A DNA stretch of 64,000 bases, from contig JAPUDO010000068.1 in the NCBI GenBank assembly GCA_027493055.1, forward strand, positions 112,669 through 176,668. Direction: 5' to 3'. How positions within the stretch are numbered: the stretch's first letter is position 1; every line of letters begins with the position of its first letter. Of this stretch, positions 1-64,000 are shown one piece after another. A program made the translations under genes and the position numbers. The notes under the pieces are model-generated. The model made no database searches. It saw nothing but the letters and a program-made list of their open reading frames with translations, and had not been told where the DNA came from. Origin of the DNA: Niabella sp. Its GTDB lineage: Bacteria; Bacteroidota; Bacteroidia; Chitinophagales; Chitinophagaceae.

Positions 1-1300
1 TTATGATGATATTTTTGGTGGTGATCCAACATGGGTTACAGAATCTATAGGCGGGCAGTTATTTGACGGCAGAACCAAAGTAACAAAAACCTCTTTCCGG
101 TTCCTGCAAACATTATATAACCTTGGCCCTTCTCCCGAGCCCAATCTTACTGTGCTTTGGAGTAAAGACCTGCCTGAAGGCTTCAAGAAATTCTGTGCAA
201 AAGTATCTGTGGATACTTCTTCTATCCAGTACGAAAATGACGACCTGATGCGTGCTTCAAGAGGCAGTGATGACTATGGTATTGCATGTTGCGTATCGCA
301 CCAGGCAATTGGTAAGTCTATCCAGCATTTTGGCGCAAGGGTAAACCTGCCAAAAGCATTGTTACTGGCCTTAAATACCGGCAGGGAAGAAGAGCATGGT
401 ATTGAAATACTGAAAAACGTTCCCGCTTTACCCGAAGGCCCGCTGAGTTACGATACAGTGATGGACAACTTTAAAAAAGCAATGGTAGAGCTGGCAAGGG
501 TGTATGCAAAATCTATGTATATCATCCACTACATGCACGATAAATACTATTATGAAAAAGCCCAGATGGCCATGATAGATACAAATCCGCATGTGGATGT
601 TGCCTATGGCGCTGCAGGTATTTCTATTATTGCCGATTCTTTATCTGCTATTAAATATGCCAAAGTTACCCCGGTAAGGAATGAAATTGGCCTGGCAGTT
701 GATTTTAAAACAGAAGGTGATTTTCCTAAATACGGTAATGACGATGATCGGGTAGACCTTATTGCAAAAGAAGTAGCCGCCTTCTTCTATGCTGAGCTGT
801 GCAAGCACACTCCATATAAGAACGCTACTCCTACCCTTTCCTTACTTACCATTACATCCAATGTCATGTACGGTAAGAATACAGGAGCCACTCCTGATGG
901 CAGGCCGGCACATGAAAGTTTTGCTCCGGGCGCCAACCCTATGCACGGCCGCGATGCTTCGGGAGCTATCTGTTCTTTAAACTCAGTAGCAAAACTGAAT
1001 TATGAAGTGGCGCAGGATGGTATTTCCAACACGTTCTCCATTATTCCTAAAGCGCTGGGTGCAACAAAAGAAGAGCAGATCGATAACCTGGTGGATATGA
1101 TGAATGGTTATTTTGCTAAAAACGCGCACCACCTGAATGTGAATGTATTGAACAGGGATTTGCTGATGGATGCTTATAACCATCCTGAAAACTATCCGCA
1201 GCTGACTATACGGGTATCAGGTTACGCCGTAAACTTTGTAAGGCTTTCCAAAGATCACCAGTTAGAGGTGATTCAAAGAACCTTCCATGAATGTATGTAA
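1..1300 (+). CDS. pflB: Pyruvate formate-lyase (formate C-acetyltransferase), 3' part
   Basis: Glycyl-radical enzyme converting pyruvate and CoA to acetyl-CoA and formate, cytosolic, used in anaerobic carbon metabolism. The reading frame is open from base 2, so the gene begins outside the window and about 433 codons are present of the usual ~740-760. The adjacent catalytic cysteine pair lies in IACCVS (codons near 287-292), and the glycyl-radical site is the Gly of RVSGYA near base 1220, close to the C-terminus as expected. Other family motifs are [25 protein letters not shown] and [10 protein letters not shown]. The frame ends in ...RTFHECM and stop, followed by a terminator, so it is the last gene of its transcript. 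The activating enzyme pflA is not in the window. Identification is very secure; only the missing 5' end is unknown. Confidence 0.97.
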
Positions 1301-1325
1301 TTTTTTGTAGTTAGAGATAAGTAAT

Positions 1326-1358
1326 AAAGCGGCCCATTTTTATGGATCGCTTTTTTTT
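1326..1358 (+). terminator. Rho-independent terminator of pflB
   Basis: A 10-bp stem (AAAGCGGCCC against GGATCGCTTT, one G-T pair and one mismatch) with an 8-base loop runs into eight Ts, starting 25 bases after the pflB stop. Confidence 0.75.
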
Positions 1359-1701
1359 ATGTCCTTTGTATTTTCAATTCGTTTTATCGCTTTCAAATGG
1401 TTTGTATGAATTGCGTTGTTCTTTGAGAATTAACACAGTAGCCAATCGAAATAATTGCATCTAAATTGTAAAACTTTGTTTTATAATTTTTACCGTCAGA
1501 GGCAGTTGCCGAGAAATCCTCGGTAACTGAATTTTCATTAAGCTCACCAGATTTGATCCGGGCTTCTTCATTTTTCCCGAAATGTAGAAAGCATTGCCCG
1601 AAACGGGAATCCTGCTTTTGTTTTTGTGTGTGCTTTGGCCTATTTTGCTCTTATAATCCACATCTTCAAACTGCCAAGGATAGCACCGGAAATGGCGAAA
1701 T
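1359..1701. other. Intergenic stretch without a convincing gene
   Basis: AT-rich sequence between the pflB terminator and the end of the Bro-N gene. An 88-codon minus-strand frame crosses it and overlaps the end of the Bro-N gene, but it matches no family I know. I see no RNA gene or repeat here. Confidence 0.4.
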
Positions 1702-2538
1702 TTAGCTTCTATCTCCTTCCTTCCCAACCTGTTTTTTCTTTTTTTCGGGAAGGTAATTTTGATCTGATACTACTTTTTGCCCGGTTTTGCTTTCTAATTC
1801 TTTTCTTGCGTTGCCTGCAACTGCTCCGCCTTGCCTTGCGGCCTTTTTATTTTCTTCAAACCCTTCGGGATTTTGCGTTTTAACGATGGCCGTAGTAGAT
1901 GCTTCACCCAACATGGAAAAAATCAATTCAAGATCTGTCATGTGATCACGTAGATTCTGACTTTTGAGACCTTTTACTTTTTTGTATTCCGATGGTGTAA
2001 GCCCAAAAGTCGCTTTAGAAATTTCTGCGGTCAGTATTGCGTATTCTACTTGTCTTTTTACGCCTCTGTTCTTCCATTCGTCAGTCAGCTCTTCCCGAAT
2101 GGCAATGCTCCGCATACGCTTTTCAATCCAGTCGTCGGAATAACCTTTTAGTTTGTACAACTCCCTTGTGCGTTGTGTTGCCAACTCGGGATTTTCGATT
2201 TCGTCTAACCGGTCTGCCCCTACCTGTGCCAGCCAGAGTTTAAAAGGTTCTGCCTTGGGTGAGGGAATGGATTGAATAATGCGAAGAAGCCCTTGCGCAT
2301 TGGCACAACCCATTTTCTGCTTCCCACCTGCTGTGTCTACCGCAAGGGTAGGTACAATTTGTACCCACCCTTGAGCAAGCGTTTTGTCTCTTTGACGCAT
2401 ACGCTTTATGTATTGCTTGGGGTCTTTGCTGTCAGTCAAAACAGCTACAACATCTTCCACTACAAAATACCATTTTTCTTCTGTCTCATCCCAGACAGAA
2501 CGAATTTGTTTGCTTTCAAAAAGTTTGATGTTGTTCAT
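1702..2538 (-). CDS. Bro-N domain protein (phage antirepressor / DinD-like)
   Basis: About 278 residues. The N-terminal ~110 residues read as a Bro-N domain (IKLFESKQIRSVWDE, then WYFVVEDVVAVLTDSKDP), the DNA-binding domain of phage antirepressors and baculovirus BRO proteins; the rest resembles DinD-like proteins (TRELYKLKGYSDDWIEKRM, then a basic C-terminus). I chose the internal ATG at 2538 over the longer frame start at 2601 because IKLFESKQIR is the usual beginning of the domain and the 21 extra residues look non-coding. No phage genes are nearby, so it stands alone as a chromosomal accessory gene next to a broken XRE-type regulator. A role in DNA-damage response is possible by family only. 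The family call is confident, the function is not. Confidence 0.8.
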   Translation of the reverse strand: MNNIKLFESKQIRSVWDETEEKWYFVVEDVVAVLTDSKDPKQYIKRMRQRDKTLAQGWVQIVPTLAVDTAGGKQKMGCANAQGLLRIIQSIPSPKAEPFKLWLAQVGADRLDEIENPELATQRTRELYKLKGYSDDWIEKRMRSIAIREELTDEWKNRGVKRQVEYAILTAEISKATFGLTPSEYKKVKGLKSQNLRDHMTDLELIFSMLGEASTTAIVKTQNPEGFEENKKAARQGGAVAGNARKELESKTGQKVVSDQNYLPEKKKKQVGKEGDRS

Positions 2539-2699
2539 GGGACGAATGTAAGAAAATGAACTGTATGTTATGGGGATCTCTAACAAGTACGTTAAAGACA
2601 ATACTTAGACCTTTCCTTTCCGGTTAACATCATTCCCGATAAAACTCGGCGGGGCACGAATAGACTACCACATATACTGCTATTTTTACAAACAACTTT

Positions 2700-2757
2700 A
2701 GTTTCTAAAACAATCAGGTGACGGGGATTTCCTGGTCTTGGAGACCTGAAGATGCTA
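2700..2757. repeat. Imperfect repeat, copy A
   Basis: The stretch with TCTAAAACAA, then GGGGAT, CCTGGTC and GAGACCTGAA resembles the one at 3308-3385 on the same strand. It contains a small hairpin (GGTCT-TGG-AGACC). The two copies flank the broken XRE gene. Confidence 0.45.
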
Positions 2758-3165
2758 TTACCTCTCCCCAATCAACCGCTCTAACCGCTGCATCATTTCA
2801 TCCTTTTCCTTCAACATCCTTTCGTATAAAGCAATCTTTTCTTCATGAAGCTGAATGATCTTTTCAACAGGATTGATATGATAAGAGCCGCCGGAATTAC
2901 CTATAAAGGCTTCATCATTGAAAGTATTAGCGATAATATTAATGGCCTGCTCCTCATCAAAATTTTGAAAAGCTTCCACAGGTATTTTTAAGGCGTCAGA
3001 TATTTGCTGGAGCATTGAAGCGTCAATGGTTTCTTTTTGTTCCAGCACAGATATTTTCTTCTAGTTCCAATCGTCGCCTAACTCATAAGCCAAAGTCTCC
3101 TGTTTAATGCCCAGCATTTCGCGGAAACGCCTCACATTGCGGCCTTCGTGTACCTTTTTCTCCAT
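2758..3165 (-). pseudogene. XRE-family HTH regulator interrupted by an in-frame TAG
   Basis: Read from the ATG at 3165 (an in-frame ATG also lies at 3183) the frame gives an XRE-type helix-turn-helix start (EGRNVRRFREMLGIKQETLAYELG, in two parts here), hits TAG at codon 35 (bases 3061-3063), and continues in the same frame for 100 codons to a normal stop. The remainder includes LKIPVEAFQNFDEEQAINII and a C-terminal coiled segment (EKIALYERMLKEKDEMMQRLERL). In relatives I know, this Bacteroidota family reads ...DWNQKKIS..., so a single CAG-to-TAG change explains the stop. The downstream part has its own ATG (3012) but lacks most of the HTH and would not bind DNA by itself. A sequencing error cannot be excluded. 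Confidence 0.75.
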
Positions 3166-3246
3166 AGCACTCGTATTTATCATAGGTCAAATTTAAGATT
3201 TTTATTATTCAACAAGCTCTTCATAAAGATAAGCAAAATATCCCCT

Positions 3247-3267
3247 CGCTGCCCTATACGGGCAGCG
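3247..3267. repeat. Perfect 8-bp-stem hairpin
   Basis: CGCTGCCC-TATAC-GGGCAGCG, with no T-run, so not a typical terminator; REP-like. Confidence 0.4.
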
Positions 3268-3307
3268 CGTTAAGACCACTTAATTCCATTGTCGCATGAA
3301 GATAATT

Positions 3308-3385
3308 TGTGTCTAAAACAACAAAGTAACGGAGATGTCCAGGCCTGGTCCTAAAGACTCCCTGGGAGAGACCTGAATAAGATAA
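3308..3385. repeat. Imperfect repeat, copy B
   Basis: Shares TCTAAAACAA, a (G)GAGAT block, CCTGGTC and GAGACCTGAA with 2700-2757 in the same order, with an insertion that includes a CTCCC-T-GGGAG palindrome. Confidence 0.4.
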
Positions 3386-3521
3386 GGCCATCCCTTCCAA
3401 AGGGAGATATCCCCTCCGTCCGCGGCCTCGGACAACCTTCCCCCGAGAAGAGGACATATAGCGTCTCACAAAAAAGAACAAACTAAAAATGTGCCTGAAC
3501 AATAGGGGGTTAAAGCAATAC

Positions 3522-3561
3522 ATTAAAAACAAAAACGGCTGAAACCCTTGTTCAGCCGTTT
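3522..3561 (-). terminator. Terminator of the act-cox operon
   Basis: On the minus strand a perfect 10-bp stem (AACGGCTGAA / TTCAGCCGTT) with a 7-base loop is followed by TTTTTGTTTTT, about 25 bases after the subunit IV stop. This marks the 3' end of the 15-kb respiratory operon. Confidence 0.85.
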
Positions 3562-3583
3562 AAATATCTTCGAAAAAATCACC

Positions 3584-4069
3584 TTATTGCCTTTCTCCTT
3601 TTGCAGGCGCTGTCTCTGCAGGCGCAGCCTTATGTGAAGCCGGCATGGTAGTTTCTTCAAAATGCTTATCGTATGTATTCTTAAGGGTTTTAAACGATTG
3701 CCCGTCTGCCAGGAAGGCTATAATAAACCATATAAATAATAGCAGGGGAACAACAATAGTCATCATAAAATTGCGGATCTCATCCCCGAGGTGCATAAAC
3801 ACTGAAACAATATAATAAGCCTTGGCAAGTGTAAGTATGCAAATAATGCCTTTCAGCAACAGTACAAAGAAATAAGAAGGCTCTCCCTTATGAAGATAAT
3901 AAATAAAGAACCCGAGCGCCAGTTCCGCTATTGTAACAACAGAGAGTATCCAGGTAGTTCTCCAAACCCTTTTCTTAAACGTTGCATCATCAGAATGATG
4001 GTGAAAGCTCACTTCAGGATAAGCTGCCGAAGGAGAAATATCTTTTGTAGGATCGTAATGATTACTCAT
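3584..4069 (-). CDS. Cytochrome c oxidase subunit IV family protein
   Basis: 161 residues. Three hydrophobic segments (roughly 39-60, 67-92 and 102-121) and a short hydrophilic C-tail rich in Ala, Pro and Lys. Such small three-helix subunits close the cox clusters of Bacteroidota and sit at the edge of the oxidase, probably in assembly or stability rather than catalysis. The motif KAYYIVSVFMHL with a conserved basic and aromatic pattern fits the prokaryotic COX4 family. It is the last gene of the operon, 56 bases after the larger subunit III gene and followed by a strong terminator. Confidence 0.85.
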   Translation of the reverse strand: MSNHYDPTKDISPSAAYPEVSFHHHSDDATFKKRVWRTTWILSVVTIAELALGFFIYYLHKGEPSYFFVLLLKGIICILTLAKAYYIVSVFMHLGDEIRNFMMTIVVPLLLFIWFIIAFLADGQSFKTLKNTYDKHFEETTMPASHKAAPAETAPAKGERQ

Positions 4070-4125
4070 AACTTTTATAAATTCTAAACTTTAAATCTAA
4101 GTACTATACTATAAAATAATGCTCC

Positions 4126-5037
4126 TTATATCAGGTAGAAGCACAGGAACACAAATACCCAAACCAGGTCTACAAAGTGCCAGTATAACCCGGCTTTTTC
4201 TATCATCAGGTAATGTCCCTTGTTTTCAAAAACATTAGCCCTTGTCATCAGCAACATCACAATATTGATGATCACACCGCTGAACACGTGAAAACCATGA
4301 AAACCGGTAATACCATAAAAGAAGCCTCCAAAGGCTGCAGGACCTTTTTCACGTATATGCACATCGGGGCTGTTGGCAATTAATTGTACCAGCTGGTCTT
4401 TGGGGGTTTGCATTAATTCGGCATGGGTGGCAGCAGATAAATGATGCTCTTCTGCCAGGGTAGCCAAAGTATGTACAGATGAGTTTTGCAGGGCAGCAGT
4501 AAGCTCAGGGCCATGTACCAGCTGTCCCCATGGGTTATGCCTGGTAGTTTGGGTAATCAATTCTATTTGCCCATTCACCAATGTGGCATGTTCTGAAGTT
4601 AACAGGTGATGCCACTCCAAAGCCTGACAGCCCAAAAACGCTAAACCACCCACTATTGTCCATATAAGCCATTTCTGCACTTCTTCTTTATTCCTGTTAT
4701 GGCCGGCATGTACCGCCAGCACCATGGTTACCGAGCTGATGATAAGTATAAAAGTCATGATACTTACAAACACCAGTGGCAGGTTAGCATGGCCGGCACC
4801 AGGCAAAGCGTTAAATACCACGTTAGGGTCGGGCCAGAAATTCTGGCTGAACCTGCTGGTACCATAAGAAATAAGGAACGCGCCGAAAGTAAAGGCATCG
4901 CTCATTAAAAAATACCACATCATCACTTTTCCGTACTCAATATTAAAAGGGCTCTTGCCCCCGCTCCACCATTTGGTACGATGTGTGTTTACTGTTGCTT
5001 CGTGTGCCATTCCTTGCAATAAATTTTTATCCGACAA
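4126..5037 (-). CDS. Cytochrome c oxidase subunit III, long form
   Basis: 303 residues, integral membrane protein of the aa3 oxidase. Helices are at about 40-60, 86-108, 124-142 and 235-300, with the family signature GFHGFHVFSGV and C-terminal YWHFVDLVWVFVFLCFYL. An insertion of about 80 residues (roughly 150-230, with several His and Leu-rich pieces) separates the helices and makes it longer than its neighbour. The start at 5037 overlaps the end of the preceding subunit III gene by 11 bases; an alternative ATG lies at 5010. Two different subunit III genes in tandem are typical of Bacteroidota clusters; how both fit one enzyme is not settled by sequence. Confidence 0.92.
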   Translation of the reverse strand: MSDKNLLQGMAHEATVNTHRTKWWSGGKSPFNIEYGKVMMWYFLMSDAFTFGAFLISYGTSRFSQNFWPDPNVVFNALPGAGHANLPLVFVSIMTFILIISSVTMVLAVHAGHNRNKEEVQKWLIWTIVGGLAFLGCQALEWHHLLTSEHATLVNGQIELITQTTRHNPWGQLVHGPELTAALQNSSVHTLATLAEEHHLSAATHAELMQTPKDQLVQLIANSPDVHIREKGPAAFGGFFYGITGFHGFHVFSGVIINIVMLLMTRANVFENKGHYLMIEKAGLYWHFVDLVWVFVFLCFYLI

Positions 5038-5602
5038 TTATAAAAAATATTAATAAATATAGCCACAGGAGATCTACAAAATGCCAGTAGATGGACATCA
5101 CTTCCACCGGTACTGCACTGTACAGCTTTGTTTTTCCTGCTAAAGACCTTACCACCATGATCAAAAGCGCTACCATGCCTCCTATTACGTGTAAAGCATG
5201 CAGCCCTGCAATTGCATAAAAAAACTGACCGGCTCCGGAAGACCCTTTAAACCGGACGTTCTGGTTCCACAATTCACTGAAACCCATGATCTGGCAAACC
5301 ACAAACGCTACTCCAAGCACGAATGTAACACCCATCAGGGTTCTGTACCGCTGCATTTCGCGCCCTTTAAAGGCCTTTACCGCCATCTGTATAGTAATGC
5401 TGCTTACCAGGATGAAAGCAGTAGATACCCAGAAAACCCTGGGTAATTCTATAGTTCTCCAGCCGGTAAGACTGCTTTTTACAATAAACGCGCTTGTAAG
5501 GCCGGCAAACATCATGATCATGCTCGCCATGGCTACCCATAAAGTAAACTTATGAGGATGCAGCCTTTTATGTTGTTCATTGCCCACAGATGTCTGAACC
5601 AT
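5027..5602 (-). CDS. Cytochrome c oxidase subunit III, short form
   Basis: 191 residues with five predicted membrane helices; ends YWHFVDLLWLYLLIFFIIVG, the standard subunit III C-terminus, and carries the GLHALHVIGGM motif. It lacks the first two helices of mitochondrial COX3, as in many bacterial short forms. It overlaps the long-form subunit III start by 11 bases, indicating translational coupling. It lies 239 bases after heme o synthase; that spacer is filled with short imperfect repeats. Confidence 0.92.
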   Translation of the reverse strand: MVQTSVGNEQHKRLHPHKFTLWVAMASMIMMFAGLTSAFIVKSSLTGWRTIELPRVFWVSTAFILVSSITIQMAVKAFKGREMQRYRTLMGVTFVLGVAFVVCQIMGFSELWNQNVRFKGSSGAGQFFYAIAGLHALHVIGGMVALLIMVVRSLAGKTKLYSAVPVEVMSIYWHFVDLLWLYLLIFFIIVG

Positions 5603-5841
5603 GATTTTTTGTACTTATTTTATTTTAACTGTCTGACCCCCTTTTTAATATTGGCGGTCTTCAAACTATATTTTGTGTTCATTTGTGCTGGCTGAAAATT
5701 CCTGCCCGCATGGTCGTTCAGTCGGGGATTATCGAGTATTGAATATTCAATGCTCAATTTTCAATACCCGTTGAGAACTTCAACCACAATTTAATCATTT
5801 TCAACTCCTGTCATCCCTCATCTGTCATTCGTCAACTCCCA
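5603..5841. repeat. Spacer with short imperfect repeats (ctaB to subunit III)
   Basis: Two repeat families are visible: AT-rich ATTGAATATTCAAT-type words (about 5733-5770) and CTGTCATC / GTCATTCGTCAACTC words (about 5805-5838). Both families recur in other spacers of this operon. No ORF or terminator seen. Confidence 0.6.
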
Positions 5842-6738
5842 CTATACCTTCGCTAATAACAACGCCAGCAACACCACCGGCAAATACATATAACTTCCAA
5901 ACATCACATTTCTTGCGCTCTTCACATCCATTTTGTTATACAAAGTCACACATCTCATTATCATAAAAATATTAGCTATGACTATCAACACTAATGCAAT
6001 AATCCCTTTTGCTCCGGCAGTTGTGCTTATTCCCGTAAAAAAAGGAGCTATAGTTATGGGTATCAGCAAAAGCGAGTACACCAACGTTTGCAATGCCGTA
6101 AACTTTGTAGGCCCTTTATCACTGGGCAACAGTTTAAATCCGGCCTCACTGTAATCCTTATGCGCTACCCAGGCTATGGCCCAGAAATGAGGGAACTGCC
6201 ATAAAAACTGTATCCCAAACATTACAGCGCCACCCAGCCAGTCAATATCCTGTCCCGGAACAAAACCGGCCACCCAGCCTATAAGGCAGGGTAAAGCACC
6301 GGGAACTGCGCCCACCAATACCGCTATAGAGTTTACCTTTTTAAGCGGTGTGTAAATGAAGGCATATAAAAACAAACTAAAAGCAGCCAGTAATGCCGCA
6401 GTTATGTTAAAATAATACCCCAAAATAAACACACCCAAAGCTCCGGTTAATACAGCAAAGCCCCATCCCTGCTCCGGCGTTATACGGCCGCTTGCAACGG
6501 GTCTTTTTGCTGTACGCTTCATAAGCGCATCGGTATCTTTCTCTACCACCATATTGATGGTATTGGCGCTGCCTGTTACCAACATACCACCTGCAAAGAG
6601 CAAAACTATACGCCACCAGTCAATCAGCACACCAGGCACCAGCAGGTAACTGATTACGCTGCTAAACACCACCATTATACTCAAAGAGGGCTTAATAAGC
6701 TGTATATAATCTTTTAAGCCGCCTCCTTTTTGTTCCAA
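5842..6738 (-). CDS. ctaB: Protoheme IX farnesyltransferase (heme o synthase)
   Basis: 298 residues, UbiA-type prenyltransferase that attaches farnesyl to heme b to make heme o, precursor of heme a for the adjacent aa3 oxidase. The Asp-rich prenyl-diphosphate motif reads NTINMVVEKDTDALMKRTAKRP and the second loop PHFWAIAWVAHKDYSEAGFKLLP, both near-canonical for CtaB/CyoE. About nine membrane helices. The heme a synthase (CtaA) is not in the window. The gene lies between coxI and the subunit III genes, consistent with cofactor supply for the operon product. Confidence 0.96.
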   Translation of the reverse strand: MEQKGGGLKDYIQLIKPSLSIMVVFSSVISYLLVPGVLIDWWRIVLLFAGGMLVTGSANTINMVVEKDTDALMKRTAKRPVASGRITPEQGWGFAVLTGALGVFILGYYFNITAALLAAFSLFLYAFIYTPLKKVNSIAVLVGAVPGALPCLIGWVAGFVPGQDIDWLGGAVMFGIQFLWQFPHFWAIAWVAHKDYSEAGFKLLPSDKGPTKFTALQTLVYSLLLIPITIAPFFTGISTTAGAKGIIALVLIVIANIFMIMRCVTLYNKMDVKSARNVMFGSYMYLPVVLLALLLAKV

Positions 6739-6814
6739 TTTATTTAGTAGTTAATAGTAAAGAGTTAATAGTTAATGGAAAGTTTGTCCCACTCACTACT
6801 CCCTATTCACTGAA
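6739..6814. repeat. Spacer with short repeats (coxI to ctaB)
   Basis: Imperfect AGTTAATAGTTAATGG / AGTAGTTAATAGTAAAG words followed by CACTCACTACTCCCTATTCAC. Same style of low-complexity filler as the other operon spacers. Confidence 0.5.
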
Positions 6815-8626
6815 TTAATGAGCACTTTCCTTTTCTCCTATCGGCTCGGTTTGGGGAATAAAGTCCCTGCCATCTTTACCATAGTCATAGGACCAGCGAT
6901 GTACTTCAGGGATCTCGCCCTCCCAGTTACCATGCCCGGGCTTAATAGGTGTGGTCCATTCTAAAGTTGTAGCACCCCAGGGGTTCAAAGACCTTACCCT
7001 TCTTCCTTTATACATTGAATAAATGTAGTTGAATACAAACATCAGCTGCACCGCAAACACCAGGATGGTAACCACGGTGATCATAGCATCCAGACTGTGG
7101 AACTGGTTAAAGCTAACCCAGCTGCTTTTATCCAGGTACCTTCTTGGCATACCGGCAAAACCCTGGTAGTGCATGGGCCAGAAGATAAGGTAAGCGCCAA
7201 TCAACGTTACCCAGAAGTGGATATAGCCCAGCGTGTTGTTCATGTAGCGGCCATACATTTTAGGGAACCAGTGGTAAATACCGCAGAACATTCCAAAAAA
7301 TGCAGATACCCCCATCACAATATGGAAGTGAGCAATCACAAACATAGTATCGTGCAGGTGGATATCAATGGTTGAGTTACCCAGGAAAATACCGGTTAAC
7401 CCGCCCGAAATAAATAAGCTTACAAATCCTATGGCAAACATCATTGCCGGCGTAAAACGGATATTACCCCGCCATAAGGTAGTAAGCCAGTTAAATACTT
7501 TAATAGCCGAGGGAACCGCAATAAGCAGTGTTAACAGTACAAACACTGAACCAAGGAATGGATTCATACCGGTAACAAACATGTGGTGCGCCCATACCAG
7601 GAAGGCCAGAATACAGATGGCAAACAGTGAGAATACCATTGCCATATAGCCAAAGATGGGCTTACGTGCATTTACGGACATTACTTCTGATACAATACCC
7701 ATTGTAGGCAGAATGATGATATATACTTCAGGGTGACCCAGGAACCAGAACAGGTGCTGAAACAGGATAGCGTTACCGCCTTCGTTTGATAAGGCCTGTC
7801 CGGCAACATAAATATCGCTCAGGTAAAAGCTTGTACCCAAATGACGGTCAAACATCAGCAGCACCACACCTGATAATAATACAGGGAATGAAAGCACACC
7901 CAGGATAGCGGTAAATAACAGCGCCCATATTGTCAGCGGCATCCTTGTCATGCTCATACCCTTGGTACGCATATTAAGAATGGTTGCTATATAGTTAAGG
8001 CCGCCAAGTAAAGATGAAATAATAAACAGCGCCATACCTATGATCCAGTAATCCATACCGGCCTTGGAGCCTTCTGAAGCCTGGCCTAAAGCGCTCAATG
8101 GGGGATAGATGGTCCAGCCACCCGATGCAGGCCCTGTTTGAATGAATAATGAGGAAAGCATTACCACGCTTCCGCCAAAAAAGAACCAGTAAGAAAGCAT
8201 GTTCATTAAAGGAGATGCCATATCTCTGGCCCCTATCTGTAATGGAATGAGCAGGTTAGCAAAGGTTCCGCTCAGGCCGGCCGTTAATACAAAGAACACC
8301 AGCACGGTTCCGTGCATGGTTGTTAAGGCATAATAAAAATCAGGTCTGATGCGTCCGCCTTCGGCCCACCGGCCAAAAAAAGTTTCCAGGATAGGAAAAG
8401 ACTCATCGGGAAAACCCAGCTGAAGCCTGAACAGCACCGAGAATAAACCACCAATAATAGCCCAGATAATACCGGTAATAAGGAACTGCTTGGCGATCAT
8501 TTTATGATCCTGGCTGAAGATATACTTCGTAATAAAAGTTTCCTTGTGGTGTACGTGCACATGATGGTGGCCTTCTGTATGACTATGACTTGCTGTTTCG
8601 TGCTGGGTATGTAAAATATCGCTCAT
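6815..8626 (-). CDS. ctaD: Cytochrome c oxidase subunit I (aa3-type)
   Basis: 603 residues, catalytic subunit holding heme a, heme a3 and CuB; about 12 helices. The CuB His and cross-linked Tyr motif GHPEVYIIILP is present, its Glu marking an A1-type oxidase, together with AHHMFVTGM and the heme ligand motif HDTMFVIAHFHIVMG. The D-channel entry motif GARDMASPLMN keeps its Asp. The N-terminus is very His-rich (HTEGHHHVHVHHKE within the first ~30 residues), unlike most homologues I recall. Preceded by 38 bases from subunit II. Terminal oxidase reducing O2 to water with proton pumping. Confidence 0.98.
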   Translation of the reverse strand: MSDILHTQHETASHSHTEGHHHVHVHHKETFITKYIFSQDHKMIAKQFLITGIIWAIIGGLFSVLFRLQLGFPDESFPILETFFGRWAEGGRIRPDFYYALTTMHGTVLVFFVLTAGLSGTFANLLIPLQIGARDMASPLMNMLSYWFFFGGSVVMLSSLFIQTGPASGGWTIYPPLSALGQASEGSKAGMDYWIIGMALFIISSLLGGLNYIATILNMRTKGMSMTRMPLTIWALLFTAILGVLSFPVLLSGVVLLMFDRHLGTSFYLSDIYVAGQALSNEGGNAILFQHLFWFLGHPEVYIIILPTMGIVSEVMSVNARKPIFGYMAMVFSLFAICILAFLVWAHHMFVTGMNPFLGSVFVLLTLLIAVPSAIKVFNWLTTLWRGNIRFTPAMMFAIGFVSLFISGGLTGIFLGNSTIDIHLHDTMFVIAHFHIVMGVSAFFGMFCGIYHWFPKMYGRYMNNTLGYIHFWVTLIGAYLIFWPMHYQGFAGMPRRYLDKSSWVSFNQFHSLDAMITVVTILVFAVQLMFVFNYIYSMYKGRRVRSLNPWGATTLEWTTPIKPGHGNWEGEIPEVHRWSYDYGKDGRDFIPQTEPIGEKESAH

Positions 8627-8664
8627 AAAAAATGTCGTTCTTTAATTATAAAGGTATAACTAAA

Positions 8665-9753
8665 TTATTTTGTTGTGGCAGAATCAGGTTTTGCTGCAGT
8701 TGTTGCAGTGCTGTCTGCCGGCTTTTTTGCCGAAGAATCTGCAACAGCAGGTTTGGCAGCAGCCTGTTTTTCTACTACAGCTGTCAGGTACTGGGCTTTT
8801 TGGGTAGCCATCCACTGGTCATACTCTTCCTGGGTTTCAACAATGATTTCCCCACGCATACCTGTATGACCGGCTCCGCACATCTGGTCACAGGCAATTT
8901 CAAAAACAAAGTTTTCGTTGCCCGTTTCTTTGATCATGTCTTTGGTGGTTTTGATAGGCGTAAACCAAAGCGTAGTAGGTGTTCCCGGCACCGCATCCAT
9001 TTTTAAACGGAAATGAGGCAGGCCCACGCTATGGATCACATCCTTTGCGCCTATTACCAGCTTCACCGGCTTATTTACCACTAAGTGCAAAGGTCCGCCG
9101 GATACAATATCATCATGTGTGGCGGCGTCATCCCATATCAGCCCCAAAGAGTTATCCTGCGTTTCATCAATATACCTGTAATTTTTTTTACCCAAAACCC
9201 CATCTTTACCCGGGTACCTGAACTCCCATTTAAACTGGCTGCCGGTAATTTCCACTGTAGCAGCATTTTCGGGAGCTGCACCGGTAATCTGGTACCAGTA
9301 CACCAAGCCAAAAGAAATAAGTATCGTAAGCACAATAGCGGGAACTACGGTCCAGATCATTTCCAGCTTATTGTTGTGGGGGAAATAATAAGGTTTCCGG
9401 TCTTCCCTCTCCTGGTATTTGAATGAATACCAGAATAATAATATCTGGGTAACAAAGAAAACAATACCAGTAGCAATCAAAGTGTACTTCAGCATCCTGT
9501 CCACTTTAATACCATGGTCAGAGGCAGAAGTGCCCAGTCCCAGGGTTTTATCAGCAAGTGTATGGTGCGTCCAGTACACACCAAACAATCCTACTATAAG
9601 GAACACCAGTAACAGGAAAGCATTGATCCTGTTAGACTGCTTCCTGGTCCTTTCCTCTCCTTGTATTACCGATACAAATTCAGTAGCCCTCGCAATCTGG
9701 AAGGTGATAATGAATCCCAATAATAAAATCGCTATTAATAAAAAAGTATGCAT
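8665..9753 (-). CDS. ctaC: Cytochrome c oxidase subunit II
   Basis: 362 residues. Three hydrophobic segments (about 3-20, 45-62 and 90-109, plus 133-155) precede a periplasmic cupredoxin domain. CuA ligands are all visible: His241, then the cluster CDQMCGAGHTGM with Cys288, Cys292, His296 and Met299. There is no fused cytochrome c domain; instead residues ~318-362 form an Ala/Lys/Ser/Thr-rich tail ending PADSTATTAAKPDSATTK. A related tail closes ActE upstream. Electrons must therefore come from ActE, ActA or a separate cytochrome. Confidence 0.97.
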   Translation of the reverse strand: MHTFLLIAILLLGFIITFQIARATEFVSVIQGEERTRKQSNRINAFLLLVFLIVGLFGVYWTHHTLADKTLGLGTSASDHGIKVDRMLKYTLIATGIVFFVTQILLFWYSFKYQEREDRKPYYFPHNNKLEMIWTVVPAIVLTILISFGLVYWYQITGAAPENAATVEITGSQFKWEFRYPGKDGVLGKKNYRYIDETQDNSLGLIWDDAATHDDIVSGGPLHLVVNKPVKLVIGAKDVIHSVGLPHFRLKMDAVPGTPTTLWFTPIKTTKDMIKETGNENFVFEIACDQMCGAGHTGMRGEIIVETQEEYDQWMATQKAQYLTAVVEKQAAAKPAVADSSAKKPADSTATTAAKPDSATTK

Positions 9754-9882
9754 ACGATGTATTGTTCTGTTATTGTTTTATCTTAATTTTTTGTTGCGGG
9801 CTTTGATAACATATCCCGGCAAAATTGCGTCGCACTCTTCAACTGCTCAATACCTGTCATCCGTCAACCGTCCTCTGTCATC
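9754..9882. repeat. Spacer with short repeats (actF to coxII)
   Basis: Imperfect CTGTCATCCGTCAACCGTCC / TCTGTCATC words near 9855-9880, the same family as in the ctaB-subunit III and actC-actD spacers. Confidence 0.5.
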
Positions 9883-11142
9883 TTAAGTATGGTGAATAAC
9901 ACTCTCCTTGGCAAAAGGGTGATTTTTCACCACCAATGGATACCGGCTCAGGGTACGGCCCACCAGCAGCATAATCAATCCCACAAAGAACAGGCCTATT
10001 CCCATATCATATAATATTGCAGGCACTTTGTTGGGTGATATTGCAGGGAACACCATCTGGTAAAAATCCAGCCAGTGCCCGAATAAAATAAGCACCGACA
10101 CAAAAGTTACAATAGTATAGTTACGCTTGGAGTCACGGCTCATGAAAATCAGTACAGGGCCAACAAAATTAATGACCAGCATTGTCCAGAATATGCCTGC
10201 ATAGTGGCCAGGGTTCCCCGCATTACCTATCCTGTTTACAAAATAAATGGTTTCCTCGGGCTGGTTACTGTACCATATCAGCATAAACTGGGAAAACCAC
10301 AGGTAAGTCCAGAAAATAGAAAAGGCAAACATAAATTTACCCAGGTCATGTAAATGCTCATCATTTACAGCAGGTAAAAGGCCGTTATTTTTAAGAAACA
10401 CTACATAAAGAGTTATTAAAGCAATACCTGCTACAAAAGTGCTTGCAAAAGTGTACCAGCTATACATAGTGCTGAACCAGTGCGCATCTATACTCATTAA
10501 CCACAACCAGGGCAGGGAAGACATAATGGTTAATGCAAACACTACAATATATAATGCAGACATCACAGTATTATCCCATATAAATTTTTTCCGGGTTTCC
10601 ACCGTTTCAGGAGGGTTGGTATCAAGACTGCGCGAACGCTGACGCATTTTCCATCCCAGGAAAGACCATAAAATAACGGTGCCTAAAGTAACCGCTGTAT
10701 AAAACCCTTTATTAAGAAATCCCTTTTTAAAATTTAATACTTTATCATGCGCTACATGCTCGGTATCTGTCCAGTGGTAAATAACATGGTTATCTCCAAA
10801 TACAATAGCCAGCAAAATAACGGCCGCAATAACACCAATTACAGGCACTGCAGAAGATACGGCCTCTGTAACTCTTGAAAAACCAATTTGCCAGCCACCC
10901 CATGCCAACGTAGTAGCGCACATAAAAAACATGGCCGCATTTACCACCAGCAGGAAGTAAACACTATTTTGTAACAGGCTTGCCCAAAAGCGAGCATGGT
11001 TCCTGTGGAGCTCTTCCTCATTGGCTGCAGCACCATGAGTTGCAATATATAGCGCGATAGCCGCTATCAGCCCAACCCCCATTAACACATACGCAATAGT
11101 GTTATATTTTTTTGCAGGTATAAATTTTTCTACTGTTGACAT
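9883..11142 (-). CDS. actF: Alternative complex III subunit ActF
   Basis: 419 residues, about ten membrane helices, NrfD-like quinol-oxidoreductase membrane subunit that accompanies ActC in alternative complex III, the bc1-unrelated menaquinol:cytochrome c (or oxidase) oxidoreductase. Recognised by position (between actE and coxII) and by the hydrophobic pattern with SLPWLWLMSIDAHWFSTMYSWY and LWFSQFMLIWYSNQPEE. The ten-helix length is normal. It starts 30 bases after the actE stop. Confidence 0.9.
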   Translation of the reverse strand: MSTVEKFIPAKKYNTIAYVLMGVGLIAAIALYIATHGAAANEEELHRNHARFWASLLQNSVYFLLVVNAAMFFMCATTLAWGGWQIGFSRVTEAVSSAVPVIGVIAAVILLAIVFGDNHVIYHWTDTEHVAHDKVLNFKKGFLNKGFYTAVTLGTVILWSFLGWKMRQRSRSLDTNPPETVETRKKFIWDNTVMSALYIVVFALTIMSSLPWLWLMSIDAHWFSTMYSWYTFASTFVAGIALITLYVVFLKNNGLLPAVNDEHLHDLGKFMFAFSIFWTYLWFSQFMLIWYSNQPEETIYFVNRIGNAGNPGHYAGIFWTMLVINFVGPVLIFMSRDSKRNYTIVTFVSVLILFGHWLDFYQMVFPAISPNKVPAILYDMGIGLFFVGLIMLLVGRTLSRYPLVVKNHPFAKESVIHHT

Positions 11143-11172
11143 TCCTGTTCTATATTAAATAAGTTCAAATAA

Positions 11173-11799
11173 TTATTTCGTTGCTGTGCTATCCGCCGGC
11201 GCGCTTGCTGCAGGGGCTGCCGCCGCTGTTTTAGATTTAATATACGCTACCACTTCCCAACGCTGTTTGGGAGTCAATTGAGAGGCATAGCTACCCATTT
11301 GCCCCTTACCATAAGTAATGGAATAGAACATTGTACCGGGCGCCATCGCAATCATATCAGCATCTTTAAAATTTTTAGGTGCTGCAGAATATGGGCCATC
11401 GCCACCCTTAAACAGCGGACCGTTACCATCCAGCGCGGCCCCATGACAAATACCACAATTTACCAGGTAAAGCCGCTCTGCTTCTTTCATATCTATTGTA
11501 GCTCCTGCTGTATCCAGCGGATTTTTCAGGCTGGCTGATTGTGCATATCCTGCTGAGTCATGCTTCAGATCAAAATGAAAAGCCAGGTCATCCTGCCTTG
11601 ATACCGTTCCTGCCACTGGCATCCCGTCATAGTGCGCACCCACTTCTTTTAACCTGCTGGCTGCAGGAGCATAGGTTTCATACGCCACGCTGTAAAACAT
11701 GTCGGGCATATAGGCAAGTCCGGGATTGTCCTTACCCGCACCACAACCGGCAGCTATTACCCCAAGCAATATAACTGCTATGTAAAAATATTTGTTCAT
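11173..11799 (-). CDS. actE: Alternative complex III monoheme cytochrome c lipoprotein ActE
   Basis: About 208 residues. The ATG at 11799 is chosen because it gives a lipoprotein signal (VILLGVIAAGC, lipobox AAGC); the upstream extension to 11862 runs through a repeat spacer. One heme site, NCGICHGAALDGNG, with a likely Met axial ligand in MAPGTMFYSITYGKGQMGSYA; the fold is class I cytochrome c. ActE sits on the periplasmic side and passes electrons on from ActA. The C-terminus is low-complexity (TAAAAPAASAPADSTATK) and shares PADSTAT with the tail of oxidase subunit II. Confidence 0.92.
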   Translation of the reverse strand: MNKYFYIAVILLGVIAAGCGAGKDNPGLAYMPDMFYSVAYETYAPAASRLKEVGAHYDGMPVAGTVSRQDDLAFHFDLKHDSAGYAQSASLKNPLDTAGATIDMKEAERLYLVNCGICHGAALDGNGPLFKGGDGPYSAAPKNFKDADMIAMAPGTMFYSITYGKGQMGSYASQLTPKQRWEVVAYIKSKTAAAAPAASAPADSTATK

Positions 11800-11897
11800 A
11801 TTGATTATTCGATTCTTGATACTCGTTTCTCGATACTTGTTTGCTTTTAACCTCTTGAACATTCAATATTCAATATTCAATATTCAATATTTCGTCC
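11800..11897. repeat. Spacer with perfect 4 x 7-bp tandem repeat (actD to actE)
   Basis: ATTCAAT is repeated four times without change at about 11861-11888, next to a second degenerate family GATTCTTGATACTCG / TTTCTCGATACTTG at about 11809-11840. Confidence 0.75.
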
Positions 11898-12485
11898 TTA
11901 TATCTGCGGCACTTTCTTACCAAACCTTACGGTTTCCCTGTCGTAGCGGCCAATCCACCAGTCTGCTTCACGATGTTGTATCTCAACATCCTGGGCGCCC
12001 ACGCTCTGTAAAAAGGCAATGGCTTCAGCTTCATTGGTTTTATCGGTGCACTCAATAGCCATTGTAAATGTATCATCGGTGCTGCGCAGGTTAAAATGAT
12101 CTTTCTTTACAAAAGGGGCCAGCTGGCACAGCCAGCAAAAAGTAAGCACCATACCTACCGCCGCAAATAGCACTGTAAGCTCAAACATAATAGGTATCCA
12201 GGCAGGCAGGGAAAAATAAGGCTTCCCCCCAAAATTTATAGGCCAGTCATATGCCAGCATCCAGGTAATAAAGCCCACGGCCGTTGCAGTACCGGTAATA
12301 CCATAAATAAATCCGGCAATGTGCAGGTCGGTATCCTTTAAACCCATCACTTTATCCAGGCCGTGAATAGGGAAGGGCGTGTACACATCGTGTATTTTGT
12401 AACCGGCACGGCGCACTTTAGTTACCGCGGGAAACAAAACCGCTTCCTCATAAAAATTACCTACAACAAATTTTTTAACGTTCAT
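11898..12485 (-). CDS. actD: Alternative complex III subunit ActD (DUF3341)
   Basis: 195 residues with two membrane helices (about 58-78 and 95-118) flanked by soluble parts. The DUF3341 pattern is clear: an N-terminal ferredoxin-like segment (FYEEAVLFPAVTKVRRAGYKIHDVYTPFPIHGLD), then ITWMLAYDWPINFGGKP and a C-terminal VQHREADW-like stretch. ActD binds the membrane part of the complex; its exact role is unknown. Position between actC and actE is the standard order. Confidence 0.93.
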   Translation of the reverse strand: MNVKKFVVGNFYEEAVLFPAVTKVRRAGYKIHDVYTPFPIHGLDKVMGLKDTDLHIAGFIYGITGTATAVGFITWMLAYDWPINFGGKPYFSLPAWIPIMFELTVLFAAVGMVLTFCWLCQLAPFVKKDHFNLRSTDDTFTMAIECTDKTNEAEAIAFLQSVGAQDVEIQHREADWWIGRYDRETVRFGKKVPQI

Positions 12486-12587
12486 ATTTTATCTAATGTG
12501 ATAATGTGATAATATGATAATGTGGCAATTACCACTCTCTGCTACACCTTTTCAAACTCTCATCTGTCATCCAACAACAGTCATCTG
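12486..12587. repeat. Spacer with 4 x 8-bp tandem repeat (actC to actD)
   Basis: TGTGATAA units at about 12497-12528 (two perfect, two with one or two changes), followed by CTGTCATCC / CAGTCATCTGC words at 12550-12587. Both families recur in other spacers of the operon. Confidence 0.7.
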
Positions 12588-14036
12588 CTAGTGATGATGG
12601 CTCTGTTCGTGCTCAAACGCATCATAGCTCTCCATTTCCTCTTTGCTATATCCGGCTTTATAGCTATCCCCGTTTTTCTTCAGAATATGCTTGATCTCTG
12701 CAATAGCAATAACGGGGAAGAACTTGCTGAACAGGAAGTAACAGGTAAAGAACAAACCAAAGGTACCCATGTAGAAACCTATTTCCCAGATGGTGGGTGT
12801 ATAATAGGTACTCCAGGAGCTGGGCAAATAATCACGGTAAATAGAAGTAACAATGATCACAAACCTTTCGAACCACATACCAATATTTACAAGAATACTC
12901 ATGAAGAAGGTAACCAGGATATTGCGCCTCATTTTCCTGAACCAGAATATCTGCGGGGAAAGCACGTTACAACCCATCATCAGCCAGTAGCTCCAGCCAT
13001 AAGGGCTGTTCAGGTTCAAACGGTTTTCCTTAAACGCAAACCACTCATAAGGAGAAGCACTGTACCAGCTCATGAACAGCTCAGTTAAATAAGCAATACC
13101 CACAATAGAACCGGTGAGCACAATTACCTTGTTCATCACATCAATATGCTCCATTGTAATATATTCTTCCAGCCCCAATACTTTACGGGTGATCAATAAT
13201 AATGTTTGCACCATTGCAAAGCCGCTGAATACCGCACCTGCCACAAAGTAAGGAGGGAAGATGGTAGTGTGCCAGCCGGGGATCACCGAAGTAGCAAAAT
13301 CAAAAGATACAATGGTATGCACCGAAAGTACCAGGGGGGTGGAAAGACCTGCCAGTACCAGCGATAAAGCCTCGTGCCTTTGCCAGTGCTTGGTGCTGCC
13401 GGTCCAGCCAAAAGAAGCCAAACCATAAAAGAACTTGCTCCATTTCAATTTGGCCCGGTCACGAAGCGTAGCCAGATCAGGCAACAAACCGGAATACCAG
13501 AACAGCAGGGAAACTGTAAAATAAGTTGAGATCGCAAATACGTCCCACAGCAGCGGTGAATTAAAGTTCACCCACAAAGGGCCACGGGTATTAGGATAAG
13601 GCATTACGAAGAAGCCATTCCACACTCGGCCCATGTGCCAGATAGGGAACTGGCCCGCGCACATTACCGCAAAGATGGTCATTGCTTCCGCAGCACGGTT
13701 TACACCGGTACGCCAGCCCTGGCGGAACAGCAGCAGGATAGCAGAGATCAGCGTACCTGCGTGACCAATACCTACCCACCATACGAAGTTGGTAATATCC
13801 CATCCCCAACCAATGGTTTTGTTCAGGTTCCACTGGCCGGTACCATACACAATGTCCATGTAAATGGAAACCACACCAAAGCCCAGCAAGCCCAGCGATA
13901 TAATAAAACCAACCCACCAGAGTTTACTGGGTTTGGCTTCCACGGGACGGCAAATATCTTCCGTTACATCGTGGTAGGTTTTATTTCCTTCTACCAATGG
14001 CGCCCTGGCCTGCGATTCGTATCTGATTAATGACAT
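12588..14036 (-). CDS. actC: Alternative complex III subunit ActC (NrfD-like)
   Basis: 482 residues, about ten membrane helices, NrfD/PsrC-type membrane subunit that carries the quinol-binding site next to the iron-sulfur subunit ActB. Motifs include WWVGIGHAGTLISAILLLFRQGWR, FPIWHMGRVW and PYPNTRGPLWVNFNSPLLWD. The C-terminus ends in DAFEHEQSHHH, one of several His-rich ends in this operon. Preceded by a 94-base repeat-containing spacer from actB. Confidence 0.95.
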   Translation of the reverse strand: MSLIRYESQARAPLVEGNKTYHDVTEDICRPVEAKPSKLWWVGFIISLGLLGFGVVSIYMDIVYGTGQWNLNKTIGWGWDITNFVWWVGIGHAGTLISAILLLFRQGWRTGVNRAAEAMTIFAVMCAGQFPIWHMGRVWNGFFVMPYPNTRGPLWVNFNSPLLWDVFAISTYFTVSLLFWYSGLLPDLATLRDRAKLKWSKFFYGLASFGWTGSTKHWQRHEALSLVLAGLSTPLVLSVHTIVSFDFATSVIPGWHTTIFPPYFVAGAVFSGFAMVQTLLLITRKVLGLEEYITMEHIDVMNKVIVLTGSIVGIAYLTELFMSWYSASPYEWFAFKENRLNLNSPYGWSYWLMMGCNVLSPQIFWFRKMRRNILVTFFMSILVNIGMWFERFVIIVTSIYRDYLPSSWSTYYTPTIWEIGFYMGTFGLFFTCYFLFSKFFPVIAIAEIKHILKKNGDSYKAGYSKEEMESYDAFEHEQSHHH

Positions 14037-14130
14037 ATTTATTATTCGTAGTTTATCGTTTCCGGTTTATCGTTAAAGATCAACGCATAAACTTTTCAAC
14101 TTTTTAACCTTTAAACTTTTCAACCAAACT
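14037..14130. repeat. Spacer with short repeats (actB to actC)
   Basis: GTTTATCGTTTCCGGTTTATCGTT and AAACTTTTCAACTTTTTAACC / AAACTTTTCAACC words, giving two further imperfect repeat families. Confidence 0.5.
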
Positions 14131-17100
14131 TTAATGATGCGCTTCTTCTGCTGTTGCTGCCTCATGTTTTTCTGTACCATGCCCGCTTTCTTCTCCGTGC
14201 CCGCCACCATGGTGGTCATCGTCTGCAATGATCTCATCCGTGTTCCTGATCTTGGCCAGGTAGTTCACATTAGGCAATACGTGCAGCTGCTCTAATACAT
14301 AGAAAGTGCGCAGCGGGTTGTCCTCACGCTCTTTTGTAATAGCGCTTTCCGGATCGTTCACATTACCAAATACGATAGCATCAGCAGCGCAGGCAGAAGA
14401 ACAGGCCAACCTTACATGCTTATCGCTCAACGGCTCTCCTTTTTTCTTGGCATCCAGTTTAGCATGTTGTAAACGCTGGATACACATAGAGCATTTCTCC
14501 ATCACACCTCTTGAGCGCACCGTAACATCGGGGTTCAATACCATGCGTGTAAGGTCATCGTTCATGTAGAACACCGCAGGGTCTAATTTACCTACTACTG
14601 TTTGATCCTGGTTATTGGGGAAGCTGTCTGCTCCTGTATAATCTAACCAGTTAAAACGACGTACTTTATAAGGACAGTTGTTGGCACAATACCTTGTACC
14701 GATACAACGGTTATAAGCCATCTGGTTCAGGCCTTCATTGCTGTGGTTGGTGGCAGCTACCGGGCATACGTTCTCACAAGGAGCATTGTCGCAATGCTGG
14801 CACATCATAGGCTGGAAAATAACTCCTTTCAGCTCATTGGGATCTTTTTCGTCAGATACATAATAGCGGTCAATCCGCAGCCAATGCATATCGTGGTAGC
14901 GAAGCACTTCGCTTTTACCTACAACCGGTACGTTATTTTCTGCATGGCAGGCTATAACGCAGGCGCCGCAGCCAAAGCAGGCATTCATATCAATACTCAT
15001 GCCCCATTTGATGCCATCTGCAGCATGTTCCCTGTACATGGTACCGGCCTTCACATAATCATCGCGCGTAGCATTTTTCTTGCCGGTATAGGTTTCGTAC
15101 AGCTTGTTAGCATAGTCGCTATATTGCGTTTTATCTTTCAGGAAGGTAGCCATGGTGGTTTCTCTCAACACTTCTATGCGGCCTTCGTAGCTGTTATGGA
15201 TCTGTGTTTGAGCCAGCTTATATTTTTTACCGGTGTTGGCAACCTCAGCATCAACAGCATAATGGTTTACGCCTGTACCGTTAAAAGAAGAAAGCGGATA
15301 TACATCAACTCCTACTTTTTTATCTTCTGTATATTCATCCACATAAGTAGCTCCTAAAGCTGAAGTACGGCCATATCCTAACGCTATTGCGATGGTATCC
15401 GCATCCATACCGGGAACCACAATAATAGGGAGCTTCAGCTCTTTCCCCTTTACTTTTATGCTAATAACGGGCTTTTGCGGGTAATACTCGTAATCATTGC
15501 TTTTATAATCAATTTTCAACTCATCGGCAGTTGAAACAGAGATCATGGCGTAGTTGTCCCAGGTAATTTTAGTAATGGGATCTGGCAACTCCTGCAACCA
15601 TGGGTTAGCCGGATGGGTGCCTGCTCCCAAAGCATTGCTCTGGTATAAAACAATTTCTTTTTTAGATGATTTGGGTGCAGCGCTGACAGCTGCAGCAGCA
15701 GCTTCTAAACCACTGGCGCTATATGATCCGGCCGATAAACCGGCAGGAGCAGTAAACGATACCCCATCCTGCAAAGATTTGAGGTAAGCTGATTCGCCGC
15801 CTAAACGGGCTACCCAGTAATTTTTGAAATAATCAGCGTAAGATTCTGTATTTCCGGCCCACACCAGGAGGCTTTCCTGCCACTGCCTGGTTTTGAACAG
15901 CGGTGCAATAGTAGGTTGCATAAAACCAATGCTGCCGGTGGTAGCTTCTCCATCGCCCCAGCTTTCAAGGAAGTGGTGCGTGGGAACAAGATAATCGCAA
16001 AGCTCGGAAACCTCGTCCTGCTTTTCGTTGAAGGATATCTTCAGCTTAACTTTTGCAAGCGCCTTTTTAACACGGTCCTGTTCCGGCCATGTATATACAG
16101 GGTTAGCGCCGTAAATCATTAAAGTACCTACCGAGCCTCCTTCCATTTCTGTAAGCAGATCAGCAAAATCCTTATCAATACCTTTACGGTAGTTCAAAGG
16201 AGCCGACCAGTCGATAGTTGTTCCATAAGCACCGATAGCTGCGTTAATAGCATTTACCAGTAACTGTATATTTACATCATTGCTTCCGCAAACTACCAGG
16301 CTTTGTCCTTTATGGTTCAACAGGTCTTTGGCTACTTTATCAATCCCTGCTTTAAGCTTTGCGTTAGAAACAGCCGGAGCGGTAACGCCTGCTACGCCAA
16401 CAGCGGCAGCAAGGGCGGCTGCAACCAGGCCGGTTTCGGACTGGCGATGGTTGAATCTTTCATCAGCATTGGCGCCTGTCATACTTAAAAAACTCTCAAA
16501 CTGGTAATGTTTGCTCATCTGAGGGTTTTTCTCATCAAGCTTGCGATTTAACGCATACCCCTGCTGAAACTCTACCGGGCTAAGCCAGGAGCTTAAAAAA
16601 TCAGCGCCCAGGCTTACCACTACCTTTTTGGCATTTTCGAACCGGTATGCCGGGATGGCTTTTTTGCCAAAGCTGGCTTCGTTGGCCAGCAGCATACCTG
16701 TATATGAAACCGCATCGTACTGAATATGTTTAAATGCAGGATAAGCTGCTTTAAAATCTTCAATTACCTTTAAAGCTGACGGGGAGTTGATAGTGCTGGT
16801 AAGCAATACAATCTGTCCGCCGGAGCTCTTAATAGCAGCTGTAATATTTTTATCTAATGTTGCAAAAGTGGGTACCTCGTTCAGCTTTCCGCCCACCCTT
16901 TGCTTGGGATGTGTAATTCTGTATTTATCATATAAATCCAGCACTGAAGCCTGGATGCGCGGTGTAGTGCATCCCTTTACAAAAGACTTATCGTTACCCT
17001 CAATCAAAATAGGGCGTCCATCGCGCACACGTGCTAATACAGGTACCACATCTCCGTCCTGCACAAATGTTGTAGCGTAATACTGTGCTTCTCCCGGAAC

Positions 17101-17352
17101 AATGTTATCAGGTTTAAAAGCATAGGGAATAGCTTCGCGCACTTTTGTTTTACAGCTGGCCGCCAAAGTAGCCGCCGCAGTGCTAAAGCCAAGGTACTTC
17201 AAAAAATCCCTGCGCGGGGCTTTTGCGTCTAATAAACCCTTGCTGTCAAAATCTTCAAAAGGAAGCTCTTCGCGAAACTCATCGCGTACATTCTTCTGAA
17301 AATTTTCAGGGTCATTTATTTCTCCGAAACCTTGCCAGTACTTATTACTCAT
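14131..17352 (-). CDS. actB: Alternative complex III iron-sulfur/molybdopterin-like subunit ActB
   Basis: 1073 residues. A twin-arginine-type signal (RRDFLKYLGFSTAAATLAASC, Arg47-Arg48) is preceded by an unusually long N-tail, as normal for ActB. Residues ~80-700 form a molybdopterin-oxidoreductase-like domain which in this family holds no Mo cofactor. The C-terminal third is a four-cluster ferredoxin domain: CFGCGACVIACHAENN, CQHCDNAPCENVCP, CIGTRYCANNCPYK and CSMCIQR...CSSACAADA. It relays electrons from the quinol site towards the hemes of ActA. The last ~25 residues are rich in His, Gly and Glu. Confidence 0.97.
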   Translation of the reverse strand: MSNKYWQGFGEINDPENFQKNVRDEFREELPFEDFDSKGLLDAKAPRRDFLKYLGFSTAAATLAASCKTKVREAIPYAFKPDNIVPGEAQYYATTFVQDGDVVPVLARVRDGRPILIEGNDKSFVKGCTTPRIQASVLDLYDKYRITHPKQRVGGKLNEVPTFATLDKNITAAIKSSGGQIVLLTSTINSPSALKVIEDFKAAYPAFKHIQYDAVSYTGMLLANEASFGKKAIPAYRFENAKKVVVSLGADFLSSWLSPVEFQQGYALNRKLDEKNPQMSKHYQFESFLSMTGANADERFNHRQSETGLVAAALAAAVGVAGVTAPAVSNAKLKAGIDKVAKDLLNHKGQSLVVCGSNDVNIQLLVNAINAAIGAYGTTIDWSAPLNYRKGIDKDFADLLTEMEGGSVGTLMIYGANPVYTWPEQDRVKKALAKVKLKISFNEKQDEVSELCDYLVPTHHFLESWGDGEATTGSIGFMQPTIAPLFKTRQWQESLLVWAGNTESYADYFKNYWVARLGGESAYLKSLQDGVSFTAPAGLSAGSYSASGLEAAAAAVSAAPKSSKKEIVLYQSNALGAGTHPANPWLQELPDPITKITWDNYAMISVSTADELKIDYKSNDYEYYPQKPVISIKVKGKELKLPIIVVPGMDADTIAIALGYGRTSALGATYVDEYTEDKKVGVDVYPLSSFNGTGVNHYAVDAEVANTGKKYKLAQTQIHNSYEGRIEVLRETTMATFLKDKTQYSDYANKLYETYTGKKNATRDDYVKAGTMYREHAADGIKWGMSIDMNACFGCGACVIACHAENNVPVVGKSEVLRYHDMHWLRIDRYYVSDEKDPNELKGVIFQPMMCQHCDNAPCENVCPVAATNHSNEGLNQMAYNRCIGTRYCANNCPYKVRRFNWLDYTGADSFPNNQDQTVVGKLDPAVFYMNDDLTRMVLNPDVTVRSRGVMEKCSMCIQRLQHAKLDAKKKGEPLSDKHVRLACSSACAADAIVFGNVNDPESAITKEREDNPLRTFYVLEQLHVLPNVNYLAKIRNTDEIIADDDHHGGGHGEESGHGTEKHEAATAEEAHH

Positions 17353-17452
17353 ATTTTTATCTGATGTGATAATTTGCTAATGTGATAATTTGCTAACGCG
17401 CCTCAACTTATTACTGATATTACCGGCATCCCGGTAGCTACCGGGAGCTGAT
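17353..17452. repeat. Spacer with perfect 16-bp tandem duplication and 16-bp palindrome (actA to actB)
   Basis: TGTGATAATTTGCTAA occurs twice in direct succession at about 17365-17396. A perfect palindrome, CCCGGTAGCTACCGGG, lies at about 17430-17445, seven bases after the actA stop in transcript direction, and would form a hairpin in the mRNA between the two genes. Confidence 0.8.
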
Positions 17453-18751
17453 TTAATAGTGACATTTCTGACATTCAAGGCCTCCGATGTCTTTCACTGT
17501 TACGCTATCCATTTTGCCGGCTTTAATGTCATTATGGAATTTCTCGTAAATACTGTAGAACTTATTACCGCTGGTAGAATCTACATTGAAATTTACCTTG
17601 GTTTGCCTGTGACAGTTTACGCACCATCCCATGCTCAGCTCAGAAAACTGGTACACTTCATCCATACCTGTAATATCTCCATGACAGGTTTGACATTGCA
17701 CATTACCCACCCTAACGTGCTGGCTGTGGTTGAAATATACGTGATCCGGCAGATTATGGATCTTAATCCACTCAATAGGCTTGGCTTTTGAAGGATCCCA
17801 TCCCTCAGCGTTGGTAGGATCAAACCCTGCATATTCATAGAGTTTTTGTATCTCACGGGTACCATCTACTACATTTCCGTGCCTGTCTTTTAATTCAGGT
17901 CCGTTATATTTTTGAATGGTTTTGTGACAGTTCATACAAACATTCACAGAAGGAATAGCGGCTGTTTTGCTTTCCCAGGCATTGCCATGACAATATAAAC
18001 AGTTAATCTGGTTAATGCCGGCGTGCACTTTGTGAGAGTAGAAGATAGGTTGCACGGGCTGATAATTGATTTGCCTGTTTACATTGATCATCCCTTTGGT
18101 GGTAAAATAACCTCCTATAATAAATAAGGCAATAGCAGCAATAGCCAGATAGGTTTTATTACGGTAAACCGGGAGAGAAGGGGCTGTTTTTACATGCTCC
18201 GCTTCGCGGGCCGCTCTCTGCAGGTTAAAATTTACATATATAAGCACAAGAGCAACCAGTGCCAGTATAAATGAGACAACACCATACATGATATTGTTCT
18301 GGCTGGCCGATGCCTCAACACCCCCGGCAGCAACAGCATCGCCTTTAGGCGCATCTAACTTTCCAGAAGCTTTTGCATCAATATAACTTAATATCGCATC
18401 TATCTGAGGATCAGTAAGATCAGGGAAAGTAGTCATTGCAGTAGCAGAGATCTTGGAAACCTCTACAGCTTTGGGATATCCCGATGCAATAAGTTTTGTA
18501 TTATTTCTTATCCACTCATGCAACTTCTCCTTGTCTTCCCAACGCCCCTGCACACCCCCTAACGCCGGACCGGTGCTGTTCGATTTCATATCGCCGGAGT
18601 GACAGCTTTGGCATTTCCCTACAAATAAGGTTTTACCCTCATTAACGTTGGCATCGCCCTGTGCAAAAACAGGGGCAACAGAAAAAAACAGCGCTATTAT
18701 AAGTAGGGGTAGTTGATGAAATAAGTACTTATGATTGTCCATAAAACGCAT
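17453..18751 (-). CDS. actA: Alternative complex III multiheme cytochrome c ActA with extra N-terminal cytochrome c domain
   Basis: 432 residues with six CxxCH heme sites. A signal peptide (cleavage near VFAQG) is followed by a class I monoheme domain (CQSCH at 47-51), a membrane helix (~154-174), a second helix (~200-218) and the pentaheme ActA domain (CLYCH 251, CMNCH 272, CQTCH 353, CVNCH 377, CQKCH 427). ActA takes electrons from ActB to the periplasm. The fused monoheme domain is additional to the five hemes of textbook ActA. First gene of the operon; a TATTTTTG box lies about 40 bases upstream. A second ATG nine bases downstream of the start could also serve. Confidence 0.93.
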   Translation of the reverse strand: MRFMDNHKYLFHQLPLLIIALFFSVAPVFAQGDANVNEGKTLFVGKCQSCHSGDMKSNSTGPALGGVQGRWEDKEKLHEWIRNNTKLIASGYPKAVEVSKISATAMTTFPDLTDPQIDAILSYIDAKASGKLDAPKGDAVAAGGVEASASQNNIMYGVVSFILALVALVLIYVNFNLQRAAREAEHVKTAPSLPVYRNKTYLAIAAIALFIIGGYFTTKGMINVNRQINYQPVQPIFYSHKVHAGINQINCLYCHGNAWESKTAAIPSVNVCMNCHKTIQKYNGPELKDRHGNVVDGTREIQKLYEYAGFDPTNAEGWDPSKAKPIEWIKIHNLPDHVYFNHSQHVRVGNVQCQTCHGDITGMDEVYQFSELSMGWCVNCHRQTKVNFNVDSTSGNKFYSIYEKFHNDIKAGKMDSVTVKDIGGLECQKCHY

Positions 18752-18789
18752 AAAAATCTAAAATGTGGATAAAAACCTCTGACTAACTG

Positions 18790-18797
18790 CAAAAATA
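18790..18797 (-). promoter_or_regulatory. Putative -7 box of the act-cox operon
   Basis: TATTTTTG on the minus strand fits the Bacteroidota TAnnTTTG consensus. A TTG lies 22 bases upstream, slightly farther than the usual spacing. Predicted leader to the actA start is about 30 bases. Confidence 0.5.
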
Positions 18798-19021
18798 AGG
18801 TTCGGCATTAACATTACAGCAACAATTTAAAAATTTTTTAAACCCGCTACCAGACTGTATTTCAGCCAATTTTTGGAGAACTTTTTTAAGTTTCAAAAAT
18901 CGTTTGTCATTAAAAAGTCATTTCATAATGCCCTGTTTTGGTGTTAATATCTATAAGTTCAGGGCAAGTTTTCCCTGTTTAGCGCTTATTTAAAAATTGT
19001 GGGTTATTTTGCAGTTTTACT

Positions 19022-19339
19022 ATGTTCAACAGGTTAAAGCAAAAATGGGATGTAGGCCCGGTATCATTGTTTTTAATTCTCTGCACTTTCGCTATCGGTG
19101 GCAGCCTTTCGGGTTATGCAGGCCGATGGTTTTTATCCCTGTTCAGCATCAACAGCAAAATACTATATACCATTATATATATAGTGGCGGTTACCCTTAT
19201 CTGGCCGGTTATGGTTCTGGCAGTAAGTATCCTGTTCGGACAGTTCACCTTTTTTAAAAAATATATTTCCCGGTTATTGTACAGGATCACAGGTAAGGCC
19301 GGTGTAATCCTGGTTGTAGGAACCGCCGTCATCAATTAA
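19022..19339 (+). CDS. Small integral membrane protein, DUF6787-like
   Basis: 105 residues with two or three hydrophobic segments (about 15-32, 47-72 and 93-105) and a basic stretch between them. The text FLILCTFAIGGSLSGYAGR is conserved in small Bacteroidota membrane proteins which I associate with DUF6787; function unknown. It lies six bases before purN and so is probably cotranscribed with it, in a genome neighbourhood that says little about function. It faces the act operon divergently across 270 bases. Confidence 0.7.
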   Translation: MFNRLKQKWDVGPVSLFLILCTFAIGGSLSGYAGRWFLSLFSINSKILYTIIYIVAVTLIWPVMVLAVSILFGQFTFFKKYISRLLYRITGKAGVILVVGTAVIN

Positions 19340-19345
19340 CAAGAT

Positions 19346-19915
19346 ATGAGAAAGAAATTAGCCATTTTCGCCAGCGGGGCGGGCAGCAATGCGCAAAAAA
19401 TAATCGATCATTTTAAGGAAAGCGATAAAGCCAGGATCGCTTTAATTCTATGCAATAAACCCAACGCCGGCGTGCTGGCAATTGCTGAAAGAGAGGGAAT
19501 TGAAACGGTGCTAACCGATAAAGAACAGTATAAAAAAGACGGATACGCCTCATTTTTAAAAGAAAAAGGAATAGATTTTGTAATACTTGCCGGTTTTTTG
19601 CTTAAAATTCCTCAACCGCTGATTGATGCCTATCCGCAAAAAATTATAAATATTCATCCTGCACTTTTACCTAAATATGGCGGGAAAGGCATGTATGGAT
19701 CTTTTGTGCATGAAGCAGTTGTGAACAATAAAGAAAAAGAAAGCGGCATTACCATTCATTACGTGGATGAGCATTATGATCACGGAGCGGTGATTTTCCA
19801 GGCCACCTGCGAAGTATCGGCAGATGATACCCCGGATACGCTGGCACAGAAAATTCATAAACTGGAGCATACCCATTTCCCCATAATTATTGAAAAAATA
19901 ATAACTGATCTTTAG
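19346..19915 (+). CDS. purN: Phosphoribosylglycinamide formyltransferase
   Basis: 189 residues, normal length. Transfers a formyl group from 10-formyltetrahydrofolate to GAR, third step of purine synthesis, in the cytosol. N-terminal nucleotide loop FASGAGSNAQKI, the catalytic Asn-His block NIHPALLPKYGGKGMYG, and the Asp block HYVDEHYDHGAVIFQ with the catalytic Asp are all present. No other purine genes are nearby. Confidence 0.97.
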   Translation: MRKKLAIFASGAGSNAQKIIDHFKESDKARIALILCNKPNAGVLAIAEREGIETVLTDKEQYKKDGYASFLKEKGIDFVILAGFLLKIPQPLIDAYPQKIINIHPALLPKYGGKGMYGSFVHEAVVNNKEKESGITIHYVDEHYDHGAVIFQATCEVSADDTPDTLAQKIHKLEHTHFPIIIEKIITDL

Positions 19916-19941
19916 TCTTATAGAGCTCTAACAATTTTAAT

Positions 19942-22536
19942 ATGAGAAGCAGATCCTGCAGTTTTTATTTATTGATACTGACGCTGTTAGTAAATAGTTC
20001 TTTTGCCCAAGCGGTAGCTCCTTACCCTGATTCGGTTTATTTGTTTGCTTATTCTCCCGTGAAACCGAACGACCGGACAGGACTTGCCTTTGCGTGGAGC
20101 AATGATGGCATTGACTGGAAAGCCATCGGCCCCGAACATTATTTTATTTACAGTGATTACGGTGCATGGGGATCGCAAAAAAAAATGCTTAGCCCCTGTT
20201 TATTTGCGGGCACAGGCGGGGTATGGCATTTGGTATGGAGCCTGAATGACAGCGAAGATGTTTTTGCCTATGCCGCTTCTAAGGATCTTGTTTACTGGGG
20301 CCGGCAATCTTATCCCCAGGCAAAAACCGGAAGCAAAATTGTTAACCCGGTTATTTCCAGGCAGGCTTCAGCCGATAATTATGCCGTATCCTGGGAAAGC
20401 GGTGCCGGAACTATTTTTTCAGCTGAAACAAAAGATTTCAAAAACTATCTGCCCGCTAAAAATATCCCGGCCCATAGTTATGCCAACAGCAGGGCGCAGG
20501 CAGTAATCCTGGGACAAAAACAAACCGGCACTTTGCATAAAGTACCTTATACGGTTGTTGACAGATTGATCAATGCGCAGCAAAAGGCTCATTACCAGCA
20601 CTTACGAAACAGTGAAACTACAGCTGGCGATGAGCTGCGATTTGCCGGTTTAAAACCGGTGGAAGTAACTCTAACCACCCGGCCGGCCGCATCAAAAAAA
20701 ATAAGTGAGCTGCTGGTAGGCGCTTTTTTTGAGGATATTAACTATGCAGCCGATGGCGGCCTGTACGCAGAGCTTGTTCAAAACCGGGATTTTGAGTATC
20801 ATCCATCTGATAAAAAGTACAGGGACGAAAGCTGGAACAGCACAAAGGCCTGGCGGGCAGGCCTGGGCAACCTGTATATTGACACGGCAGCTCCTATTCA
20901 TAAAAACAACCCCCATTATGCTGTTTTAAGTTATGATACCGGCAATCCTGCTTTAATAAATGAAGGGTTTGGAGGCATAGCCGTAACAGCCGGGGAACGT
21001 TATGATTGCAGTGCTTTTATCCGTATCCCCTCTGGCAAAGCAGGTACTGTTACCTGGAAACTGGCCGATAAGAACGGGAAAATAGTAGGAACCGCGGCCA
21101 TGAAAGTTCCGGCCGGGAAAACCTGGAAAAAGCTTAGCGCTGTACTAACCGCGGCCGCCACAGTTGCCGATGCTGAACTGATACTGACAGCCGGACAACC
21201 CGGTACAATTCATTTGGACATGGTTTCATTGTTTCCGCAAAAAACATTTAAAAACAGAAAAAATGGCCTGCGTGCTGATCTGGCACAGGCGCTGGCAGAT
21301 ATGAAGCCTAAGTTCCTGCGGTTCCCGGGCGGATGTGTAGCTCACGGAGATGGTATTGCCAATATTTACCGCTGGAAAAATACTATTGGCCCGCTGGAGG
21401 CCCGAAAACCTATGCGCAACCTGTGGAATTACCACCAGACTATGGGGCTGGGCTATTACGAATACTTCCAGTACTGTGAAGATATGGGAGCAGAACCGCT
21501 GCCTGTGCTGGCCGCCGGGGTTCCCTGCCAGAACTCCTCTACGGGAGGGGCAGGGCAGCAGTGCGGTATACCCATGGAAGAAATGGATGAATATGTTCAG
21601 GATATTTTAGACCTGGTAGAATGGGCCAACGGGGATGCCAAAACAAGTAAATGGGCAAAGATGCGTGCCGGGGCAGGCCATCCTGAACCCTTTAACCTGA
21701 AATATATAGGTATTGGCAATGAAGACCTGATCACCGATATTTTTGAAGAGCGTTTTACCATGATCTTCAATGCCATTAAGAAAAAATACCCCGAAATACA
21801 GGTTGTGGGCACTTCGGGGCCTTTTTATGAAGGAACAGATTATGTGGAAGGCTGGGATATTGCCCGGAAACTGGGCGTGGATCTGATTGATGAGCATTAT
21901 TATGTGCCGCCGGGATGGTTTATACACAACCAGGATTATTATGATAAGTATGACCGGAATGGCAGCAAAGTGTATTTAGGGGAATACGCCAGTCATTTGC
22001 CGGGCCGCCCCAATAACCTGGAAACTGCTTTATCAGAAGCACTGCACCTGAATAATATGGAGCGAAACGGGGATATTGTAGCTATGACATCTTACGCGCC
22101 CCTTTTTGCCAAAGAAGGCAATACCCAATGGAATCCGGATATGATATACTTCACTAATACAGCCGTTACGCTAACTCCAGGGTACCATGTACAGCGCCTG
22201 TATGGCAATAACGCCGGTGATACCTATATCCCTTTTGAAATGACTTATTCTAATAATGCAGACGGAGTGATAAAACGAATTTCGGCATCTATCGTAAAAA
22301 ATACAAAGACAAATGAACTGTTTATCCGCATGGTTAATATGTTGCCGGCAGCCGTAACTATTACTCTTAACAGTGATATGATCCCGCCAGGTGCTTCTGT
22401 ACAAAAAACGGTACTGACAGGAGCTCCTGATGACAGGAAAATAAAACCGGCAGAAAGTACTGTTAGAGCAGAAAGCAATAAGCAGGAAACGCTGCCGCCC
22501 TATTCATTCACCATGTGGAAGGTGAAGCTGTTGTAA
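19942..22536 (+). CDS. Secreted GH51 alpha-L-arabinofuranosidase with N-terminal GH43-like domain
   Basis: 864 residues with a signal peptide (cleavage after SFAQ). Residues ~25-200 look like part of a GH43-type beta-propeller (FAWSNDGIDWKAIGPE, WHLVWSLND, VNPVISRQ). Residues ~250-864 are a GH51 alpha-L-arabinofuranosidase: GAFFEDINYAADGGLYAELVQNRDFE, KFLRFPGGCV, the acid/base Glu594 in GIGNED and the probable nucleophile Glu681 in YLGEYASH, then a C-terminal beta domain. It would remove arabinose from plant-type polysaccharide in the periplasm. The propeller part is too short to be a full active GH43. It starts 26 bases after purN and its end overlaps or abuts the next gene. Confidence 0.9.
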   Translation: MRSRSCSFYLLILTLLVNSSFAQAVAPYPDSVYLFAYSPVKPNDRTGLAFAWSNDGIDWKAIGPEHYFIYSDYGAWGSQKKMLSPCLFAGTGGVWHLVWSLNDSEDVFAYAASKDLVYWGRQSYPQAKTGSKIVNPVISRQASADNYAVSWESGAGTIFSAETKDFKNYLPAKNIPAHSYANSRAQAVILGQKQTGTLHKVPYTVVDRLINAQQKAHYQHLRNSETTAGDELRFAGLKPVEVTLTTRPAASKKISELLVGAFFEDINYAADGGLYAELVQNRDFEYHPSDKKYRDESWNSTKAWRAGLGNLYIDTAAPIHKNNPHYAVLSYDTGNPALINEGFGGIAVTAGERYDCSAFIRIPSGKAGTVTWKLADKNGKIVGTAAMKVPAGKTWKKLSAVLTAAATVADAELILTAGQPGTIHLDMVSLFPQKTFKNRKNGLRADLAQALADMKPKFLRFPGGCVAHGDGIANIYRWKNTIGPLEARKPMRNLWNYHQTMGLGYYEYFQYCEDMGAEPLPVLAAGVPCQNSSTGGAGQQCGIPMEEMDEYVQDILDLVEWANGDAKTSKWAKMRAGAGHPEPFNLKYIGIGNEDLITDIFEERFTMIFNAIKKKYPEIQVVGTSGPFYEGTDYVEGWDIARKLGVDLIDEHYYVPPGWFIHNQDYYDKYDRNGSKVYLGEYASHLPGRPNNLETALSEALHLNNMERNGDIVAMTSYAPLFAKEGNTQWNPDMIYFTNTAVTLTPGYHVQRLYGNNAGDTYIPFEMTYSNNADGVIKRISASIVKNTKTNELFIRMVNMLPAAVTITLNSDMIPPGASVQKTVLTGAPDDRKIKPAESTVRAESNKQETLPPYSFTMWKVKLL

Positions 22537-22592
22537 ATTTTTATCAAAGCTTTTGCAATTTGTTTGGTTGCTTTGCCGTCCTGATTTTTGGT

Positions 22593-23378
22593 TTGAGACA
22601 ATTTATAATTATACTATTATTTGTTACCGGCTTTTTAGCACAGGAGGTAAACGCCCAGATTACGGTAAAAGGTACCGTATTTGACAGTTCGGGCGTTTAC
22701 CCGGTTCAGTTTGTTTCAGTTTTATCTACTTCGGGGGTTGGAAGCATTACCGATGCCAACGGCGATTATAGTATTACTGTAAGTGACCAGGATTCAATAT
22801 GGTTCAGCTATCTGGAAAAGCCCACCCGGAAGTTTGCGGTTAAAAGTATCAAAACCCCTTATGCTTTTAATGTTTCCCTGCAAACATTTATACAACTATT
22901 GCCCGGAGTAAAGGCACGGGTAAGAAACTACAGGCGCGATTCTATACAAAACAGGCAGGACTACGCAAAATATTTCGACTACCAAAAACCGGGGCTTAAG
23001 GTAAATTCGCTGAGCGATGGGACCGTTGGCTTTGACCTGGATGAAATTATCAACTCCTTCCGTTTTAAAAAGAACCGGCAAATGCTCTCTTTTCAAAACC
23101 GGCTGATCAGCCAGGAGCAGGATGCTTTTATAAAACACCGTTTCAGTAAAGCCCTTATCCGGCGTATAACACAGGCCGATAATGACAGCATCATCAGCCG
23201 GTTTATTATCCTCTACCAGCCTTCGTTTTTGTTTACTTCTACGGCCAGCGACTATACTTTTCATAAATATATAAAAGACTCTTACGAGCGTTTTAAGAAA
23301 GGGCTTGTGCCCAGCCCCCTGTGGCTGGAAGGCGCTACGGAAGAAGATCCTGTAATATACAGGCGCTTCAATAATTAA
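22593..23378 (+). CDS. Secreted carboxypeptidase-regulatory-like domain protein
   Basis: About 261 residues. No ATG is available; I prefer the TTG at 22593 because it gives a compact signal peptide (RQFIIILLFVTGFLAQEVNAQ), while a GTG at 22515 would add 26 residues and overlap the upstream gene. Residues ~25-105 form a CarboxypepD_reg-like beta-sandwich (ITVKGTVFDSSGVYPVQFVSVLS, GSITDANGDYSI), as seen at the N-terminus of TonB-dependent receptors, here without a barrel. The remainder is an unrecognised charged domain. Likely outer-membrane-associated or periplasmic; function unknown. Confidence 0.7.
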   Translation: MRQFIIILLFVTGFLAQEVNAQITVKGTVFDSSGVYPVQFVSVLSTSGVGSITDANGDYSITVSDQDSIWFSYLEKPTRKFAVKSIKTPYAFNVSLQTFIQLLPGVKARVRNYRRDSIQNRQDYAKYFDYQKPGLKVNSLSDGTVGFDLDEIINSFRFKKNRQMLSFQNRLISQEQDAFIKHRFSKALIRRITQADNDSIISRFIILYQPSFLFTSTASDYTFHKYIKDSYERFKKGLVPSPLWLEGATEEDPVIYRRFNN

Positions 23379-23403
23379 CCCCGGATTATGCTTAAATTGC
23401 AGC

Positions 23404-24987
23404 ATGGGCAGGTACACAGGCATTATGCTGTTTTTACTGATATTTTCCTCTCTATCGCAGGCTCAAAACAATTGCGATGTCCTGATCAAAAACGGGAAAA
23501 TTATTGACGGCACCGGCAACAGCTGGTATTATGGGGATATAGCCGTTAGGCAGGGGAAAATACTTGCAACAGGCAGAAACCTCCCTTACACAGCAGCAAA
23601 AACCATTCATGCAGAAGGACTGATAGTGGCTCCCGGATTCATTGATGTGCATACCCATATTGAAGGGGATGATGCTAAAAACCCTACGGCAGACAATTTT
23701 ATTTATGATGGTGTAACTACTGTAATTGCAGGTAACTGCGGATCATCCAATGTAGATATTGGCGGTTATTTGAAATGGGTAGATTCTTTCAGGCTGTCTG
23801 TAAATGTAGCGTCCCTGATCGGCCATAATGAGGTACGCAAAATGGTGATGGGCCGCGCCAACCGCGATGCCACACCTGATGAGATGAAGCAAATGGAAGG
23901 GCTTGTTGAGGCCGCCATGAAAGGAGGCGCTGTAGGGCTTTCCACCGGCCTGATCTACATTCCCGGCACCTATACAAAAACACCCGAGATTGTTGCGCTG
24001 GCAAAAGTTGCCTCTAAATACAACGGCATTTATGCATCGCACATGCGCAATGAAGGCGATAAAGTTGCCGAAGCCATTCATGAAGCTATTACTATTGGCC
24101 GTGAGGCTGATATACCCGTGCAAATATCCCACTTTAAGCTAAGCGGTCAGCAAAACTGGGGGCGCAGCAGGAAAACCGTCGCCATGATAGAAAAAGCGAG
24201 AGCAGAAGGGCTGGATGTTACCATTGACCAATATCCCTATACCGCCAGCAGCACATCCATCAGCACCTTATTGCCCGATGAAATACTGGCTGACGGACAG
24301 GATAGCATTAAAGCACGGCTGCAACGGCCCGAAGTAAGAAAATACGCAACAGACAGAATGCTGAAACGGTTGAAGCAACGAAAGCTAAAACATTTTAGCT
24401 ATGCGGTAGTAGCCTACTACAGGCCGGATACCTCGTACAACGGAAAAAGCATTGAAGAAATTAACCTCATGAAGGGCCGTAAGCATAAAGCCCGGGAAGA
24501 AGCACAAACCATTATGGATATTACGATGAACGGAGGCGCCAGCGGGGTATTTCATGGAATGGGAGAAGAAGATGTAAAACGCATTATGCGTTACCCCTTC
24601 AACATGTTTGCCAGCGATGCTTCTATCCGTATTTTCAACGAGGGCGTGCCACACCCACGGGGCTACGGCACTAATGCAAGGGTCCTGGGCAAATATGTTA
24701 GGGAAGAAAAAGTGATTTCGCTGGAAGAAGCGGTGAGGAGAATGACCTCTCTGCCAGCCCAGAAATTTCAGCTGAAAGACCGCGGCCTTTTAAAAGAAGG
24801 GATGGCTGCAGACATCGTAATCTTTGATGAAAAAACAGTTACAGACAAGGCTACTTTTCAACATCCCCATCAATACGCCAAAGGCTTTCATTATGTGCTG
24901 GTGAACGGCGTGGTTACAATAGATAACGAAAAACATAATGGCGTAAGGGCAGGAAAAGCGCTGTATGGCCCTGCGGCAAAAAATTAA
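23404..24987 (+). CDS. N-acyl-D-amino-acid deacylase family amidohydrolase
   Basis: 527 residues with a signal peptide (LLIFSSLSQAQ). Metal-dependent amidohydrolase fold: the beta-strand-1 motif APGFIDVHTHIEGDD supplies two His ligands, followed by VIAGNCGSS, HMRNEGD, QISHFKLSG and the Asp motif FASDASI. The C-terminal FxLKDRG.LKEGMAADIVIFD is typical of D-aminoacylases and related imidases. It would hydrolyse N-acyl-D-amino acids or related amides in the periplasm. It sits 25 bases after the preceding gene and is the last of the plus-strand run. Confidence 0.88.
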   Translation: MGRYTGIMLFLLIFSSLSQAQNNCDVLIKNGKIIDGTGNSWYYGDIAVRQGKILATGRNLPYTAAKTIHAEGLIVAPGFIDVHTHIEGDDAKNPTADNFIYDGVTTVIAGNCGSSNVDIGGYLKWVDSFRLSVNVASLIGHNEVRKMVMGRANRDATPDEMKQMEGLVEAAMKGGAVGLSTGLIYIPGTYTKTPEIVALAKVASKYNGIYASHMRNEGDKVAEAIHEAITIGREADIPVQISHFKLSGQQNWGRSRKTVAMIEKARAEGLDVTIDQYPYTASSTSISTLLPDEILADGQDSIKARLQRPEVRKYATDRMLKRLKQRKLKHFSYAVVAYYRPDTSYNGKSIEEINLMKGRKHKAREEAQTIMDITMNGGASGVFHGMGEEDVKRIMRYPFNMFASDASIRIFNEGVPHPRGYGTNARVLGKYVREEKVISLEEAVRRMTSLPAQKFQLKDRGLLKEGMAADIVIFDEKTVTDKATFQHPHQYAKGFHYVLVNGVVTIDNEKHNGVRAGKALYGPAAKN

Positions 24988-25544
24988 CAGGATGGAGGGG
25001 GTAGAACAAATCTCCATAGATAAAATATTTCGGTGCGCTGCACCTATAAACATTTCGAATGATCCGTAGCTACAAATATTGTCGCCGCGCAACGGCTATA
25101 AAGTTAGCACTCTATTACAGCTGTTTATAGTAATTATTCAGCCTTAGGTAGGCGCAGCGCGCCGGAAATCATTGTAACAATTCAACTATAATGCTTCTCT
25201 AAGCCGCCGCGCGGCGAAATATTATTGTTCGATGATCTGTTCAGCAATTTGTAGCTTAAAAAGGAACTTTTGTCCTACACCCGGATGGAGTGATTTGCTG
25301 TCTTAAGAGAATGCTATAAAACTGATAGATAAACTGTTGCGTTTTTTAAAAGATTTCTATCAGGAAAAACGCATTTACCTCAAAAACATATACCGTAAGG
25401 GCAACAAAAAATTCAACCGGCGATGCATTGGCAAAGGCAAACCTCTTTTTTGAATCAGGGCTTTTCGAGTTTAGTGAACCCGGTATATGAAAATATCCTG
25501 TAGAGTAAAACTGCGTTTATCTTAAAGAATTTATTGTTCTCCTT
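24988..25544. other. 557-bp intergenic region without a gene
   Basis: The first 230 bases hold four GC-rich hairpins in AT-rich sequence (separate entry). The second half has no ORF worth calling; fragments such as the AAAACATATACCGTAAGGGC stretch look like remains of something decayed, but I cannot name it. Confidence 0.5.
25021..25220. repeat. Cluster of four GC-rich palindromes (REP-like)
   Basis: GGTGC-GCT-GCACC (25032-25044), GCCG-CGCAA-CGGC (25084-25096), GGCGC-AGC-GCGCC (25151-25163) and the perfect 12-mer CGCCGCGCGGCG (25205-25216), each embedded in similar AT-rich words such as AAATATT and GTAGCTACAAAT. This looks like a cluster of REP-type elements. Confidence 0.6.
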
Positions 25545-26213
25545 TTATTCTACAGACAACAGTTCCTGTGTACCCCATTTAGAGCTGCTTTTCACCATTC
25601 CAAAATCCGGTACAAACCATTCTGTGAGCTGCATTTTTATGGGAATGCCAATGCCCATTGTAATTACTGTTTTAGCATCGTAAGTAATTTTATAAGCCTC
25701 CCAGGTGCCGGCAGGGGTAGTTATTTTTTCTTTTGCTTCTACCTTTCGGTTGGTGACATCTATGGATACATTGGCGGTCATCCCGTTCTCCATTTTCATG
25801 TCCATATTAAAGTTGCCATCCTGCAAAGCCTGGCCCACACTTAACGAAGCAGGATATTCCATATATGCACCTTTCCCCTCTACTTTGGCATTTTTAAACT
25901 GCTCCATTTGCTGCGGGCTCAGCATCATCCTCATATCAATCATTAATACGCCGCTTTTACATTGCATGGTACCTTTTCCACCGCCCATTGATTTACCTTT
26001 TTTATCAAAAACCTCTGACTGAACGGTAGCGCTGGTTATGCCGCCGTTTTTAGATACGCCCGACACTTTATACACATACTTTCCGTCTTCTTTACCTTTC
26101 CTGTCAAACATCCCTATGGTAATAGTTTTATTGTTCTGCAAATAGTAATAGCTGCACTGCGCAAAGCAGCAGGCGCCCATTGTACAAAAGACAATAAAAA
26201 GGAATACTCTCAT
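25545..26213 (-). CDS. Secreted TapB-family / DUF3108-like protein
   Basis: 222 residues with a signal peptide ending near CCFAQC. The body is a beta-rich domain of the DUF3108-like (TapB) type: YVYKVSGVSKNGGITSATVQSEVFDKKGK, a central Met-rich stretch and the C-terminal TPAGTWEAYKITYDAK...TEWFVPDFGMVKS, where the W-F-P-G-V block is the recognisable signature. Probably periplasmic or surface-exposed; role unknown. It faces the esterase gene divergently over 119 bases that contain a GATTGG-GGGG-CCAATC inverted repeat near 26250. Confidence 0.75.
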   Translation of the reverse strand: MRVFLFIVFCTMGACCFAQCSYYYLQNNKTITIGMFDRKGKEDGKYVYKVSGVSKNGGITSATVQSEVFDKKGKSMGGGKGTMQCKSGVLMIDMRMMLSPQQMEQFKNAKVEGKGAYMEYPASLSVGQALQDGNFNMDMKMENGMTANVSIDVTNRKVEAKEKITTPAGTWEAYKITYDAKTVITMGIGIPIKMQLTEWFVPDFGMVKSSSKWGTQELLSVE

Positions 26214-26332
26214 ATTAGTGTTTTTAGAAATGCAAGGTACTGCGTTCTGATTGGGGGGCCAATCGCCTAAATAGGTGAATGATACAGTATTGCCGTTTTA
26301 TCCGTAATTTGTATAACTTATATTGAAAGCCT

Positions 26333-27250
26333 ATGACGCCTGCTGTTTTTTATTGTTTAACAATGCTCTTCTCCTGTTCTGTTTTGGCCCAGAGCAACAA
26401 CTATAAAAAAGAAGACAACATTGTTTATGGGGTCACCTCAGGAACCGTTTTACTGATGGATGTGTACCGGCCTTTAAAAGCTAATGGCAAAGGACTTCTA
26501 TATATTCCCGGAAGTGGATTTGGATTTACCTATCCCCTGCAATATGATCAGCCGCAGCTCAAAGATGATGTTGATTTGGATAGCGCTTATACCGGGGCCT
26601 GGGTACACAGCCTGGTAAATAAAGGATACACCTTATTTGTTATTAACCATCGTTTCACCCCTGTATTCAAATACAAAGACATCATAAATGACTGCAGGCG
26701 TGCCGTTCGTTTTATAAGGTCTCATGCTGAAAAGTTTAATATTGACGCCTCTCATATTGGCGCTATGGGGCACTCATCCGGCGCCTGTCTTGCAGCCCTG
26801 CTGGGCACTTCGGATGAAAGCTTTGAGGAAGCTCCCGAAAAAACAGATACCACCGGTTTTAGAGTACAGGCGGTTGTTACACTGGCTGCGCCCTTCGACC
26901 TTTCGGACTATAAAAAACAACAGGACACTGCTATAGACAACGACTTTGCAATAAGTATAATGAGCGCTTATGTAGGCGAACAGCCTGAAACGAAAGACGG
27001 ATCGTTCCTGCTTTCGGGTAAATATGCGGAAGCATCCCCTTTAGCGCATGTTTCTACAGGCGATGCGCCCACCCTGATCTACTATTCTGATAATGATCCT
27101 GTCATTCCTCCCAGACATGCCATTACTATGTATGAGGCTTTAAAAAAGAACCAGGTGCCTGCAAAAATAGTAGAAAGAAAAGGCCAGAACCATGGCCCTG
27201 TTCCGGATATGAATGAAGTAGACCAGTGGTTTAAAACCTGGTTGAAATAA
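26333..27250 (+). CDS. Secreted alpha/beta-hydrolase (esterase/lipase family)
   Basis: 305 residues with signal peptide (SCSVLAQ). The nucleophile elbow is GHSSG with Ser148; the acid is probably the Asp of YYSDNDPVIPP and the base the His of GQNHGP. Instead of the HGGG oxyanion motif of hormone-sensitive-lipase relatives it has IPGSGFGF, so the oxyanion hole is unusual. It belongs with the BD-FAE / carbohydrate-esterase-like group, which deacylates sugars or short esters in the periplasm. No pathway neighbours. Confidence 0.85.
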   Translation: MTPAVFYCLTMLFSCSVLAQSNNYKKEDNIVYGVTSGTVLLMDVYRPLKANGKGLLYIPGSGFGFTYPLQYDQPQLKDDVDLDSAYTGAWVHSLVNKGYTLFVINHRFTPVFKYKDIINDCRRAVRFIRSHAEKFNIDASHIGAMGHSSGACLAALLGTSDESFEEAPEKTDTTGFRVQAVVTLAAPFDLSDYKKQQDTAIDNDFAISIMSAYVGEQPETKDGSFLLSGKYAEASPLAHVSTGDAPTLIYYSDNDPVIPPRHAITMYEALKKNQVPAKIVERKGQNHGPVPDMNEVDQWFKTWLK

Positions 27251-27374
27251 CTATTGTGAAGCAGAGAAGCGCATCTGCACGTTGCAACTTCTTTAAAGAA
27301 GCAATAAGATTACACCAGGCTCAATGTTGCATTTTTCCTACTATCAACGTCTTGATTCTATAAACGCTGGTACA

Positions 27375-27851
27375 ATGAAATTTTCTGCTACATTTAAATT
27401 TATTGCTTTATGCACTGTCTTTCTCTCTGTTTGTCAGTCCTGTGAAAAAAGAAATGCAACAGATGCAAACTGTCTTGCATTTATAAAAGCAGATACATTG
27501 CGTTTTAACGTAATGGATAAAAACACTGGCGAAAACCTGTTTTTTTCCAGCACGCCAGGCTATACCACCGATCAAATATATTTCATTATAGATGATATGG
27601 CGGCTCATTTAAAACCTAAAGTAGAAGTATCAACCGGGCTGGGCAAACATTTTATGATAGCCGTAGGTACAGGGAATAAAAGCGGAATTATAAAGGGCTT
27701 TATAGATGATAAGCCGGAGTACACTATTCATTATTTAATGAAGGAAGACAAAAGTTCGGAATGCCCTATGTACGTTTTTGATAAAATAACAATTAACGGA
27801 AATCAGCAGGAAAAAAATATAAAAGGCAGCGTGATCCTGTTGAAAAAATAA
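27375..27851 (+). CDS. Putative lipoprotein of unknown function
   Basis: About 158 residues. The ATG at 27375 is preferred to the frame start at 27324 because it begins a lipoprotein signal (KFSATFKFIALCTVFLSVCQSC). The rest, with one more Cys pair and a beta-rich pattern (DQIYFIIDDMAAHLKPKVEVS, KITINGNQ), matches no family I know. No operon partner. Confidence 0.6.
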   Translation: MKFSATFKFIALCTVFLSVCQSCEKRNATDANCLAFIKADTLRFNVMDKNTGENLFFSSTPGYTTDQIYFIIDDMAAHLKPKVEVSTGLGKHFMIAVGTGNKSGIIKGFIDDKPEYTIHYLMKEDKSSECPMYVFDKITINGNQQEKNIKGSVILLKK

Positions 27852-27905
27852 TTGACATTGTAACCACAGGTTATTTTTTAACCTGATTCTAATTTCAAGC
27901 GTTAA

Positions 27906-28037
27906 GCGAAGTCGAAGTGTCTTTTCTATTCAATGCGGTTTAAAAAGTACTGTTTTGCCATAAGGCACAAAGGCACAAAGACACAAACAAAATACAATTT
28001 GAAAATCAGCTCTTTTTAGCACTTTCTTCGACTTCGC
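27906..28037. repeat. 12-bp inverted repeat spanning a spacer
   Basis: GCGAAGTCGAAG at 27906-27917 and its exact complement CTTCGACTTCGC at 28026-28037, with a tandem GGCACAAAGGCACAAAGACACAAA between them (about 27964-27988). Lies between the lipoprotein gene and the end of pirin; no T-run. Confidence 0.5.
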
Positions 28038-28089
28038 TCCGTAAGTGATGATCCTGTTATCTGTCATTGCTTATTTACATTACACCTCA

Positions 28090-28959
28090 CTATTGCAATA
28101 CGCCATATTTCCCGCTTTGGAACTCCTTTATTGCTTCATGAATTTCTGCCTGTGTATTCATTACAAACGGACCATAGCTTGCAATAGGCTCATTAATAGG
28201 TTCTCCGCTCAGCAACAACACCACACTATCTGCTGAAGCTGTGAGCCCCACCTCTTCACCCTCGTTTTTAAACAACACAAAACTATGTTCGGCTACTTCA
28301 CTGTCATTTACTTTCATATGTCCTTCAATAACCAGCAGCGCAGTATTATGAGCAGCCGGAACACTTGCTGTAACCGTTGCGCCTTCTTTTAATTTTATAT
28401 CGAAAAGGTTTACCGGCGTATAAGTAGCCGCAGCGCCTTTGTTGCCGTTAAAATCACCGGCAATCACATTTACTTCGCCACCACTATTGGGTAATAACAC
28501 TTTGGTTATATTTTCCTGGGTTAACGCCTGGTAATGCGGAGCAACAGGTTTATCCTTTTTAGGCAGGTTTACCCAAAGCTGCACCATTTCAAAAAAACCT
28601 CCTTTGGCTGCAAATTTTTCCTCGTGATATTCCTTGTGCAAAACGCCTGAGCCTGCAGTCATCCACTGCACATCGCCGGGATGGATGATTCCGCTGTTGC
28701 CGGCGCTGTCATTATGCGCTACGCTTCCTTTATAAGAAATAGTAACCGTTTCAAATCCTTTATGCGGATGTACATCCACGCCTCTGGGCTTATCAGTAGG
28801 AGAAAAGTTAAATGCTGCTGCAAAGTCCAGCATCAAGAACGGGCTGATGCGCTGTTGTGTAATGCCTCCGCGGGGTATATAATTATACACCCGGAACCCA
28901 TCACCTACCATACCGGGCTGTACCGGTTTTGCTATTATTCTTTCAATTGACTTTTTCAT
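28090..28959 (-). CDS. Pirin family protein
   Basis: 289 residues, double-cupin protein. The N-cupin metal motif VHPHKGFETVTISYKG with two His and a Glu, and the later MTAGSGVLHKEYHEE, match pirin. Bacterial pirins include quercetin 2,3-dioxygenases and proteins that modulate pyruvate dehydrogenase; the physiological role is unknown here. The next upstream genes encode a Crp-type regulator and a 2-oxoacid dehydrogenase E1, which makes a metabolic link tempting but unproved. Confidence 0.93.
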   Translation of the reverse strand: MKKSIERIIAKPVQPGMVGDGFRVYNYIPRGGITQQRISPFLMLDFAAAFNFSPTDKPRGVDVHPHKGFETVTISYKGSVAHNDSAGNSGIIHPGDVQWMTAGSGVLHKEYHEEKFAAKGGFFEMVQLWVNLPKKDKPVAPHYQALTQENITKVLLPNSGGEVNVIAGDFNGNKGAAATYTPVNLFDIKLKEGATVTASVPAAHNTALLVIEGHMKVNDSEVAEHSFVLFKNEGEEVGLTASADSVVLLLSGEPINEPIASYGPFVMNTQAEIHEAIKEFQSGKYGVLQ

Positions 28960-29062
28960 CTGTATTTATTTTATATTTTTTAATGTTCAGATGGAACACC
29001 CGATATATTCCTGCTTATCAAATTTTGCACGGGCGTTTCATAACTATTTTCTTCTTTAGTAG

Positions 29063-29094
29063 CAAAGCTACAACAGCACCTGCCCTGGCAGCAA
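29063..29094 (-). promoter_or_regulatory. Putative promoter of pirin gene
   Basis: On the minus strand TTG, 21 bases, then TAGCTTTG, which fits the Bacteroidota -33 / -7 pattern (TTG and TAnnTTTG) closely. Predicted leader of about 95 bases. Confidence 0.6.
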
Positions 29095-29187
29095 TAAACA
29101 GGATTAAGTAAAAAAGCTAATGTAGATTAATTGCGTTTGGGAGAAAGTTTTGTAATAGTTATACCACTGCTGGTCAGACCGGGTACA

Positions 29188-29787
29188 CTATCTTTTCTTC
29201 ATGGGCTGGCTTAGCATTTTGCTTAAAAACTCAGGAGTAATGCCAATGTAAGAAGCTACATATTTCTGGGGGAGCCCCTGGATCAGGGACGGATAGCGTT
29301 CGCAAAAATTACCATATCGTTCCGCAGCGGTAAGGCTTAGTGAGTCGATCAGTCTTTGCTGGAACGTAGCCAGTGAACGCTCTGATAATATCCTGAAATA
29401 GCGCTCCAGCGCGGGAACAGTATGGTACAGGTTATCTATATCCAACTGCTTTAGCAGCACAATTTCACTATCTTCTATAGCATCAATATTTAAACTGGAT
29501 GGCACTGCGTTCAGTAGGCTCTTCATATCTGCAATCCACCAGCCGGAAGGCGCAAACTGCAAAATATGCTCTGCCCCGTTCTTATCAATAGAATAGCTGC
29601 GCAGGCACCCGGAGTTTACAAACACAAGATGATGCTGCACTTCTCCCTCCTGGTATAAAAGGTTCTTTTTCTTTAACTTTTTAGTCTTCAGACAGCCGCT
29701 CACCAGTTGCTGTTCTTTATCAGAAAGTACAACACGCTTTAAAATGCTTTGTATTAATAGTTCATGGCTCATGGGAGTGTATAGCAA
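29188..29787 (-). CDS. Crp/Fnr-family transcriptional regulator
   Basis: 199 residues. An N-terminal cyclic-nucleotide-binding-like beta-roll (LLYQEGEVQHHLVFVNSGCLRSYSIDKNGAEHILQFAPSGWWI) is followed by a dimer helix and a shortened winged helix (YVASYIGITPEFLSKMLSQ). No Cys cluster for an Fe-S centre is visible, so it is not an Fnr-type oxygen sensor by sequence. It begins 7 bases after the dehydrogenase E1 stop and is probably cotranscribed with it. The effector is unknown. Confidence 0.88.
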   Translation of the reverse strand: MLYTPMSHELLIQSILKRVVLSDKEQQLVSGCLKTKKLKKKNLLYQEGEVQHHLVFVNSGCLRSYSIDKNGAEHILQFAPSGWWIADMKSLLNAVPSSLNIDAIEDSEIVLLKQLDIDNLYHTVPALERYFRILSERSLATFQQRLIDSLSLTAAERYGNFCERYPSLIQGLPQKYVASYIGITPEFLSKMLSQPMKKR

Positions 29788-29794
29788 TAGTATT

Positions 29795-31783
29795 TTAAAA
29801 ATTTAAGAGCTGCTGCACTTTCTCTTCCAGGCGGGAGGCGGCCATAAAATCAGCTTCCAGCCTTTTATTGAAAGGCACCGGCGTGTCAAGCGATGCACAG
29901 CGCATGACGGGCGCATCGAGCATATTAAAGCAATACTCACCAATCCATGAAGCGATCTCTCCACCAATCCCTCCTGTTAAAGTATCTTCATGCAAAACCA
30001 GCACCCGCCCGGTTTTTTCTGCCGTGCTTTTAATAGCATCAAGATCCAGCGGCTGTAATGTCCTGAGGTCAATAATCTCAATGGAGGTCTCCGGGTGCCC
30101 GGCAGCATATTCTTCTGCCCATATAACGCCCATGCCGTAGGTGATGATGGAAATATCCTCTCCGTACCTGACTACCCTCGCTTTTCCAATCTCCACTTCA
30201 TAGCTATCATCAGGCACATTCCCTGTAAGGCTCCGGTATAAGGCTTTATGCTCAAAATACAGTACCGGGTTAGGATCGTTAATGGCAGCGATCAATAATC
30301 CCTTTGCATCACGCGGGGTAGAAGGGTACACTACTTTCAAACCAGGCGTATGTACAAACCAGGCTTCGTTACTTTGGCTATGAAAAGGTCCCGCACCTAC
30401 ACCACCACCGGTTGGCATACGTATGACCACATTAACATTTTGTTCCCAGCGGTAATACATTTTGGCAAGATTATTTACGATCTGGTTAAATGCCATCGTT
30501 GCAAAATCTGCAAACTGCATTTCTACCACAGCTTTATACCCTTCCAAACTCAGCCCTAAAGCTGCACCTACCACAGCACTTTCGCATATAGGCGTATTCC
30601 TGATCCTTTCTTTTCCGAATTTTTCCACAAACCCTTCGGTTACTTTAAAGGCGCCGCCATATTCTGCAATATCCTGCCCCATCACTATCAAATTGTCCTG
30701 CTCTTCAAGGCATTGAAAAAGACCTTCCTGTATAGCTTCAATAAACCGCTTTTCAGAAACATTATTTTCATCTGCATTCAGCAACGCTTCATCTTGCTGG
30801 TGTGGCGCATATACTTCATTGATTTCTGCTAATGTATCTATTACCAGGGGATGGGCACCAGCATCGGCAAGGGCCAGTTCTTTTTCAATAGTTTCTTTTA
30901 AGGCTTCGCGCAGGGCAGTAATATCTTCATTGCTTACCACCTGCCTGCTTAATAAATATTGCTCATAATTAAGCACAGGATCTTTTTGCTCCCAGAGCTG
31001 TAACAGATCCTGCGGTACGTACTTAGTACCGCTGGCCTCTTCATGCCCCCGCATACGGAATGTAATACATTCAACAAGATAGGGCTTTTGATTTTTGATA
31101 CAATAATCGCGCACACCCTTTATGGTGTCATAAACCGCCAGGATATTGTTGCCATCTATGGTCATCCCTTCCATGCCATAGCCTTTGGCTTTATCGGCCA
31201 TGTTAATGCAGCGGTACTGCTCATGCGTTGGTGTGCTTAAAGCGTAGCCATTGTTCTCTACCAGAAAAATTACCGGCAGGTCCCAGACTGCAGCAATATT
31301 GAGGGCCTCATGAAAATCACCTTCGCTGGTACCGCCTTCACCGGTAAAAGCTAAAGCTACTTTATCCTTTCCGGCAAGCTTATGGGCCAGGGCTACTCCA
31401 TCGGCAATAGCCAGCTGCGGACCAAGATGAGAGATCATGCCGCAGATATGATGCTCCCTGCTTCCGAAATGAAAACTGCGTTCGCGTCCTTTGCTATAAC
31501 TATTCTGATGGCCCTGCCATTGATTAAATAACCTGTGCAGCGGCATATCGCGGGCAGTGAAAACGCCAAGATTCCTGTGCAACGGCAGGATCCACTCATC
31601 AGGCTGTAATGCAAGCGTGGCACCTACAGCAATAGCTTCCTGTCCTATGCCACTAAACCATTTGCTTATTTTTCCCTGGCGCAATAGTATCAGCATCTTT
31701 TCCTCTATCAGCCGTGGATACAAAATGCTGTGATACATTTGCAGCAGCTGCGCATCAGATAAATTTTTCCTGTCGAAATGCAT
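29795..31783 (-). CDS. Fused 2-oxoacid dehydrogenase E1 component, alpha plus beta
   Basis: 662 residues with both E1 subunits in one chain. Residues ~1-330 are the alpha part with the thiamine diphosphate motif GDFHEALNIAAVWDLPVIFLVENNGYA; ~340-662 are the beta part (AEYGGAFKVTEGFVEKFG, RMPTGGGVGAGPFHSQSNE, EDTLTGGIGGEI). It decarboxylates a 2-oxoacid and acylates the lipoyl E2, probably a branched-chain 2-oxoacid, though pyruvate or acetoin cannot be excluded. E2 and E3 are not in the window. The start MHFDRKNLSD agrees with relatives. TACGTTTG lies only four bases upstream of the ATG, so the message may be nearly leaderless. Confidence 0.92.
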   Translation of the reverse strand: MHFDRKNLSDAQLLQMYHSILYPRLIEEKMLILLRQGKISKWFSGIGQEAIAVGATLALQPDEWILPLHRNLGVFTARDMPLHRLFNQWQGHQNSYSKGRERSFHFGSREHHICGMISHLGPQLAIADGVALAHKLAGKDKVALAFTGEGGTSEGDFHEALNIAAVWDLPVIFLVENNGYALSTPTHEQYRCINMADKAKGYGMEGMTIDGNNILAVYDTIKGVRDYCIKNQKPYLVECITFRMRGHEEASGTKYVPQDLLQLWEQKDPVLNYEQYLLSRQVVSNEDITALREALKETIEKELALADAGAHPLVIDTLAEINEVYAPHQQDEALLNADENNVSEKRFIEAIQEGLFQCLEEQDNLIVMGQDIAEYGGAFKVTEGFVEKFGKERIRNTPICESAVVGAALGLSLEGYKAVVEMQFADFATMAFNQIVNNLAKMYYRWEQNVNVVIRMPTGGGVGAGPFHSQSNEAWFVHTPGLKVVYPSTPRDAKGLLIAAINDPNPVLYFEHKALYRSLTGNVPDDSYEVEIGKARVVRYGEDISIITYGMGVIWAEEYAAGHPETSIEIIDLRTLQPLDLDAIKSTAEKTGRVLVLHEDTLTGGIGGEIASWIGEYCFNMLDAPVMRCASLDTPVPFNKRLEADFMAASRLEEKVQQLLNF

Positions 31784-31787
31784 AACA

Positions 31788-31795
31788 CAAACGTA
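31788..31795 (-). promoter_or_regulatory. Possible -7 box directly before the dehydrogenase E1 gene
   Basis: TACGTTTG on the minus strand matches TAnnTTTG. It ends about four bases before the ATG; no convincing -33 element. If used, the transcript would be close to leaderless. Confidence 0.35.
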
Positions 31796-31884
31796 GGTTA
31801 TTTTTATGTACGATGTATGATGTAAGGTGTACGATTACGATGTAATGAAGAAAAACTATCACTCTTGGGGTCTTATAGTACCGA

Positions 31885-31966
31885 AGCTCTATGTTGTAGC
31901 CTTTAACTACATTTTAAAAATAGCCAAAGGCTATATAATAGTCCTGCGAAACATTTTGTTTCGCAG
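31885..31966. repeat. Cluster of hairpins between divergent genes
   Basis: TGTAG-CCTTTAA-CTACA (about 31893-31909), TAGCC-AAA-GGCTA (31921-31933) and the perfect 10-bp stem CTGCGAAACA-TTT-TGTTTCGCAG (31944-31966). The first two resemble words in the hairpin cluster at 25 kb. Confidence 0.5.
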
Positions 31967-32046
31967 AGCATGGGACCCTCTATTCCACCAGTAACAAAAA
32001 ATGGCACAGGGCTTGTTTAAATTATTGTATTTTGTGATATCTTTTT

Positions 32047-33114
32047 ATGAGGAAAGCCTTGCTGTTTATTGCCCTGTTTTTTTTGACGATTGAAATATTC
32101 GCCCAATACCGCACGGAACGTTATGACACAAGTTATTATATGTCATACCGCAATAAGCTGACGCTGGGCGCTGTTGCCATTAAAAAAAGCACTGTTTTTA
32201 AAACAGGGGCAACGGATGCGGATCAGGCTTTAAGATTCAGGCCCAATAGCCCCGGACGCCTGGGGATTTCGGTTGCGCATGATTTTATAGGTCTTTCCGC
32301 TACATTTAGCGTTAACGGGCTTGACCCCTCCTATTCTGAAAATAAAGGCAAAACCAGGCAAACCAATTTACAGATGAGCGTCACCGGCCGGAAAGTACTA
32401 GCCGATATTTACTTTCAAAAATATAAGGGGCTTTATTTGAATACAGATCCCGTTACCGGCATTGCGCCTTCCGGCAATAAATATTACATCAGGCCCGATA
32501 TTGAAACTGCATTATACGGAACTACTGTAAACCTGATCGGGAACAGCAGGAAATTCAGCGCCCAGGCCGCCTTTTTATTAGATGCCTGGCAAAAGAAGTC
32601 TGCAGGTTCTTTACTTTATGGCGGCGAATTTTTTTATGGCTCGGCTAAAGGCGACAGCGCTTTTATTCCATCTGCCCTGGCAAACACCTACCCTCACTCC
32701 GGTGTTTCGAAAATTAATTTTATAACTTTCGGGCCGGGGCTGGGATATGGATATACACTGGTATTGAGTAAACACTTTTTTATTACCGGCATGGCTTCGG
32801 TTAATGCTGATGTAAGCTATATTAAAGAATGGGAAAAGACCAACGGTCAAAACAGCTTCTGGAAATTCAATCCTAATCTAAAGGCAAAAGGTGCAATTGG
32901 TTATAACACTGAAAACTGGGGCATCGGACTTTCTTATGTTTCCAACCGGCTTTTCTTTACAGGTATTGATACGGACTCGCGCTACCTGAATTACAACGAT
33001 AATTATAAGCTAATGTATGTCCGCCGTATTAATGCAGGCAAAACCATTCCCCGCATAACCAATTTTGCAGGCAGGATTATTAATGCCGTAGGTTTGGGCT
33101 TTTTGATTAATTAG
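32047..33114 (+). CDS. DUF4421 family outer-membrane protein
   Basis: 355 residues with a signal peptide (FFLTIEIFAQ). The pattern of alternating beta strands, with motifs SYRNKLTLGAVAIKKS, RFRPNSPGRLGISVAHDFIGLSATFSVNGL and the C-terminal aromatic strands, corresponds to DUF4421, a Bacteroidota family predicted to form an outer-membrane beta-barrel. Function unknown. It stands alone, divergent from the dehydrogenase operon. Confidence 0.8.
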   Translation: MRKALLFIALFFLTIEIFAQYRTERYDTSYYMSYRNKLTLGAVAIKKSTVFKTGATDADQALRFRPNSPGRLGISVAHDFIGLSATFSVNGLDPSYSENKGKTRQTNLQMSVTGRKVLADIYFQKYKGLYLNTDPVTGIAPSGNKYYIRPDIETALYGTTVNLIGNSRKFSAQAAFLLDAWQKKSAGSLLYGGEFFYGSAKGDSAFIPSALANTYPHSGVSKINFITFGPGLGYGYTLVLSKHFFITGMASVNADVSYIKEWEKTNGQNSFWKFNPNLKAKGAIGYNTENWGIGLSYVSNRLFFTGIDTDSRYLNYNDNYKLMYVRRINAGKTIPRITNFAGRIINAVGLGFLIN

Positions 33115-33174
33115 ACAGACTGTATATGCATAAAATGCCGGAAAATTTTTGTATTTTTAATAGATAATTACAAT

Positions 33175-33420
33175 ATGAGTATTATGATACGAACAGTGAT
33201 ACGACCCCAAAAAAGACACATTCAATTAGACATACCCAAAGAATATATAGGGAAAGAAATTGAGATCACGTATATTCCATTAGATGAAGTGAACCAGGCA
33301 TCAGATAACAAACCTGTTAAGAAAATGAAGGATTTTTGGGGCAGCATATCTGACGATACAGCAACTAAACTTCATAAGCATATATCTCAAAGTCGCGCGG
33401 AATGGAAGAGGGATATTTGA
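33175..33420 (+). CDS. Predicted type II antitoxin
   Basis: 81 residues. The N-terminal half is a short beta-rich region (IRTVIRPQKRHIQLDIPKEYIGKEIEITYIP) that resembles an AbrB-like or ribbon DNA-binding element, the C-terminal half (WGSISDDTATKLHKHISQSRAEWKRDI) is a helical segment that would wrap the toxin. It overlaps the PIN toxin gene by 19 bases, the normal antitoxin-first arrangement. No name assigned. Confidence 0.65.
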   Translation: MSIMIRTVIRPQKRHIQLDIPKEYIGKEIEITYIPLDEVNQASDNKPVKKMKDFWGSISDDTATKLHKHISQSRAEWKRDI

Positions 33421-33785
33421 TAGATTCCAATTGTGTTATAGATTTTTGCAATGGTAAATTGCCGAAAACTGCGCGTGATTTTCTTTTTGACATAGAGCAA
33501 CCTCTTATATCAGTTATCACTCAAATAGAAGTGATGGGGTTTTTGGTTCCAGATAAAAAAGAAGAACAGCTACTAAATGACTTTGTTTCGTTTGCACGCA
33601 TTTTACCATTATCTATCCCAGTTTCACTAAAAACAATTGACATAAGAAAGAAAAAGCGCATTAAGCTACCAGATGCGATTATCGCTGCAACCGCTATACA
33701 CCACGGTTTAATTTTGGTTACCCGTAATGTTGAAGATTTTAAAGGCATTGTAAAGATTCAACTCCTGGATCCATGGGAAATGTAA
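33402..33785 (+). CDS. vapC: PIN-domain toxin, VapC-type
   Basis: 127 residues. PIN RNase motifs are visible: LIDSNCVID with Asp8, ITQIEVMGF with its Glu, KLPDAIIAATAI with its Asp, and the C-terminal VTRNVEDFKG with its Asp. These four acidic positions chelate the metal for RNA cleavage, typically of tRNA or rRNA. Overlaps the upstream antitoxin by 19 bases. It lies convergent to the M16 peptidase gene with only 5 bases between stop codons. Confidence 0.88.
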   Translation: MEEGYLIDSNCVIDFCNGKLPKTARDFLFDIEQPLISVITQIEVMGFLVPDKKEEQLLNDFVSFARILPLSIPVSLKTIDIRKKKRIKLPDAIIAATAIHHGLILVTRNVEDFKGIVKIQLLDPWEM

Positions 33786-33790
33786 TGCAC

Positions 33791-35065
33791 TTATATTACC
33801 ACCAGCTCATAAAAATCTCCCGGGATTAAATATTTATCAGCAGTCTCCTGTAATTCGGAGGCCGTAATACCCTTAATGTTTGAAATATAGCGGTTAAAGA
33901 AGTCGCTATCCAGATCATTTAAAATAATATTTTTCCATCTTGCTATCATTTGGAAAGGTCCGTCCAAATCGCCCAGGATGGAGCCCATCATAAAGTTTTT
34001 TACCAGCATCAGCTCATCATCCTCTATGGGCTCATTACGCAAAATGTCCATTTCTTTATACACTTCGCTTATGGTGGCTTCGCTAACCCCTCTCCCGGCT
34101 TCGGTGGAGATCATCCATCCGTTCTCTTTCTTGTTACCCATCAGGTAGCTGTGAATACCATACGTATAGCCCTTATCCTCACGTATATTGGCCATTAACC
34201 GGCTGCCAAAAAAGCCTCCCAACACAATATTCAGTACCTGGGCTTTTAAAAAATCGGGGTGATGCCTGTTACCAAACGGCCGTGCCAGCTTTATGGAGCT
34301 CTGCGAGCTTTTTTCATCGTTCAGGATATGGAACTTATGCTCCTGTGCAGGTTGCGCTATGTATTGACGCCCCGGCTTTTTTATATGGGCAAAATCCCCG
34401 AAATGTTCTTCCAGTAAAACTTCCAGGTCATCCGGTATTTTGCCCGCCACAAATATTTTAAAAGCGCCGGTTCTGTAATACTGGTCGTAAAAATTCAGCA
34501 GGTCTTCCCTTGTCAATGCATCAAAATCCTGGTGCCGGCTAAAGCGGCCATAAGGGTGCTGTTCTCCAAAAAGATACGTGTCAATGAGGCGCCCCGCCAC
34601 AAAACTGCTTTTTTTCAGGTTCACATCCAGCTTTTGCTTCATGTTCTGTATGGCTATATCCATTTCGCTCTGCAAAAGAGACGCTTCAGAAAAGAGCTCC
34701 CGTATTACAGGCAGCAGCTTTCCGGTATGTTTTGTAAGCGTATGCAGCGTGACCGTAGCAAACTCGGCGCCGCAATTACGACCCAGGTGAGCGCCATAGT
34801 ATTCAAAATGCTCATTAATTTCAAATGCTGTTTTGGTTGCGGTGCCGTTCTTCAGCAGGAAATTGGTTACAGCAGCCTGCAGGTTTTTTTCTTCAAACCA
34901 GTTTCCTGCATCAAATACCCATTCTATTTGCAGCACTTCTTCGGTTCCTGCATCAATGGCATATACTTCCACTCCGTTCTTCAGCACATATTTCTGATAC
35001 GGTTGTAATTGCAGGTTGAAGTTTACAGCATCTACTATGGGCGGCGCTATGGTTCTGTTCAGCAT
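33791..35065 (-). CDS. M16 peptidase homologue lacking the zinc motif
   Basis: About 424 residues. Both M16 halves are recognisable (FLLKNGTATKTAFEINEHFEYYGAHLG, EQHPYGRFSRHQDFDALTREDLLNFYDQYY, GGFFGSRLMANIREDKGYTYGIHS), but the HxxEH zinc-binding motif is absent; in its place stands AAVTNFLLKNG. It should be the non-catalytic partner in a two-subunit M16B peptidase, while the catalytic one is probably the gene at 38599-39843. I use the ATG at 35065; the frame extends two codons further to a TTG. A TATATTTG box lies just upstream. Confidence 0.88.
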   Translation of the reverse strand: MLNRTIAPPIVDAVNFNLQLQPYQKYVLKNGVEVYAIDAGTEEVLQIEWVFDAGNWFEEKNLQAAVTNFLLKNGTATKTAFEINEHFEYYGAHLGRNCGAEFATVTLHTLTKHTGKLLPVIRELFSEASLLQSEMDIAIQNMKQKLDVNLKKSSFVAGRLIDTYLFGEQHPYGRFSRHQDFDALTREDLLNFYDQYYRTGAFKIFVAGKIPDDLEVLLEEHFGDFAHIKKPGRQYIAQPAQEHKFHILNDEKSSQSSIKLARPFGNRHHPDFLKAQVLNIVLGGFFGSRLMANIREDKGYTYGIHSYLMGNKKENGWMISTEAGRGVSEATISEVYKEMDILRNEPIEDDELMLVKNFMMGSILGDLDGPFQMIARWKNIILNDLDSDFFNRYISNIKGITASELQETADKYLIPGDFYELVVI

Positions 35066-35082
35066 TTCCAAAATTTAAACCG

Positions 35083-35090
35083 CAAATATA
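35083..35090 (-). promoter_or_regulatory. Putative -7 box of the M16-like gene
   Basis: TATATTTG on the minus strand, perfect TAnnTTTG match, about 18 bases before the ATG. The -33 position reads TTC rather than TTG. Confidence 0.45.
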
Positions 35091-35152
35091 GCAGGAAAAG
35101 TCGGAGGGCAGGAAGTCCGGAGTCAGAGTTCCGAGGAGGTTACTATCAACCA

Positions 35153-35262
35153 AATGGAAATGTACGGTATAAGGTGTTCGATGTACGATATGAAAACAGA
35201 CAGAAAAAGTCTGAAGCCGGAAGCTAAAGGCCGCGTACACGTTTCTTCTTTCTCAAACTTCC
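35153..35262. repeat. 110-bp perfect direct repeat, copy 1
   Basis: Identical over 110 bases to 35313-35422 (period 160). It begins AATGGAAATGTACGGTATAAGG and ends TTCTCAAACTTCC. No ORF or tRNA. Flanked by degenerate CTTCCGGAC / CTTTCTGAC words. Confidence 0.9.
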
Positions 35263-35312
35263 GGACCCCGGACTTTCGGACTTTCTGACTAATTCAAATC
35301 AGCAGCCAGCAT

Positions 35313-35422
35313 AATGGAAATGTACGGTATAAGGTGTTCGATGTACGATATGAAAACAGACAGAAAAAGTCTGAAGCCGGAAGCTAAAGGCCGCGTACAC
35401 GTTTCTTCTTTCTCAAACTTCC
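35313..35422. repeat. 110-bp perfect direct repeat, copy 2
   Basis: Second copy of the 110-bp unit. Lack of any mismatch suggests a recent tandem-type duplication of the 160-bp segment. Confidence 0.9.
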
Positions 35423-35629
35423 TGACTTCCTGACTAACTCAGTTGATGCTTCTCCTTATTAATTTTCCAAGCCGCTTCAGCCTTGCCCAACCGGTCAGGC
35501 AAGCTTCTATTCTTTGTCACGAACTTCTGATATCCCACCCCTGATTTCATCCCATATCTCAACAATTTCATCCCATTTTATAAAACCAAACGGGGTTTGT
35601 GCTTTAATCTTGCAGTCAAATTACACAAT

Positions 35630-37117
35630 ATGAAAGCAAGAGAAATATATAATAAAATTGAATTCTGGATCGTAACTATAGTAGCTGCCTCTCTTTTATT
35701 AAGCCTGCTTATTATGAGTAAAAATCCTGACGTCCATAGATCTTACAGGTTTGAAGAGTATTATATAAAATATAATTTCTGGAAACACCTGTTTTTGCCC
35801 GGCCTGTCACAGATCATCATTTACTATTGTGGTTATGTACTGATTACCCGGTTTGTAGGAGAGAAAAAAGATAACTGGACCAAAGCCGGCTCTGTGTTTG
35901 GCCTGTACCTTATTATTGCCACCCTGGTATCTGTTACCTATACTTATACAGATGCGTGGGTATTCGGAAAATACGATTTTAATACAAGATATATTTACCT
36001 GTTTACGGATGGGTTTACAACAGTTGCCATCATATTCCTGATCTATATTGCCTATTATATTTTAAAAGAGCTGATACTGAAATCTGCCGAAGCAATAAGA
36101 GCCAGGCAAAGCAGTAATAAGCTGAAAGAAACAACAAGAACGGGGCTGCTCTTTGGTTTTTTAGCATTTGCCTGCTGGGTGGCCATTATGATCATACTGT
36201 CGGCCAACAATGCAAGAGAAGTAATGGCTATATGGGCGGTTGGCGTGCCCTATGCTTTTATTATAGTACTGATCCACATTAAATACCTTATTCCGTTAGC
36301 AGGGAGCAAACGTTTTAAAAACGCAGCATACCTGTGGCGCGTTGCTCCCATTGTTTTTTTATTAACCCTTTTGGGAAGCGCCTTTTGCGCAGGTATTTCG
36401 GGCACGGGCAATATGGGCCCTTTTTTCCTGGTGCTGATCATTTTTGCTATATGCATAATTGTTCCGGTATCCTGGTATATTTCCAAAAACCGGATTGATA
36501 AAGAAGTGTTGCAAACAGCTCTTGGTTCGTCAGAAGCGAATATCAGTTTCCTGCGTTCACAGATCAACCCGCATTTTTTATTTAATGCCCTGAACACTTT
36601 ATACGGCACGGCCCTCCAGGAAAATGCAGAGCGAACAGGTGAAGGTATTCAGAAGCTGGGCGATATGATGCGTTTTATGCTGCATGAAAACATTCAGGAA
36701 AAAATATCACTGACGCGGGAAGTGGATTACCTGAATAATTATATTTCTCTGCAAAAACTGCGAACGGCCGCATCCCCTGAAATAATCATTCAAACCAATA
36801 TTGAAGAGCAACTGAACCGGCTGGATATTTCACCTATGCTGCTGATCCCCTTTGTGGAAAATGCCTTTAAGCACGGCATCAGCCTGCAACAGCCTTCATT
36901 CATAAATGTTTCACTGCATACCAAAGAAACGGTATTGTTTTTTGATGTGCATAACAGCGTGCATCTTAAAAATGAATATGATCCTGAAAAAATGAAAAGT
37001 GGCATCGGCCTGCAAAATGTAAAGCAAAGGCTGGCGCTGCTTTATCCTAAAAAGCATGAATTAATTATAAGAGAAAGCGCGAAGGAGTTTTTTGTTCACT
37101 TAACTATAAAGCTATAG
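35630..37117 (+). CDS. LytS-type sensor histidine kinase
   Basis: About 495 residues; the ATG at 35630 (MKAREIYNK) is preferred to the upstream frame start at 35597. The N-terminal ~290 residues hold about eight membrane helices, followed by the His_kinase domain: SQINPHFLFNALNTLYG with the phospho-accepting His, the N-box PFVENAFKHGI and the G-box GIGLQNVKQRL. Its natural partner is the LytTR response regulator at 37924, but a two-gene cassette lies between them. A leftover ATGA follows the stop codon by two bases, where the regulator gene probably once began. Confidence 0.92.
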   Translation: MKAREIYNKIEFWIVTIVAASLLLSLLIMSKNPDVHRSYRFEEYYIKYNFWKHLFLPGLSQIIIYYCGYVLITRFVGEKKDNWTKAGSVFGLYLIIATLVSVTYTYTDAWVFGKYDFNTRYIYLFTDGFTTVAIIFLIYIAYYILKELILKSAEAIRARQSSNKLKETTRTGLLFGFLAFACWVAIMIILSANNAREVMAIWAVGVPYAFIIVLIHIKYLIPLAGSKRFKNAAYLWRVAPIVFLLTLLGSAFCAGISGTGNMGPFFLVLIIFAICIIVPVSWYISKNRIDKEVLQTALGSSEANISFLRSQINPHFLFNALNTLYGTALQENAERTGEGIQKLGDMMRFMLHENIQEKISLTREVDYLNNYISLQKLRTAASPEIIIQTNIEEQLNRLDISPMLLIPFVENAFKHGISLQQPSFINVSLHTKETVLFFDVHNSVHLKNEYDPEKMKSGIGLQNVKQRLALLYPKKHELIIRESAKEFFVHLTIKL

Positions 37118-37252
37118 ACATGAATATATCCTGTTTATAATTTTTACAGTTATTTATTTGGCTATAGGTCCACTTTGATAAACCGTATAAAATCAAACGT
37201 CTTCAGACATTAATTATTTCTCCAACAGTTTAAAAAAAGTTATTTTTATATT

Positions 37253-37471
37253 ATGTCAGTTCTACGTTTAAACCGTACAGCATTTAAAGCCCAGTCTTTT
37301 GCAGAGGCCGCAGATCATGCACCATACTATAAAAAACTTTCGTGGCAGGAGCGGCTTGAAGTTGCAGGCTATTTAAATGCCATAGCTTATAATTTCGATC
37401 CTGAAAGACCTCCTGTAATGAACAGGCTGGTATTTAGTACAAGATCTTTAAAAAATGGCAAATTTATTTAA
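37253..37471 (+). CDS. Small protein of a nucleotidyltransferase cassette
   Basis: 72 residues, basic and helical: SFAEAADHAPYYKKLSWQERLEVAGYLNAIAYNF. Its WxxRLEVAxYL core resembles small Bacteroidota proteins encoded immediately before nucleotidyltransferases. It overlaps the nucleotidyltransferase start by 17 bases, so the two are translationally coupled. This suggests a toxin-antitoxin or partner relation, by analogy only. Confidence 0.65.
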   Translation: MSVLRLNRTAFKAQSFAEAADHAPYYKKLSWQERLEVAGYLNAIAYNFDPERPPVMNRLVFSTRSLKNGKFI

Positions 37472-37901
37472 TCCTGATTTTAGAGATTTTATAGCCGCAA
37501 TGAATGAACAGCAGGTAAAATATATGCTGGTAGGAGGGTTTTCTGTCATCCTGCATGGCTATTCACGCACTACCGGCGATATGGATATCTGGGTAGAGCA
37601 AAGTTCCGATAACTATCAAAAGATTAAAACAGCCTTTCAGCAATTTGGAATGCCTGTTTTTGATATGACTGAAAAGAACTTTCTGTTTCATCCGGCTTGG
37701 GATGTATTCACATTTGGAGTTCCGCCTGTTGCCATTGACATTATTACTAAAATCGAAAACCTGGACTTTGAAAAGTGCTTTGAAAAATCTGTTTTCTTTG
37801 AGGAAGACAGTTTAATAATAAGGGTCATCCACAAAAACAATTTGATAGAGGCAGGAAGATATAAAGACCTTGACGATCTGCAAAATCTTGAAGCTATTTA
37901 A
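37455..37901 (+). CDS. Nucleotidyltransferase (DUF6036 / AbiEii-like)
   Basis: 148 residues. The polymerase-beta-type core reads LVGGFSVILHGYSRTTGDMDIWVE: a GG followed by the DxD pair that binds metal; a third acidic residue may be the Asp in VAIDIITK. Family members add nucleotides to tRNA or protein targets and often are the toxin or antitoxin of a two-gene module (MNT/HEPN, AbiE). It is coupled to the 72-residue gene and lies only 22 bases before the LytTR regulator, inside what is normally a kinase-regulator operon. Confidence 0.8.
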   Translation: MANLFNPDFRDFIAAMNEQQVKYMLVGGFSVILHGYSRTTGDMDIWVEQSSDNYQKIKTAFQQFGMPVFDMTEKNFLFHPAWDVFTFGVPPVAIDIITKIENLDFEKCFEKSVFFEEDSLIIRVIHKNNLIEAGRYKDLDDLQNLEAI

Positions 37902-37923
37902 TTATCATTAAACTTTACTTCTT

Positions 37924-38604
37924 TTGACCGCCATAGCTATAGACGATGAGCCCATTGCGCTGGAAGTGATCAAAAATCACGCTTCCAAAGTGCCCTTTGT
38001 AGAATTGAAAGCTGTTTTTACGAACGCTTTTGAAGCAATAAGTTATTTGCAGCATAATAAAACCGACCTGCTTTTTTTAGATATAAAGATGCCGGACATC
38101 AATGGTATAGAGTTCTTTAAAACCTTAACCAACCCGCCCATGGTTATTTTTACCACGGCGTACAGCGAACATGCGGTTGAAGGTTTTGAAGTAGCGGCTG
38201 TTGATTATTTATTAAAACCATTTCCGCTATCCCGTTTTTTAAAAGCCTGTACCAAGGCTAATGAACTGCTGGCATTAAAGGCAGGCAATAGCAGGCATAC
38301 AGATTACATCTTTTTAAAAGACGGTTATGAGCAGGTGAAGGTTTGGTTTGATGATATTTTATATATAGAAGCAGCCGGAAACTATCTTAATTTCTTTTTA
38401 AAGAATCACCAAAAGCTGCTTACCCGCTCCACTATAAGCGATATTGAAATACAACTACCCGAAAGTCTTTTTACCCGCGTTCACCGCAGCTATATAGTTG
38501 CCAATAATAAAGTGGATAAATATAATAAACAGGCTGTATTTATTGGGTTTACTGAAATACCGATTGGCAATACCTACCAGTTTACGGCAAAAACAAACCT
38601 ATAG
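37924..38604 (+). CDS. LytTR-family response regulator
   Basis: 226 residues. Receiver domain: acidic pocket IDDEP (residues 6-10), phospho-accepting Asp53 in LLFLDIKMPD, conserved Lys98 in DYLLKPF. LytTR DNA-binding domain (~125-226) with ILYIEAAGNYLNFFL and FTRVHRSYIVA. It starts at TTG (37924), because no ATG is available between the preceding in-frame stop and the IDDEP motif; relatives begin with ATG at this position. The cognate kinase lies 0.8 kb upstream. Convergent with the M16 peptidase gene, overlapping it by 6 bases at the stop codons. Confidence 0.92.
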   Translation: MTAIAIDDEPIALEVIKNHASKVPFVELKAVFTNAFEAISYLQHNKTDLLFLDIKMPDINGIEFFKTLTNPPMVIFTTAYSEHAVEGFEVAAVDYLLKPFPLSRFLKACTKANELLALKAGNSRHTDYIFLKDGYEQVKVWFDDILYIEAAGNYLNFFLKNHQKLLTRSTISDIEIQLPESLFTRVHRSYIVANNKVDKYNKQAVFIGFTEIPIGNTYQFTAKTNL

Positions 38605-39843
38605 GTTTGTTTTTGCAAAATAATAAAGCGTACTGCTGTTCTCTCTTGTTAAAATATTTTTTGCTGTTTTATTAATGTCCTCTGCCGTAACCTCTGCATA
38701 TTTCTGAAGTTCGGTATTCATCATATTGGCATCACCTAACAACTCATAAAAAGCCAGGCTGTTGGCCCGGTTCAGCAGGCTCATATCTTCAAAGGCCATA
38801 ATGCTTTCTGTTTTATTCTTTACTTTTTCCAGTTCTTCAACTGAAATAAGATGTTGCCTGATATCGTCCAAAACTGCTTCCACAGCTGCTTCCGCAACCT
38901 TCATATCCGCACCTTTTACCAGCTTGCCTTCAATAGCTAAAAGTCCGGGATCGAGGCTGCCAAAATGATAACACTGGATATTTACAAATAACTGCAGCTC
39001 CTTTACCAGCTTCTGATACAGGCGGGACGATTCTCCGCCCCCTAAAATATCCGTAAGCAGGTCCATTGCATGGTACTGCACACTCATACGGCCTTCTATA
39101 TGCCAGGTTTTATAAAAAGCATCTAGCGGAACCTCTGCGCTTACCTCTTCCACTCTTGCTTCAGGCTGTACTCCTTCTGTGGGAAGGTTACGTATATATT
39201 TTTCCCCGGGCTCAATGCTGCCAAACCATTTTTCTGCCAGCTGCCGCACTGTTGCGGTTTCCACATTTCCGGCCACTACCATTATTGCATTATTGGGCCT
39301 GTAATACCTGAAAAAGAACTTTTTGACATCTTCCAGCTGTGCTTCTTCTATATGCGCCAGTTCCCTGCCAATGGTCATCCATTTATACGGATGATTTTTA
39401 TAGGCCAGCTCACGCATTTTAAACCAGGCATCTCCGTAAGGCTTATCAATATAATGCTCTTTGAATTCCTCGCACACTACTTTACGCTGCACTTCAAGGC
39501 TTTTTTCGCTGAAAGCAAGAGACAGCATCCGGTCACTTTCCAGCCAGAAAGCTGTTTCCAGGTTTTCGGCGGGCAGCTGTATATAATAATTGGTAAGATC
39601 GTTAGTGGTGTAAGCATTATTCTCGCCTCCTGCCATTTGCAAAGGCTCGTCATATTCCGGCACATTTACCGAACCGCCAAACATTAAATGCTCAAAAAGA
39701 TGCGCGAAACCGGTTTGTGCCGGGTTTTCGTCCCTGGCACCTACATCGTACAATATATTCATTACCGCTAAGGGGGTAGATGCATCCTGGTGTATAATCA
39801 CCCTCAGCCCGTTATCCAAAACAAATTTTTCAAAATGAACCAT
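38599..39843 (-). CDS. M16 zinc metallopeptidase, catalytic
   Basis: About 414 residues, pitrilysin/processing-peptidase type. The inverted zinc motif HLFEH is at residues 48-52 (FAHLFEHLMFGG) with the distal Glu in KVVCEEFKEHYID. Second-half motifs include ILGGGESSRLYQKLVKE. I choose the ATG at 39843 (MVHFEKFVLDNGLRV) over the frame start at 39894. It probably pairs with the inactive homologue at 33791-35065. No signal peptide is evident, so cytosolic or non-classically located. Confidence 0.92.
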   Translation of the reverse strand: MVHFEKFVLDNGLRVIIHQDASTPLAVMNILYDVGARDENPAQTGFAHLFEHLMFGGSVNVPEYDEPLQMAGGENNAYTTNDLTNYYIQLPAENLETAFWLESDRMLSLAFSEKSLEVQRKVVCEEFKEHYIDKPYGDAWFKMRELAYKNHPYKWMTIGRELAHIEEAQLEDVKKFFFRYYRPNNAIMVVAGNVETATVRQLAEKWFGSIEPGEKYIRNLPTEGVQPEARVEEVSAEVPLDAFYKTWHIEGRMSVQYHAMDLLTDILGGGESSRLYQKLVKELQLFVNIQCYHFGSLDPGLLAIEGKLVKGADMKVAEAAVEAVLDDIRQHLISVEELEKVKNKTESIMAFEDMSLLNRANSLAFYELLGDANMMNTELQKYAEVTAEDINKTAKNILTRENSSTLYYFAKTNL

Positions 39844-39900
39844 GCCGCGAAAGTAAGGGGTTTTATCATTGGATACAATGTTATTGGAATGCAATTATGC

Positions 39901-41193
39901 TCAATAATCCCTGTTTTGCAAAAAATTATCCCCTCCATTCCGTATGTATATTTTAATGCCGTCCCTGAAATCTTTGGACAGCGTTTGGTTAGGTATAGCT
40001 TTTCCATTGAGAATGTTAATCACGCGCATTTTTTTTACCAAAAGCGTATCATTCCTTTTTACAATTACATCAATTGGCCCATAGGTTGATTGCAGGGCCA
40101 GTTTTAAATCATTAAGCGTCATCCCGAATTTTTTATTTACAGCCAGCACTTCATCGCCGGCCTTAAGGCCGGCTACATCAGCCGGTGATCCTTTAGGAAT
40201 ATCTCCAATAACAGCCATATTGTCAACACTGTATAGTTCTACTCCTGAGTAAGCATAATCAAAGGGGTCTGTAAAAAATTTATTAGGGATAATGTGAACC
40301 TGGCGGGCCCTGTAATTTAAGATACAGTTAAACCGCCTGAAGATATCGTTACCCACTAATCCGCCGTAACCGGGATAAGCCGTAATATTATACTCATCAT
40401 CAAAAATATTAATGGGTACATTTTTAAATTTATAGGGGCCAATTTTAAGCTCTCTCATTACACTTAAGTGAAACTGCACTTTTCCGCCCATTCCCTCTCC
40501 CTGCTTCAGGTATTTTTTTCTTTTAGATTTTAAAAATGCGCTGTCCTGTATATAATCTTCCGAGAACAATACCGTAAGCCCCGCTCCTATATCAAACAGG
40601 TAATTAAATTTACGTTCCCGTGCATCTTTTATTTCAGTGCCCAAATAGGGCAGCCTGTTAATTTCAGGACGCATAATATGCCCACCCCTGGGATATTTAA
40701 TGGTTCCGTTGCTCCAGAAAGACATTTCCTGCTTTTCATAATCAAGCTTTACTATATACCGGCTAAGCACAGCATATCCCATAATACCATCTATCTTTTG
40801 TCCATAAAGCGCCGATAAAATTTCGTAATCAATTACATGGAAATTAAGGCTGTCTATCACAAGATCATTGATCGTTAACTTCCGGTTTTTCAAAAATCCT
40901 ACTTTTACGGTTCCGCCAATACCCCTGATCATGCGTTCGGGCGGCGGCTGCGGTAATCCCAGCTCCATTACTGTAGCAGAGTCTAGCGAAATGCCACCGC
41001 TTCCGGTATCCAGTACAAAGCAAAGCGAATCTTTAAAATCATCCAGCAAAGCTTTAAAAACAACCACGCCACCCGTAAACTGTGTAAAGCGGATCTTTGT
41101 AAGCTGGCGGCTTGGCGGGTCAACAAATTCTTCCTGCGCAAAACACCGGGTGAATATGCAAACCAAAAGCAGGCCTGTAAATATATATTTCAT
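39901..41193 (-). CDS. Retropepsin-like aspartic protease with PDZ domain
   Basis: About 430 residues with a signal peptide (LLVCIFTRCFAQ). ATG at 41193 is used; the frame extends to a TTG at 41202. Two aspartyl-protease half-motifs are present: FVLDTGSGGISLD and the altered FDIGAGLTVLFS. Residues ~320-400 form a PDZ domain (VIGDIPKGSPADVAGLKAGDEVLAVN). Such proteins are common periplasmic proteins in Bacteroidota. If the second Asp is functional it would act as a single-chain dimer; the DIGAG change makes activity uncertain. Confidence 0.85.
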   Translation of the reverse strand: MKYIFTGLLLVCIFTRCFAQEEFVDPPSRQLTKIRFTQFTGGVVVFKALLDDFKDSLCFVLDTGSGGISLDSATVMELGLPQPPPERMIRGIGGTVKVGFLKNRKLTINDLVIDSLNFHVIDYEILSALYGQKIDGIMGYAVLSRYIVKLDYEKQEMSFWSNGTIKYPRGGHIMRPEINRLPYLGTEIKDARERKFNYLFDIGAGLTVLFSEDYIQDSAFLKSKRKKYLKQGEGMGGKVQFHLSVMRELKIGPYKFKNVPINIFDDEYNITAYPGYGGLVGNDIFRRFNCILNYRARQVHIIPNKFFTDPFDYAYSGVELYSVDNMAVIGDIPKGSPADVAGLKAGDEVLAVNKKFGMTLNDLKLALQSTYGPIDVIVKRNDTLLVKKMRVINILNGKAIPNQTLSKDFRDGIKIYIRNGGDNFLQNRDY

Positions 41194-41255
41194 GAGTGGC
41201 AAAGGATTGCTTTAAAGTTACCGTTTTTACATATATTTAGTGTAAATGCTTTAGT

Positions 41256-42128
41256 ATGATGAGCCCTGAAGTTTATAGGGAGAGGTCTCCGTTATCTGAG
41301 AAAGACTGCTTTGTTGTTTTTGACCGCAGAAAATCAACCTTTACATTTCCCGTTCATATACATCCCGAATATGAGCTCAATTTTGTGCATGGTGCAAGGG
41401 GCGCAAAAAGAATTGTAGGAGACCTGGAAGAAACCATTACCGATAAAGACCTGGTATTAATTGCCAACCCCGAGCTAAAGCACGCCTGGAAAGACGGAGA
41501 TTGCAAAAGCAACAATATACATGAAATCACCATCCAGTTTCATCCCCAGCTAATAGAGCAATACAAAAATAAAAACCAGTTTGAAAGCATCCGGCATCTC
41601 CTGGAACGCGCATCAAAAGGCGTGTCGTTCGGACAGGGAACTATAGAAAAAATACAGCCTCTGTTACAAATTATAACTATGGAAACAGAAGGGTTTTACT
41701 CTGTTATGCGACTGTTCATTCTTCTGTATGAGTTGTCAAAAAGCAATGATTACAGGGTGCTTTCCTCCGGTACAGCCATTGAAATGAACCGCACCACCGA
41801 GTTACTGAACAGGCTGCATGAATATATCAGTACAAATATTTCTGCTGACATTCGCATATCAGACACGGCCAAAGAGCTGAATATGAGCAGATCTACTTTT
41901 GCAAGGTTCTTAGCCACCAACACCCAAATGAACTTTACTGATTATGTGCTGGACCGGAGGATAAAAACGGCTATATTAAAATTAAAAGCGGGGCTTCCTA
42001 TTGCAGAAGTTGCTGATCAATGCGGCTTCAACAGCGTTTCTTATTTTTACAGGGTTTTTAAAAAAGCCCAGGGAACAAACCCTGCAGCATTCAGGGATGA
42101 TCATAATAAACTGCGGGTGATTATATAA
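41256..42128 (+). CDS. AraC-family transcriptional regulator
   Basis: 290 residues: an N-terminal cupin-like sensor region (FTFPVHIHPEYELNFVHGARGAKRIVG) and a C-terminal double helix-turn-helix (~190-290; ISDTAKELNMSRSTFARFLATNTQMNFTDYVLDRR and VADQCGFNSVSYFYRVFKKAQGTNPAAFR). It lies 311 bases upstream of susC in the same direction and should control the sugar locus, with a sugar or derivative bound by the cupin part. Confidence 0.93.
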   Translation: MMSPEVYRERSPLSEKDCFVVFDRRKSTFTFPVHIHPEYELNFVHGARGAKRIVGDLEETITDKDLVLIANPELKHAWKDGDCKSNNIHEITIQFHPQLIEQYKNKNQFESIRHLLERASKGVSFGQGTIEKIQPLLQIITMETEGFYSVMRLFILLYELSKSNDYRVLSSGTAIEMNRTTELLNRLHEYISTNISADIRISDTAKELNMSRSTFARFLATNTQMNFTDYVLDRRIKTAILKLKAGLPIAEVADQCGFNSVSYFYRVFKKAQGTNPAAFRDDHNKLRVII

Positions 42129-42439
42129 ACCGATAATTCGCTGCTTTTTAATTTTTGAGCAAATTTTTCAAAAAGTATAAGCAAATTGTTAAAAAATTTC
42201 GTAAGTACCGAAGTGAAAAAATAGCCATTCTTTTACATTTCAGCCTCTTCAAGAAAAAGCATTATAAAAAAATTTTATCATAGATCATTGATAATAAGCA
42301 TTATAAAAAACACCTTTTTAGCTTCTGACAAATTGAACTTTGATCCAAGAGTTCAATTACAATGAGTATATTTTGAAAAAGGATCCGTTTATCCTTAACA
42401 TACTTTTAGCTTATTAATTCACTAAATAAGCCATATGGT
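42129..42439. promoter_or_regulatory. Control region before susC, with a 15-bp direct repeat
   Basis: 311 bases without ORF. AAGCATTATAAAAAA occurs exactly twice (about 42257-42271 and 42296-42310, 39 bases apart) on either side of a GATCATTGAT piece. A candidate operator for the AraC protein encoded just upstream. No perfect TAnnTTTG box near the susC start. Confidence 0.45.
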
Positions 42440-45400
42440 ATGAAACAACTATTACTCGTACTGCTTTTCGGAGCTATTTGCCATTTTACATGGGCACAAG
42501 AAATAATTTCTGTTAAAGGAACCGTCAGGGACAGGGATAATAACCCGCTCTCCGGTGCCACGGTCAGCATTAAAGGAACTTCTAACGGAACAGCAACATC
42601 TGACAACGGAACTTTCACGCTAAACGTTGCCAGGGGCCAGGTGCTTGTATTTTCTTATACAGGAAAGCAGGACGCCGAGATTACCGTTACTAACAACAGC
42701 GATCTTACCATTACCCTTACTGACAAGAATGAGGGGATGGATGAAGTTGTTGTAATTGGTTATGGAACAATCAGGAAAAAAGACCTGACAGGCGCTGTTG
42801 CTTCTGTTACAGGAAAAGACCTGCAGGCAAACCTGGCCAAAACGGTTGCCGGAGCGCTCCAGGGCCGTGTAGCCGGTGTAACCGTAACCAATGTAGGTGG
42901 CCAGCCGGGAAGCGGTATGAACATCAACATCCGCGGTTTAAGTTCATTAGGCTCCAACACCCCTTTGTATATTATAGATGGTGTTTATGGAGACATCAAC
43001 ATGGTGGACCCTGCAGATATAGCATCAGTAGAAGTCTTAAAAGACGCCTCTGCGGCAGCTATCTATGGTTCCCGTGCTGCTAATGGCGTGGTAATCATTA
43101 CCACCAAAGGCGGCAAAAAAGGAATGCCGGCTACCGTTAATATTAATGCTTATACAGGAGTTCAAAGCATTACGAAGAAACTGGGTGTAATGAACGCACA
43201 ACAGTGGAAAACCATTATGAAAGAATCGGGTTATTTACCGGAGCAGGCAACTAATTACACAGGAAATGGAACTAACTGGCAGGATGAAATTTACGTAAAA
43301 GCGCCGGTTAGTAAAGTTAATGTGGATGTATCGGGCGGTGGTGACCACTCCACATACAACGTGTCTGCAGGTTATATTGACCAGTCAGGTATTTTAATGT
43401 CCACCGGGTACAAGGCATTTAATGTCCGGGCAAAAAATACGTTTAATTTCTTCAACAATCATTTCCGTTTGGGCAATACATTCCTGGTAAAATCGGGGGA
43501 TAGAAAATACAGTGACTTCACTATTACTGACGCTTTACGCCAAAACCCAATGATTCCTGTATTAGACCCCAACCAATTAGGTGGCTATGCTCCCTGGCAG
43601 CCATGGATGAAAAACCTGGATAACCCGGTTGGTTATTTAAAATTACACAATTCCCATGTTTATCAGACAGATATCCTGGTGAATGGATTTGCTGAAGTTG
43701 ACCTGTTTGTAAAAGGGCTGAAATATAAGTTCAACCTGGGTATCAACAGAACAAATGGCAGAAACTACTACTTTAATGATCCTTATAATTTTGGTTCGGG
43801 TATTACAAAATCTTTTTTATCAGAAAACGCATTTTTCAACAACCAGTGGTTAGCTGAAAATACCCTTCATTATGATAATACATTTAATGAGCATACCATT
43901 TCGTTCTTAGCCGGTTATTCGGCACAGGAAAACAGCAACAGGGGATTTGGCGCCAGCCGCAATGATTTGCCCTTTGGAACCAATTCAATAGGAGCAGGCT
44001 CTCCTACTGAGCAAAAAACATCCGGTGGGTTACAGGAGTCATCCCTAGTTTCGGTTTTTTCCCGTTTAATGTATAGTTATGACTCCCGTTATTTATTAAC
44101 GGCCTCTGTACGTCGCGATGGTTCTTCCCGTTTTGCGGATGGCAACCGTTATGGCGTATTTCCATCCATAGCTGTGGGCTGGAATATTATGAATGAAAAG
44201 TTTTTTGGCAGTGCAAAAGATAAGATCAACGAATTAAAATTACGTGCCAGCTGGGGTAAATTAGGTAACCAGGAAATTGGTAATTACCCTACTCAAAGTA
44301 CAGCTTCTACAGGTATTAACTACTTACAAGGCATTGGCAGCAATGAAATCTGGTGGCAGGGTGCTACTACCGGCGCCAGCTGGGTATCTCCTAAAAACCT
44401 TACCTGGGAAGAAACCGTTACCAGCAACATAGGTATTGATCTGGCTTTCTTAAAAAACAAACTTACCGTTAGTGCAGATTACTATGTAAGAGAAACACGC
44501 AATATTCTTTTAAGTATTAACATGCCACAGTCAGCAGGTTTGGGCGGATCTCCCACAATGAATGCCGGAACCATTGAGAACAAAGGTTTTGAACTTTTAG
44601 TAAACTACAGAAATTCTATCGGGGAATTAAACTATAACATTGGCGTTAATGCTTCTTCCGTTAAAAATAACGTAAAAGCAGTAACAGTAGGTAATGTACA
44701 GGAGTTTGGCGGTTATAATCCACAAGGCGAGGGAACGATAACCTGGGCTAAAGTAGGTTATCCTATCGGCGGCTTTTGGGTAATCAGAACCGATGGAATT
44801 TTCCAGTCTGATGCCGAAGCACAGGCTTATAAAAACTCTAAAGGCCAGGTAATACAACCTGATGCTAAAGCGGGTGATATCAAATTTGTTGATTTTAATG
44901 ATGATGGGAAAATTGCAGATGATGACAGGCAATATGTAGGTAGCCCCTTTCCTAAAATGGCGTATGGAATCAGGGCCGGATTTGACTATAAAGGAATTGA
45001 TCTGGGTATCTTCTTTGATGGAATGTATGGCAATAAAATTTATAACTATACCAGGGCCAGAATGGAATCCACCAATGAAATTATCAACTTCTCTACAAGT
45101 CTGTTAAACTCCTGGACCCCGTCTAATACCAACACAGATTTACCGCGCTTTACGCAACAGGACCCCAATAAAAACTTCCGCCGTGTAACTGATCGCTGGA
45201 TAGAAGACGGTTCTTTCTTCCGTTTGAAAACGCTTGAATTGGGTTATACTTTACCTCAGCATATTACAAGTCTTGCAAAATTAAAAACCAGCAGGATTTA
45301 TGTAGCAGGTGACAACCTGTTAACCGCTACTAAATACAAAGGTTATACTCCGGATCTTGGCCAGAATGATGAACAAAATGGCGGAGGCTCCGGTACATTA

Positions 45401-45472
45401 ACCAGGGGTACAGACCACGGCCGTTTCCCGATTGCAAGAACTATAATTGTTGGGTTACAGGTTAATTTCTAA
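42440..45472 (+). CDS. susC: SusC/RagA-type TonB-dependent transporter
   Basis: 1010 residues. Signal peptide (HFTWAQ), N-terminal carboxypeptidase-regulatory domain (ISVKGTVRDRDNNPLSGATVSIKG), TonB box region (MDEVVVIGYGTIRKKDLTGAV), plug domain (NINIRGLSSLGSNTPLYIIDGV; VEVLKDASAAAIYGSRAANGVVIITTK), then a 22-strand barrel ending RTIIVGLQVNF. Imports glycan fragments across the outer membrane with the lipoprotein SusD as lid. Gene order susC-susD with 54 bases between is standard. Confidence 0.97.
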   Translation: MKQLLLVLLFGAICHFTWAQEIISVKGTVRDRDNNPLSGATVSIKGTSNGTATSDNGTFTLNVARGQVLVFSYTGKQDAEITVTNNSDLTITLTDKNEGMDEVVVIGYGTIRKKDLTGAVASVTGKDLQANLAKTVAGALQGRVAGVTVTNVGGQPGSGMNINIRGLSSLGSNTPLYIIDGVYGDINMVDPADIASVEVLKDASAAAIYGSRAANGVVIITTKGGKKGMPATVNINAYTGVQSITKKLGVMNAQQWKTIMKESGYLPEQATNYTGNGTNWQDEIYVKAPVSKVNVDVSGGGDHSTYNVSAGYIDQSGILMSTGYKAFNVRAKNTFNFFNNHFRLGNTFLVKSGDRKYSDFTITDALRQNPMIPVLDPNQLGGYAPWQPWMKNLDNPVGYLKLHNSHVYQTDILVNGFAEVDLFVKGLKYKFNLGINRTNGRNYYFNDPYNFGSGITKSFLSENAFFNNQWLAENTLHYDNTFNEHTISFLAGYSAQENSNRGFGASRNDLPFGTNSIGAGSPTEQKTSGGLQESSLVSVFSRLMYSYDSRYLLTASVRRDGSSRFADGNRYGVFPSIAVGWNIMNEKFFGSAKDKINELKLRASWGKLGNQEIGNYPTQSTASTGINYLQGIGSNEIWWQGATTGASWVSPKNLTWEETVTSNIGIDLAFLKNKLTVSADYYVRETRNILLSINMPQSAGLGGSPTMNAGTIENKGFELLVNYRNSIGELNYNIGVNASSVKNNVKAVTVGNVQEFGGYNPQGEGTITWAKVGYPIGGFWVIRTDGIFQSDAEAQAYKNSKGQVIQPDAKAGDIKFVDFNDDGKIADDDRQYVGSPFPKMAYGIRAGFDYKGIDLGIFFDGMYGNKIYNYTRARMESTNEIINFSTSLLNSWTPSNTNTDLPRFTQQDPNKNFRRVTDRWIEDGSFFRLKTLELGYTLPQHITSLAKLKTSRIYVAGDNLLTATKYKGYTPDLGQNDEQNGGGSGTLTRGTDHGRFPIARTIIVGLQVNF

Positions 45473-45526
45473 AATAATTAAAGAATCACACTCTTTGCAT
45501 TTATTGATCCAAAAAATGATATTTAA

Positions 45527-47155
45527 ATGAAAACGTCTATAAAAAAATTATCAGTAGTTGCAGCCGCCGCACTTCTTATCAGCGGGTGTAATGAAAAAGA
45601 TTTTTTAAATAAAATAAATCCTAACTCTCCGGTAGAACAAACATTCTGGACAACAGAAGCCAATGCTGTTTCTGCTATCCCTACTATTTATTCATCCATC
45701 CGTGGTCAAATGTATGGCTATTACGGTGCCTATACAGGATGGCACACTATGAACAGGGCCGATGATGTTTGGTTTATTTTAGGAGAAGAAGTATTGAACT
45801 GGGAGCCGGCATCATTTACCAATACACCCGGCACAGCCGAAAGTGATTTCGGAAGATTATACACCGGGGTAAACCGTGCCAATGTATTTTTAAAAAACAT
45901 TGCTAATGTAAAAATGGATGAAACTAAAAAGAATGAGCTGATTGGTGAAGCCAGCTTTTTAAGAGGGATGTACTATTTCCTGTTAGCCTCTAATTTTGGC
46001 GATGTTCCCCTCAGGTTAATCCCTGCGGGTGATGAAGCGGATGGTGCCATGAAAGAATCTTCGCCCGAAGCCGAGGTTTGGAAACAGGTTATTGCTGATT
46101 TTACTACTGCTAAAAATCACTTGCCTATAGCCCGCACCAATGCAGAAGCCGGCAGAGCTACAAAAGGTGCTGCCATTGCATTCTTAGGTAAAGCCCTGGT
46201 TTATACAAAAGATTACCAAAATGCAGAAAAAGAATTGGCGGCTCTTTTAACGGCTCCTTATACTTACGACCTGGTAGATAATTTTGAAGACAACTTTAAA
46301 GAAACAACAGAGCTGAATAAGGAATCTGTTTTTGAAATTATGTATAACGGCAAATACTCCAATGGCGGTACCTGGGGTAATGACGGAAGTACTACACAGG
46401 GTTTTGTAATACCCAACTTTGCCGGATCGGCTGGTACAGGCGGCTGGTTTAAATGGATGCCTTCAGCTTCTATTGTCAGGGATTTTATTGCCGAAGAACG
46501 TCCGGCAGGTTCTGATACCCGTTTCGACAAAAGAATGTACACCAGCTTTTTCTGGAAACATTCCGACTTTGAAAGCGGCATTGCAGACGGTGCATGGTTT
46601 GGCAACCAGTCTTTTGATGAAATGTGGGAGAACGCCGCGGGTAAACGCCAGCGTGGCGAGCCTGACTACCCTACCATTAGCGGCAAAAAAGGAAGGTTCC
46701 TGATTAAAAAATATACTAACTTCTACAAAAACGTTGCGGATGCCAATAGCATGTACGACCAATCTAATCAAAACAACAATTTACGGATGTTCCGTTTTTC
46801 TGAAGTATTGCTGTTACATGCCGAAGCTGCTATCAAAAACGGAAATCTAAGTGCAGCCGCAGCCGATTTGAAGCGCATCAGGGTTCGCGCAGGTTTAAAT
46901 CCCAACAAAACCTGGAGTGGAGCTGAAGATATGATGAACGAAGTGGTAAAACAAAACGAACTGGAATTTTTCTTTGAGGGCCATCGTTTCTTTGATCTAA
47001 AACGTACTTATCCTTACGCTCAAATGAAACAAATTTTTGTGGACAATAAAAAGCAAGGTGCGGAAAACTTCCAGCAAAAGCATTATTATTTGCCCATCCC
47101 TCAATCAGAGATTAACGCAAATACTAAAATCCAGCAAAATCCGCTATGGAGATAA
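45527..47155 (+). CDS. susD: SusD/RagB-type surface glycan-binding lipoprotein
   Basis: 542 residues, lipoprotein signal with lipobox LISGC. Helical TPR-like SusD fold: FWTTEANAVSAI, GEASFLRGMYYFLLASNFGDVPL, ATKGAAIAFLGKALVYTKDY, LRMFRFSEVLLLHAEAAIKNG and the C-terminal NELEFFFEGHRFFDLKR / YYLPIPQSEINANTKIQQNP. Caps SusC and binds the incoming oligosaccharide. It overlaps the following gene by 10 bases. Confidence 0.97.
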   Translation: MKTSIKKLSVVAAAALLISGCNEKDFLNKINPNSPVEQTFWTTEANAVSAIPTIYSSIRGQMYGYYGAYTGWHTMNRADDVWFILGEEVLNWEPASFTNTPGTAESDFGRLYTGVNRANVFLKNIANVKMDETKKNELIGEASFLRGMYYFLLASNFGDVPLRLIPAGDEADGAMKESSPEAEVWKQVIADFTTAKNHLPIARTNAEAGRATKGAAIAFLGKALVYTKDYQNAEKELAALLTAPYTYDLVDNFEDNFKETTELNKESVFEIMYNGKYSNGGTWGNDGSTTQGFVIPNFAGSAGTGGWFKWMPSASIVRDFIAEERPAGSDTRFDKRMYTSFFWKHSDFESGIADGAWFGNQSFDEMWENAAGKRQRGEPDYPTISGKKGRFLIKKYTNFYKNVADANSMYDQSNQNNNLRMFRFSEVLLLHAEAAIKNGNLSAAAADLKRIRVRAGLNPNKTWSGAEDMMNEVVKQNELEFFFEGHRFFDLKRTYPYAQMKQIFVDNKKQGAENFQQKHYYLPIPQSEINANTKIQQNPLWR

Positions 47156-48969
47156 TATTCCGATCAGAAGCGGCTATTTCAAAATGGATAAAACTACCGG
47201 GCATTTTATGGTGCCTGGTAGTTTTAATTCATTCCTGCTCACGTAAAGATATTCTGCCTTCAGAAATAAAATCAAAAACGTCATTGCAGCAATTTATTGA
47301 CAATGGCGACCTTTTAAACAGTTTTATAAAAGATAAAGCTGTTTATACTTTTGCATTTGAAACAGGCAATCTTCAGGTTCCTGAAAATGAAATCAAACAA
47401 ATTAATTCAATTCCTGAACAGTGGAAAACGATCATTGCTTTTACAGACAACACACAGCTTGTGGTACCTACAAAAGGTACTTCATTAAACTTTATTGTTG
47501 AAAATATTCAACTCAACCCTTCGGGCGTTAATCCGCTTGCTGCTATAGCCAATGTATCACTACCTACCTATGGCCGTGTAAAAGTTACTGTTTTAGGAAA
47601 AAACGGAGCTGCAGGAAATATAACCCATTTGTGCCATGCACAAACCGCTAAACAAGCGGTGCCCATTTTGGGCTTATACCCCAATTATAATAACGATGTA
47701 CAATTAACTTTTACGGATAAGAATGGCAAAGAGCGAGGATCGGCAAATATTAAAATTCAAACAACTTCTTTGCCCGCTAACTTTCCTGATCTGTTATTAG
47801 TAAAGTCTGACCCTCAAAAAATGGAACCGGGTGTCAATTTAGTCAGCTATCCTGGTGAAAGTGAATTAGATATTTCTATTCCATATATGGTTGACAATGA
47901 GGGCGCCGTTCGATGGGTTCTGCTATTCAAATCATCAGCCGATTTAAATCCTTTCTCGGCCTCTATTGGATTACACCGGACAAAAAAAGGAACGTTTATT
48001 TCAGGTGATCAGGCAAAACCCAGGATAGTAGAAATAGATATGTTTGGCAATCTGCTTAAGCAATGGGATTTGCAAAAATTAGGCTATACATTTCATCACG
48101 AAGTTACCGAAGCTCAAAATGGCAACTTCCTGGTTACTGTTACAAAACCTTCGGCCCGTTTAACAGATGGGAAACCCAGAGTCAACGATCATATCATAGA
48201 ATTAGACCCCTTCAACAACTCGGTAGTAAAAGAATGGGATTTTGCAAACCTTGTTGATACTTCAAGATATTTAAAACCGGATGGCTTTACGCCTCCGGAG
48301 TTTTCACAAAACCCCACAAACTGGGTACATAACAATTCAATAGCGGAGCTGGAAAATAATTTGCTGGCCACAATGCGTTATCAGGGCATTCTCAGCTTTA
48401 CACACGCAGGAAATTTACGCTGGTTAATATCACCACATAAATACTGGTCACAAAAGTTCCAATCCTATTTATTAAACCCTATTGATGAAAATGGCAATCC
48501 TGTAACAGATCCGGCCGTAATTAATGGCGATGCCGCAGCTCCTGGATTCGACTGGCCGTGGGGGCCTCATACTCCTGTTGTTTTGCCTGATAATAATATT
48601 CTGGTATTTGATAACGGCTACAATCGTAATTGGGTTTCATTGGCATTAAAAGACAATAACTATAGCCGCGTGGTAGAATATAAGGTAGATGAAACGAAAA
48701 AAACGGTACAACAGGTATGGAGCTTTGGCCAGACCTTAGGTGCAAACGGATTTTCCCAGGCGCTGTCCGGCGTACAATATTTGCCAATTACAAAACATAT
48801 ATTATTTTGTCCTGGAATGGGTGTAAAAACCTCAAAAGGACTTGGCGGCAGAATTATAGAACTGGATCCGATTACAAAAGAAATAATTTTTAATTTAGAA
48901 ATTACAGTAAGCAGCATATCGGCATTTCACCGTGCTACCCGTATGTCACTGTATCCCGATACGATTTAA
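47146..48969 (+). CDS. Arylsulfotransferase (ASST)-like lipoprotein
   Basis: 607 residues. Probable lipoprotein (VVLIHSC near residue 31). Residues ~60-200 look like an Ig-type N-domain of aryl-sulfate sulfotransferases; the rest is the ASST beta-propeller with conserved His motifs YTFHHEV (~316), WVHNNSI (~392) and WGPHTPVVLPDNNILVFDNG (~471). ASST transfers sulfate from phenolic sulfate esters to another phenol through a sulfo-histidine. Whether this homologue is active, or acts on sugars, is unknown. It is inside the sus operon (overlap 10 bases with susD, 19 bases before the phosphorylase gene), an unusual place for it. Confidence 0.8.
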   Translation: MEIIFRSEAAISKWIKLPGILWCLVVLIHSCSRKDILPSEIKSKTSLQQFIDNGDLLNSFIKDKAVYTFAFETGNLQVPENEIKQINSIPEQWKTIIAFTDNTQLVVPTKGTSLNFIVENIQLNPSGVNPLAAIANVSLPTYGRVKVTVLGKNGAAGNITHLCHAQTAKQAVPILGLYPNYNNDVQLTFTDKNGKERGSANIKIQTTSLPANFPDLLLVKSDPQKMEPGVNLVSYPGESELDISIPYMVDNEGAVRWVLLFKSSADLNPFSASIGLHRTKKGTFISGDQAKPRIVEIDMFGNLLKQWDLQKLGYTFHHEVTEAQNGNFLVTVTKPSARLTDGKPRVNDHIIELDPFNNSVVKEWDFANLVDTSRYLKPDGFTPPEFSQNPTNWVHNNSIAELENNLLATMRYQGILSFTHAGNLRWLISPHKYWSQKFQSYLLNPIDENGNPVTDPAVINGDAAAPGFDWPWGPHTPVVLPDNNILVFDNGYNRNWVSLALKDNNYSRVVEYKVDETKKTVQQVWSFGQTLGANGFSQALSGVQYLPITKHILFCPGMGVKTSKGLGGRIIELDPITKEIIFNLEITVSSISAFHRATRMSLYPDTI

Positions 48970-48988
48970 TATTTTAATATAGGTAATT

Positions 48989-50173
48989 ATGAATGGTACT
49001 TTTCAGGAAAAATTAGAGGAACTCACACAGTCGTACAACCAACTCATTGCTGCACCCAATTCACCATCCGGTCAGTATAACGGTCTTGTTCAGCGGTTTC
49101 AAAACCCTATACTTACAGCCAGTCATGTTCCTTTATCCTGGAGATATGATCTTGACCCTGAAACCAACCCTTTTTTAATGGAGCGTTTTGGAATCAATGC
49201 GGTTTTTAATGCAGGCGCTATTAAATGGAAGGGTAAATACCTCTTAATAGCACGGGTAGAAGGCTATGACAGGAAATCATTCTTTGCTATTGCCGAAAGT
49301 CATAACGGAATTGACCAGTTTACCTTCTGGGACTACCCGGTGCAGCTTCCTGAAATTGACGAAAAAGAAACCAATGTATATGACATGCGTTTAACGGCCC
49401 ATGAAGACGGCTGGATTTACGGTTTCTTTTGCTCAGAAAGTAAAAGCCCGGATGCCCTGCCCGGCGACCTGTCCAGCTCAAGAGCTGATACAGGCATTAT
49501 AAGAACAAAAAACCTCATCAACTGGGAACGGCTACCCAACCTTGTAGCCGCCAGCCATCAAAGAAATGTGGTACTGCATCCCGAATGGGTGAACGGAAAA
49601 TACGCCCTGTACACCCGCCCCCAGGATGGTTTCATTAATGCAGGAAAAGGTGGCGGCATTAGCTGGGCTTTAATTGATGACATTACAAATGCAGTAGTGG
49701 AAAAAGAAACGTTAATTGATGAAAGGCTTTATCACACCATTAAAGAAGCTAAAAACGGTGAAGGCCCGCAACCCATTAAAACAGAAAAGGGGTGGCTGCA
49801 CCTGGCACATGGTGTAAGAGAATGTGCTGCAGGGCTGCGCTATGTACTATATCTCTATCTTACAGACTTAAAAGAGCCGCAAAAGATTATAGCCAGTCCG
49901 GCCGGATATTTCATGGCGCCTCTTGGTGAAGAGCGGGTAGGTGATGTATCAAATGTACTGTTCTCAAACGGCTGGATCCGTGATGATGACGATGCTGTTT
50001 ATATTTACTATGCATCAAGTGATACCCGTATGCATGTGGCTGTAACTTCTGTTGACCGGTTACTGGATTATTGCCTGCATACCCCTGCAGACGGGTTGCG
50101 CTCCGCAGAATCGGTGAAGCGCATTACTGACCTGATTAATAAGAATCATAAGTTCCTGAAAAAAGATGCTTAA
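48989..50173 (+). CDS. GH130 4-O-beta-D-mannosyl-D-glucose phosphorylase
   Basis: 394 residues, no signal peptide, so cytosolic. Phosphorolyses beta-1,4-mannosyl-glucose to mannose 1-phosphate and glucose. The sequence follows the GH130 subfamily 1 enzyme of Bacteroides fragilis closely: [21 protein letters not shown], the probable general acid Asp132 in [45 protein letters not shown] and [28 protein letters not shown]. It thereby points to glucomannan or mannan disaccharides, or a similar beta-mannoside, as the locus substrate. Its end overlaps the next gene by 8 bases. Confidence 0.93.
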
Positions 50174-51068
50174 GCATTTGCGATTTTATCTTTTGCTGTT
50201 TTGCACTTTTTTTAGTGGCAAAATTGTAGCAGCACAAACATCCGGGGCGCTGCACCTGGCTTCTTATAATGTCTTCAACGGCTTTGAACATGGCAATAAG
50301 ATGCAACAGGAAAGTTTTATTAATTGGGTGAAAAAGCAAAAACCAGACATCCTGGCGCTGCAGGAATTAGTAGGCTTTAAAGCCGCTGACCTGGAAGCCC
50401 TGGCGGGTTCTTATGGCCATCAATATACTGCACTTCTTAAAGAAGAAGGCTATCCCGTTGGTATTACATCAAAATTCCCGGTTGAAATTATTCACAGGCA
50501 AACAAAGGATTTCTGGCACGGTATGCTGCATGTACGTATTGCAGGGCTTCATATAATCATCACTCATTTAAGTCCTTTTGAGTGGAAATTCCGTAAAAAG
50601 GAAGCAGAAAGGATCATCAGCTATATTACAGAGAACCGGTTGGACAGCTGCGTGATAATGGGCGATCTGAATGCACACTCGCCTTTGGATGCCGATGAAT
50701 TGGCAACACATCTCCCCCTGAAACAGCAAATGCGGTTATGGGATAAAAACAATCCATCTTACGGAAATCTTAAAAAAGGGCGGTTCGACTATTCTGTTAT
50801 TGCCACATTTCTATCAGCAGGCTTTGAAGATGCCATCGGGCGCCTGGTACAGCCTGCTGCTTCGCGCATGACGTTCCCGGCGGCATTTCTCTATGGCTGG
50901 CCCTGGAACGATGACCGGCGAAAGCCTTTATCTGAACGGCTGGACTATATATTGGTAACGGATAATCTTTTCCCTTATTGTGTAAAGGCCATCGTGCATA
51001 ACGGGCAGGATGCAGAAGGAATCTCTGATCACTATCCTGTAAGTATAATACTACAATATGATTACTAA
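50166..51068 (+). CDS. Secreted endonuclease/exonuclease/phosphatase (EEP) family protein
   Basis: 300 residues with a signal peptide (SGKIVAAQ). All EEP metal and catalytic motifs are present: [34 protein letters not shown] and the C-terminal [11 protein letters not shown] proteins cleave phosphodiesters or phosphomonoesters in nucleic acids, lipids or other molecules. Coupled to the phosphorylase gene by an 8-base overlap and followed by a sugar transporter, it is more likely to act on a phosphorylated glycan or glycerophosphate-type decoration than on DNA; this is inference. Confidence 0.88.
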
Positions 51069-51129
51069 CCGGCAGGTGACGTATTAATATAAATAATAAA
51101 GACTGCGAAAGCATTAAAAGCATGCATAT

Positions 51130-52539
51130 ATGAATACCATTAAACAAAAAGAAAAGATTGCTTATGGTTTAGGCGATGCCGCCTCTTCTATGTTCTGGAA
51201 AATTTTCGGAATGTATGCCCTGTTTTTTTATACCGATGTGCTGGGCATCACCGCGGCAGCAGCAGGGACCATGTTCCTGATTGCCCGGGTATGGGACTCT
51301 TTCTTTGATCTTTTTGTAGGTATAATGGCAGACCGCACCAAAACCAAGTGGGGACGGTACAGGCCCTACCTGTTATGGTTTGCCATTCCGTTTGCGGTAA
51401 TGGGCGCTATTACTTTTTTTGTTCCTGATTTGGGTAGCACCGGAAAGCTGGTGTACGCCTATATTACCTATTCCTTAATGATGATCGTATATTCACTTAT
51501 TAACGTGCCTTATGCTTCGTTATTAGGTGTAATGTCACCCCATCCGCGGGAACGGAATATCCTGTCCTCCTATCGTATGTCATTTGCCTTTATAGGAAGC
51601 TTTGTAACTTTTATGTTGCTGCAGCCACTGGTAGACGGGTTCAGCAATATGTTTCATGATGGTTCTGTTACCGCTAACACTGATGCAGGTATCAGCACCG
51701 CACCTATAGGCTGGACGCTTGCCGTTGCCTCCATAGGACTGCTATGCGCTATCCTTTTTTTCCTGTGTTTTAGCTGGACAAAAGAGCGGATAACATCCAT
51801 TAATAATGATACAAAAGGGTCTGTAAAAGAAGACCTGAGGAACCTGCTCCGTAATGCGCCCTGGTGGATACTGGTAGCTACAGGTCTTGCTTCCCTATTG
51901 TTCAATGCGGTAAGGGACGGGGTTGCCATTTATTATTTCAGGGATCATGTGCAACTGAACTATAAAATGGCAGTTACCGGTTGGGATGTTACTACTATCT
52001 ATTTTCTTGTGGGACAGGCCGCCAACCTGGCCGGCGTTATATTAGCGCCTGTTCTGTCAGAAAAATACGGGAAGAAACGTACCTATATGATTGCAACAGC
52101 GCTGGCTGCTGTATTTAGTGCTATATTCTTTTTTGTCCCCAATCATATTGGGTGGATCTTATTTATGCAAGCCATTATATCGGTATGTGCCGGATATGTG
52201 TTGCCTTTGCTCTGGAGCATGTTTGCTGATATTGTAGACTACCAGGAGCTAACCACCGGCCGCAGAACATCGGGGCTGATCTTCTCATCCTCTTCCATGT
52301 CTCAAAAACTGGGATGGGCATTGGGCTCGGCATTAACAGGATGGATCCTCTTTATTTTTAATTATGAGCCTCACCTGGCGCAGCAAAGCATGGAAACCAT
52401 TTTTGGTGAACGGCTGATGATTAGTTTATTACCAGCCTTCTGCTGTATTCTTGCATTTATTGGCATGTCGTTTTACCCGCTTAATGAAAAGAAAGTAAAA
52501 GAAATATCAGAAGCGTTAAATCAAAAGCGTAACGCATAG
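51130..52539 (+). CDS. GPH-family sugar:cation symporter (MFS)
   Basis: 469 residues, 12 helices. Glycoside-pentoside-hexuronide symporter pattern: YGLGDAASSMFWKIFGMYALFFYTDVLG, the loop GIMADRTKTKWGRYRPYLLW and LPLLWSMFADIVDYQELTTGRRTSGLIFS. Brings the disaccharide from periplasm to cytosol, where the GH130 phosphorylase acts. Last gene of the locus; no clear terminator. Confidence 0.93.
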   Translation: MNTIKQKEKIAYGLGDAASSMFWKIFGMYALFFYTDVLGITAAAAGTMFLIARVWDSFFDLFVGIMADRTKTKWGRYRPYLLWFAIPFAVMGAITFFVPDLGSTGKLVYAYITYSLMMIVYSLINVPYASLLGVMSPHPRERNILSSYRMSFAFIGSFVTFMLLQPLVDGFSNMFHDGSVTANTDAGISTAPIGWTLAVASIGLLCAILFFLCFSWTKERITSINNDTKGSVKEDLRNLLRNAPWWILVATGLASLLFNAVRDGVAIYYFRDHVQLNYKMAVTGWDVTTIYFLVGQAANLAGVILAPVLSEKYGKKRTYMIATALAAVFSAIFFFVPNHIGWILFMQAIISVCAGYVLPLLWSMFADIVDYQELTTGRRTSGLIFSSSSMSQKLGWALGSALTGWILFIFNYEPHLAQQSMETIFGERLMISLLPAFCCILAFIGMSFYPLNEKKVKEISEALNQKRNA

Positions 52540-52675
52540 AAAATTATAAGCAACAGGCCCGCTGGATTATTGCCAGAATAACCGCATATTGAGTGTGAAG
52601 TGAAGGTAATTTGCATTGCAATCATTTAATCTGCGGCCGGCAGCTGATCTCTTCTGCAAAAAACCTTTCTTTTCG

Positions 52676-52683
52676 TACCTTTG
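52676..52683 (+). promoter_or_regulatory. Putative -7 box of mqnC
   Basis: TACCTTTG, perfect TAnnTTTG match, about 20 bases before the ATG at 52704. It lies inside the longer possible reading frame and therefore argues for the later start. -33 element weak. Confidence 0.55.
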
Positions 52684-52703
52684 CACCTAATTTTGTTCCC
52701 GTA

Positions 52704-53828
52704 ATGGATTTAACTGATCTCTATAAAAAAGCTGCGGCTTTTGAATTTTTAAGTGTGGAAGAAGGGGTTTATCTCTATCATAATGCCCCGCTCAGCGAGC
52801 TGATGTATATTGCAGATGAGCTGCGTAAGCAACAGGTGCCCCACGGCAGGGTTACCTGGCAGATTGACCGCAACGTAAACACCACCAATGTGTGTATCGC
52901 CAACTGTAAATTCTGTAATTTTTTCCGCATACCGGGCCACCCCGAAGCATATATTACAGATATGGATACTTACCGTAAAAAAATTACGGAAACTATTAAA
53001 TACGGCGGCGACCAGCTTTTACTGCAGGGAGGCCATCATCCGCAGTTGGGCTTACAGTTTTATGTGGACACTTTCAGCGCTATAAAAGCAGAATTTCCTG
53101 ATATACGTTTACATGCTTTAGGGCCGCCCGAAGTAGCGCATATCACCAAGCTGGAAAAAGCTACGCATCATGAAGTGCTGAAAGCATTAAAAGAAGCCGG
53201 TATGGATTCTTTGCCCGGCGCCGGTGCCGAAATCTTAATAGACCGTGTACGCCGTCTTATCAGCAAAGGAAAATGCGGGGCGCAGGAATGGTTAGACATT
53301 ATGCACGAAGCGCACAAGCTGGATATTACCACATCTGCTACTATGATGTTCGGCCACGTGGAAACGATTGAAGAGCGCTTTGAGCACCTGGCAAAGATCC
53401 GCGAAGTACAAAGCCGGAAACCCGAAGACGCTAACGGGTTCCTGGCATTCATAGCCTGGACCTTCCAGGATGTGGACACGTTGCTTACACGCATCCGCGG
53501 TGTGCAAAACCTTACTACCACCGAAGAATATATACGCATGGTGGCGCTTTGCCGTATTATGTTGCCTAATATCAAAAACATACAGGCCAGCTGGCTTACA
53601 GTAGGTAAACCCACAGCCCAGCTTTGCCTACATGCCGGCGCTAACGATTTCGGAAGCATTATGATAGAAGAAAACGTGGTGAGCGCCGCCGGAGCGCCGC
53701 ACCGGTTTACTTATAGATCCATACAGGATGCCATTAAAGAAGCTGGCTTTGAGCCACAGCTTCGGAATCAATTATACGAATGGCGTGAAATACCGGAAGC
53801 CATACAGGAGCAGGTGGTGGATTATTAG
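52704..53828 (+). CDS. mqnC: Cyclic dehypoxanthinyl futalosine synthase
   Basis: 374 residues from the ATG at 52704 (MDLTDLYKKAA). Radical-SAM enzyme of the futalosine route to menaquinone. The [4Fe-4S] cysteines are Cys64, Cys68 and Cys71 in CIANCKFC; the MqnC-type motif QGGHHPQLGLQFY and GAGAEILIDRVR follow, and VGKPTAQLCLHAGANDFGS near the C-terminus. Relevant because the neighbouring respiratory complexes depend on menaquinol. Other mqn genes are not in the window. Confidence 0.95.
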   Translation: MDLTDLYKKAAAFEFLSVEEGVYLYHNAPLSELMYIADELRKQQVPHGRVTWQIDRNVNTTNVCIANCKFCNFFRIPGHPEAYITDMDTYRKKITETIKYGGDQLLLQGGHHPQLGLQFYVDTFSAIKAEFPDIRLHALGPPEVAHITKLEKATHHEVLKALKEAGMDSLPGAGAEILIDRVRRLISKGKCGAQEWLDIMHEAHKLDITTSATMMFGHVETIEERFEHLAKIREVQSRKPEDANGFLAFIAWTFQDVDTLLTRIRGVQNLTTTEEYIRMVALCRIMLPNIKNIQASWLTVGKPTAQLCLHAGANDFGSIMIEENVVSAAGAPHRFTYRSIQDAIKEAGFEPQLRNQLYEWREIPEAIQEQVVDY

Positions 53829-53867
53829 TAAGAGGTGTAGCACAGATCCTGACATTAAAAAATAATT

Positions 53868-54302
53868 ATGCGTATTAATTATGGCTCAATAGCACCCGAA
53901 GGATATAAAATATTGCTAACAATGTATGGTTATCTAAAGACAACGGATATTCCGCCGTCTTTACTCCATATTGTTTTTTTAAGAGTATCACAAATAAACG
54001 GGTGCCCTTATTGCATTGATAAGCACTGGAAAGATGCTGTTCAGGCTGGCGAAGACCCGCGTAAGCTGAATGCGGTAGTGAACTGGAAATCGATGCCCTT
54101 TTTTTCAGAAAAAGAAAAAGTCACCTTAGCGCTGGCAGAAGCAATGACCTTACTGAAAGGCCAGGAGGTGCCAGACCATATATTCGATGATGCACGTACT
54201 CAGTTTAACGAAAAAGATCTGGTGGATCTGAGTTTTGCTATAGCTCACATGAATATGCTGAACCGGGTGGCTATTACTTTCCATAAAGTACCTGAATCGT
54301 AA
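53868..54302 (+). CDS. Carboxymuconolactone decarboxylase / AhpD-like protein
   Basis: 144 residues, all-helical CMD family. The redox CxxC pair is in NGCPYCIDKHWKDA, followed by a His, the AhpD active-site layout (CxxCxxxH). The conserved DLSFAIAHMNMLNRVAITF segment ends the domain. Probably a small peroxidase-type disulfide reductant of the cytosol. It starts 39 bases after mqnC. Confidence 0.88.
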   Translation: MRINYGSIAPEGYKILLTMYGYLKTTDIPPSLLHIVFLRVSQINGCPYCIDKHWKDAVQAGEDPRKLNAVVNWKSMPFFSEKEKVTLALAEAMTLLKGQEVPDHIFDDARTQFNEKDLVDLSFAIAHMNMLNRVAITFHKVPES

Positions 54303-54329
54303 GCCTGCTGTTTTTGAAACTTTATAGGT

Positions 54330-55160
54330 TTATCCTGAATACGTATGCACGCTCATTTGCGCAGTTGGCAGGTAATTTACGCCAAACCAGCAAACGATCA
54401 GCAACATAAAGGCGATGATTACAATAACACAATTGGTAATGGCCTTTCTGTCCTTATATTTATGGCGATAATGGATATAAGTAAGATAACCCAGCCAGCT
54501 GATGAAGGCCCAGGTTTCTTTAGGGTCCCATGTCCAGTAATGCCCCCAGGCCTCTTTGGCCCATAAAGCTCCGAACAACAGACCGAATGTAAGAAAAGCA
54601 TATCCTATATTAATCAGCCGGTCTACTACCTCTATTGATTCCGCAGCAGTGTAAGGCTTATAACGTATGCCGGCGATACTGTTTTGATAGGGACGGCGTG
54701 CCTGTACAATTCCATATACAGCTACCAGCGTAGCCATGCCCAGCATAGCATAAGCGAAAATATAAACAATAACATGTGGTACAAACCAGATACTTTGCAA
54801 TGCAGGCATTAATGTTTTATTGGTAGTATCTGGTTTAAAAAACGTTACCAGCATAAATACTATTCCCATTGCGGCTGCGTAGTTCAGCATCCATTTCTGT
54901 TTGTACAGGATATATACCACCAATCCAATCAATCCCATAAAAAAGGAATACCAGAGCCTTGTTTCGGCAAGAGTACGCATAGGGGGTCTTTCTAAAGTAA
55001 CCCATAAAGCAATAATAAAAGAACCAATAACAGCAGTAGCTATACTATGCAATGCCAGGCTCAGCCTTACTGCATGGTTCCCTTTTTTGTAAACTAACAC
55101 GGAGGCCGTTAGCCATAACAGGACTGCAGTAAATACGATATAGGAAAAATATTGCCACAT
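54330..55160 (-). CDS. ccsA: Cytochrome c biogenesis protein CcsA (system II heme handling)
   Basis: About 276 residues, eight membrane helices. The WWD heme-handling motif is WGHYWTWDPKETWAF with flanking His residues. ATG at 55160 follows the resB stop by two bases; the upstream extension overlaps resB and is rejected. Works with ResB to move heme out and attach it to CxxCH sites. Fourth gene of the nrf operon. Confidence 0.95.
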   Translation of the reverse strand: MWQYFSYIVFTAVLLWLTASVLVYKKGNHAVRLSLALHSIATAVIGSFIIALWVTLERPPMRTLAETRLWYSFFMGLIGLVVYILYKQKWMLNYAAAMGIVFMLVTFFKPDTTNKTLMPALQSIWFVPHVIVYIFAYAMLGMATLVAVYGIVQARRPYQNSIAGIRYKPYTAAESIEVVDRLINIGYAFLTFGLLFGALWAKEAWGHYWTWDPKETWAFISWLGYLTYIHYRHKYKDRKAITNCVIVIIAFMLLIVCWFGVNYLPTAQMSVHTYSG

Positions 55161-55162
55161 GG

Positions 55163-56392
55163 TTATTTCCTGTTTTTGAATAAAAATGCTGCCGTACCGG
55201 CAATCAAAATAAAAATACCGGTGTACACCAGCGGCAGCCACGGATCTAATATCAGTTCTACAACGCTTAGCTCCGACCATCTTCCCAGGCGCTCATCATA
55301 GCTTACCTGGTACACTTTCCATCCTTTTATAGTAATGGGATGATTTACCTGTATAGTTTCTTCCCTTATTTCGTCTTTTCCTTTTTCATATACTAATACT
55401 TTGGATTGGAACTTCCGGGCCTCCGCCGGGCCCATTACCACTATATGATTGCTGTCAAGCGTAATGGTTAATGGCGGGAACTGGAAATTACCGGCAGCGA
55501 TCCATTGTGTTCTTTTAGCTTTTGTATATACATCCTCAACGGTGATGCGCGCTGCATTGGTGGCCCCCCACATAGGGCTGGCAGCATACGTAGTATCGCT
55601 TACAGGTATAGCATTGGGTAAATACTCATGCAGGGTTATCTTCCAGTTCAAAAGATACTGGCTGGAATGCTCTTTTTCCAGCATAAAAGCCTGTGGCTTG
55701 TTTTGCGGTAAGGCTTTTCCTTCTTTATTGATGATATAAAGCTTATTAGGATAGATATCAATGTCAAACTTTTTTAATTCCAGCGCCAGGGACAGCTCTG
55801 TTACACGTCCGTTCTCATCAGTGGCTCTCCATTCGGGTTGGTCCTGCTTCAGGTTCATGGTCAGCCTTGTAAGATCGCCCTGGCCAAGCACTCCGGCAAA
55901 TAAGGTAAGCCATAAGCCAAAATGATTAAGTAAGAAAGTAATATTCTTGGTTTGAAATACCAATGCTTTTTTCAGGATCGCCAGCCACAGATTGATCAGC
56001 ACCAAAAAAAATATGAAAGCAAAATACCAGGTAGTTGTTATTCCGTCAAAACCCAAACGTAATAAAACCGGGTTAGCTTTCGGGTCCGAGGCCTCTATAT
56101 GAATACTGCCAAGCCCTATAGTTAATACGCCTAAAATAATGGTAGATACTAACGCCAGCGGAACACTGCTTAGCAGGTTGATGAACTCTTTTTGTTTGAA
56201 TAAAAGAAACAGGGTAGTGAATAGGAAAATAAAAGCAATACCTATCCATATATTATTGGGAAAAGCAAACCATTGTTTGGCAATAGGCCCTGTAAAATAT
56301 TGGAGTAAAAGTCCTACAACCAGCAGGACTGCAATGATAATAACCGAATACCTGTACTGATCTTTTTTATGGAACGCAATATTAAAGTTCAT
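55163..56392 (-). CDS. resB: Cytochrome c biogenesis protein ResB (Ccs1)
   Basis: 409 residues. Three N-terminal helices (~20-35, 43-60, 75-95) and a fourth near 130-150, a periplasmic domain (~180-370) with ITLHEYLPNAIPVSDTTYAASP and GWKVYQVSYDERLGRWSELSVVELILDPWLPLVYTG, and a final helix. Partner of CcsA in system II cytochrome c maturation. 23 bases after nrfA. Confidence 0.93.
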   Translation of the reverse strand: MNFNIAFHKKDQYRYSVIIIAVLLVVGLLLQYFTGPIAKQWFAFPNNIWIGIAFIFLFTTLFLLFKQKEFINLLSSVPLALVSTIILGVLTIGLGSIHIEASDPKANPVLLRLGFDGITTTWYFAFIFFLVLINLWLAILKKALVFQTKNITFLLNHFGLWLTLFAGVLGQGDLTRLTMNLKQDQPEWRATDENGRVTELSLALELKKFDIDIYPNKLYIINKEGKALPQNKPQAFMLEKEHSSQYLLNWKITLHEYLPNAIPVSDTTYAASPMWGATNAARITVEDVYTKAKRTQWIAAGNFQFPPLTITLDSNHIVVMGPAEARKFQSKVLVYEKGKDEIREETIQVNHPITIKGWKVYQVSYDERLGRWSELSVVELILDPWLPLVYTGIFILIAGTAAFLFKNRK

Positions 56393-56415
56393 GATACCTT
56401 TTACCTGTTACAGCA

Positions 56416-57885
56416 CTAACTTTTAGCTGAATATAATGCTCCTTTTTCTTTAGCCTTTTGTAACCATTGAGGTACCACGTTTTGCATAAAGCGTTCTTTG
56501 GCTGTATTTTCTTTTTGCATATCTAAACCAATAACGGCCTGTGCTTTTGCTTTAGAGCTGATGTCCGGCATGGTGAACCTGGCGGTTATTTTCATTTTAT
56601 CATTAAGGCTGTTCATTTTAGTTTCTGCCTGCATAGCATAGTATAAACCATCGGCCAAAACGCGCTGTGCCTCAATTGGAGCATGAAAAGCCGCTCCGTG
56701 CGATGCTGTAATAAAGTCCCAGCGCCATTGCGATTTTCTTATTAAGTCCAGCACTGGCTTCATATCAGGTTCTTTCACACCATTATCCCATAAGAACTTT
56801 GCATAAAAATGCACCATGGCTAATTGCTTTTCCAGCTTGTTCCTTAATCCATATACATAGTCCTGCCGTTCATAAACATTACCGGCAAGCACGGCTTCAG
56901 ATTCCCGGTGACATACCTGGCAGGTATTGTTGATATTGGCCAGGGGACTGGTTACATGGTGATCGGTATATTTAATGCCTCCTTCTGACTTATAGGGCAT
57001 GTGGCAATCGGCACAGGAAACACCCCGCTGGGCATGTATGCCTAACTGGAATATTTCATAATCAGGATGCTGGGCCTTAAGAATAGGAGTGCGGCTTAAT
57101 TTATGCGTGAAATCAGTGAACTTTGCATTATCGTAATAGGCTTCTATCTCTTCTACCTTTTTACCATCATCCCAGGGAAAAGTAAGATACTTTTCATCAC
57201 CCTTGAAATAGTATTCTACGTGGCATTGGGCACAAACCAGTGAGCGCATCTCCTGGTGTGTAGCTTTGGAAATATCTTTCCCGGAGCGATGAAAAGCTTC
57301 TACCAGTGCAGGACGCGTAATGGTAAGATTCATGGTTTTCGGATCATGGCAGTCGGCGCAGCCAATAGGATTGACCACACCCGATCCCAGATCGGCCCAG
57401 TTCGTTTTATAGAAATTGGCCACACCCATTTCGTTCATCAGGCGCGGCACATCAGGGCTCTTACAGGTCCAGCAGGTACCGGGTTGCGGGCTTTTACTGG
57501 TATCACTTGGCGCGCCGGTTCTCAGGGTATGCCGCACATCCTCTACAGCGTGCATGTGCCCTCTTGGCGCTGTATAATCTTTTGAAAAAGCATAGCCGGC
57601 CCACAGGATAACCATTTCAGGCCTTTCTTCTAACAGATCATCGTTATTGCTGCTCATGTATTTGGAGCGAAAGGTGGTATCTGCGGTCTTTGCCCATGAT
57701 TGATATTCCCGTGGATAGGCTTCGCCCCAGATCTCATTCCTGGCTTCAAAAGGCTGTATATTATTGTCGGCCCTTGACAGATGCGCCGATTCTGCGCGCC
57801 TCTCCATAATAGAATTTGTAAGCAGGCCCAGGCCAAATGTTACAATGGCCAAAATGACAACGATTAACCAATTCTTCTTTTTCAT
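56416..57885 (-). CDS. nrfA: Ammonia-forming cytochrome c nitrite reductase
   Basis: 489 residues. Pentaheme enzyme reducing nitrite to ammonium with six electrons in the periplasm. Active-site heme CWTCK (138-142) with the diagnostic Lys; four CxxCH hemes, CADCH 176, CAQCH 218, CADCH 291, CQVCH 322. The Ca-site motif VEYYFKG follows the third heme and the active-site His is in GIHAQRGVSCADCH. An N-terminal hydrophobic segment serves as signal or anchor. Needs a heme lyase that handles CxxCK, plausibly the ResB/CcsA pair in this operon. Follows nrfH after 53 bases. Confidence 0.98.
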   Translation of the reverse strand: MKKKNWLIVVILAIVTFGLGLLTNSIMERRAESAHLSRADNNIQPFEARNEIWGEAYPREYQSWAKTADTTFRSKYMSSNNDDLLEERPEMVILWAGYAFSKDYTAPRGHMHAVEDVRHTLRTGAPSDTSKSPQPGTCWTCKSPDVPRLMNEMGVANFYKTNWADLGSGVVNPIGCADCHDPKTMNLTITRPALVEAFHRSGKDISKATHQEMRSLVCAQCHVEYYFKGDEKYLTFPWDDGKKVEEIEAYYDNAKFTDFTHKLSRTPILKAQHPDYEIFQLGIHAQRGVSCADCHMPYKSEGGIKYTDHHVTSPLANINNTCQVCHRESEAVLAGNVYERQDYVYGLRNKLEKQLAMVHFYAKFLWDNGVKEPDMKPVLDLIRKSQWRWDFITASHGAAFHAPIEAQRVLADGLYYAMQAETKMNSLNDKMKITARFTMPDISSKAKAQAVIGLDMQKENTAKERFMQNVVPQWLQKAKEKGALYSAKS

Positions 57886-57938
57886 CCGTAATTATTTATG
57901 TCTTTAAGAATGTATTTGATTGTATCAAAGCCGGTGAG

Positions 57939-58532
57939 CTATTGACTTTTATTATTCTTTGATGTGTTTGACATTTTTTGAAGCCAATCAGGCACAGGCT
58001 GTGGCGCTAATGGCACACGGGCATTAGGAGCGGAACTCAACCCTCTTACATCACCATGTGGCACATCCCTGTGGCATTCCCAGCACAGCTTGCCTTCATC
58101 TTTGTGGGCCATAGTGGCTGTTACCTCACCGGTACCTACTACACTGTTCAGATCACTGTGGCACCTGATACAGTTTTCCTGAACTACGGTTTCTCCCGGC
58201 TTCCTGATCCTGATCACCTGGGGCTCCAGGCGAAAGGCAAACATAGTAGCATGGCGTAAGCCATCACTGGCTTTAAAATAATATTTTCTAAAAACATTGT
58301 CATGCGGTACATGGCAGTCGTTACATACCGTGTTCCTGCCGTGAGAGGAGTGCTGCCATGTAGAGTATTCAGGCGCCATTATATGACAATTCACACAGGC
58401 TTTGGGATTGTCTGACAGGTAGGAATAAGCCCTCGACATAAAAAAAATATAGCTCATAAATCCTATCATAATCCCGAGCAATACCGGTATTAAAAACCTG
58501 GAAAATTTTCTATTTCGCTGTTTTAATAGCAT
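57939..58532 (-). CDS. nrfH: Cytochrome c nitrite reductase small subunit
   Basis: 197 residues. NapC/NirT family tetraheme quinol dehydrogenase: one N-terminal helix (~13-33) and CVNCH 46, CNDCH 70, CIRCH 121, CWECH 150. Oxidises menaquinol and feeds NrfA. The motif DNPKACVNCHIMAPEYSTWQHSSHGR is typical. First gene of the operon nrfH-nrfA-resB-ccsA. Confidence 0.97.
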   Translation of the reverse strand: MLLKQRNRKFSRFLIPVLLGIMIGFMSYIFFMSRAYSYLSDNPKACVNCHIMAPEYSTWQHSSHGRNTVCNDCHVPHDNVFRKYYFKASDGLRHATMFAFRLEPQVIRIRKPGETVVQENCIRCHSDLNSVVGTGEVTATMAHKDEGKLCWECHRDVPHGDVRGLSSAPNARVPLAPQPVPDWLQKMSNTSKNNKSQ

Positions 58533-58590
58533 CGTGAAATAAAAGATGAATTTGTCTTAATTCAAACGAAGGTAAAAACCGGCACATGAC

Positions 58591-58609
58591 TTTGTCATTC
58601 TTTTGTCAT
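58591..58609. promoter_or_regulatory. Repeated TTTGTCAT between nrfH and the porin gene
   Basis: TTTGTCAT occurs twice 11 bases apart (58591-58598 and 58602-58609), and CATGAC (58585) with GTCATG (58605) form a 6-bp inverted repeat across it. Candidate regulator site for the divergent genes; no recognised Fnr or Crp box. Confidence 0.3.
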
Positions 58610-58723
58610 GATTTATATCAGGTAGTTGAATGATCCTGATTATGTATTTGAGCTATGGGCTGGAATAGTTTTGATCCCCGCATATCATTAAACAACCTTA
58701 AATAATCATAAACATAAAAAGCT

Positions 58724-60100
58724 ATGAAGTATCCTGCGATATTACTATCTGCGTGTATGTCCCTTATTATAAGTACCTATACCAATGCACAGGAGGCAGT
58801 AATAAACAAAGGCGGTAACGAGACTAAAGCAAATCCTGTTAATGAATTTTCAATCTCTGCACAAATAAGGCCCCGGTTTGAATACCGGAACGGAGCATAC
58901 AGGCCCCTGCAAACGGGGGAAGCGCCTGCCATATTAACCCACAACCGTACAAGGCTTGCGATGGATTATGCTAATGAAGATAAACTGCGGCTCCGTATTT
59001 CGGCGCAGAATATCAATGTTTGGGGACAGGATGCCCAGGTGGTACCTATGAATGCCAGCTCCGGCAATTTTTCTGTATTTGAAGCTTACGGAGATATTAA
59101 GCTAAGCAATACAATGCGTACTAAAATAGGCAGGCAGGTTATAGCCCTGGATGATGAGAGGATCTTTGGCGGACTGGACTGGCACCCAGCGGGCAGAAGC
59201 CACGATGCGCTTAATATCAGCTGGAAAAATAATAAGGCGGTAGAAATACAAAGCTATTTTGCTTATAACCAGAACTATAAAGCAACGGGATGGAACGTAA
59301 ACAACCCCGCAGGACAGTTTTATACACCAGCAGATGCACAGCCTTATCAGCACATGCAATTGCTGTATGGTAAATTCAATATTTCCGGCACTTCCTATAT
59401 TTCGGTATTGCTTAATAATTTAGGCTTTAAGAAAGATGCCATTGCCAATGGAAGTGTGGCTGCGGCCAAAGTACATAATATGCAAACCGCAGGGGCAAAC
59501 TGGTTTGGTAATTACGGGCGATGGAAAAGCCAGTTATCGGCTTTTTACCAGGGTGGCAAAAATGCAGACGGTAAAGATAAAAGCGCTTATATGCTATCGG
59601 GATCTGCAGGGTACCAGGTCTCTCAACCGGTTGGCATCACCTTAGGTGCAGACTATTTAAGCGGGGATGACTACGGTAAAGCCAACACCGGTGAGTCCCG
59701 GTATTTTGACCCCTTATATGGAACGCATCATAAATTCTATGGTTTCATGGACTATTATTATGTGGCCGGCCCCAATACTGTTGGCCTGTTAGATACTTAT
59801 ATGAGCTTAAGTCTGAAGCCAGGTGCAAAAACTGATTTTGGTATAGCCGGCCATCTGTTTAATGCTGCCGGAAGCATATATAACGGCAGTGATAAACTAT
59901 CATCAGGGCTGGGCAGCGAAATAGACCTGACCTTTAATTACAAAGTGCTGCCCATGGTAACAATAAACGGAGGCTACTCTACTTATTTCCATACCGCCAC
60001 CCTGAGGACCATAAAGACCACCCCTAATGCCAGGGGTTACCAGGATTGGTGCTGGCTGAGCGTCAACATTAATCCTAAAATATTTACAGCAAGGTTTTAA
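58724..60100 (+). CDS. Alginate-export-family outer-membrane porin
   Basis: 458 residues with signal peptide (STYTNAQ). Beta-barrel of the alginate_exp type: ISAQIRPRFEYRNGAYRPLQTGE, LTHNRTRLAMDYANEDKLRLRISAQNINVWGQD, KIGRQVIALDDERIFGGLDWH. In Bacteroidota this family is regularly found by nrf genes, where a role in nitrite or other anion passage is more plausible than alginate export; this is inference from context. Divergent from nrfH by 191 bases. Confidence 0.88.
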   Translation: MKYPAILLSACMSLIISTYTNAQEAVINKGGNETKANPVNEFSISAQIRPRFEYRNGAYRPLQTGEAPAILTHNRTRLAMDYANEDKLRLRISAQNINVWGQDAQVVPMNASSGNFSVFEAYGDIKLSNTMRTKIGRQVIALDDERIFGGLDWHPAGRSHDALNISWKNNKAVEIQSYFAYNQNYKATGWNVNNPAGQFYTPADAQPYQHMQLLYGKFNISGTSYISVLLNNLGFKKDAIANGSVAAAKVHNMQTAGANWFGNYGRWKSQLSAFYQGGKNADGKDKSAYMLSGSAGYQVSQPVGITLGADYLSGDDYGKANTGESRYFDPLYGTHHKFYGFMDYYYVAGPNTVGLLDTYMSLSLKPGAKTDFGIAGHLFNAAGSIYNGSDKLSSGLGSEIDLTFNYKVLPMVTINGGYSTYFHTATLRTIKTTPNARGYQDWCWLSVNINPKIFTARF

Positions 60101-60123
60101 CCTGTTTATAAAAATCCTGTTTG

Positions 60124-60151
60124 AAAAGCCTCCTTTTATAGGAGGTTTTTT
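60124..60151 (+). terminator. Terminator of the porin gene
   Basis: Stem CCTCCT / AGGAGG extended by A-T pairs (about 11 bp), loop TTTAT, then a T-run. It lies 24 bases after the porin stop. Confidence 0.8.
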
Positions 60152-60359
60152 AGTAGCCTTAACTGATTCCCGGAGTTTTTTCTTCCAGAGAAGTTGCTGT
60201 GCTTTCTCCAATGAAAAATATTAACCCTTTTTTACAAAGTTACCAGCCAGGCAAAGTAACTTTACTAAATCCGGGTACCATTGTAATGGTCCATAACGCT
60301 ATTACAGCTGACAGTTTCAATTGTTACGATAGCTGACCATACATTTAAACTAAATAATT

Positions 60360-61634
60360 ATGAATACAGATAAAAAAAGAGTGGTTGTTGTGGGCGGCGG
60401 TTTTGCCGGCATCAATTTTATCAAACAGCTATCTAAAAACAAGGCTTTTGAAATTATACTGGTAGACCTTAACAATTATAATTTTTTTCCGCCGTTGCTA
60501 TACCAGGTGGCGACTGGCTTTTTAGAGCCGTCGAGCATTAGCTATCCCTTCAGGAAATTTTTAAGAAACAGGCCTAATGTTCGTTTTAGAATGGCAGCGC
60601 TGCAACAGGTAGTGCCCGCAGAAAATAAAGTGATCCTCACCAACGGGGAACTGCATTATGATATACTGGTGATGGCTACAGGTGCCGCCACCAATTATTT
60701 TGGAATGGAAAATGTTAAGCAGCATGCCATACCCATGAAAACGCTGAGCGATGCGTTAGCGATGCGGAACCTGATGCTGAACAGGCTGGAAGAAGCTACC
60801 CGCACTACTGATCCGGAACTGAAAAGAAAACTGCTGACCATGGTTGTGGCAGGAGGCGGGCCAACAGGCGTTGAAGTTTCGGGTATGTTCGCTGAAATGC
60901 GCCAGAGCATTATCCGTAAAGACTATCCCGAGCTTGGTAAAGGTTTCAGCGATATTATCCTGGTAGATGGAGGCGATGCGGTGTTAGGCCCCATGTCTGT
61001 GGAGTCGCAGCGATACTCCAAAGCATCGCTTGAAAAGCTGGGCGTAAAAGTAATGCTGAACACCCGTGTAAAAGACTTTGACGGAGATACGGTCACCGTG
61101 AATGAAGATACTGCTATTAAAACCAAAAATCTCATCTGGGCCGCGGGCGTTTCTGCTATCGTGTTTGAAGGGTTTCCTGCAGAGTGGTACGGACCCGGTA
61201 AGCGGATGCTGGTAGATGCTTACAATAAAGTACAGGGGTCTGAAAATATTTATGCCCTTGGCGATACCTGCCTGCAGATGAGCGATCCGGCTTTCCCTAA
61301 AGGCCATCCCCAGGTGGCACAGGTGGCTATACAGCAGGGCAAACGGCTGGCTCAGAATCTGTCAAAACCAGCTGCTGAATGGAAAGCGTTCGAATATTTT
61401 GATAAAGGCTCGATGGCAATTATTGGCCGTAATAAGGCTGTGGCCGATATTCCTAAACCAAAGTTCCACTTTAATGGTTTTACAGCCTGGGCGGTATGGC
61501 TGTTCATACATGTAATGTCGCTGCTTACCGTAAAAAACAAGCTGAGAACATTTGGTAACTGGGTGATTGCGTACTTCAGCAAAGACCAGTCTTTCAGAAT
61601 GATCATTCAGCCGCAGAAAAAAGAAAAGGAGTAA
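60360..61634 (+). CDS. Type II NADH:quinone oxidoreductase (NDH-2)
   Basis: 424 residues. FAD-binding start VVVVGGGFAGINF, NAD site VVAGGGPTGVEVSGMFAEM and the C-terminal FAD motif NIYALGDTC, then a membrane-associating amphipathic end (WAVWLFIHVMSLLTVKNKLRTFGNW). Single-subunit non-proton-pumping entry of electrons into the menaquinone pool used by NrfHA and alternative complex III. Possibly an ndh homologue. It is separated from the porin by a terminator, so it has its own promoter. Confidence 0.94.
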   Translation: MNTDKKRVVVVGGGFAGINFIKQLSKNKAFEIILVDLNNYNFFPPLLYQVATGFLEPSSISYPFRKFLRNRPNVRFRMAALQQVVPAENKVILTNGELHYDILVMATGAATNYFGMENVKQHAIPMKTLSDALAMRNLMLNRLEEATRTTDPELKRKLLTMVVAGGGPTGVEVSGMFAEMRQSIIRKDYPELGKGFSDIILVDGGDAVLGPMSVESQRYSKASLEKLGVKVMLNTRVKDFDGDTVTVNEDTAIKTKNLIWAAGVSAIVFEGFPAEWYGPGKRMLVDAYNKVQGSENIYALGDTCLQMSDPAFPKGHPQVAQVAIQQGKRLAQNLSKPAAEWKAFEYFDKGSMAIIGRNKAVADIPKPKFHFNGFTAWAVWLFIHVMSLLTVKNKLRTFGNWVIAYFSKDQSFRMIIQPQKKEKE

Positions 61635-61667
61635 ATACATAAAATTCAAAACGTTGTTGCTTTTTAA

Positions 61668-61675
61668 TAACTTTG
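61668..61675 (+). promoter_or_regulatory. Putative -7 box of the DUF433/DUF5615 pair
   Basis: TAACTTTG, perfect TAnnTTTG match, 13 bases before the ATG at 61689; no TTG at the -33 distance. Confidence 0.45.
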
Positions 61676-61688
61676 AACAAAAGAAGTC

Positions 61689-61916
61689 ATGAACTGGAAA
61701 AAGCACATATCATCCGATCCTGATATTCTGTTTGGGAAAACAGTGATAAAAGATACAAGAATACCAGTAGAACTGATCTTAGAAAAACTTGCCGCAAGTT
61801 ATTCTTTTGAGGAATTATTGCAGGCATACCCTCGCCTGACTCTTGCAGATATTCAGGCTTGTTTATTATATGCCGCAGACAATGCCAAGCACGAAAAAGT
61901 ATTAGCCATAGCTTAA
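61689..61916 (+). CDS. DUF433 protein, VapB45-like antitoxin
   Basis: 75 residues with the family features SSDPDILFGKTVIKDTRIPVELILEKLAASYSFEELLQAYPRLTLADIQACLLYA, read in parts: a strand with GK.VIKDTRIPV, then helices. DUF433 proteins are antitoxins of DUF5615 toxins. It ends two bases before the toxin start, as expected for a coupled pair. Confidence 0.88.
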   Translation: MNWKKHISSDPDILFGKTVIKDTRIPVELILEKLAASYSFEELLQAYPRLTLADIQACLLYAADNAKHEKVLAIA

Positions 61917-61918
61917 TA

Positions 61919-62266
61919 ATGAATTATCCGGTTGTTGCAGATGAAAGCGTAGACTTCAGGATTGTAACCCAACTACGGCTTGCAGGTATAGTTGTATATT
62001 CCATTGCCGAACAACAACCCTCTATAAAAGATGAGCAGGTATTACTCATTGCCGTTAAAAACAAGGCGTTGCTAATAACCGAAGACAAAGACTTTGGCGA
62101 ACTGGTTTTCCGACTCGGACTTCCGCATTGCGGAATATTGCTTATTCGCATTGATGATGCAGCACTCAAAATATCCTCTGTAACAGTTGCTATACATCAA
62201 CACCTCTCCATAATGCTAAACCGGTTTTCTGTACTAAAAAATAATACGCTCCGCATAAAGCAATAG
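61919..62266 (+). CDS. DUF5615 PIN-like toxin, VapC45-type
   Basis: About 115 residues from the ATG at 61919; the frame extends upstream into the antitoxin gene and is rejected. Acidic residues of the PIN-like core are visible in VVADESVDFRIV and ITEDKDFGELVF, followed by GILLIRIDD. Probable RNase toxin controlled by the DUF433 protein. Confidence 0.86.
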   Translation: MNYPVVADESVDFRIVTQLRLAGIVVYSIAEQQPSIKDEQVLLIAVKNKALLITEDKDFGELVFRLGLPHCGILLIRIDDAALKISSVTVAIHQHLSIMLNRFSVLKNNTLRIKQ

Positions 62267-62279
62267 CGCCTTATACAAC

Positions 62280-63545
62280 TTAATAATTCACCGCATAATC
62301 TTTTGGAAAAGGCTTGCCGCTCCAGGCTTTTAACTGCGTCCATTCAGTAAAAGACGCTGACCAGAACTCATGTGACGCGGGCAACCCTAACGATAAAAAC
62401 ACCAGCGCTGTAACATACATACTGCCGGTATTAGAGTAGTAATCAGCAAGGTCTTCCTGCTTATCGCCCACCAGGCCCATAGTAAGCCAGCCGTCTTTTG
62501 TAAAGGTGGACGGTATAAACATCCGTTTCATTACTTTGGTTAGCGCGCACCGCACCTGGGCCGGTTTGATCTCTTCAGGAAGCGCATTTTCCAGGGCCAG
62601 CTTAACCAATGGCTGGAACGCACCTACGCGGTAAGTAGAGGAACGCCCCACAACCAGGTACGTGCCTTCGGGCGAAATATATCTTTCCAAAAAAGATCCA
62701 TAACGCTGCATTCGCCTGTAAGCGCTGTCATATTCCTTTTTCTCCCTTCTGCCTTTGGCTACGTTCACTCTTAAAACATCTACCAGCATAGGGTGAATAA
62801 CATACCCGTTATAATGGTCAAAGTGGAAACGATCCCCATCACTGTACCAGCCATCACCTACATACCATTTCTGTATCTGATCAACAGCATTGTCTATCCT
62901 TGGCGCTTCAATAGCTTCACCAATACTTAATAAAAAACTTTCTATAATGGCGGCAAACAACAGCCAGTTGCTTTTAAAAGGTTTTATCCTGCGTATATTG
63001 GTGAACTCATAAAGATATTGCTGTTTTGTTTTTTCACTTAAGGGCTTCCACAAGGCATCTGGTGCATATAAAAACCCTTGGGCAATATGTGCTGCATCTA
63101 CCAGCACCTGGGGTGTTTTGCCATCACCCCAGAAAAGATAATCCGGGCTTTGCGGATCAACCGAATGGGCCAGGCTTTGGTGGGCTTGTGTTAGTAACCG
63201 CGCGCGAACTTTTCCTTCAGGCGTATTATCAACAGGCAAGGCCAAAAACGGGGCAATACCGCCCATCAGCCGTCCGAAAGCTTCCATGTAAGCCACCTGC
63301 TTATTACGGTTATCCCATGTGGCGCTGTAAACAACCGGCATATTTTTGCGCAGCTCCCCTTTGCTCATATTTGATAAAAGCGGTGAAGCTATTTTGTCTA
63401 AAAGGCTTACCCAATAGGCCCTGTCGGTTTTTGGGTTTAAAGACATTGGATCCATGCCTGTTTCCGCGGCACTTGTTTTTGTAAAAGGCATGGAGGCCGA
63501 CATGCCTAATAATGATGACCACTTTAAAAAATTTCTTCTTTGCAT
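62280..63545 (-). CDS. DUF2264 domain protein, secreted
   Basis: 421 residues. Twin-arginine-like start (QRRNFLKWSSLLGMSASMPF). DUF2264 signature: DYLFWGDGKTPQVLVDAAHIAQGFL, KSNWLLFAAIIESFLL, WYVGDGWYSDGDRFHFDHYNGYVIHPML and GRSSTYRVGAFQPL. The (alpha/alpha) barrel family is found in glycan-degradation loci of Bacteroidota; its reaction is not established as far as I know. Ten bases after the GH20 gene, so part of the same transcript. Confidence 0.9.
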   Translation of the reverse strand: MQRRNFLKWSSLLGMSASMPFTKTSAAETGMDPMSLNPKTDRAYWVSLLDKIASPLLSNMSKGELRKNMPVVYSATWDNRNKQVAYMEAFGRLMGGIAPFLALPVDNTPEGKVRARLLTQAHQSLAHSVDPQSPDYLFWGDGKTPQVLVDAAHIAQGFLYAPDALWKPLSEKTKQQYLYEFTNIRRIKPFKSNWLLFAAIIESFLLSIGEAIEAPRIDNAVDQIQKWYVGDGWYSDGDRFHFDHYNGYVIHPMLVDVLRVNVAKGRREKKEYDSAYRRMQRYGSFLERYISPEGTYLVVGRSSTYRVGAFQPLVKLALENALPEEIKPAQVRCALTKVMKRMFIPSTFTKDGWLTMGLVGDKQEDLADYYSNTGSMYVTALVFLSLGLPASHEFWSASFTEWTQLKAWSGKPFPKDYAVNY

Positions 63546-63555
63546 AAATCTTCAT

Positions 63556-64000
63556 TTATTGTTTAAACGGATCAAAATAATTGATGCCCTCGTTTTTATA
63601 TAAAGTAAAATGCTGTTTCAGGTTATGAGTAAAAAGGGTATAGTTCTTTTTATCTTCGGACGACCAGGCCGTTTCTGCCAAAGCCGCGATCCTGGGATAC
63701 AGCATGAAATCGAGCCGGTAACTGTTGGTCATGGTCTCCGTCCATACGTTGGCCTGAACGCCAAGTACCTGCTTTTTATTGCCGGAAGTAACACCTGGCA
63801 GGCTCATGATATTGAAATCATACACATCCTTCAGCGGACTGTAGGCCTTTCCCCACTTGCGGCCAACGGTGTGCGTACTGTCCTGCACAAAATCAAAATA
63901 AAAGGGAAGACGCGGACAAAGCACTGTAGTGTATCCTTTGTTTAAAGCAGTTGCCAACTGATCCGGCTTATCGTGCCGCCACCAAAACACGATGGTTTTA
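63556..64000 (-). CDS. GH20 beta-N-acetylhexosaminidase, C-terminal part
   Basis: 148 codons in the window; the gene continues beyond base 64000 (the frame is open to the end). The C-terminal half of a GH20 barrel is clear: VLGVQANVWTETMTNSYRLDFMLYPRIAALAETAWSS in parts, with the conserved Trp and Glu of the substrate pocket. Removes terminal GlcNAc or GalNAc. The catalytic Asp-Glu pair would lie upstream, outside the window. Followed 10 bases later by the DUF2264 gene. Confidence 0.9.
   Translation of the reverse strand, partial: KTIVFWWRHDKPDQLATALNKGYTTVLCPRLPFYFDFVQDSTHTVGRKWGKAYSPLKDVYDFNIMSLPGVTSGNKKQVLGVQANVWTETMTNSYRLDFMLYPRIAALAETAWSSEDKKNYTLFTHNLKQHFTLYKNEGINYFDPFKQ

Follow-up and report, generated by a model that had tools for sequence, protein, structure and literature searches.

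The core of the sugar-uptake locus described here is a SusC/SusD pair followed by a lipoprotein of the aryl sulfotransferase type (ASST), normally accompanied by a GH130 phosphorylase. The recurrence of this SusCD-ASST-GH130 set, in 22 of 24 loci, is far from chance. The ASST is most likely an active surface sulfotransferase that works on the ligand imported by SusCD. Our preferred reading of the whole locus is tentative, close to an even call: it may be a compact operon that scavenges a small ligand with beta-mannosyl-glucose, and whose step at the cell surface would fall to an active PAPS-independent aryl sulfotransferase and not to a glycanase.

Results

The operon in the window

The window, by which we mean the whole 64,000-nucleotide stretch of Niabella sp. 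DNA that was analysed, belongs to a genome of 5.75 Mb in 131 contigs. Using the open reading frame list, Pfam and NCBIfam, we confirmed the seven ORFs of a sugar-uptake operon with the coordinates, strand and order (AraC, SusC, SusD, ASST, GH130, EEP, GPH) given in a preliminary description of this DNA. They are listed here with one candidate regulatory site:

41256..42128, + strand: AraC-type regulator (HTH_18, E 5e-20)
42348..42379, + strand: candidate operator, a TTCAAT-N4-(T/A)TG(A/G) block about 90 nt before susC (post hoc pattern)
42440..45472, + strand: SusC/RagA TonB-dependent transporter (TIGR04056, E 2e-260; Pfam Plug, CarbopepD_reg_2 and TonB barrel)
45527..47155, + strand: SusD-like lipoprotein (SusD_RagB, E 3e-46)
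47146..48969, + strand: ASST-type propeller lipoprotein (Arylsulfotrans, PF05935, E 3e-83, with Arylsulfotran_N, PF17425; 3elq, E 2e-46)
48989..50173, + strand: GH130_1-type 4-O-beta-mannosyl-glucose phosphorylase (Glyco_hydro_130; 3was, E 3e-183)
50166..51068, + strand: predicted secreted EEP-fold phosphoesterase, accessory (Exo_endo_phos, PF03372, E 1e-17)
51130..52539, + strand: GPH (MelB-type) sugar:cation symporter (MFS_2; TIGR00792, E 4e-112)

The SusC and SusD homologues adjoin, by Pfam and NCBIfam, which is a PUL feature. Gaps of 311 nt (AraC-SusC), 54 nt (SusC-SusD), 19 nt (ASST-GH130) and 61 nt (EEP-GPH) alternate with overlaps of 10 nt (SusD/ASST) and 8 nt (GH130/EEP). The tight coupling by overlaps described earlier is accurate for the window, but the SusD/ASST overlap does not carry over to other genomes, where most relatives have a gap at this junction as judged from ORF starts. 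The absence of a glycanase, also part of that description, stands: by Pfam, none of the seven genes encodes a glycan-cleaving enzyme other than the GH130 phosphorylase. Nor does a surface glycanase lie between SusC and the symporter in the other 20 loci that reach past GH130, whose genes in this interval were matched to window or SSF proteins, small ORFs in L095 and L104 being unmatched. Elsewhere in the window lie what we take to be ResB/CcsA- and NrfH/NrfA-like genes (54330-58532) and, presumably, an alternative complex III-like respiratory cluster with a cytochrome oxidase (3584-18751).

In 17 of 23 loci the TTCAAT-N4-(T/A)TG(A/G) block, with TACAAT in Sphingobacterium, stands between 26 and 184 nt ahead of susC; three more carry it only elsewhere within 400 nt, and L107, L108 and L109 are without it. 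Its background frequency is 0.004 per 400 nt, mostly of coding DNA, and the pattern was defined after the sequences had been viewed, an earlier pattern having matched 11 of the 23. We infer that the block is a candidate operator. The preliminary description would be refuted if the ASST and EEP genes had promoters of their own and unrelated expression; on the promoters, a motif scan for the Bacteroidetes-type element TA..TTTG found none within up to 330 nt before susC in 20 loci, and in the window operon four junctions between genes were also without it.

Conservation of the locus in other genomes

A close ASST is encoded in 9 of 17 genomes of the genus, every time between SusD and a GH130. One search of genome contigs with an ASST alignment returned 23 loci, of which 21 are of the same type; the ASSTs of L110 and L111 are 30-31% identical, with no SusCD matches in the stretch examined. 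With the window, L071 and L075, the 21 make up 24 distinct loci: 9 Niabella-type, 11 from Sphingobacterium, 2 from Chitinophaga and 2 from further Chitinophagaceae MAGs (L107, L108). Niabella drilacis DSM 25811 and Sphingobacterium detergens CECT 7938 are among the strains that carry the locus. The check proposed in the preliminary description, a search for the same gene set elsewhere, thus found it in Niabella, Sphingobacterium and Chitinophaga, with ASSTs 58-69% identical to that of the window (24 loci, window included), so that the other refuting condition named there, a set that is not conserved, does not apply.

In all 24 loci the ASST is preceded by SusC and then SusD, although in the Sphingobacterium loci L095 and L104 a small ORF of 150-163 aa with a signal-peptide-like start intervenes. 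GH130 follows the ASST in 22 loci, truncated in L098 where the contig stops, and is missing from L107 and L108. These two keep SusCD-ASST (SusC 76%, SusD 80-81% identical) without GH130 and AraC in the stretch examined, and no GH130_1 turned up in the L107 MAG at 1e-60. In place of AraC they carry what we take to be ECF sigma- and FecR-like genes; a purple-acid-phosphatase-like gene comes next in L108, and presumably recombinase-like genes lie downstream in L107. Of the GH130-bearing loci, 21 are covered at their upstream end, and 20 of these have an AraC homologue, L092 being the exception. All 21 loci that reach past GH130 encode a symporter, of the GPH type in 4 and SSF-like in 17 (named by Pfam on L069, which shares its contig with L090, in 16 loci by blastp to the L069 protein, and by eye in L075). 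The inner-membrane symporter of the preliminary description is therefore general, but in 17 of 21 loci the GPH type that it specified gives way to an SSF-like transporter. In L070, whose ASST is the most similar among the relatives, a gene for a DUF5005/DUF4185 protein (L070:5359-6525) follows the GPH symporter.

More distant ASSTs keep other company. Across the class, 14 of 395 sampled genomes gave an ASST match, and no SusC/SusD matches to the window proteins were found beside the 10 strongest of these other than the window's own, in stretches of about 10 kb on each side (L117, with 4 kb in total, L127, and L126, at a contig end, excepted). Three weak matches fell outside this check. Unrelated genes surround these ten distant Bacteroidia ASSTs. 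A sample of 394 genomes of the family yielded 14 ASST matches at 1e-20, nine of which reach at least 60% identity; eight of the nine have a GH130_1 within 100 nt, and the ninth belongs to the MAG of L107. The five distant ones are not next to a GH130_1 on the same contig, the one in G521 lying at a contig end, and the two of the five that were inspected have unrelated neighbours, as does L077. GH130_1 is common in the family (131 of 394 genomes), so the ASST marks a small subset.

In a tree with 14 other ASSTs, the 24 locus ASSTs stand on one side of a single branch (support 100/100, in all 200 bootstrap trees), the branches among the 14 non-locus rows being long. The Sphingobacterium rows are nested in a group that also holds Niabella rows (100/99), a placement that points to transfer of the locus. 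In 14 of the 24 loci, and without a control, SusC, SusD and ASST co-vary in their pairwise identities (r 0.73-0.93), whereas GH130 co-varies less with these three (r 0.58-0.68) and most with AraC (0.85; 14 loci). On this evidence the locus may be made up of two units whose histories are in part separate.

The ASST lipoprotein

The window ASST has a lipobox-like Cys31 and an extra N-terminal part, at about residues 40-115, for which there is no Pfam match up to E 0.5. In sequence it matches the E. coli ASST, EcAST (3elq, E 2e-46). A structural model built from a 24-row alignment (mean pLDDT 86) has its best matches in E. coli ASST structures (3ets: E 7e-35, TM 0.73 by target) and predicts the beta-sandwich and six-bladed propeller of EcAST over the whole length. 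The next match is Cpz4 of Streptomyces (E 2e-14); the weaker ones include BtuG2 (E 6e-7), BtuK1 and, from Bacteroides, a propeller named 'auxiliary nutrient binding protein'.

A 2026 review, in its account of the EcAST active site, lists His252, His356, Asn358, Arg374 and Thr501 together with the sulfated His436 (PMC13426309). The window equivalents of His252, His356, Asn358, Arg374 and His436 are H318, H395, N397, R411 and H475, invariant in 24/24 locus ASSTs; opposite Thr501 stands L540, a position with L, I or V in the 24 locus rows, and the adjacent S541 is invariant in 24/24. An ASST-type propeller with intact His motifs, as first described, is thus borne out by the conserved residues and, for the fold, by the predicted match to EcAST. 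The five residues are also kept in 12, 13, 14, 12 and 12 of the 14 non-locus ASSTs respectively, and so argue for activity rather than for action on this particular ligand.

With EcAST (3elq/3ets), BvAST and DhAST the window protein shares PF05935 and PF17425, the predicted whole-length fold, and the His436 equivalent with four of its five partners. Unlike them, it is a predicted lipoprotein, has the extra N-terminal part and is coded beside SusCD. It also has no Cys in the stretch aligned to the EcAST Cys pair, which we take to be the disulfide of that enzyme. Cpz4 (9kf4, 9kf6) has an ASST-type fold like that modelled here, at 18-19% identity and TM 0.55-0.59 by target, but serves antibiotic biosynthesis.

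GH130 and its counterpart in a mannan locus

Among solved structures, the window GH130 is closest to the 4-O-beta-mannosyl-glucose phosphorylase 3was (E 3e-183), and a hand count on the alignment, which is ungapped around D131, places D132 and R95 opposite D131 and R94 of 3was. D131 is, we assume, the catalytic acid. The match to 3was and the alignment of this presumed catalytic Asp support the view, put forward earlier, that a GH130 of the Man-Glc-phosphorylase type stands alongside SusCD and an inner-membrane symporter. No signal peptide is seen in the window GH130. Arg94 is reported to touch glucose in the B. fragilis enzyme (PMC4599007).

A second GH130_1, 69% identical to that of the window, is encoded on another contig of the source genome (C89), in an ordinary mannan locus (L079) with a GH26, a GH5-like gene, a GPH symporter and an N-acylglucosamine 2-epimerase; the window locus is therefore not the organism's sole mannoside locus. 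SusC/SusD, the GPH symporter and GH130_1 are common to this beta-mannan PUL and the window locus, whereas the window locus has no GH26, GH5-like gene or epimerase and has the ASST. A locus without glycanase and epimerase would fit a ligand that already bears Man-beta-1,4-Glc. In the sequence alignment, eight residues and one gap distinguish locus GH130s from others. A clade of locus GH130s that excludes the L079 enzyme appeared in 36% and 60% of bootstrap trees in two trees, which kept 7/16 and 3/16 comparison rows and on which we build no claim.

The EEP phosphoesterase

The start of the EEP protein is signal-peptide-like, as judged by eye, and residues N35, E67, H134, D167, N169, D260, D288 and H289 are invariant in 12/12 aligned rows; some of them are presumably metal-binding or catalytic. 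Its structural model is weak (pLDDT 69), and the Foldseek matches (AP endonucleases, LINE-1, Tdp2, sphingomyelinase) confirm the superfamily only. The gene is present in 12 of the 21 loci that reach past GH130: in 10/10 from Sphingobacterium, 2/9 of the Niabella type and 0/2 from Chitinophaga. We therefore reject EEP as a fixed member of the locus, the constant part that it had first seemed to be, since it is missing from 7/9 Niabella-type and 2/2 Chitinophaga loci. It follows that phosphate decoration is not a constant feature of the ligand, and removal of phosphate by EEP is accessory at best; the phosphate idea of the preliminary description can apply to EEP-bearing loci only.

Discussion

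We propose the following model for the operon. AraC would induce it. At the outer membrane the ligand would come into contact with SusD and with the lipoprotein ASST, and there the ASST could pass sulfate from an aryl sulfate to His475 and on to another hydroxyl, and in doing so would most likely strip an aryl-sulfate group from the ligand ahead of SusCD uptake, the direction of transfer being the weakest step of the scheme. EEP, where present, may cut a phosphate (di)ester outside the cytosol. A GPH or SSF symporter would then import Man-beta-1,4-Glc, which GH130 would split with phosphate into Man-1-P and glucose. A decorated beta-mannoside is a plausible candidate ligand. L107 and L108 have SusCD-ASST and no GH130, and so it is from GH130 alone that the sugar assignment derives. 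The looser co-variation of GH130 with SusC, SusD and ASST, the L540 opposite Thr501, the kinship of the GH130 with that of L079 and the absence of a sulfatase gene from the locus also weigh against the model.

The main rival to an active sulfotransferase is that the propeller captures ligand for SusCD, in the style of BtuG or of surface glycan-binding proteins, with a transferase activity that is incidental or lost. BtuG and BtuK are propeller lipoproteins beside a TonB-dependent transporter, and the place after SusD, which the ASST occupies, is often taken by surface binding proteins or enzymes; BtuG2, BtuK1 and the Bacteroides 'auxiliary nutrient binding protein' are also among the weaker matches of our model. 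We nevertheless consider capture unlikely, given that the window protein keeps the ASST catalytic residues, the five of them invariant in 24/24 loci, and that the modelled fold matches ASST much more strongly than BtuG2 (E 7e-35 vs 6e-7). Improbable, too, is an otherwise unremarkable locus for scavenging mannan oligosaccharides in which the ASST hitch-hikes with an unrelated function. In its favour, the GH130 is an ordinary one, related to the enzyme of the mannan locus (69%), and both EEP presence and transporter type vary. Against it, the ASST adjoins SusD in 24/24 loci, a constancy that GH130 (22/24), AraC, EEP and the kind of transporter do not reach, in loci that were themselves found by their ASST; SusCD was never the query, so that copies of SusCD without an ASST could escape. 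The constancy of SusC-SusD-ASST, together with the ASST residues kept in 24/24, suggests that the ASST acts on the ligand of SusCD.

Whether such an enzyme would remove sulfate or add it bears on a further alternative, in which the ASST would place sulfate on the sugar ligand or on a glycan of the surface, much as Cpz4 sulfates the sugar of a glycoside, and so tag or protect it before uptake. Aryl sulfotransferases sulfate sugars in vitro, and Cpz4 favours the sugar hydroxyls of glycosides, according to the 2026 review where it treats these enzymes (PMC13426309). The source genome has at least 38 matches to PF00884, which could take the sulfate off later; counts of these sulfatase matches range from at least 15 to at least 62 in the window genome and eight others of the genus. 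Sulfatases are nevertheless absent from the genes of the window locus and of its relatives' loci, and a sulfated disaccharide would presumably have to be cleared before GH130 could act. We accordingly give sulfation little credence. Removal of an aryl sulfate from the ligand is the favoured direction for the active sulfotransferase that we prefer, and addition is less likely.

More than 40 years after the discovery of bacterial aryl sulfotransferases, their natural substrate is still unidentified and their role poorly understood, as the same review puts it in its overview, which names Cpz4, in antibiotic biosynthesis, as an aryl sulfotransferase with an established role (PMC13426309). A description of a SusCD-ASST-GH130 locus was not found in the open-licence papers searched, in agreement with the preliminary description, which knew of no such set. 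An ASST gene linked with those of a dedicated outer-membrane transporter, and in nearly every case with that of a familiar kind of phosphorylase, offers a genetic handle on the role of these enzymes. The locus also represents a further type of PUL, in which the constant partner at the surface resembles a group-transfer enzyme and not a glycanase. A bolder proposal, against which we lean somewhat, is that a bacterial aryl sulfotransferase would here, for the first time, have a part in nutrient uptake: surface sulfuryl transfer might replace a glycanase and unlock an aryl-sulfated beta-mannoside for SusCD, in a locus that would have arisen a single time and then passed between Chitinophagaceae and Sphingobacterium.

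Relatives of the EEP protein elsewhere lie beside a SusC/SusD pair in 5 of the 9 stretches (L085-L087, L141-L146) in which part of the neighbours was scanned, several weaker EEP matches falling outside this set. The five are L085 and L086, from other Niabella genomes, L087, from the same family, L145 and L146. At least two of them, L086 and L087, encode a NAGPA phosphodiester glycosidase, and the ligand of EEP-bearing loci may accordingly contain a phosphodiester. These SusCD loci with EEP kin are possibly a PUL type for glycosyl phosphodiesters. In L086 the NAGPA glycosidase is fused to NHL repeats.
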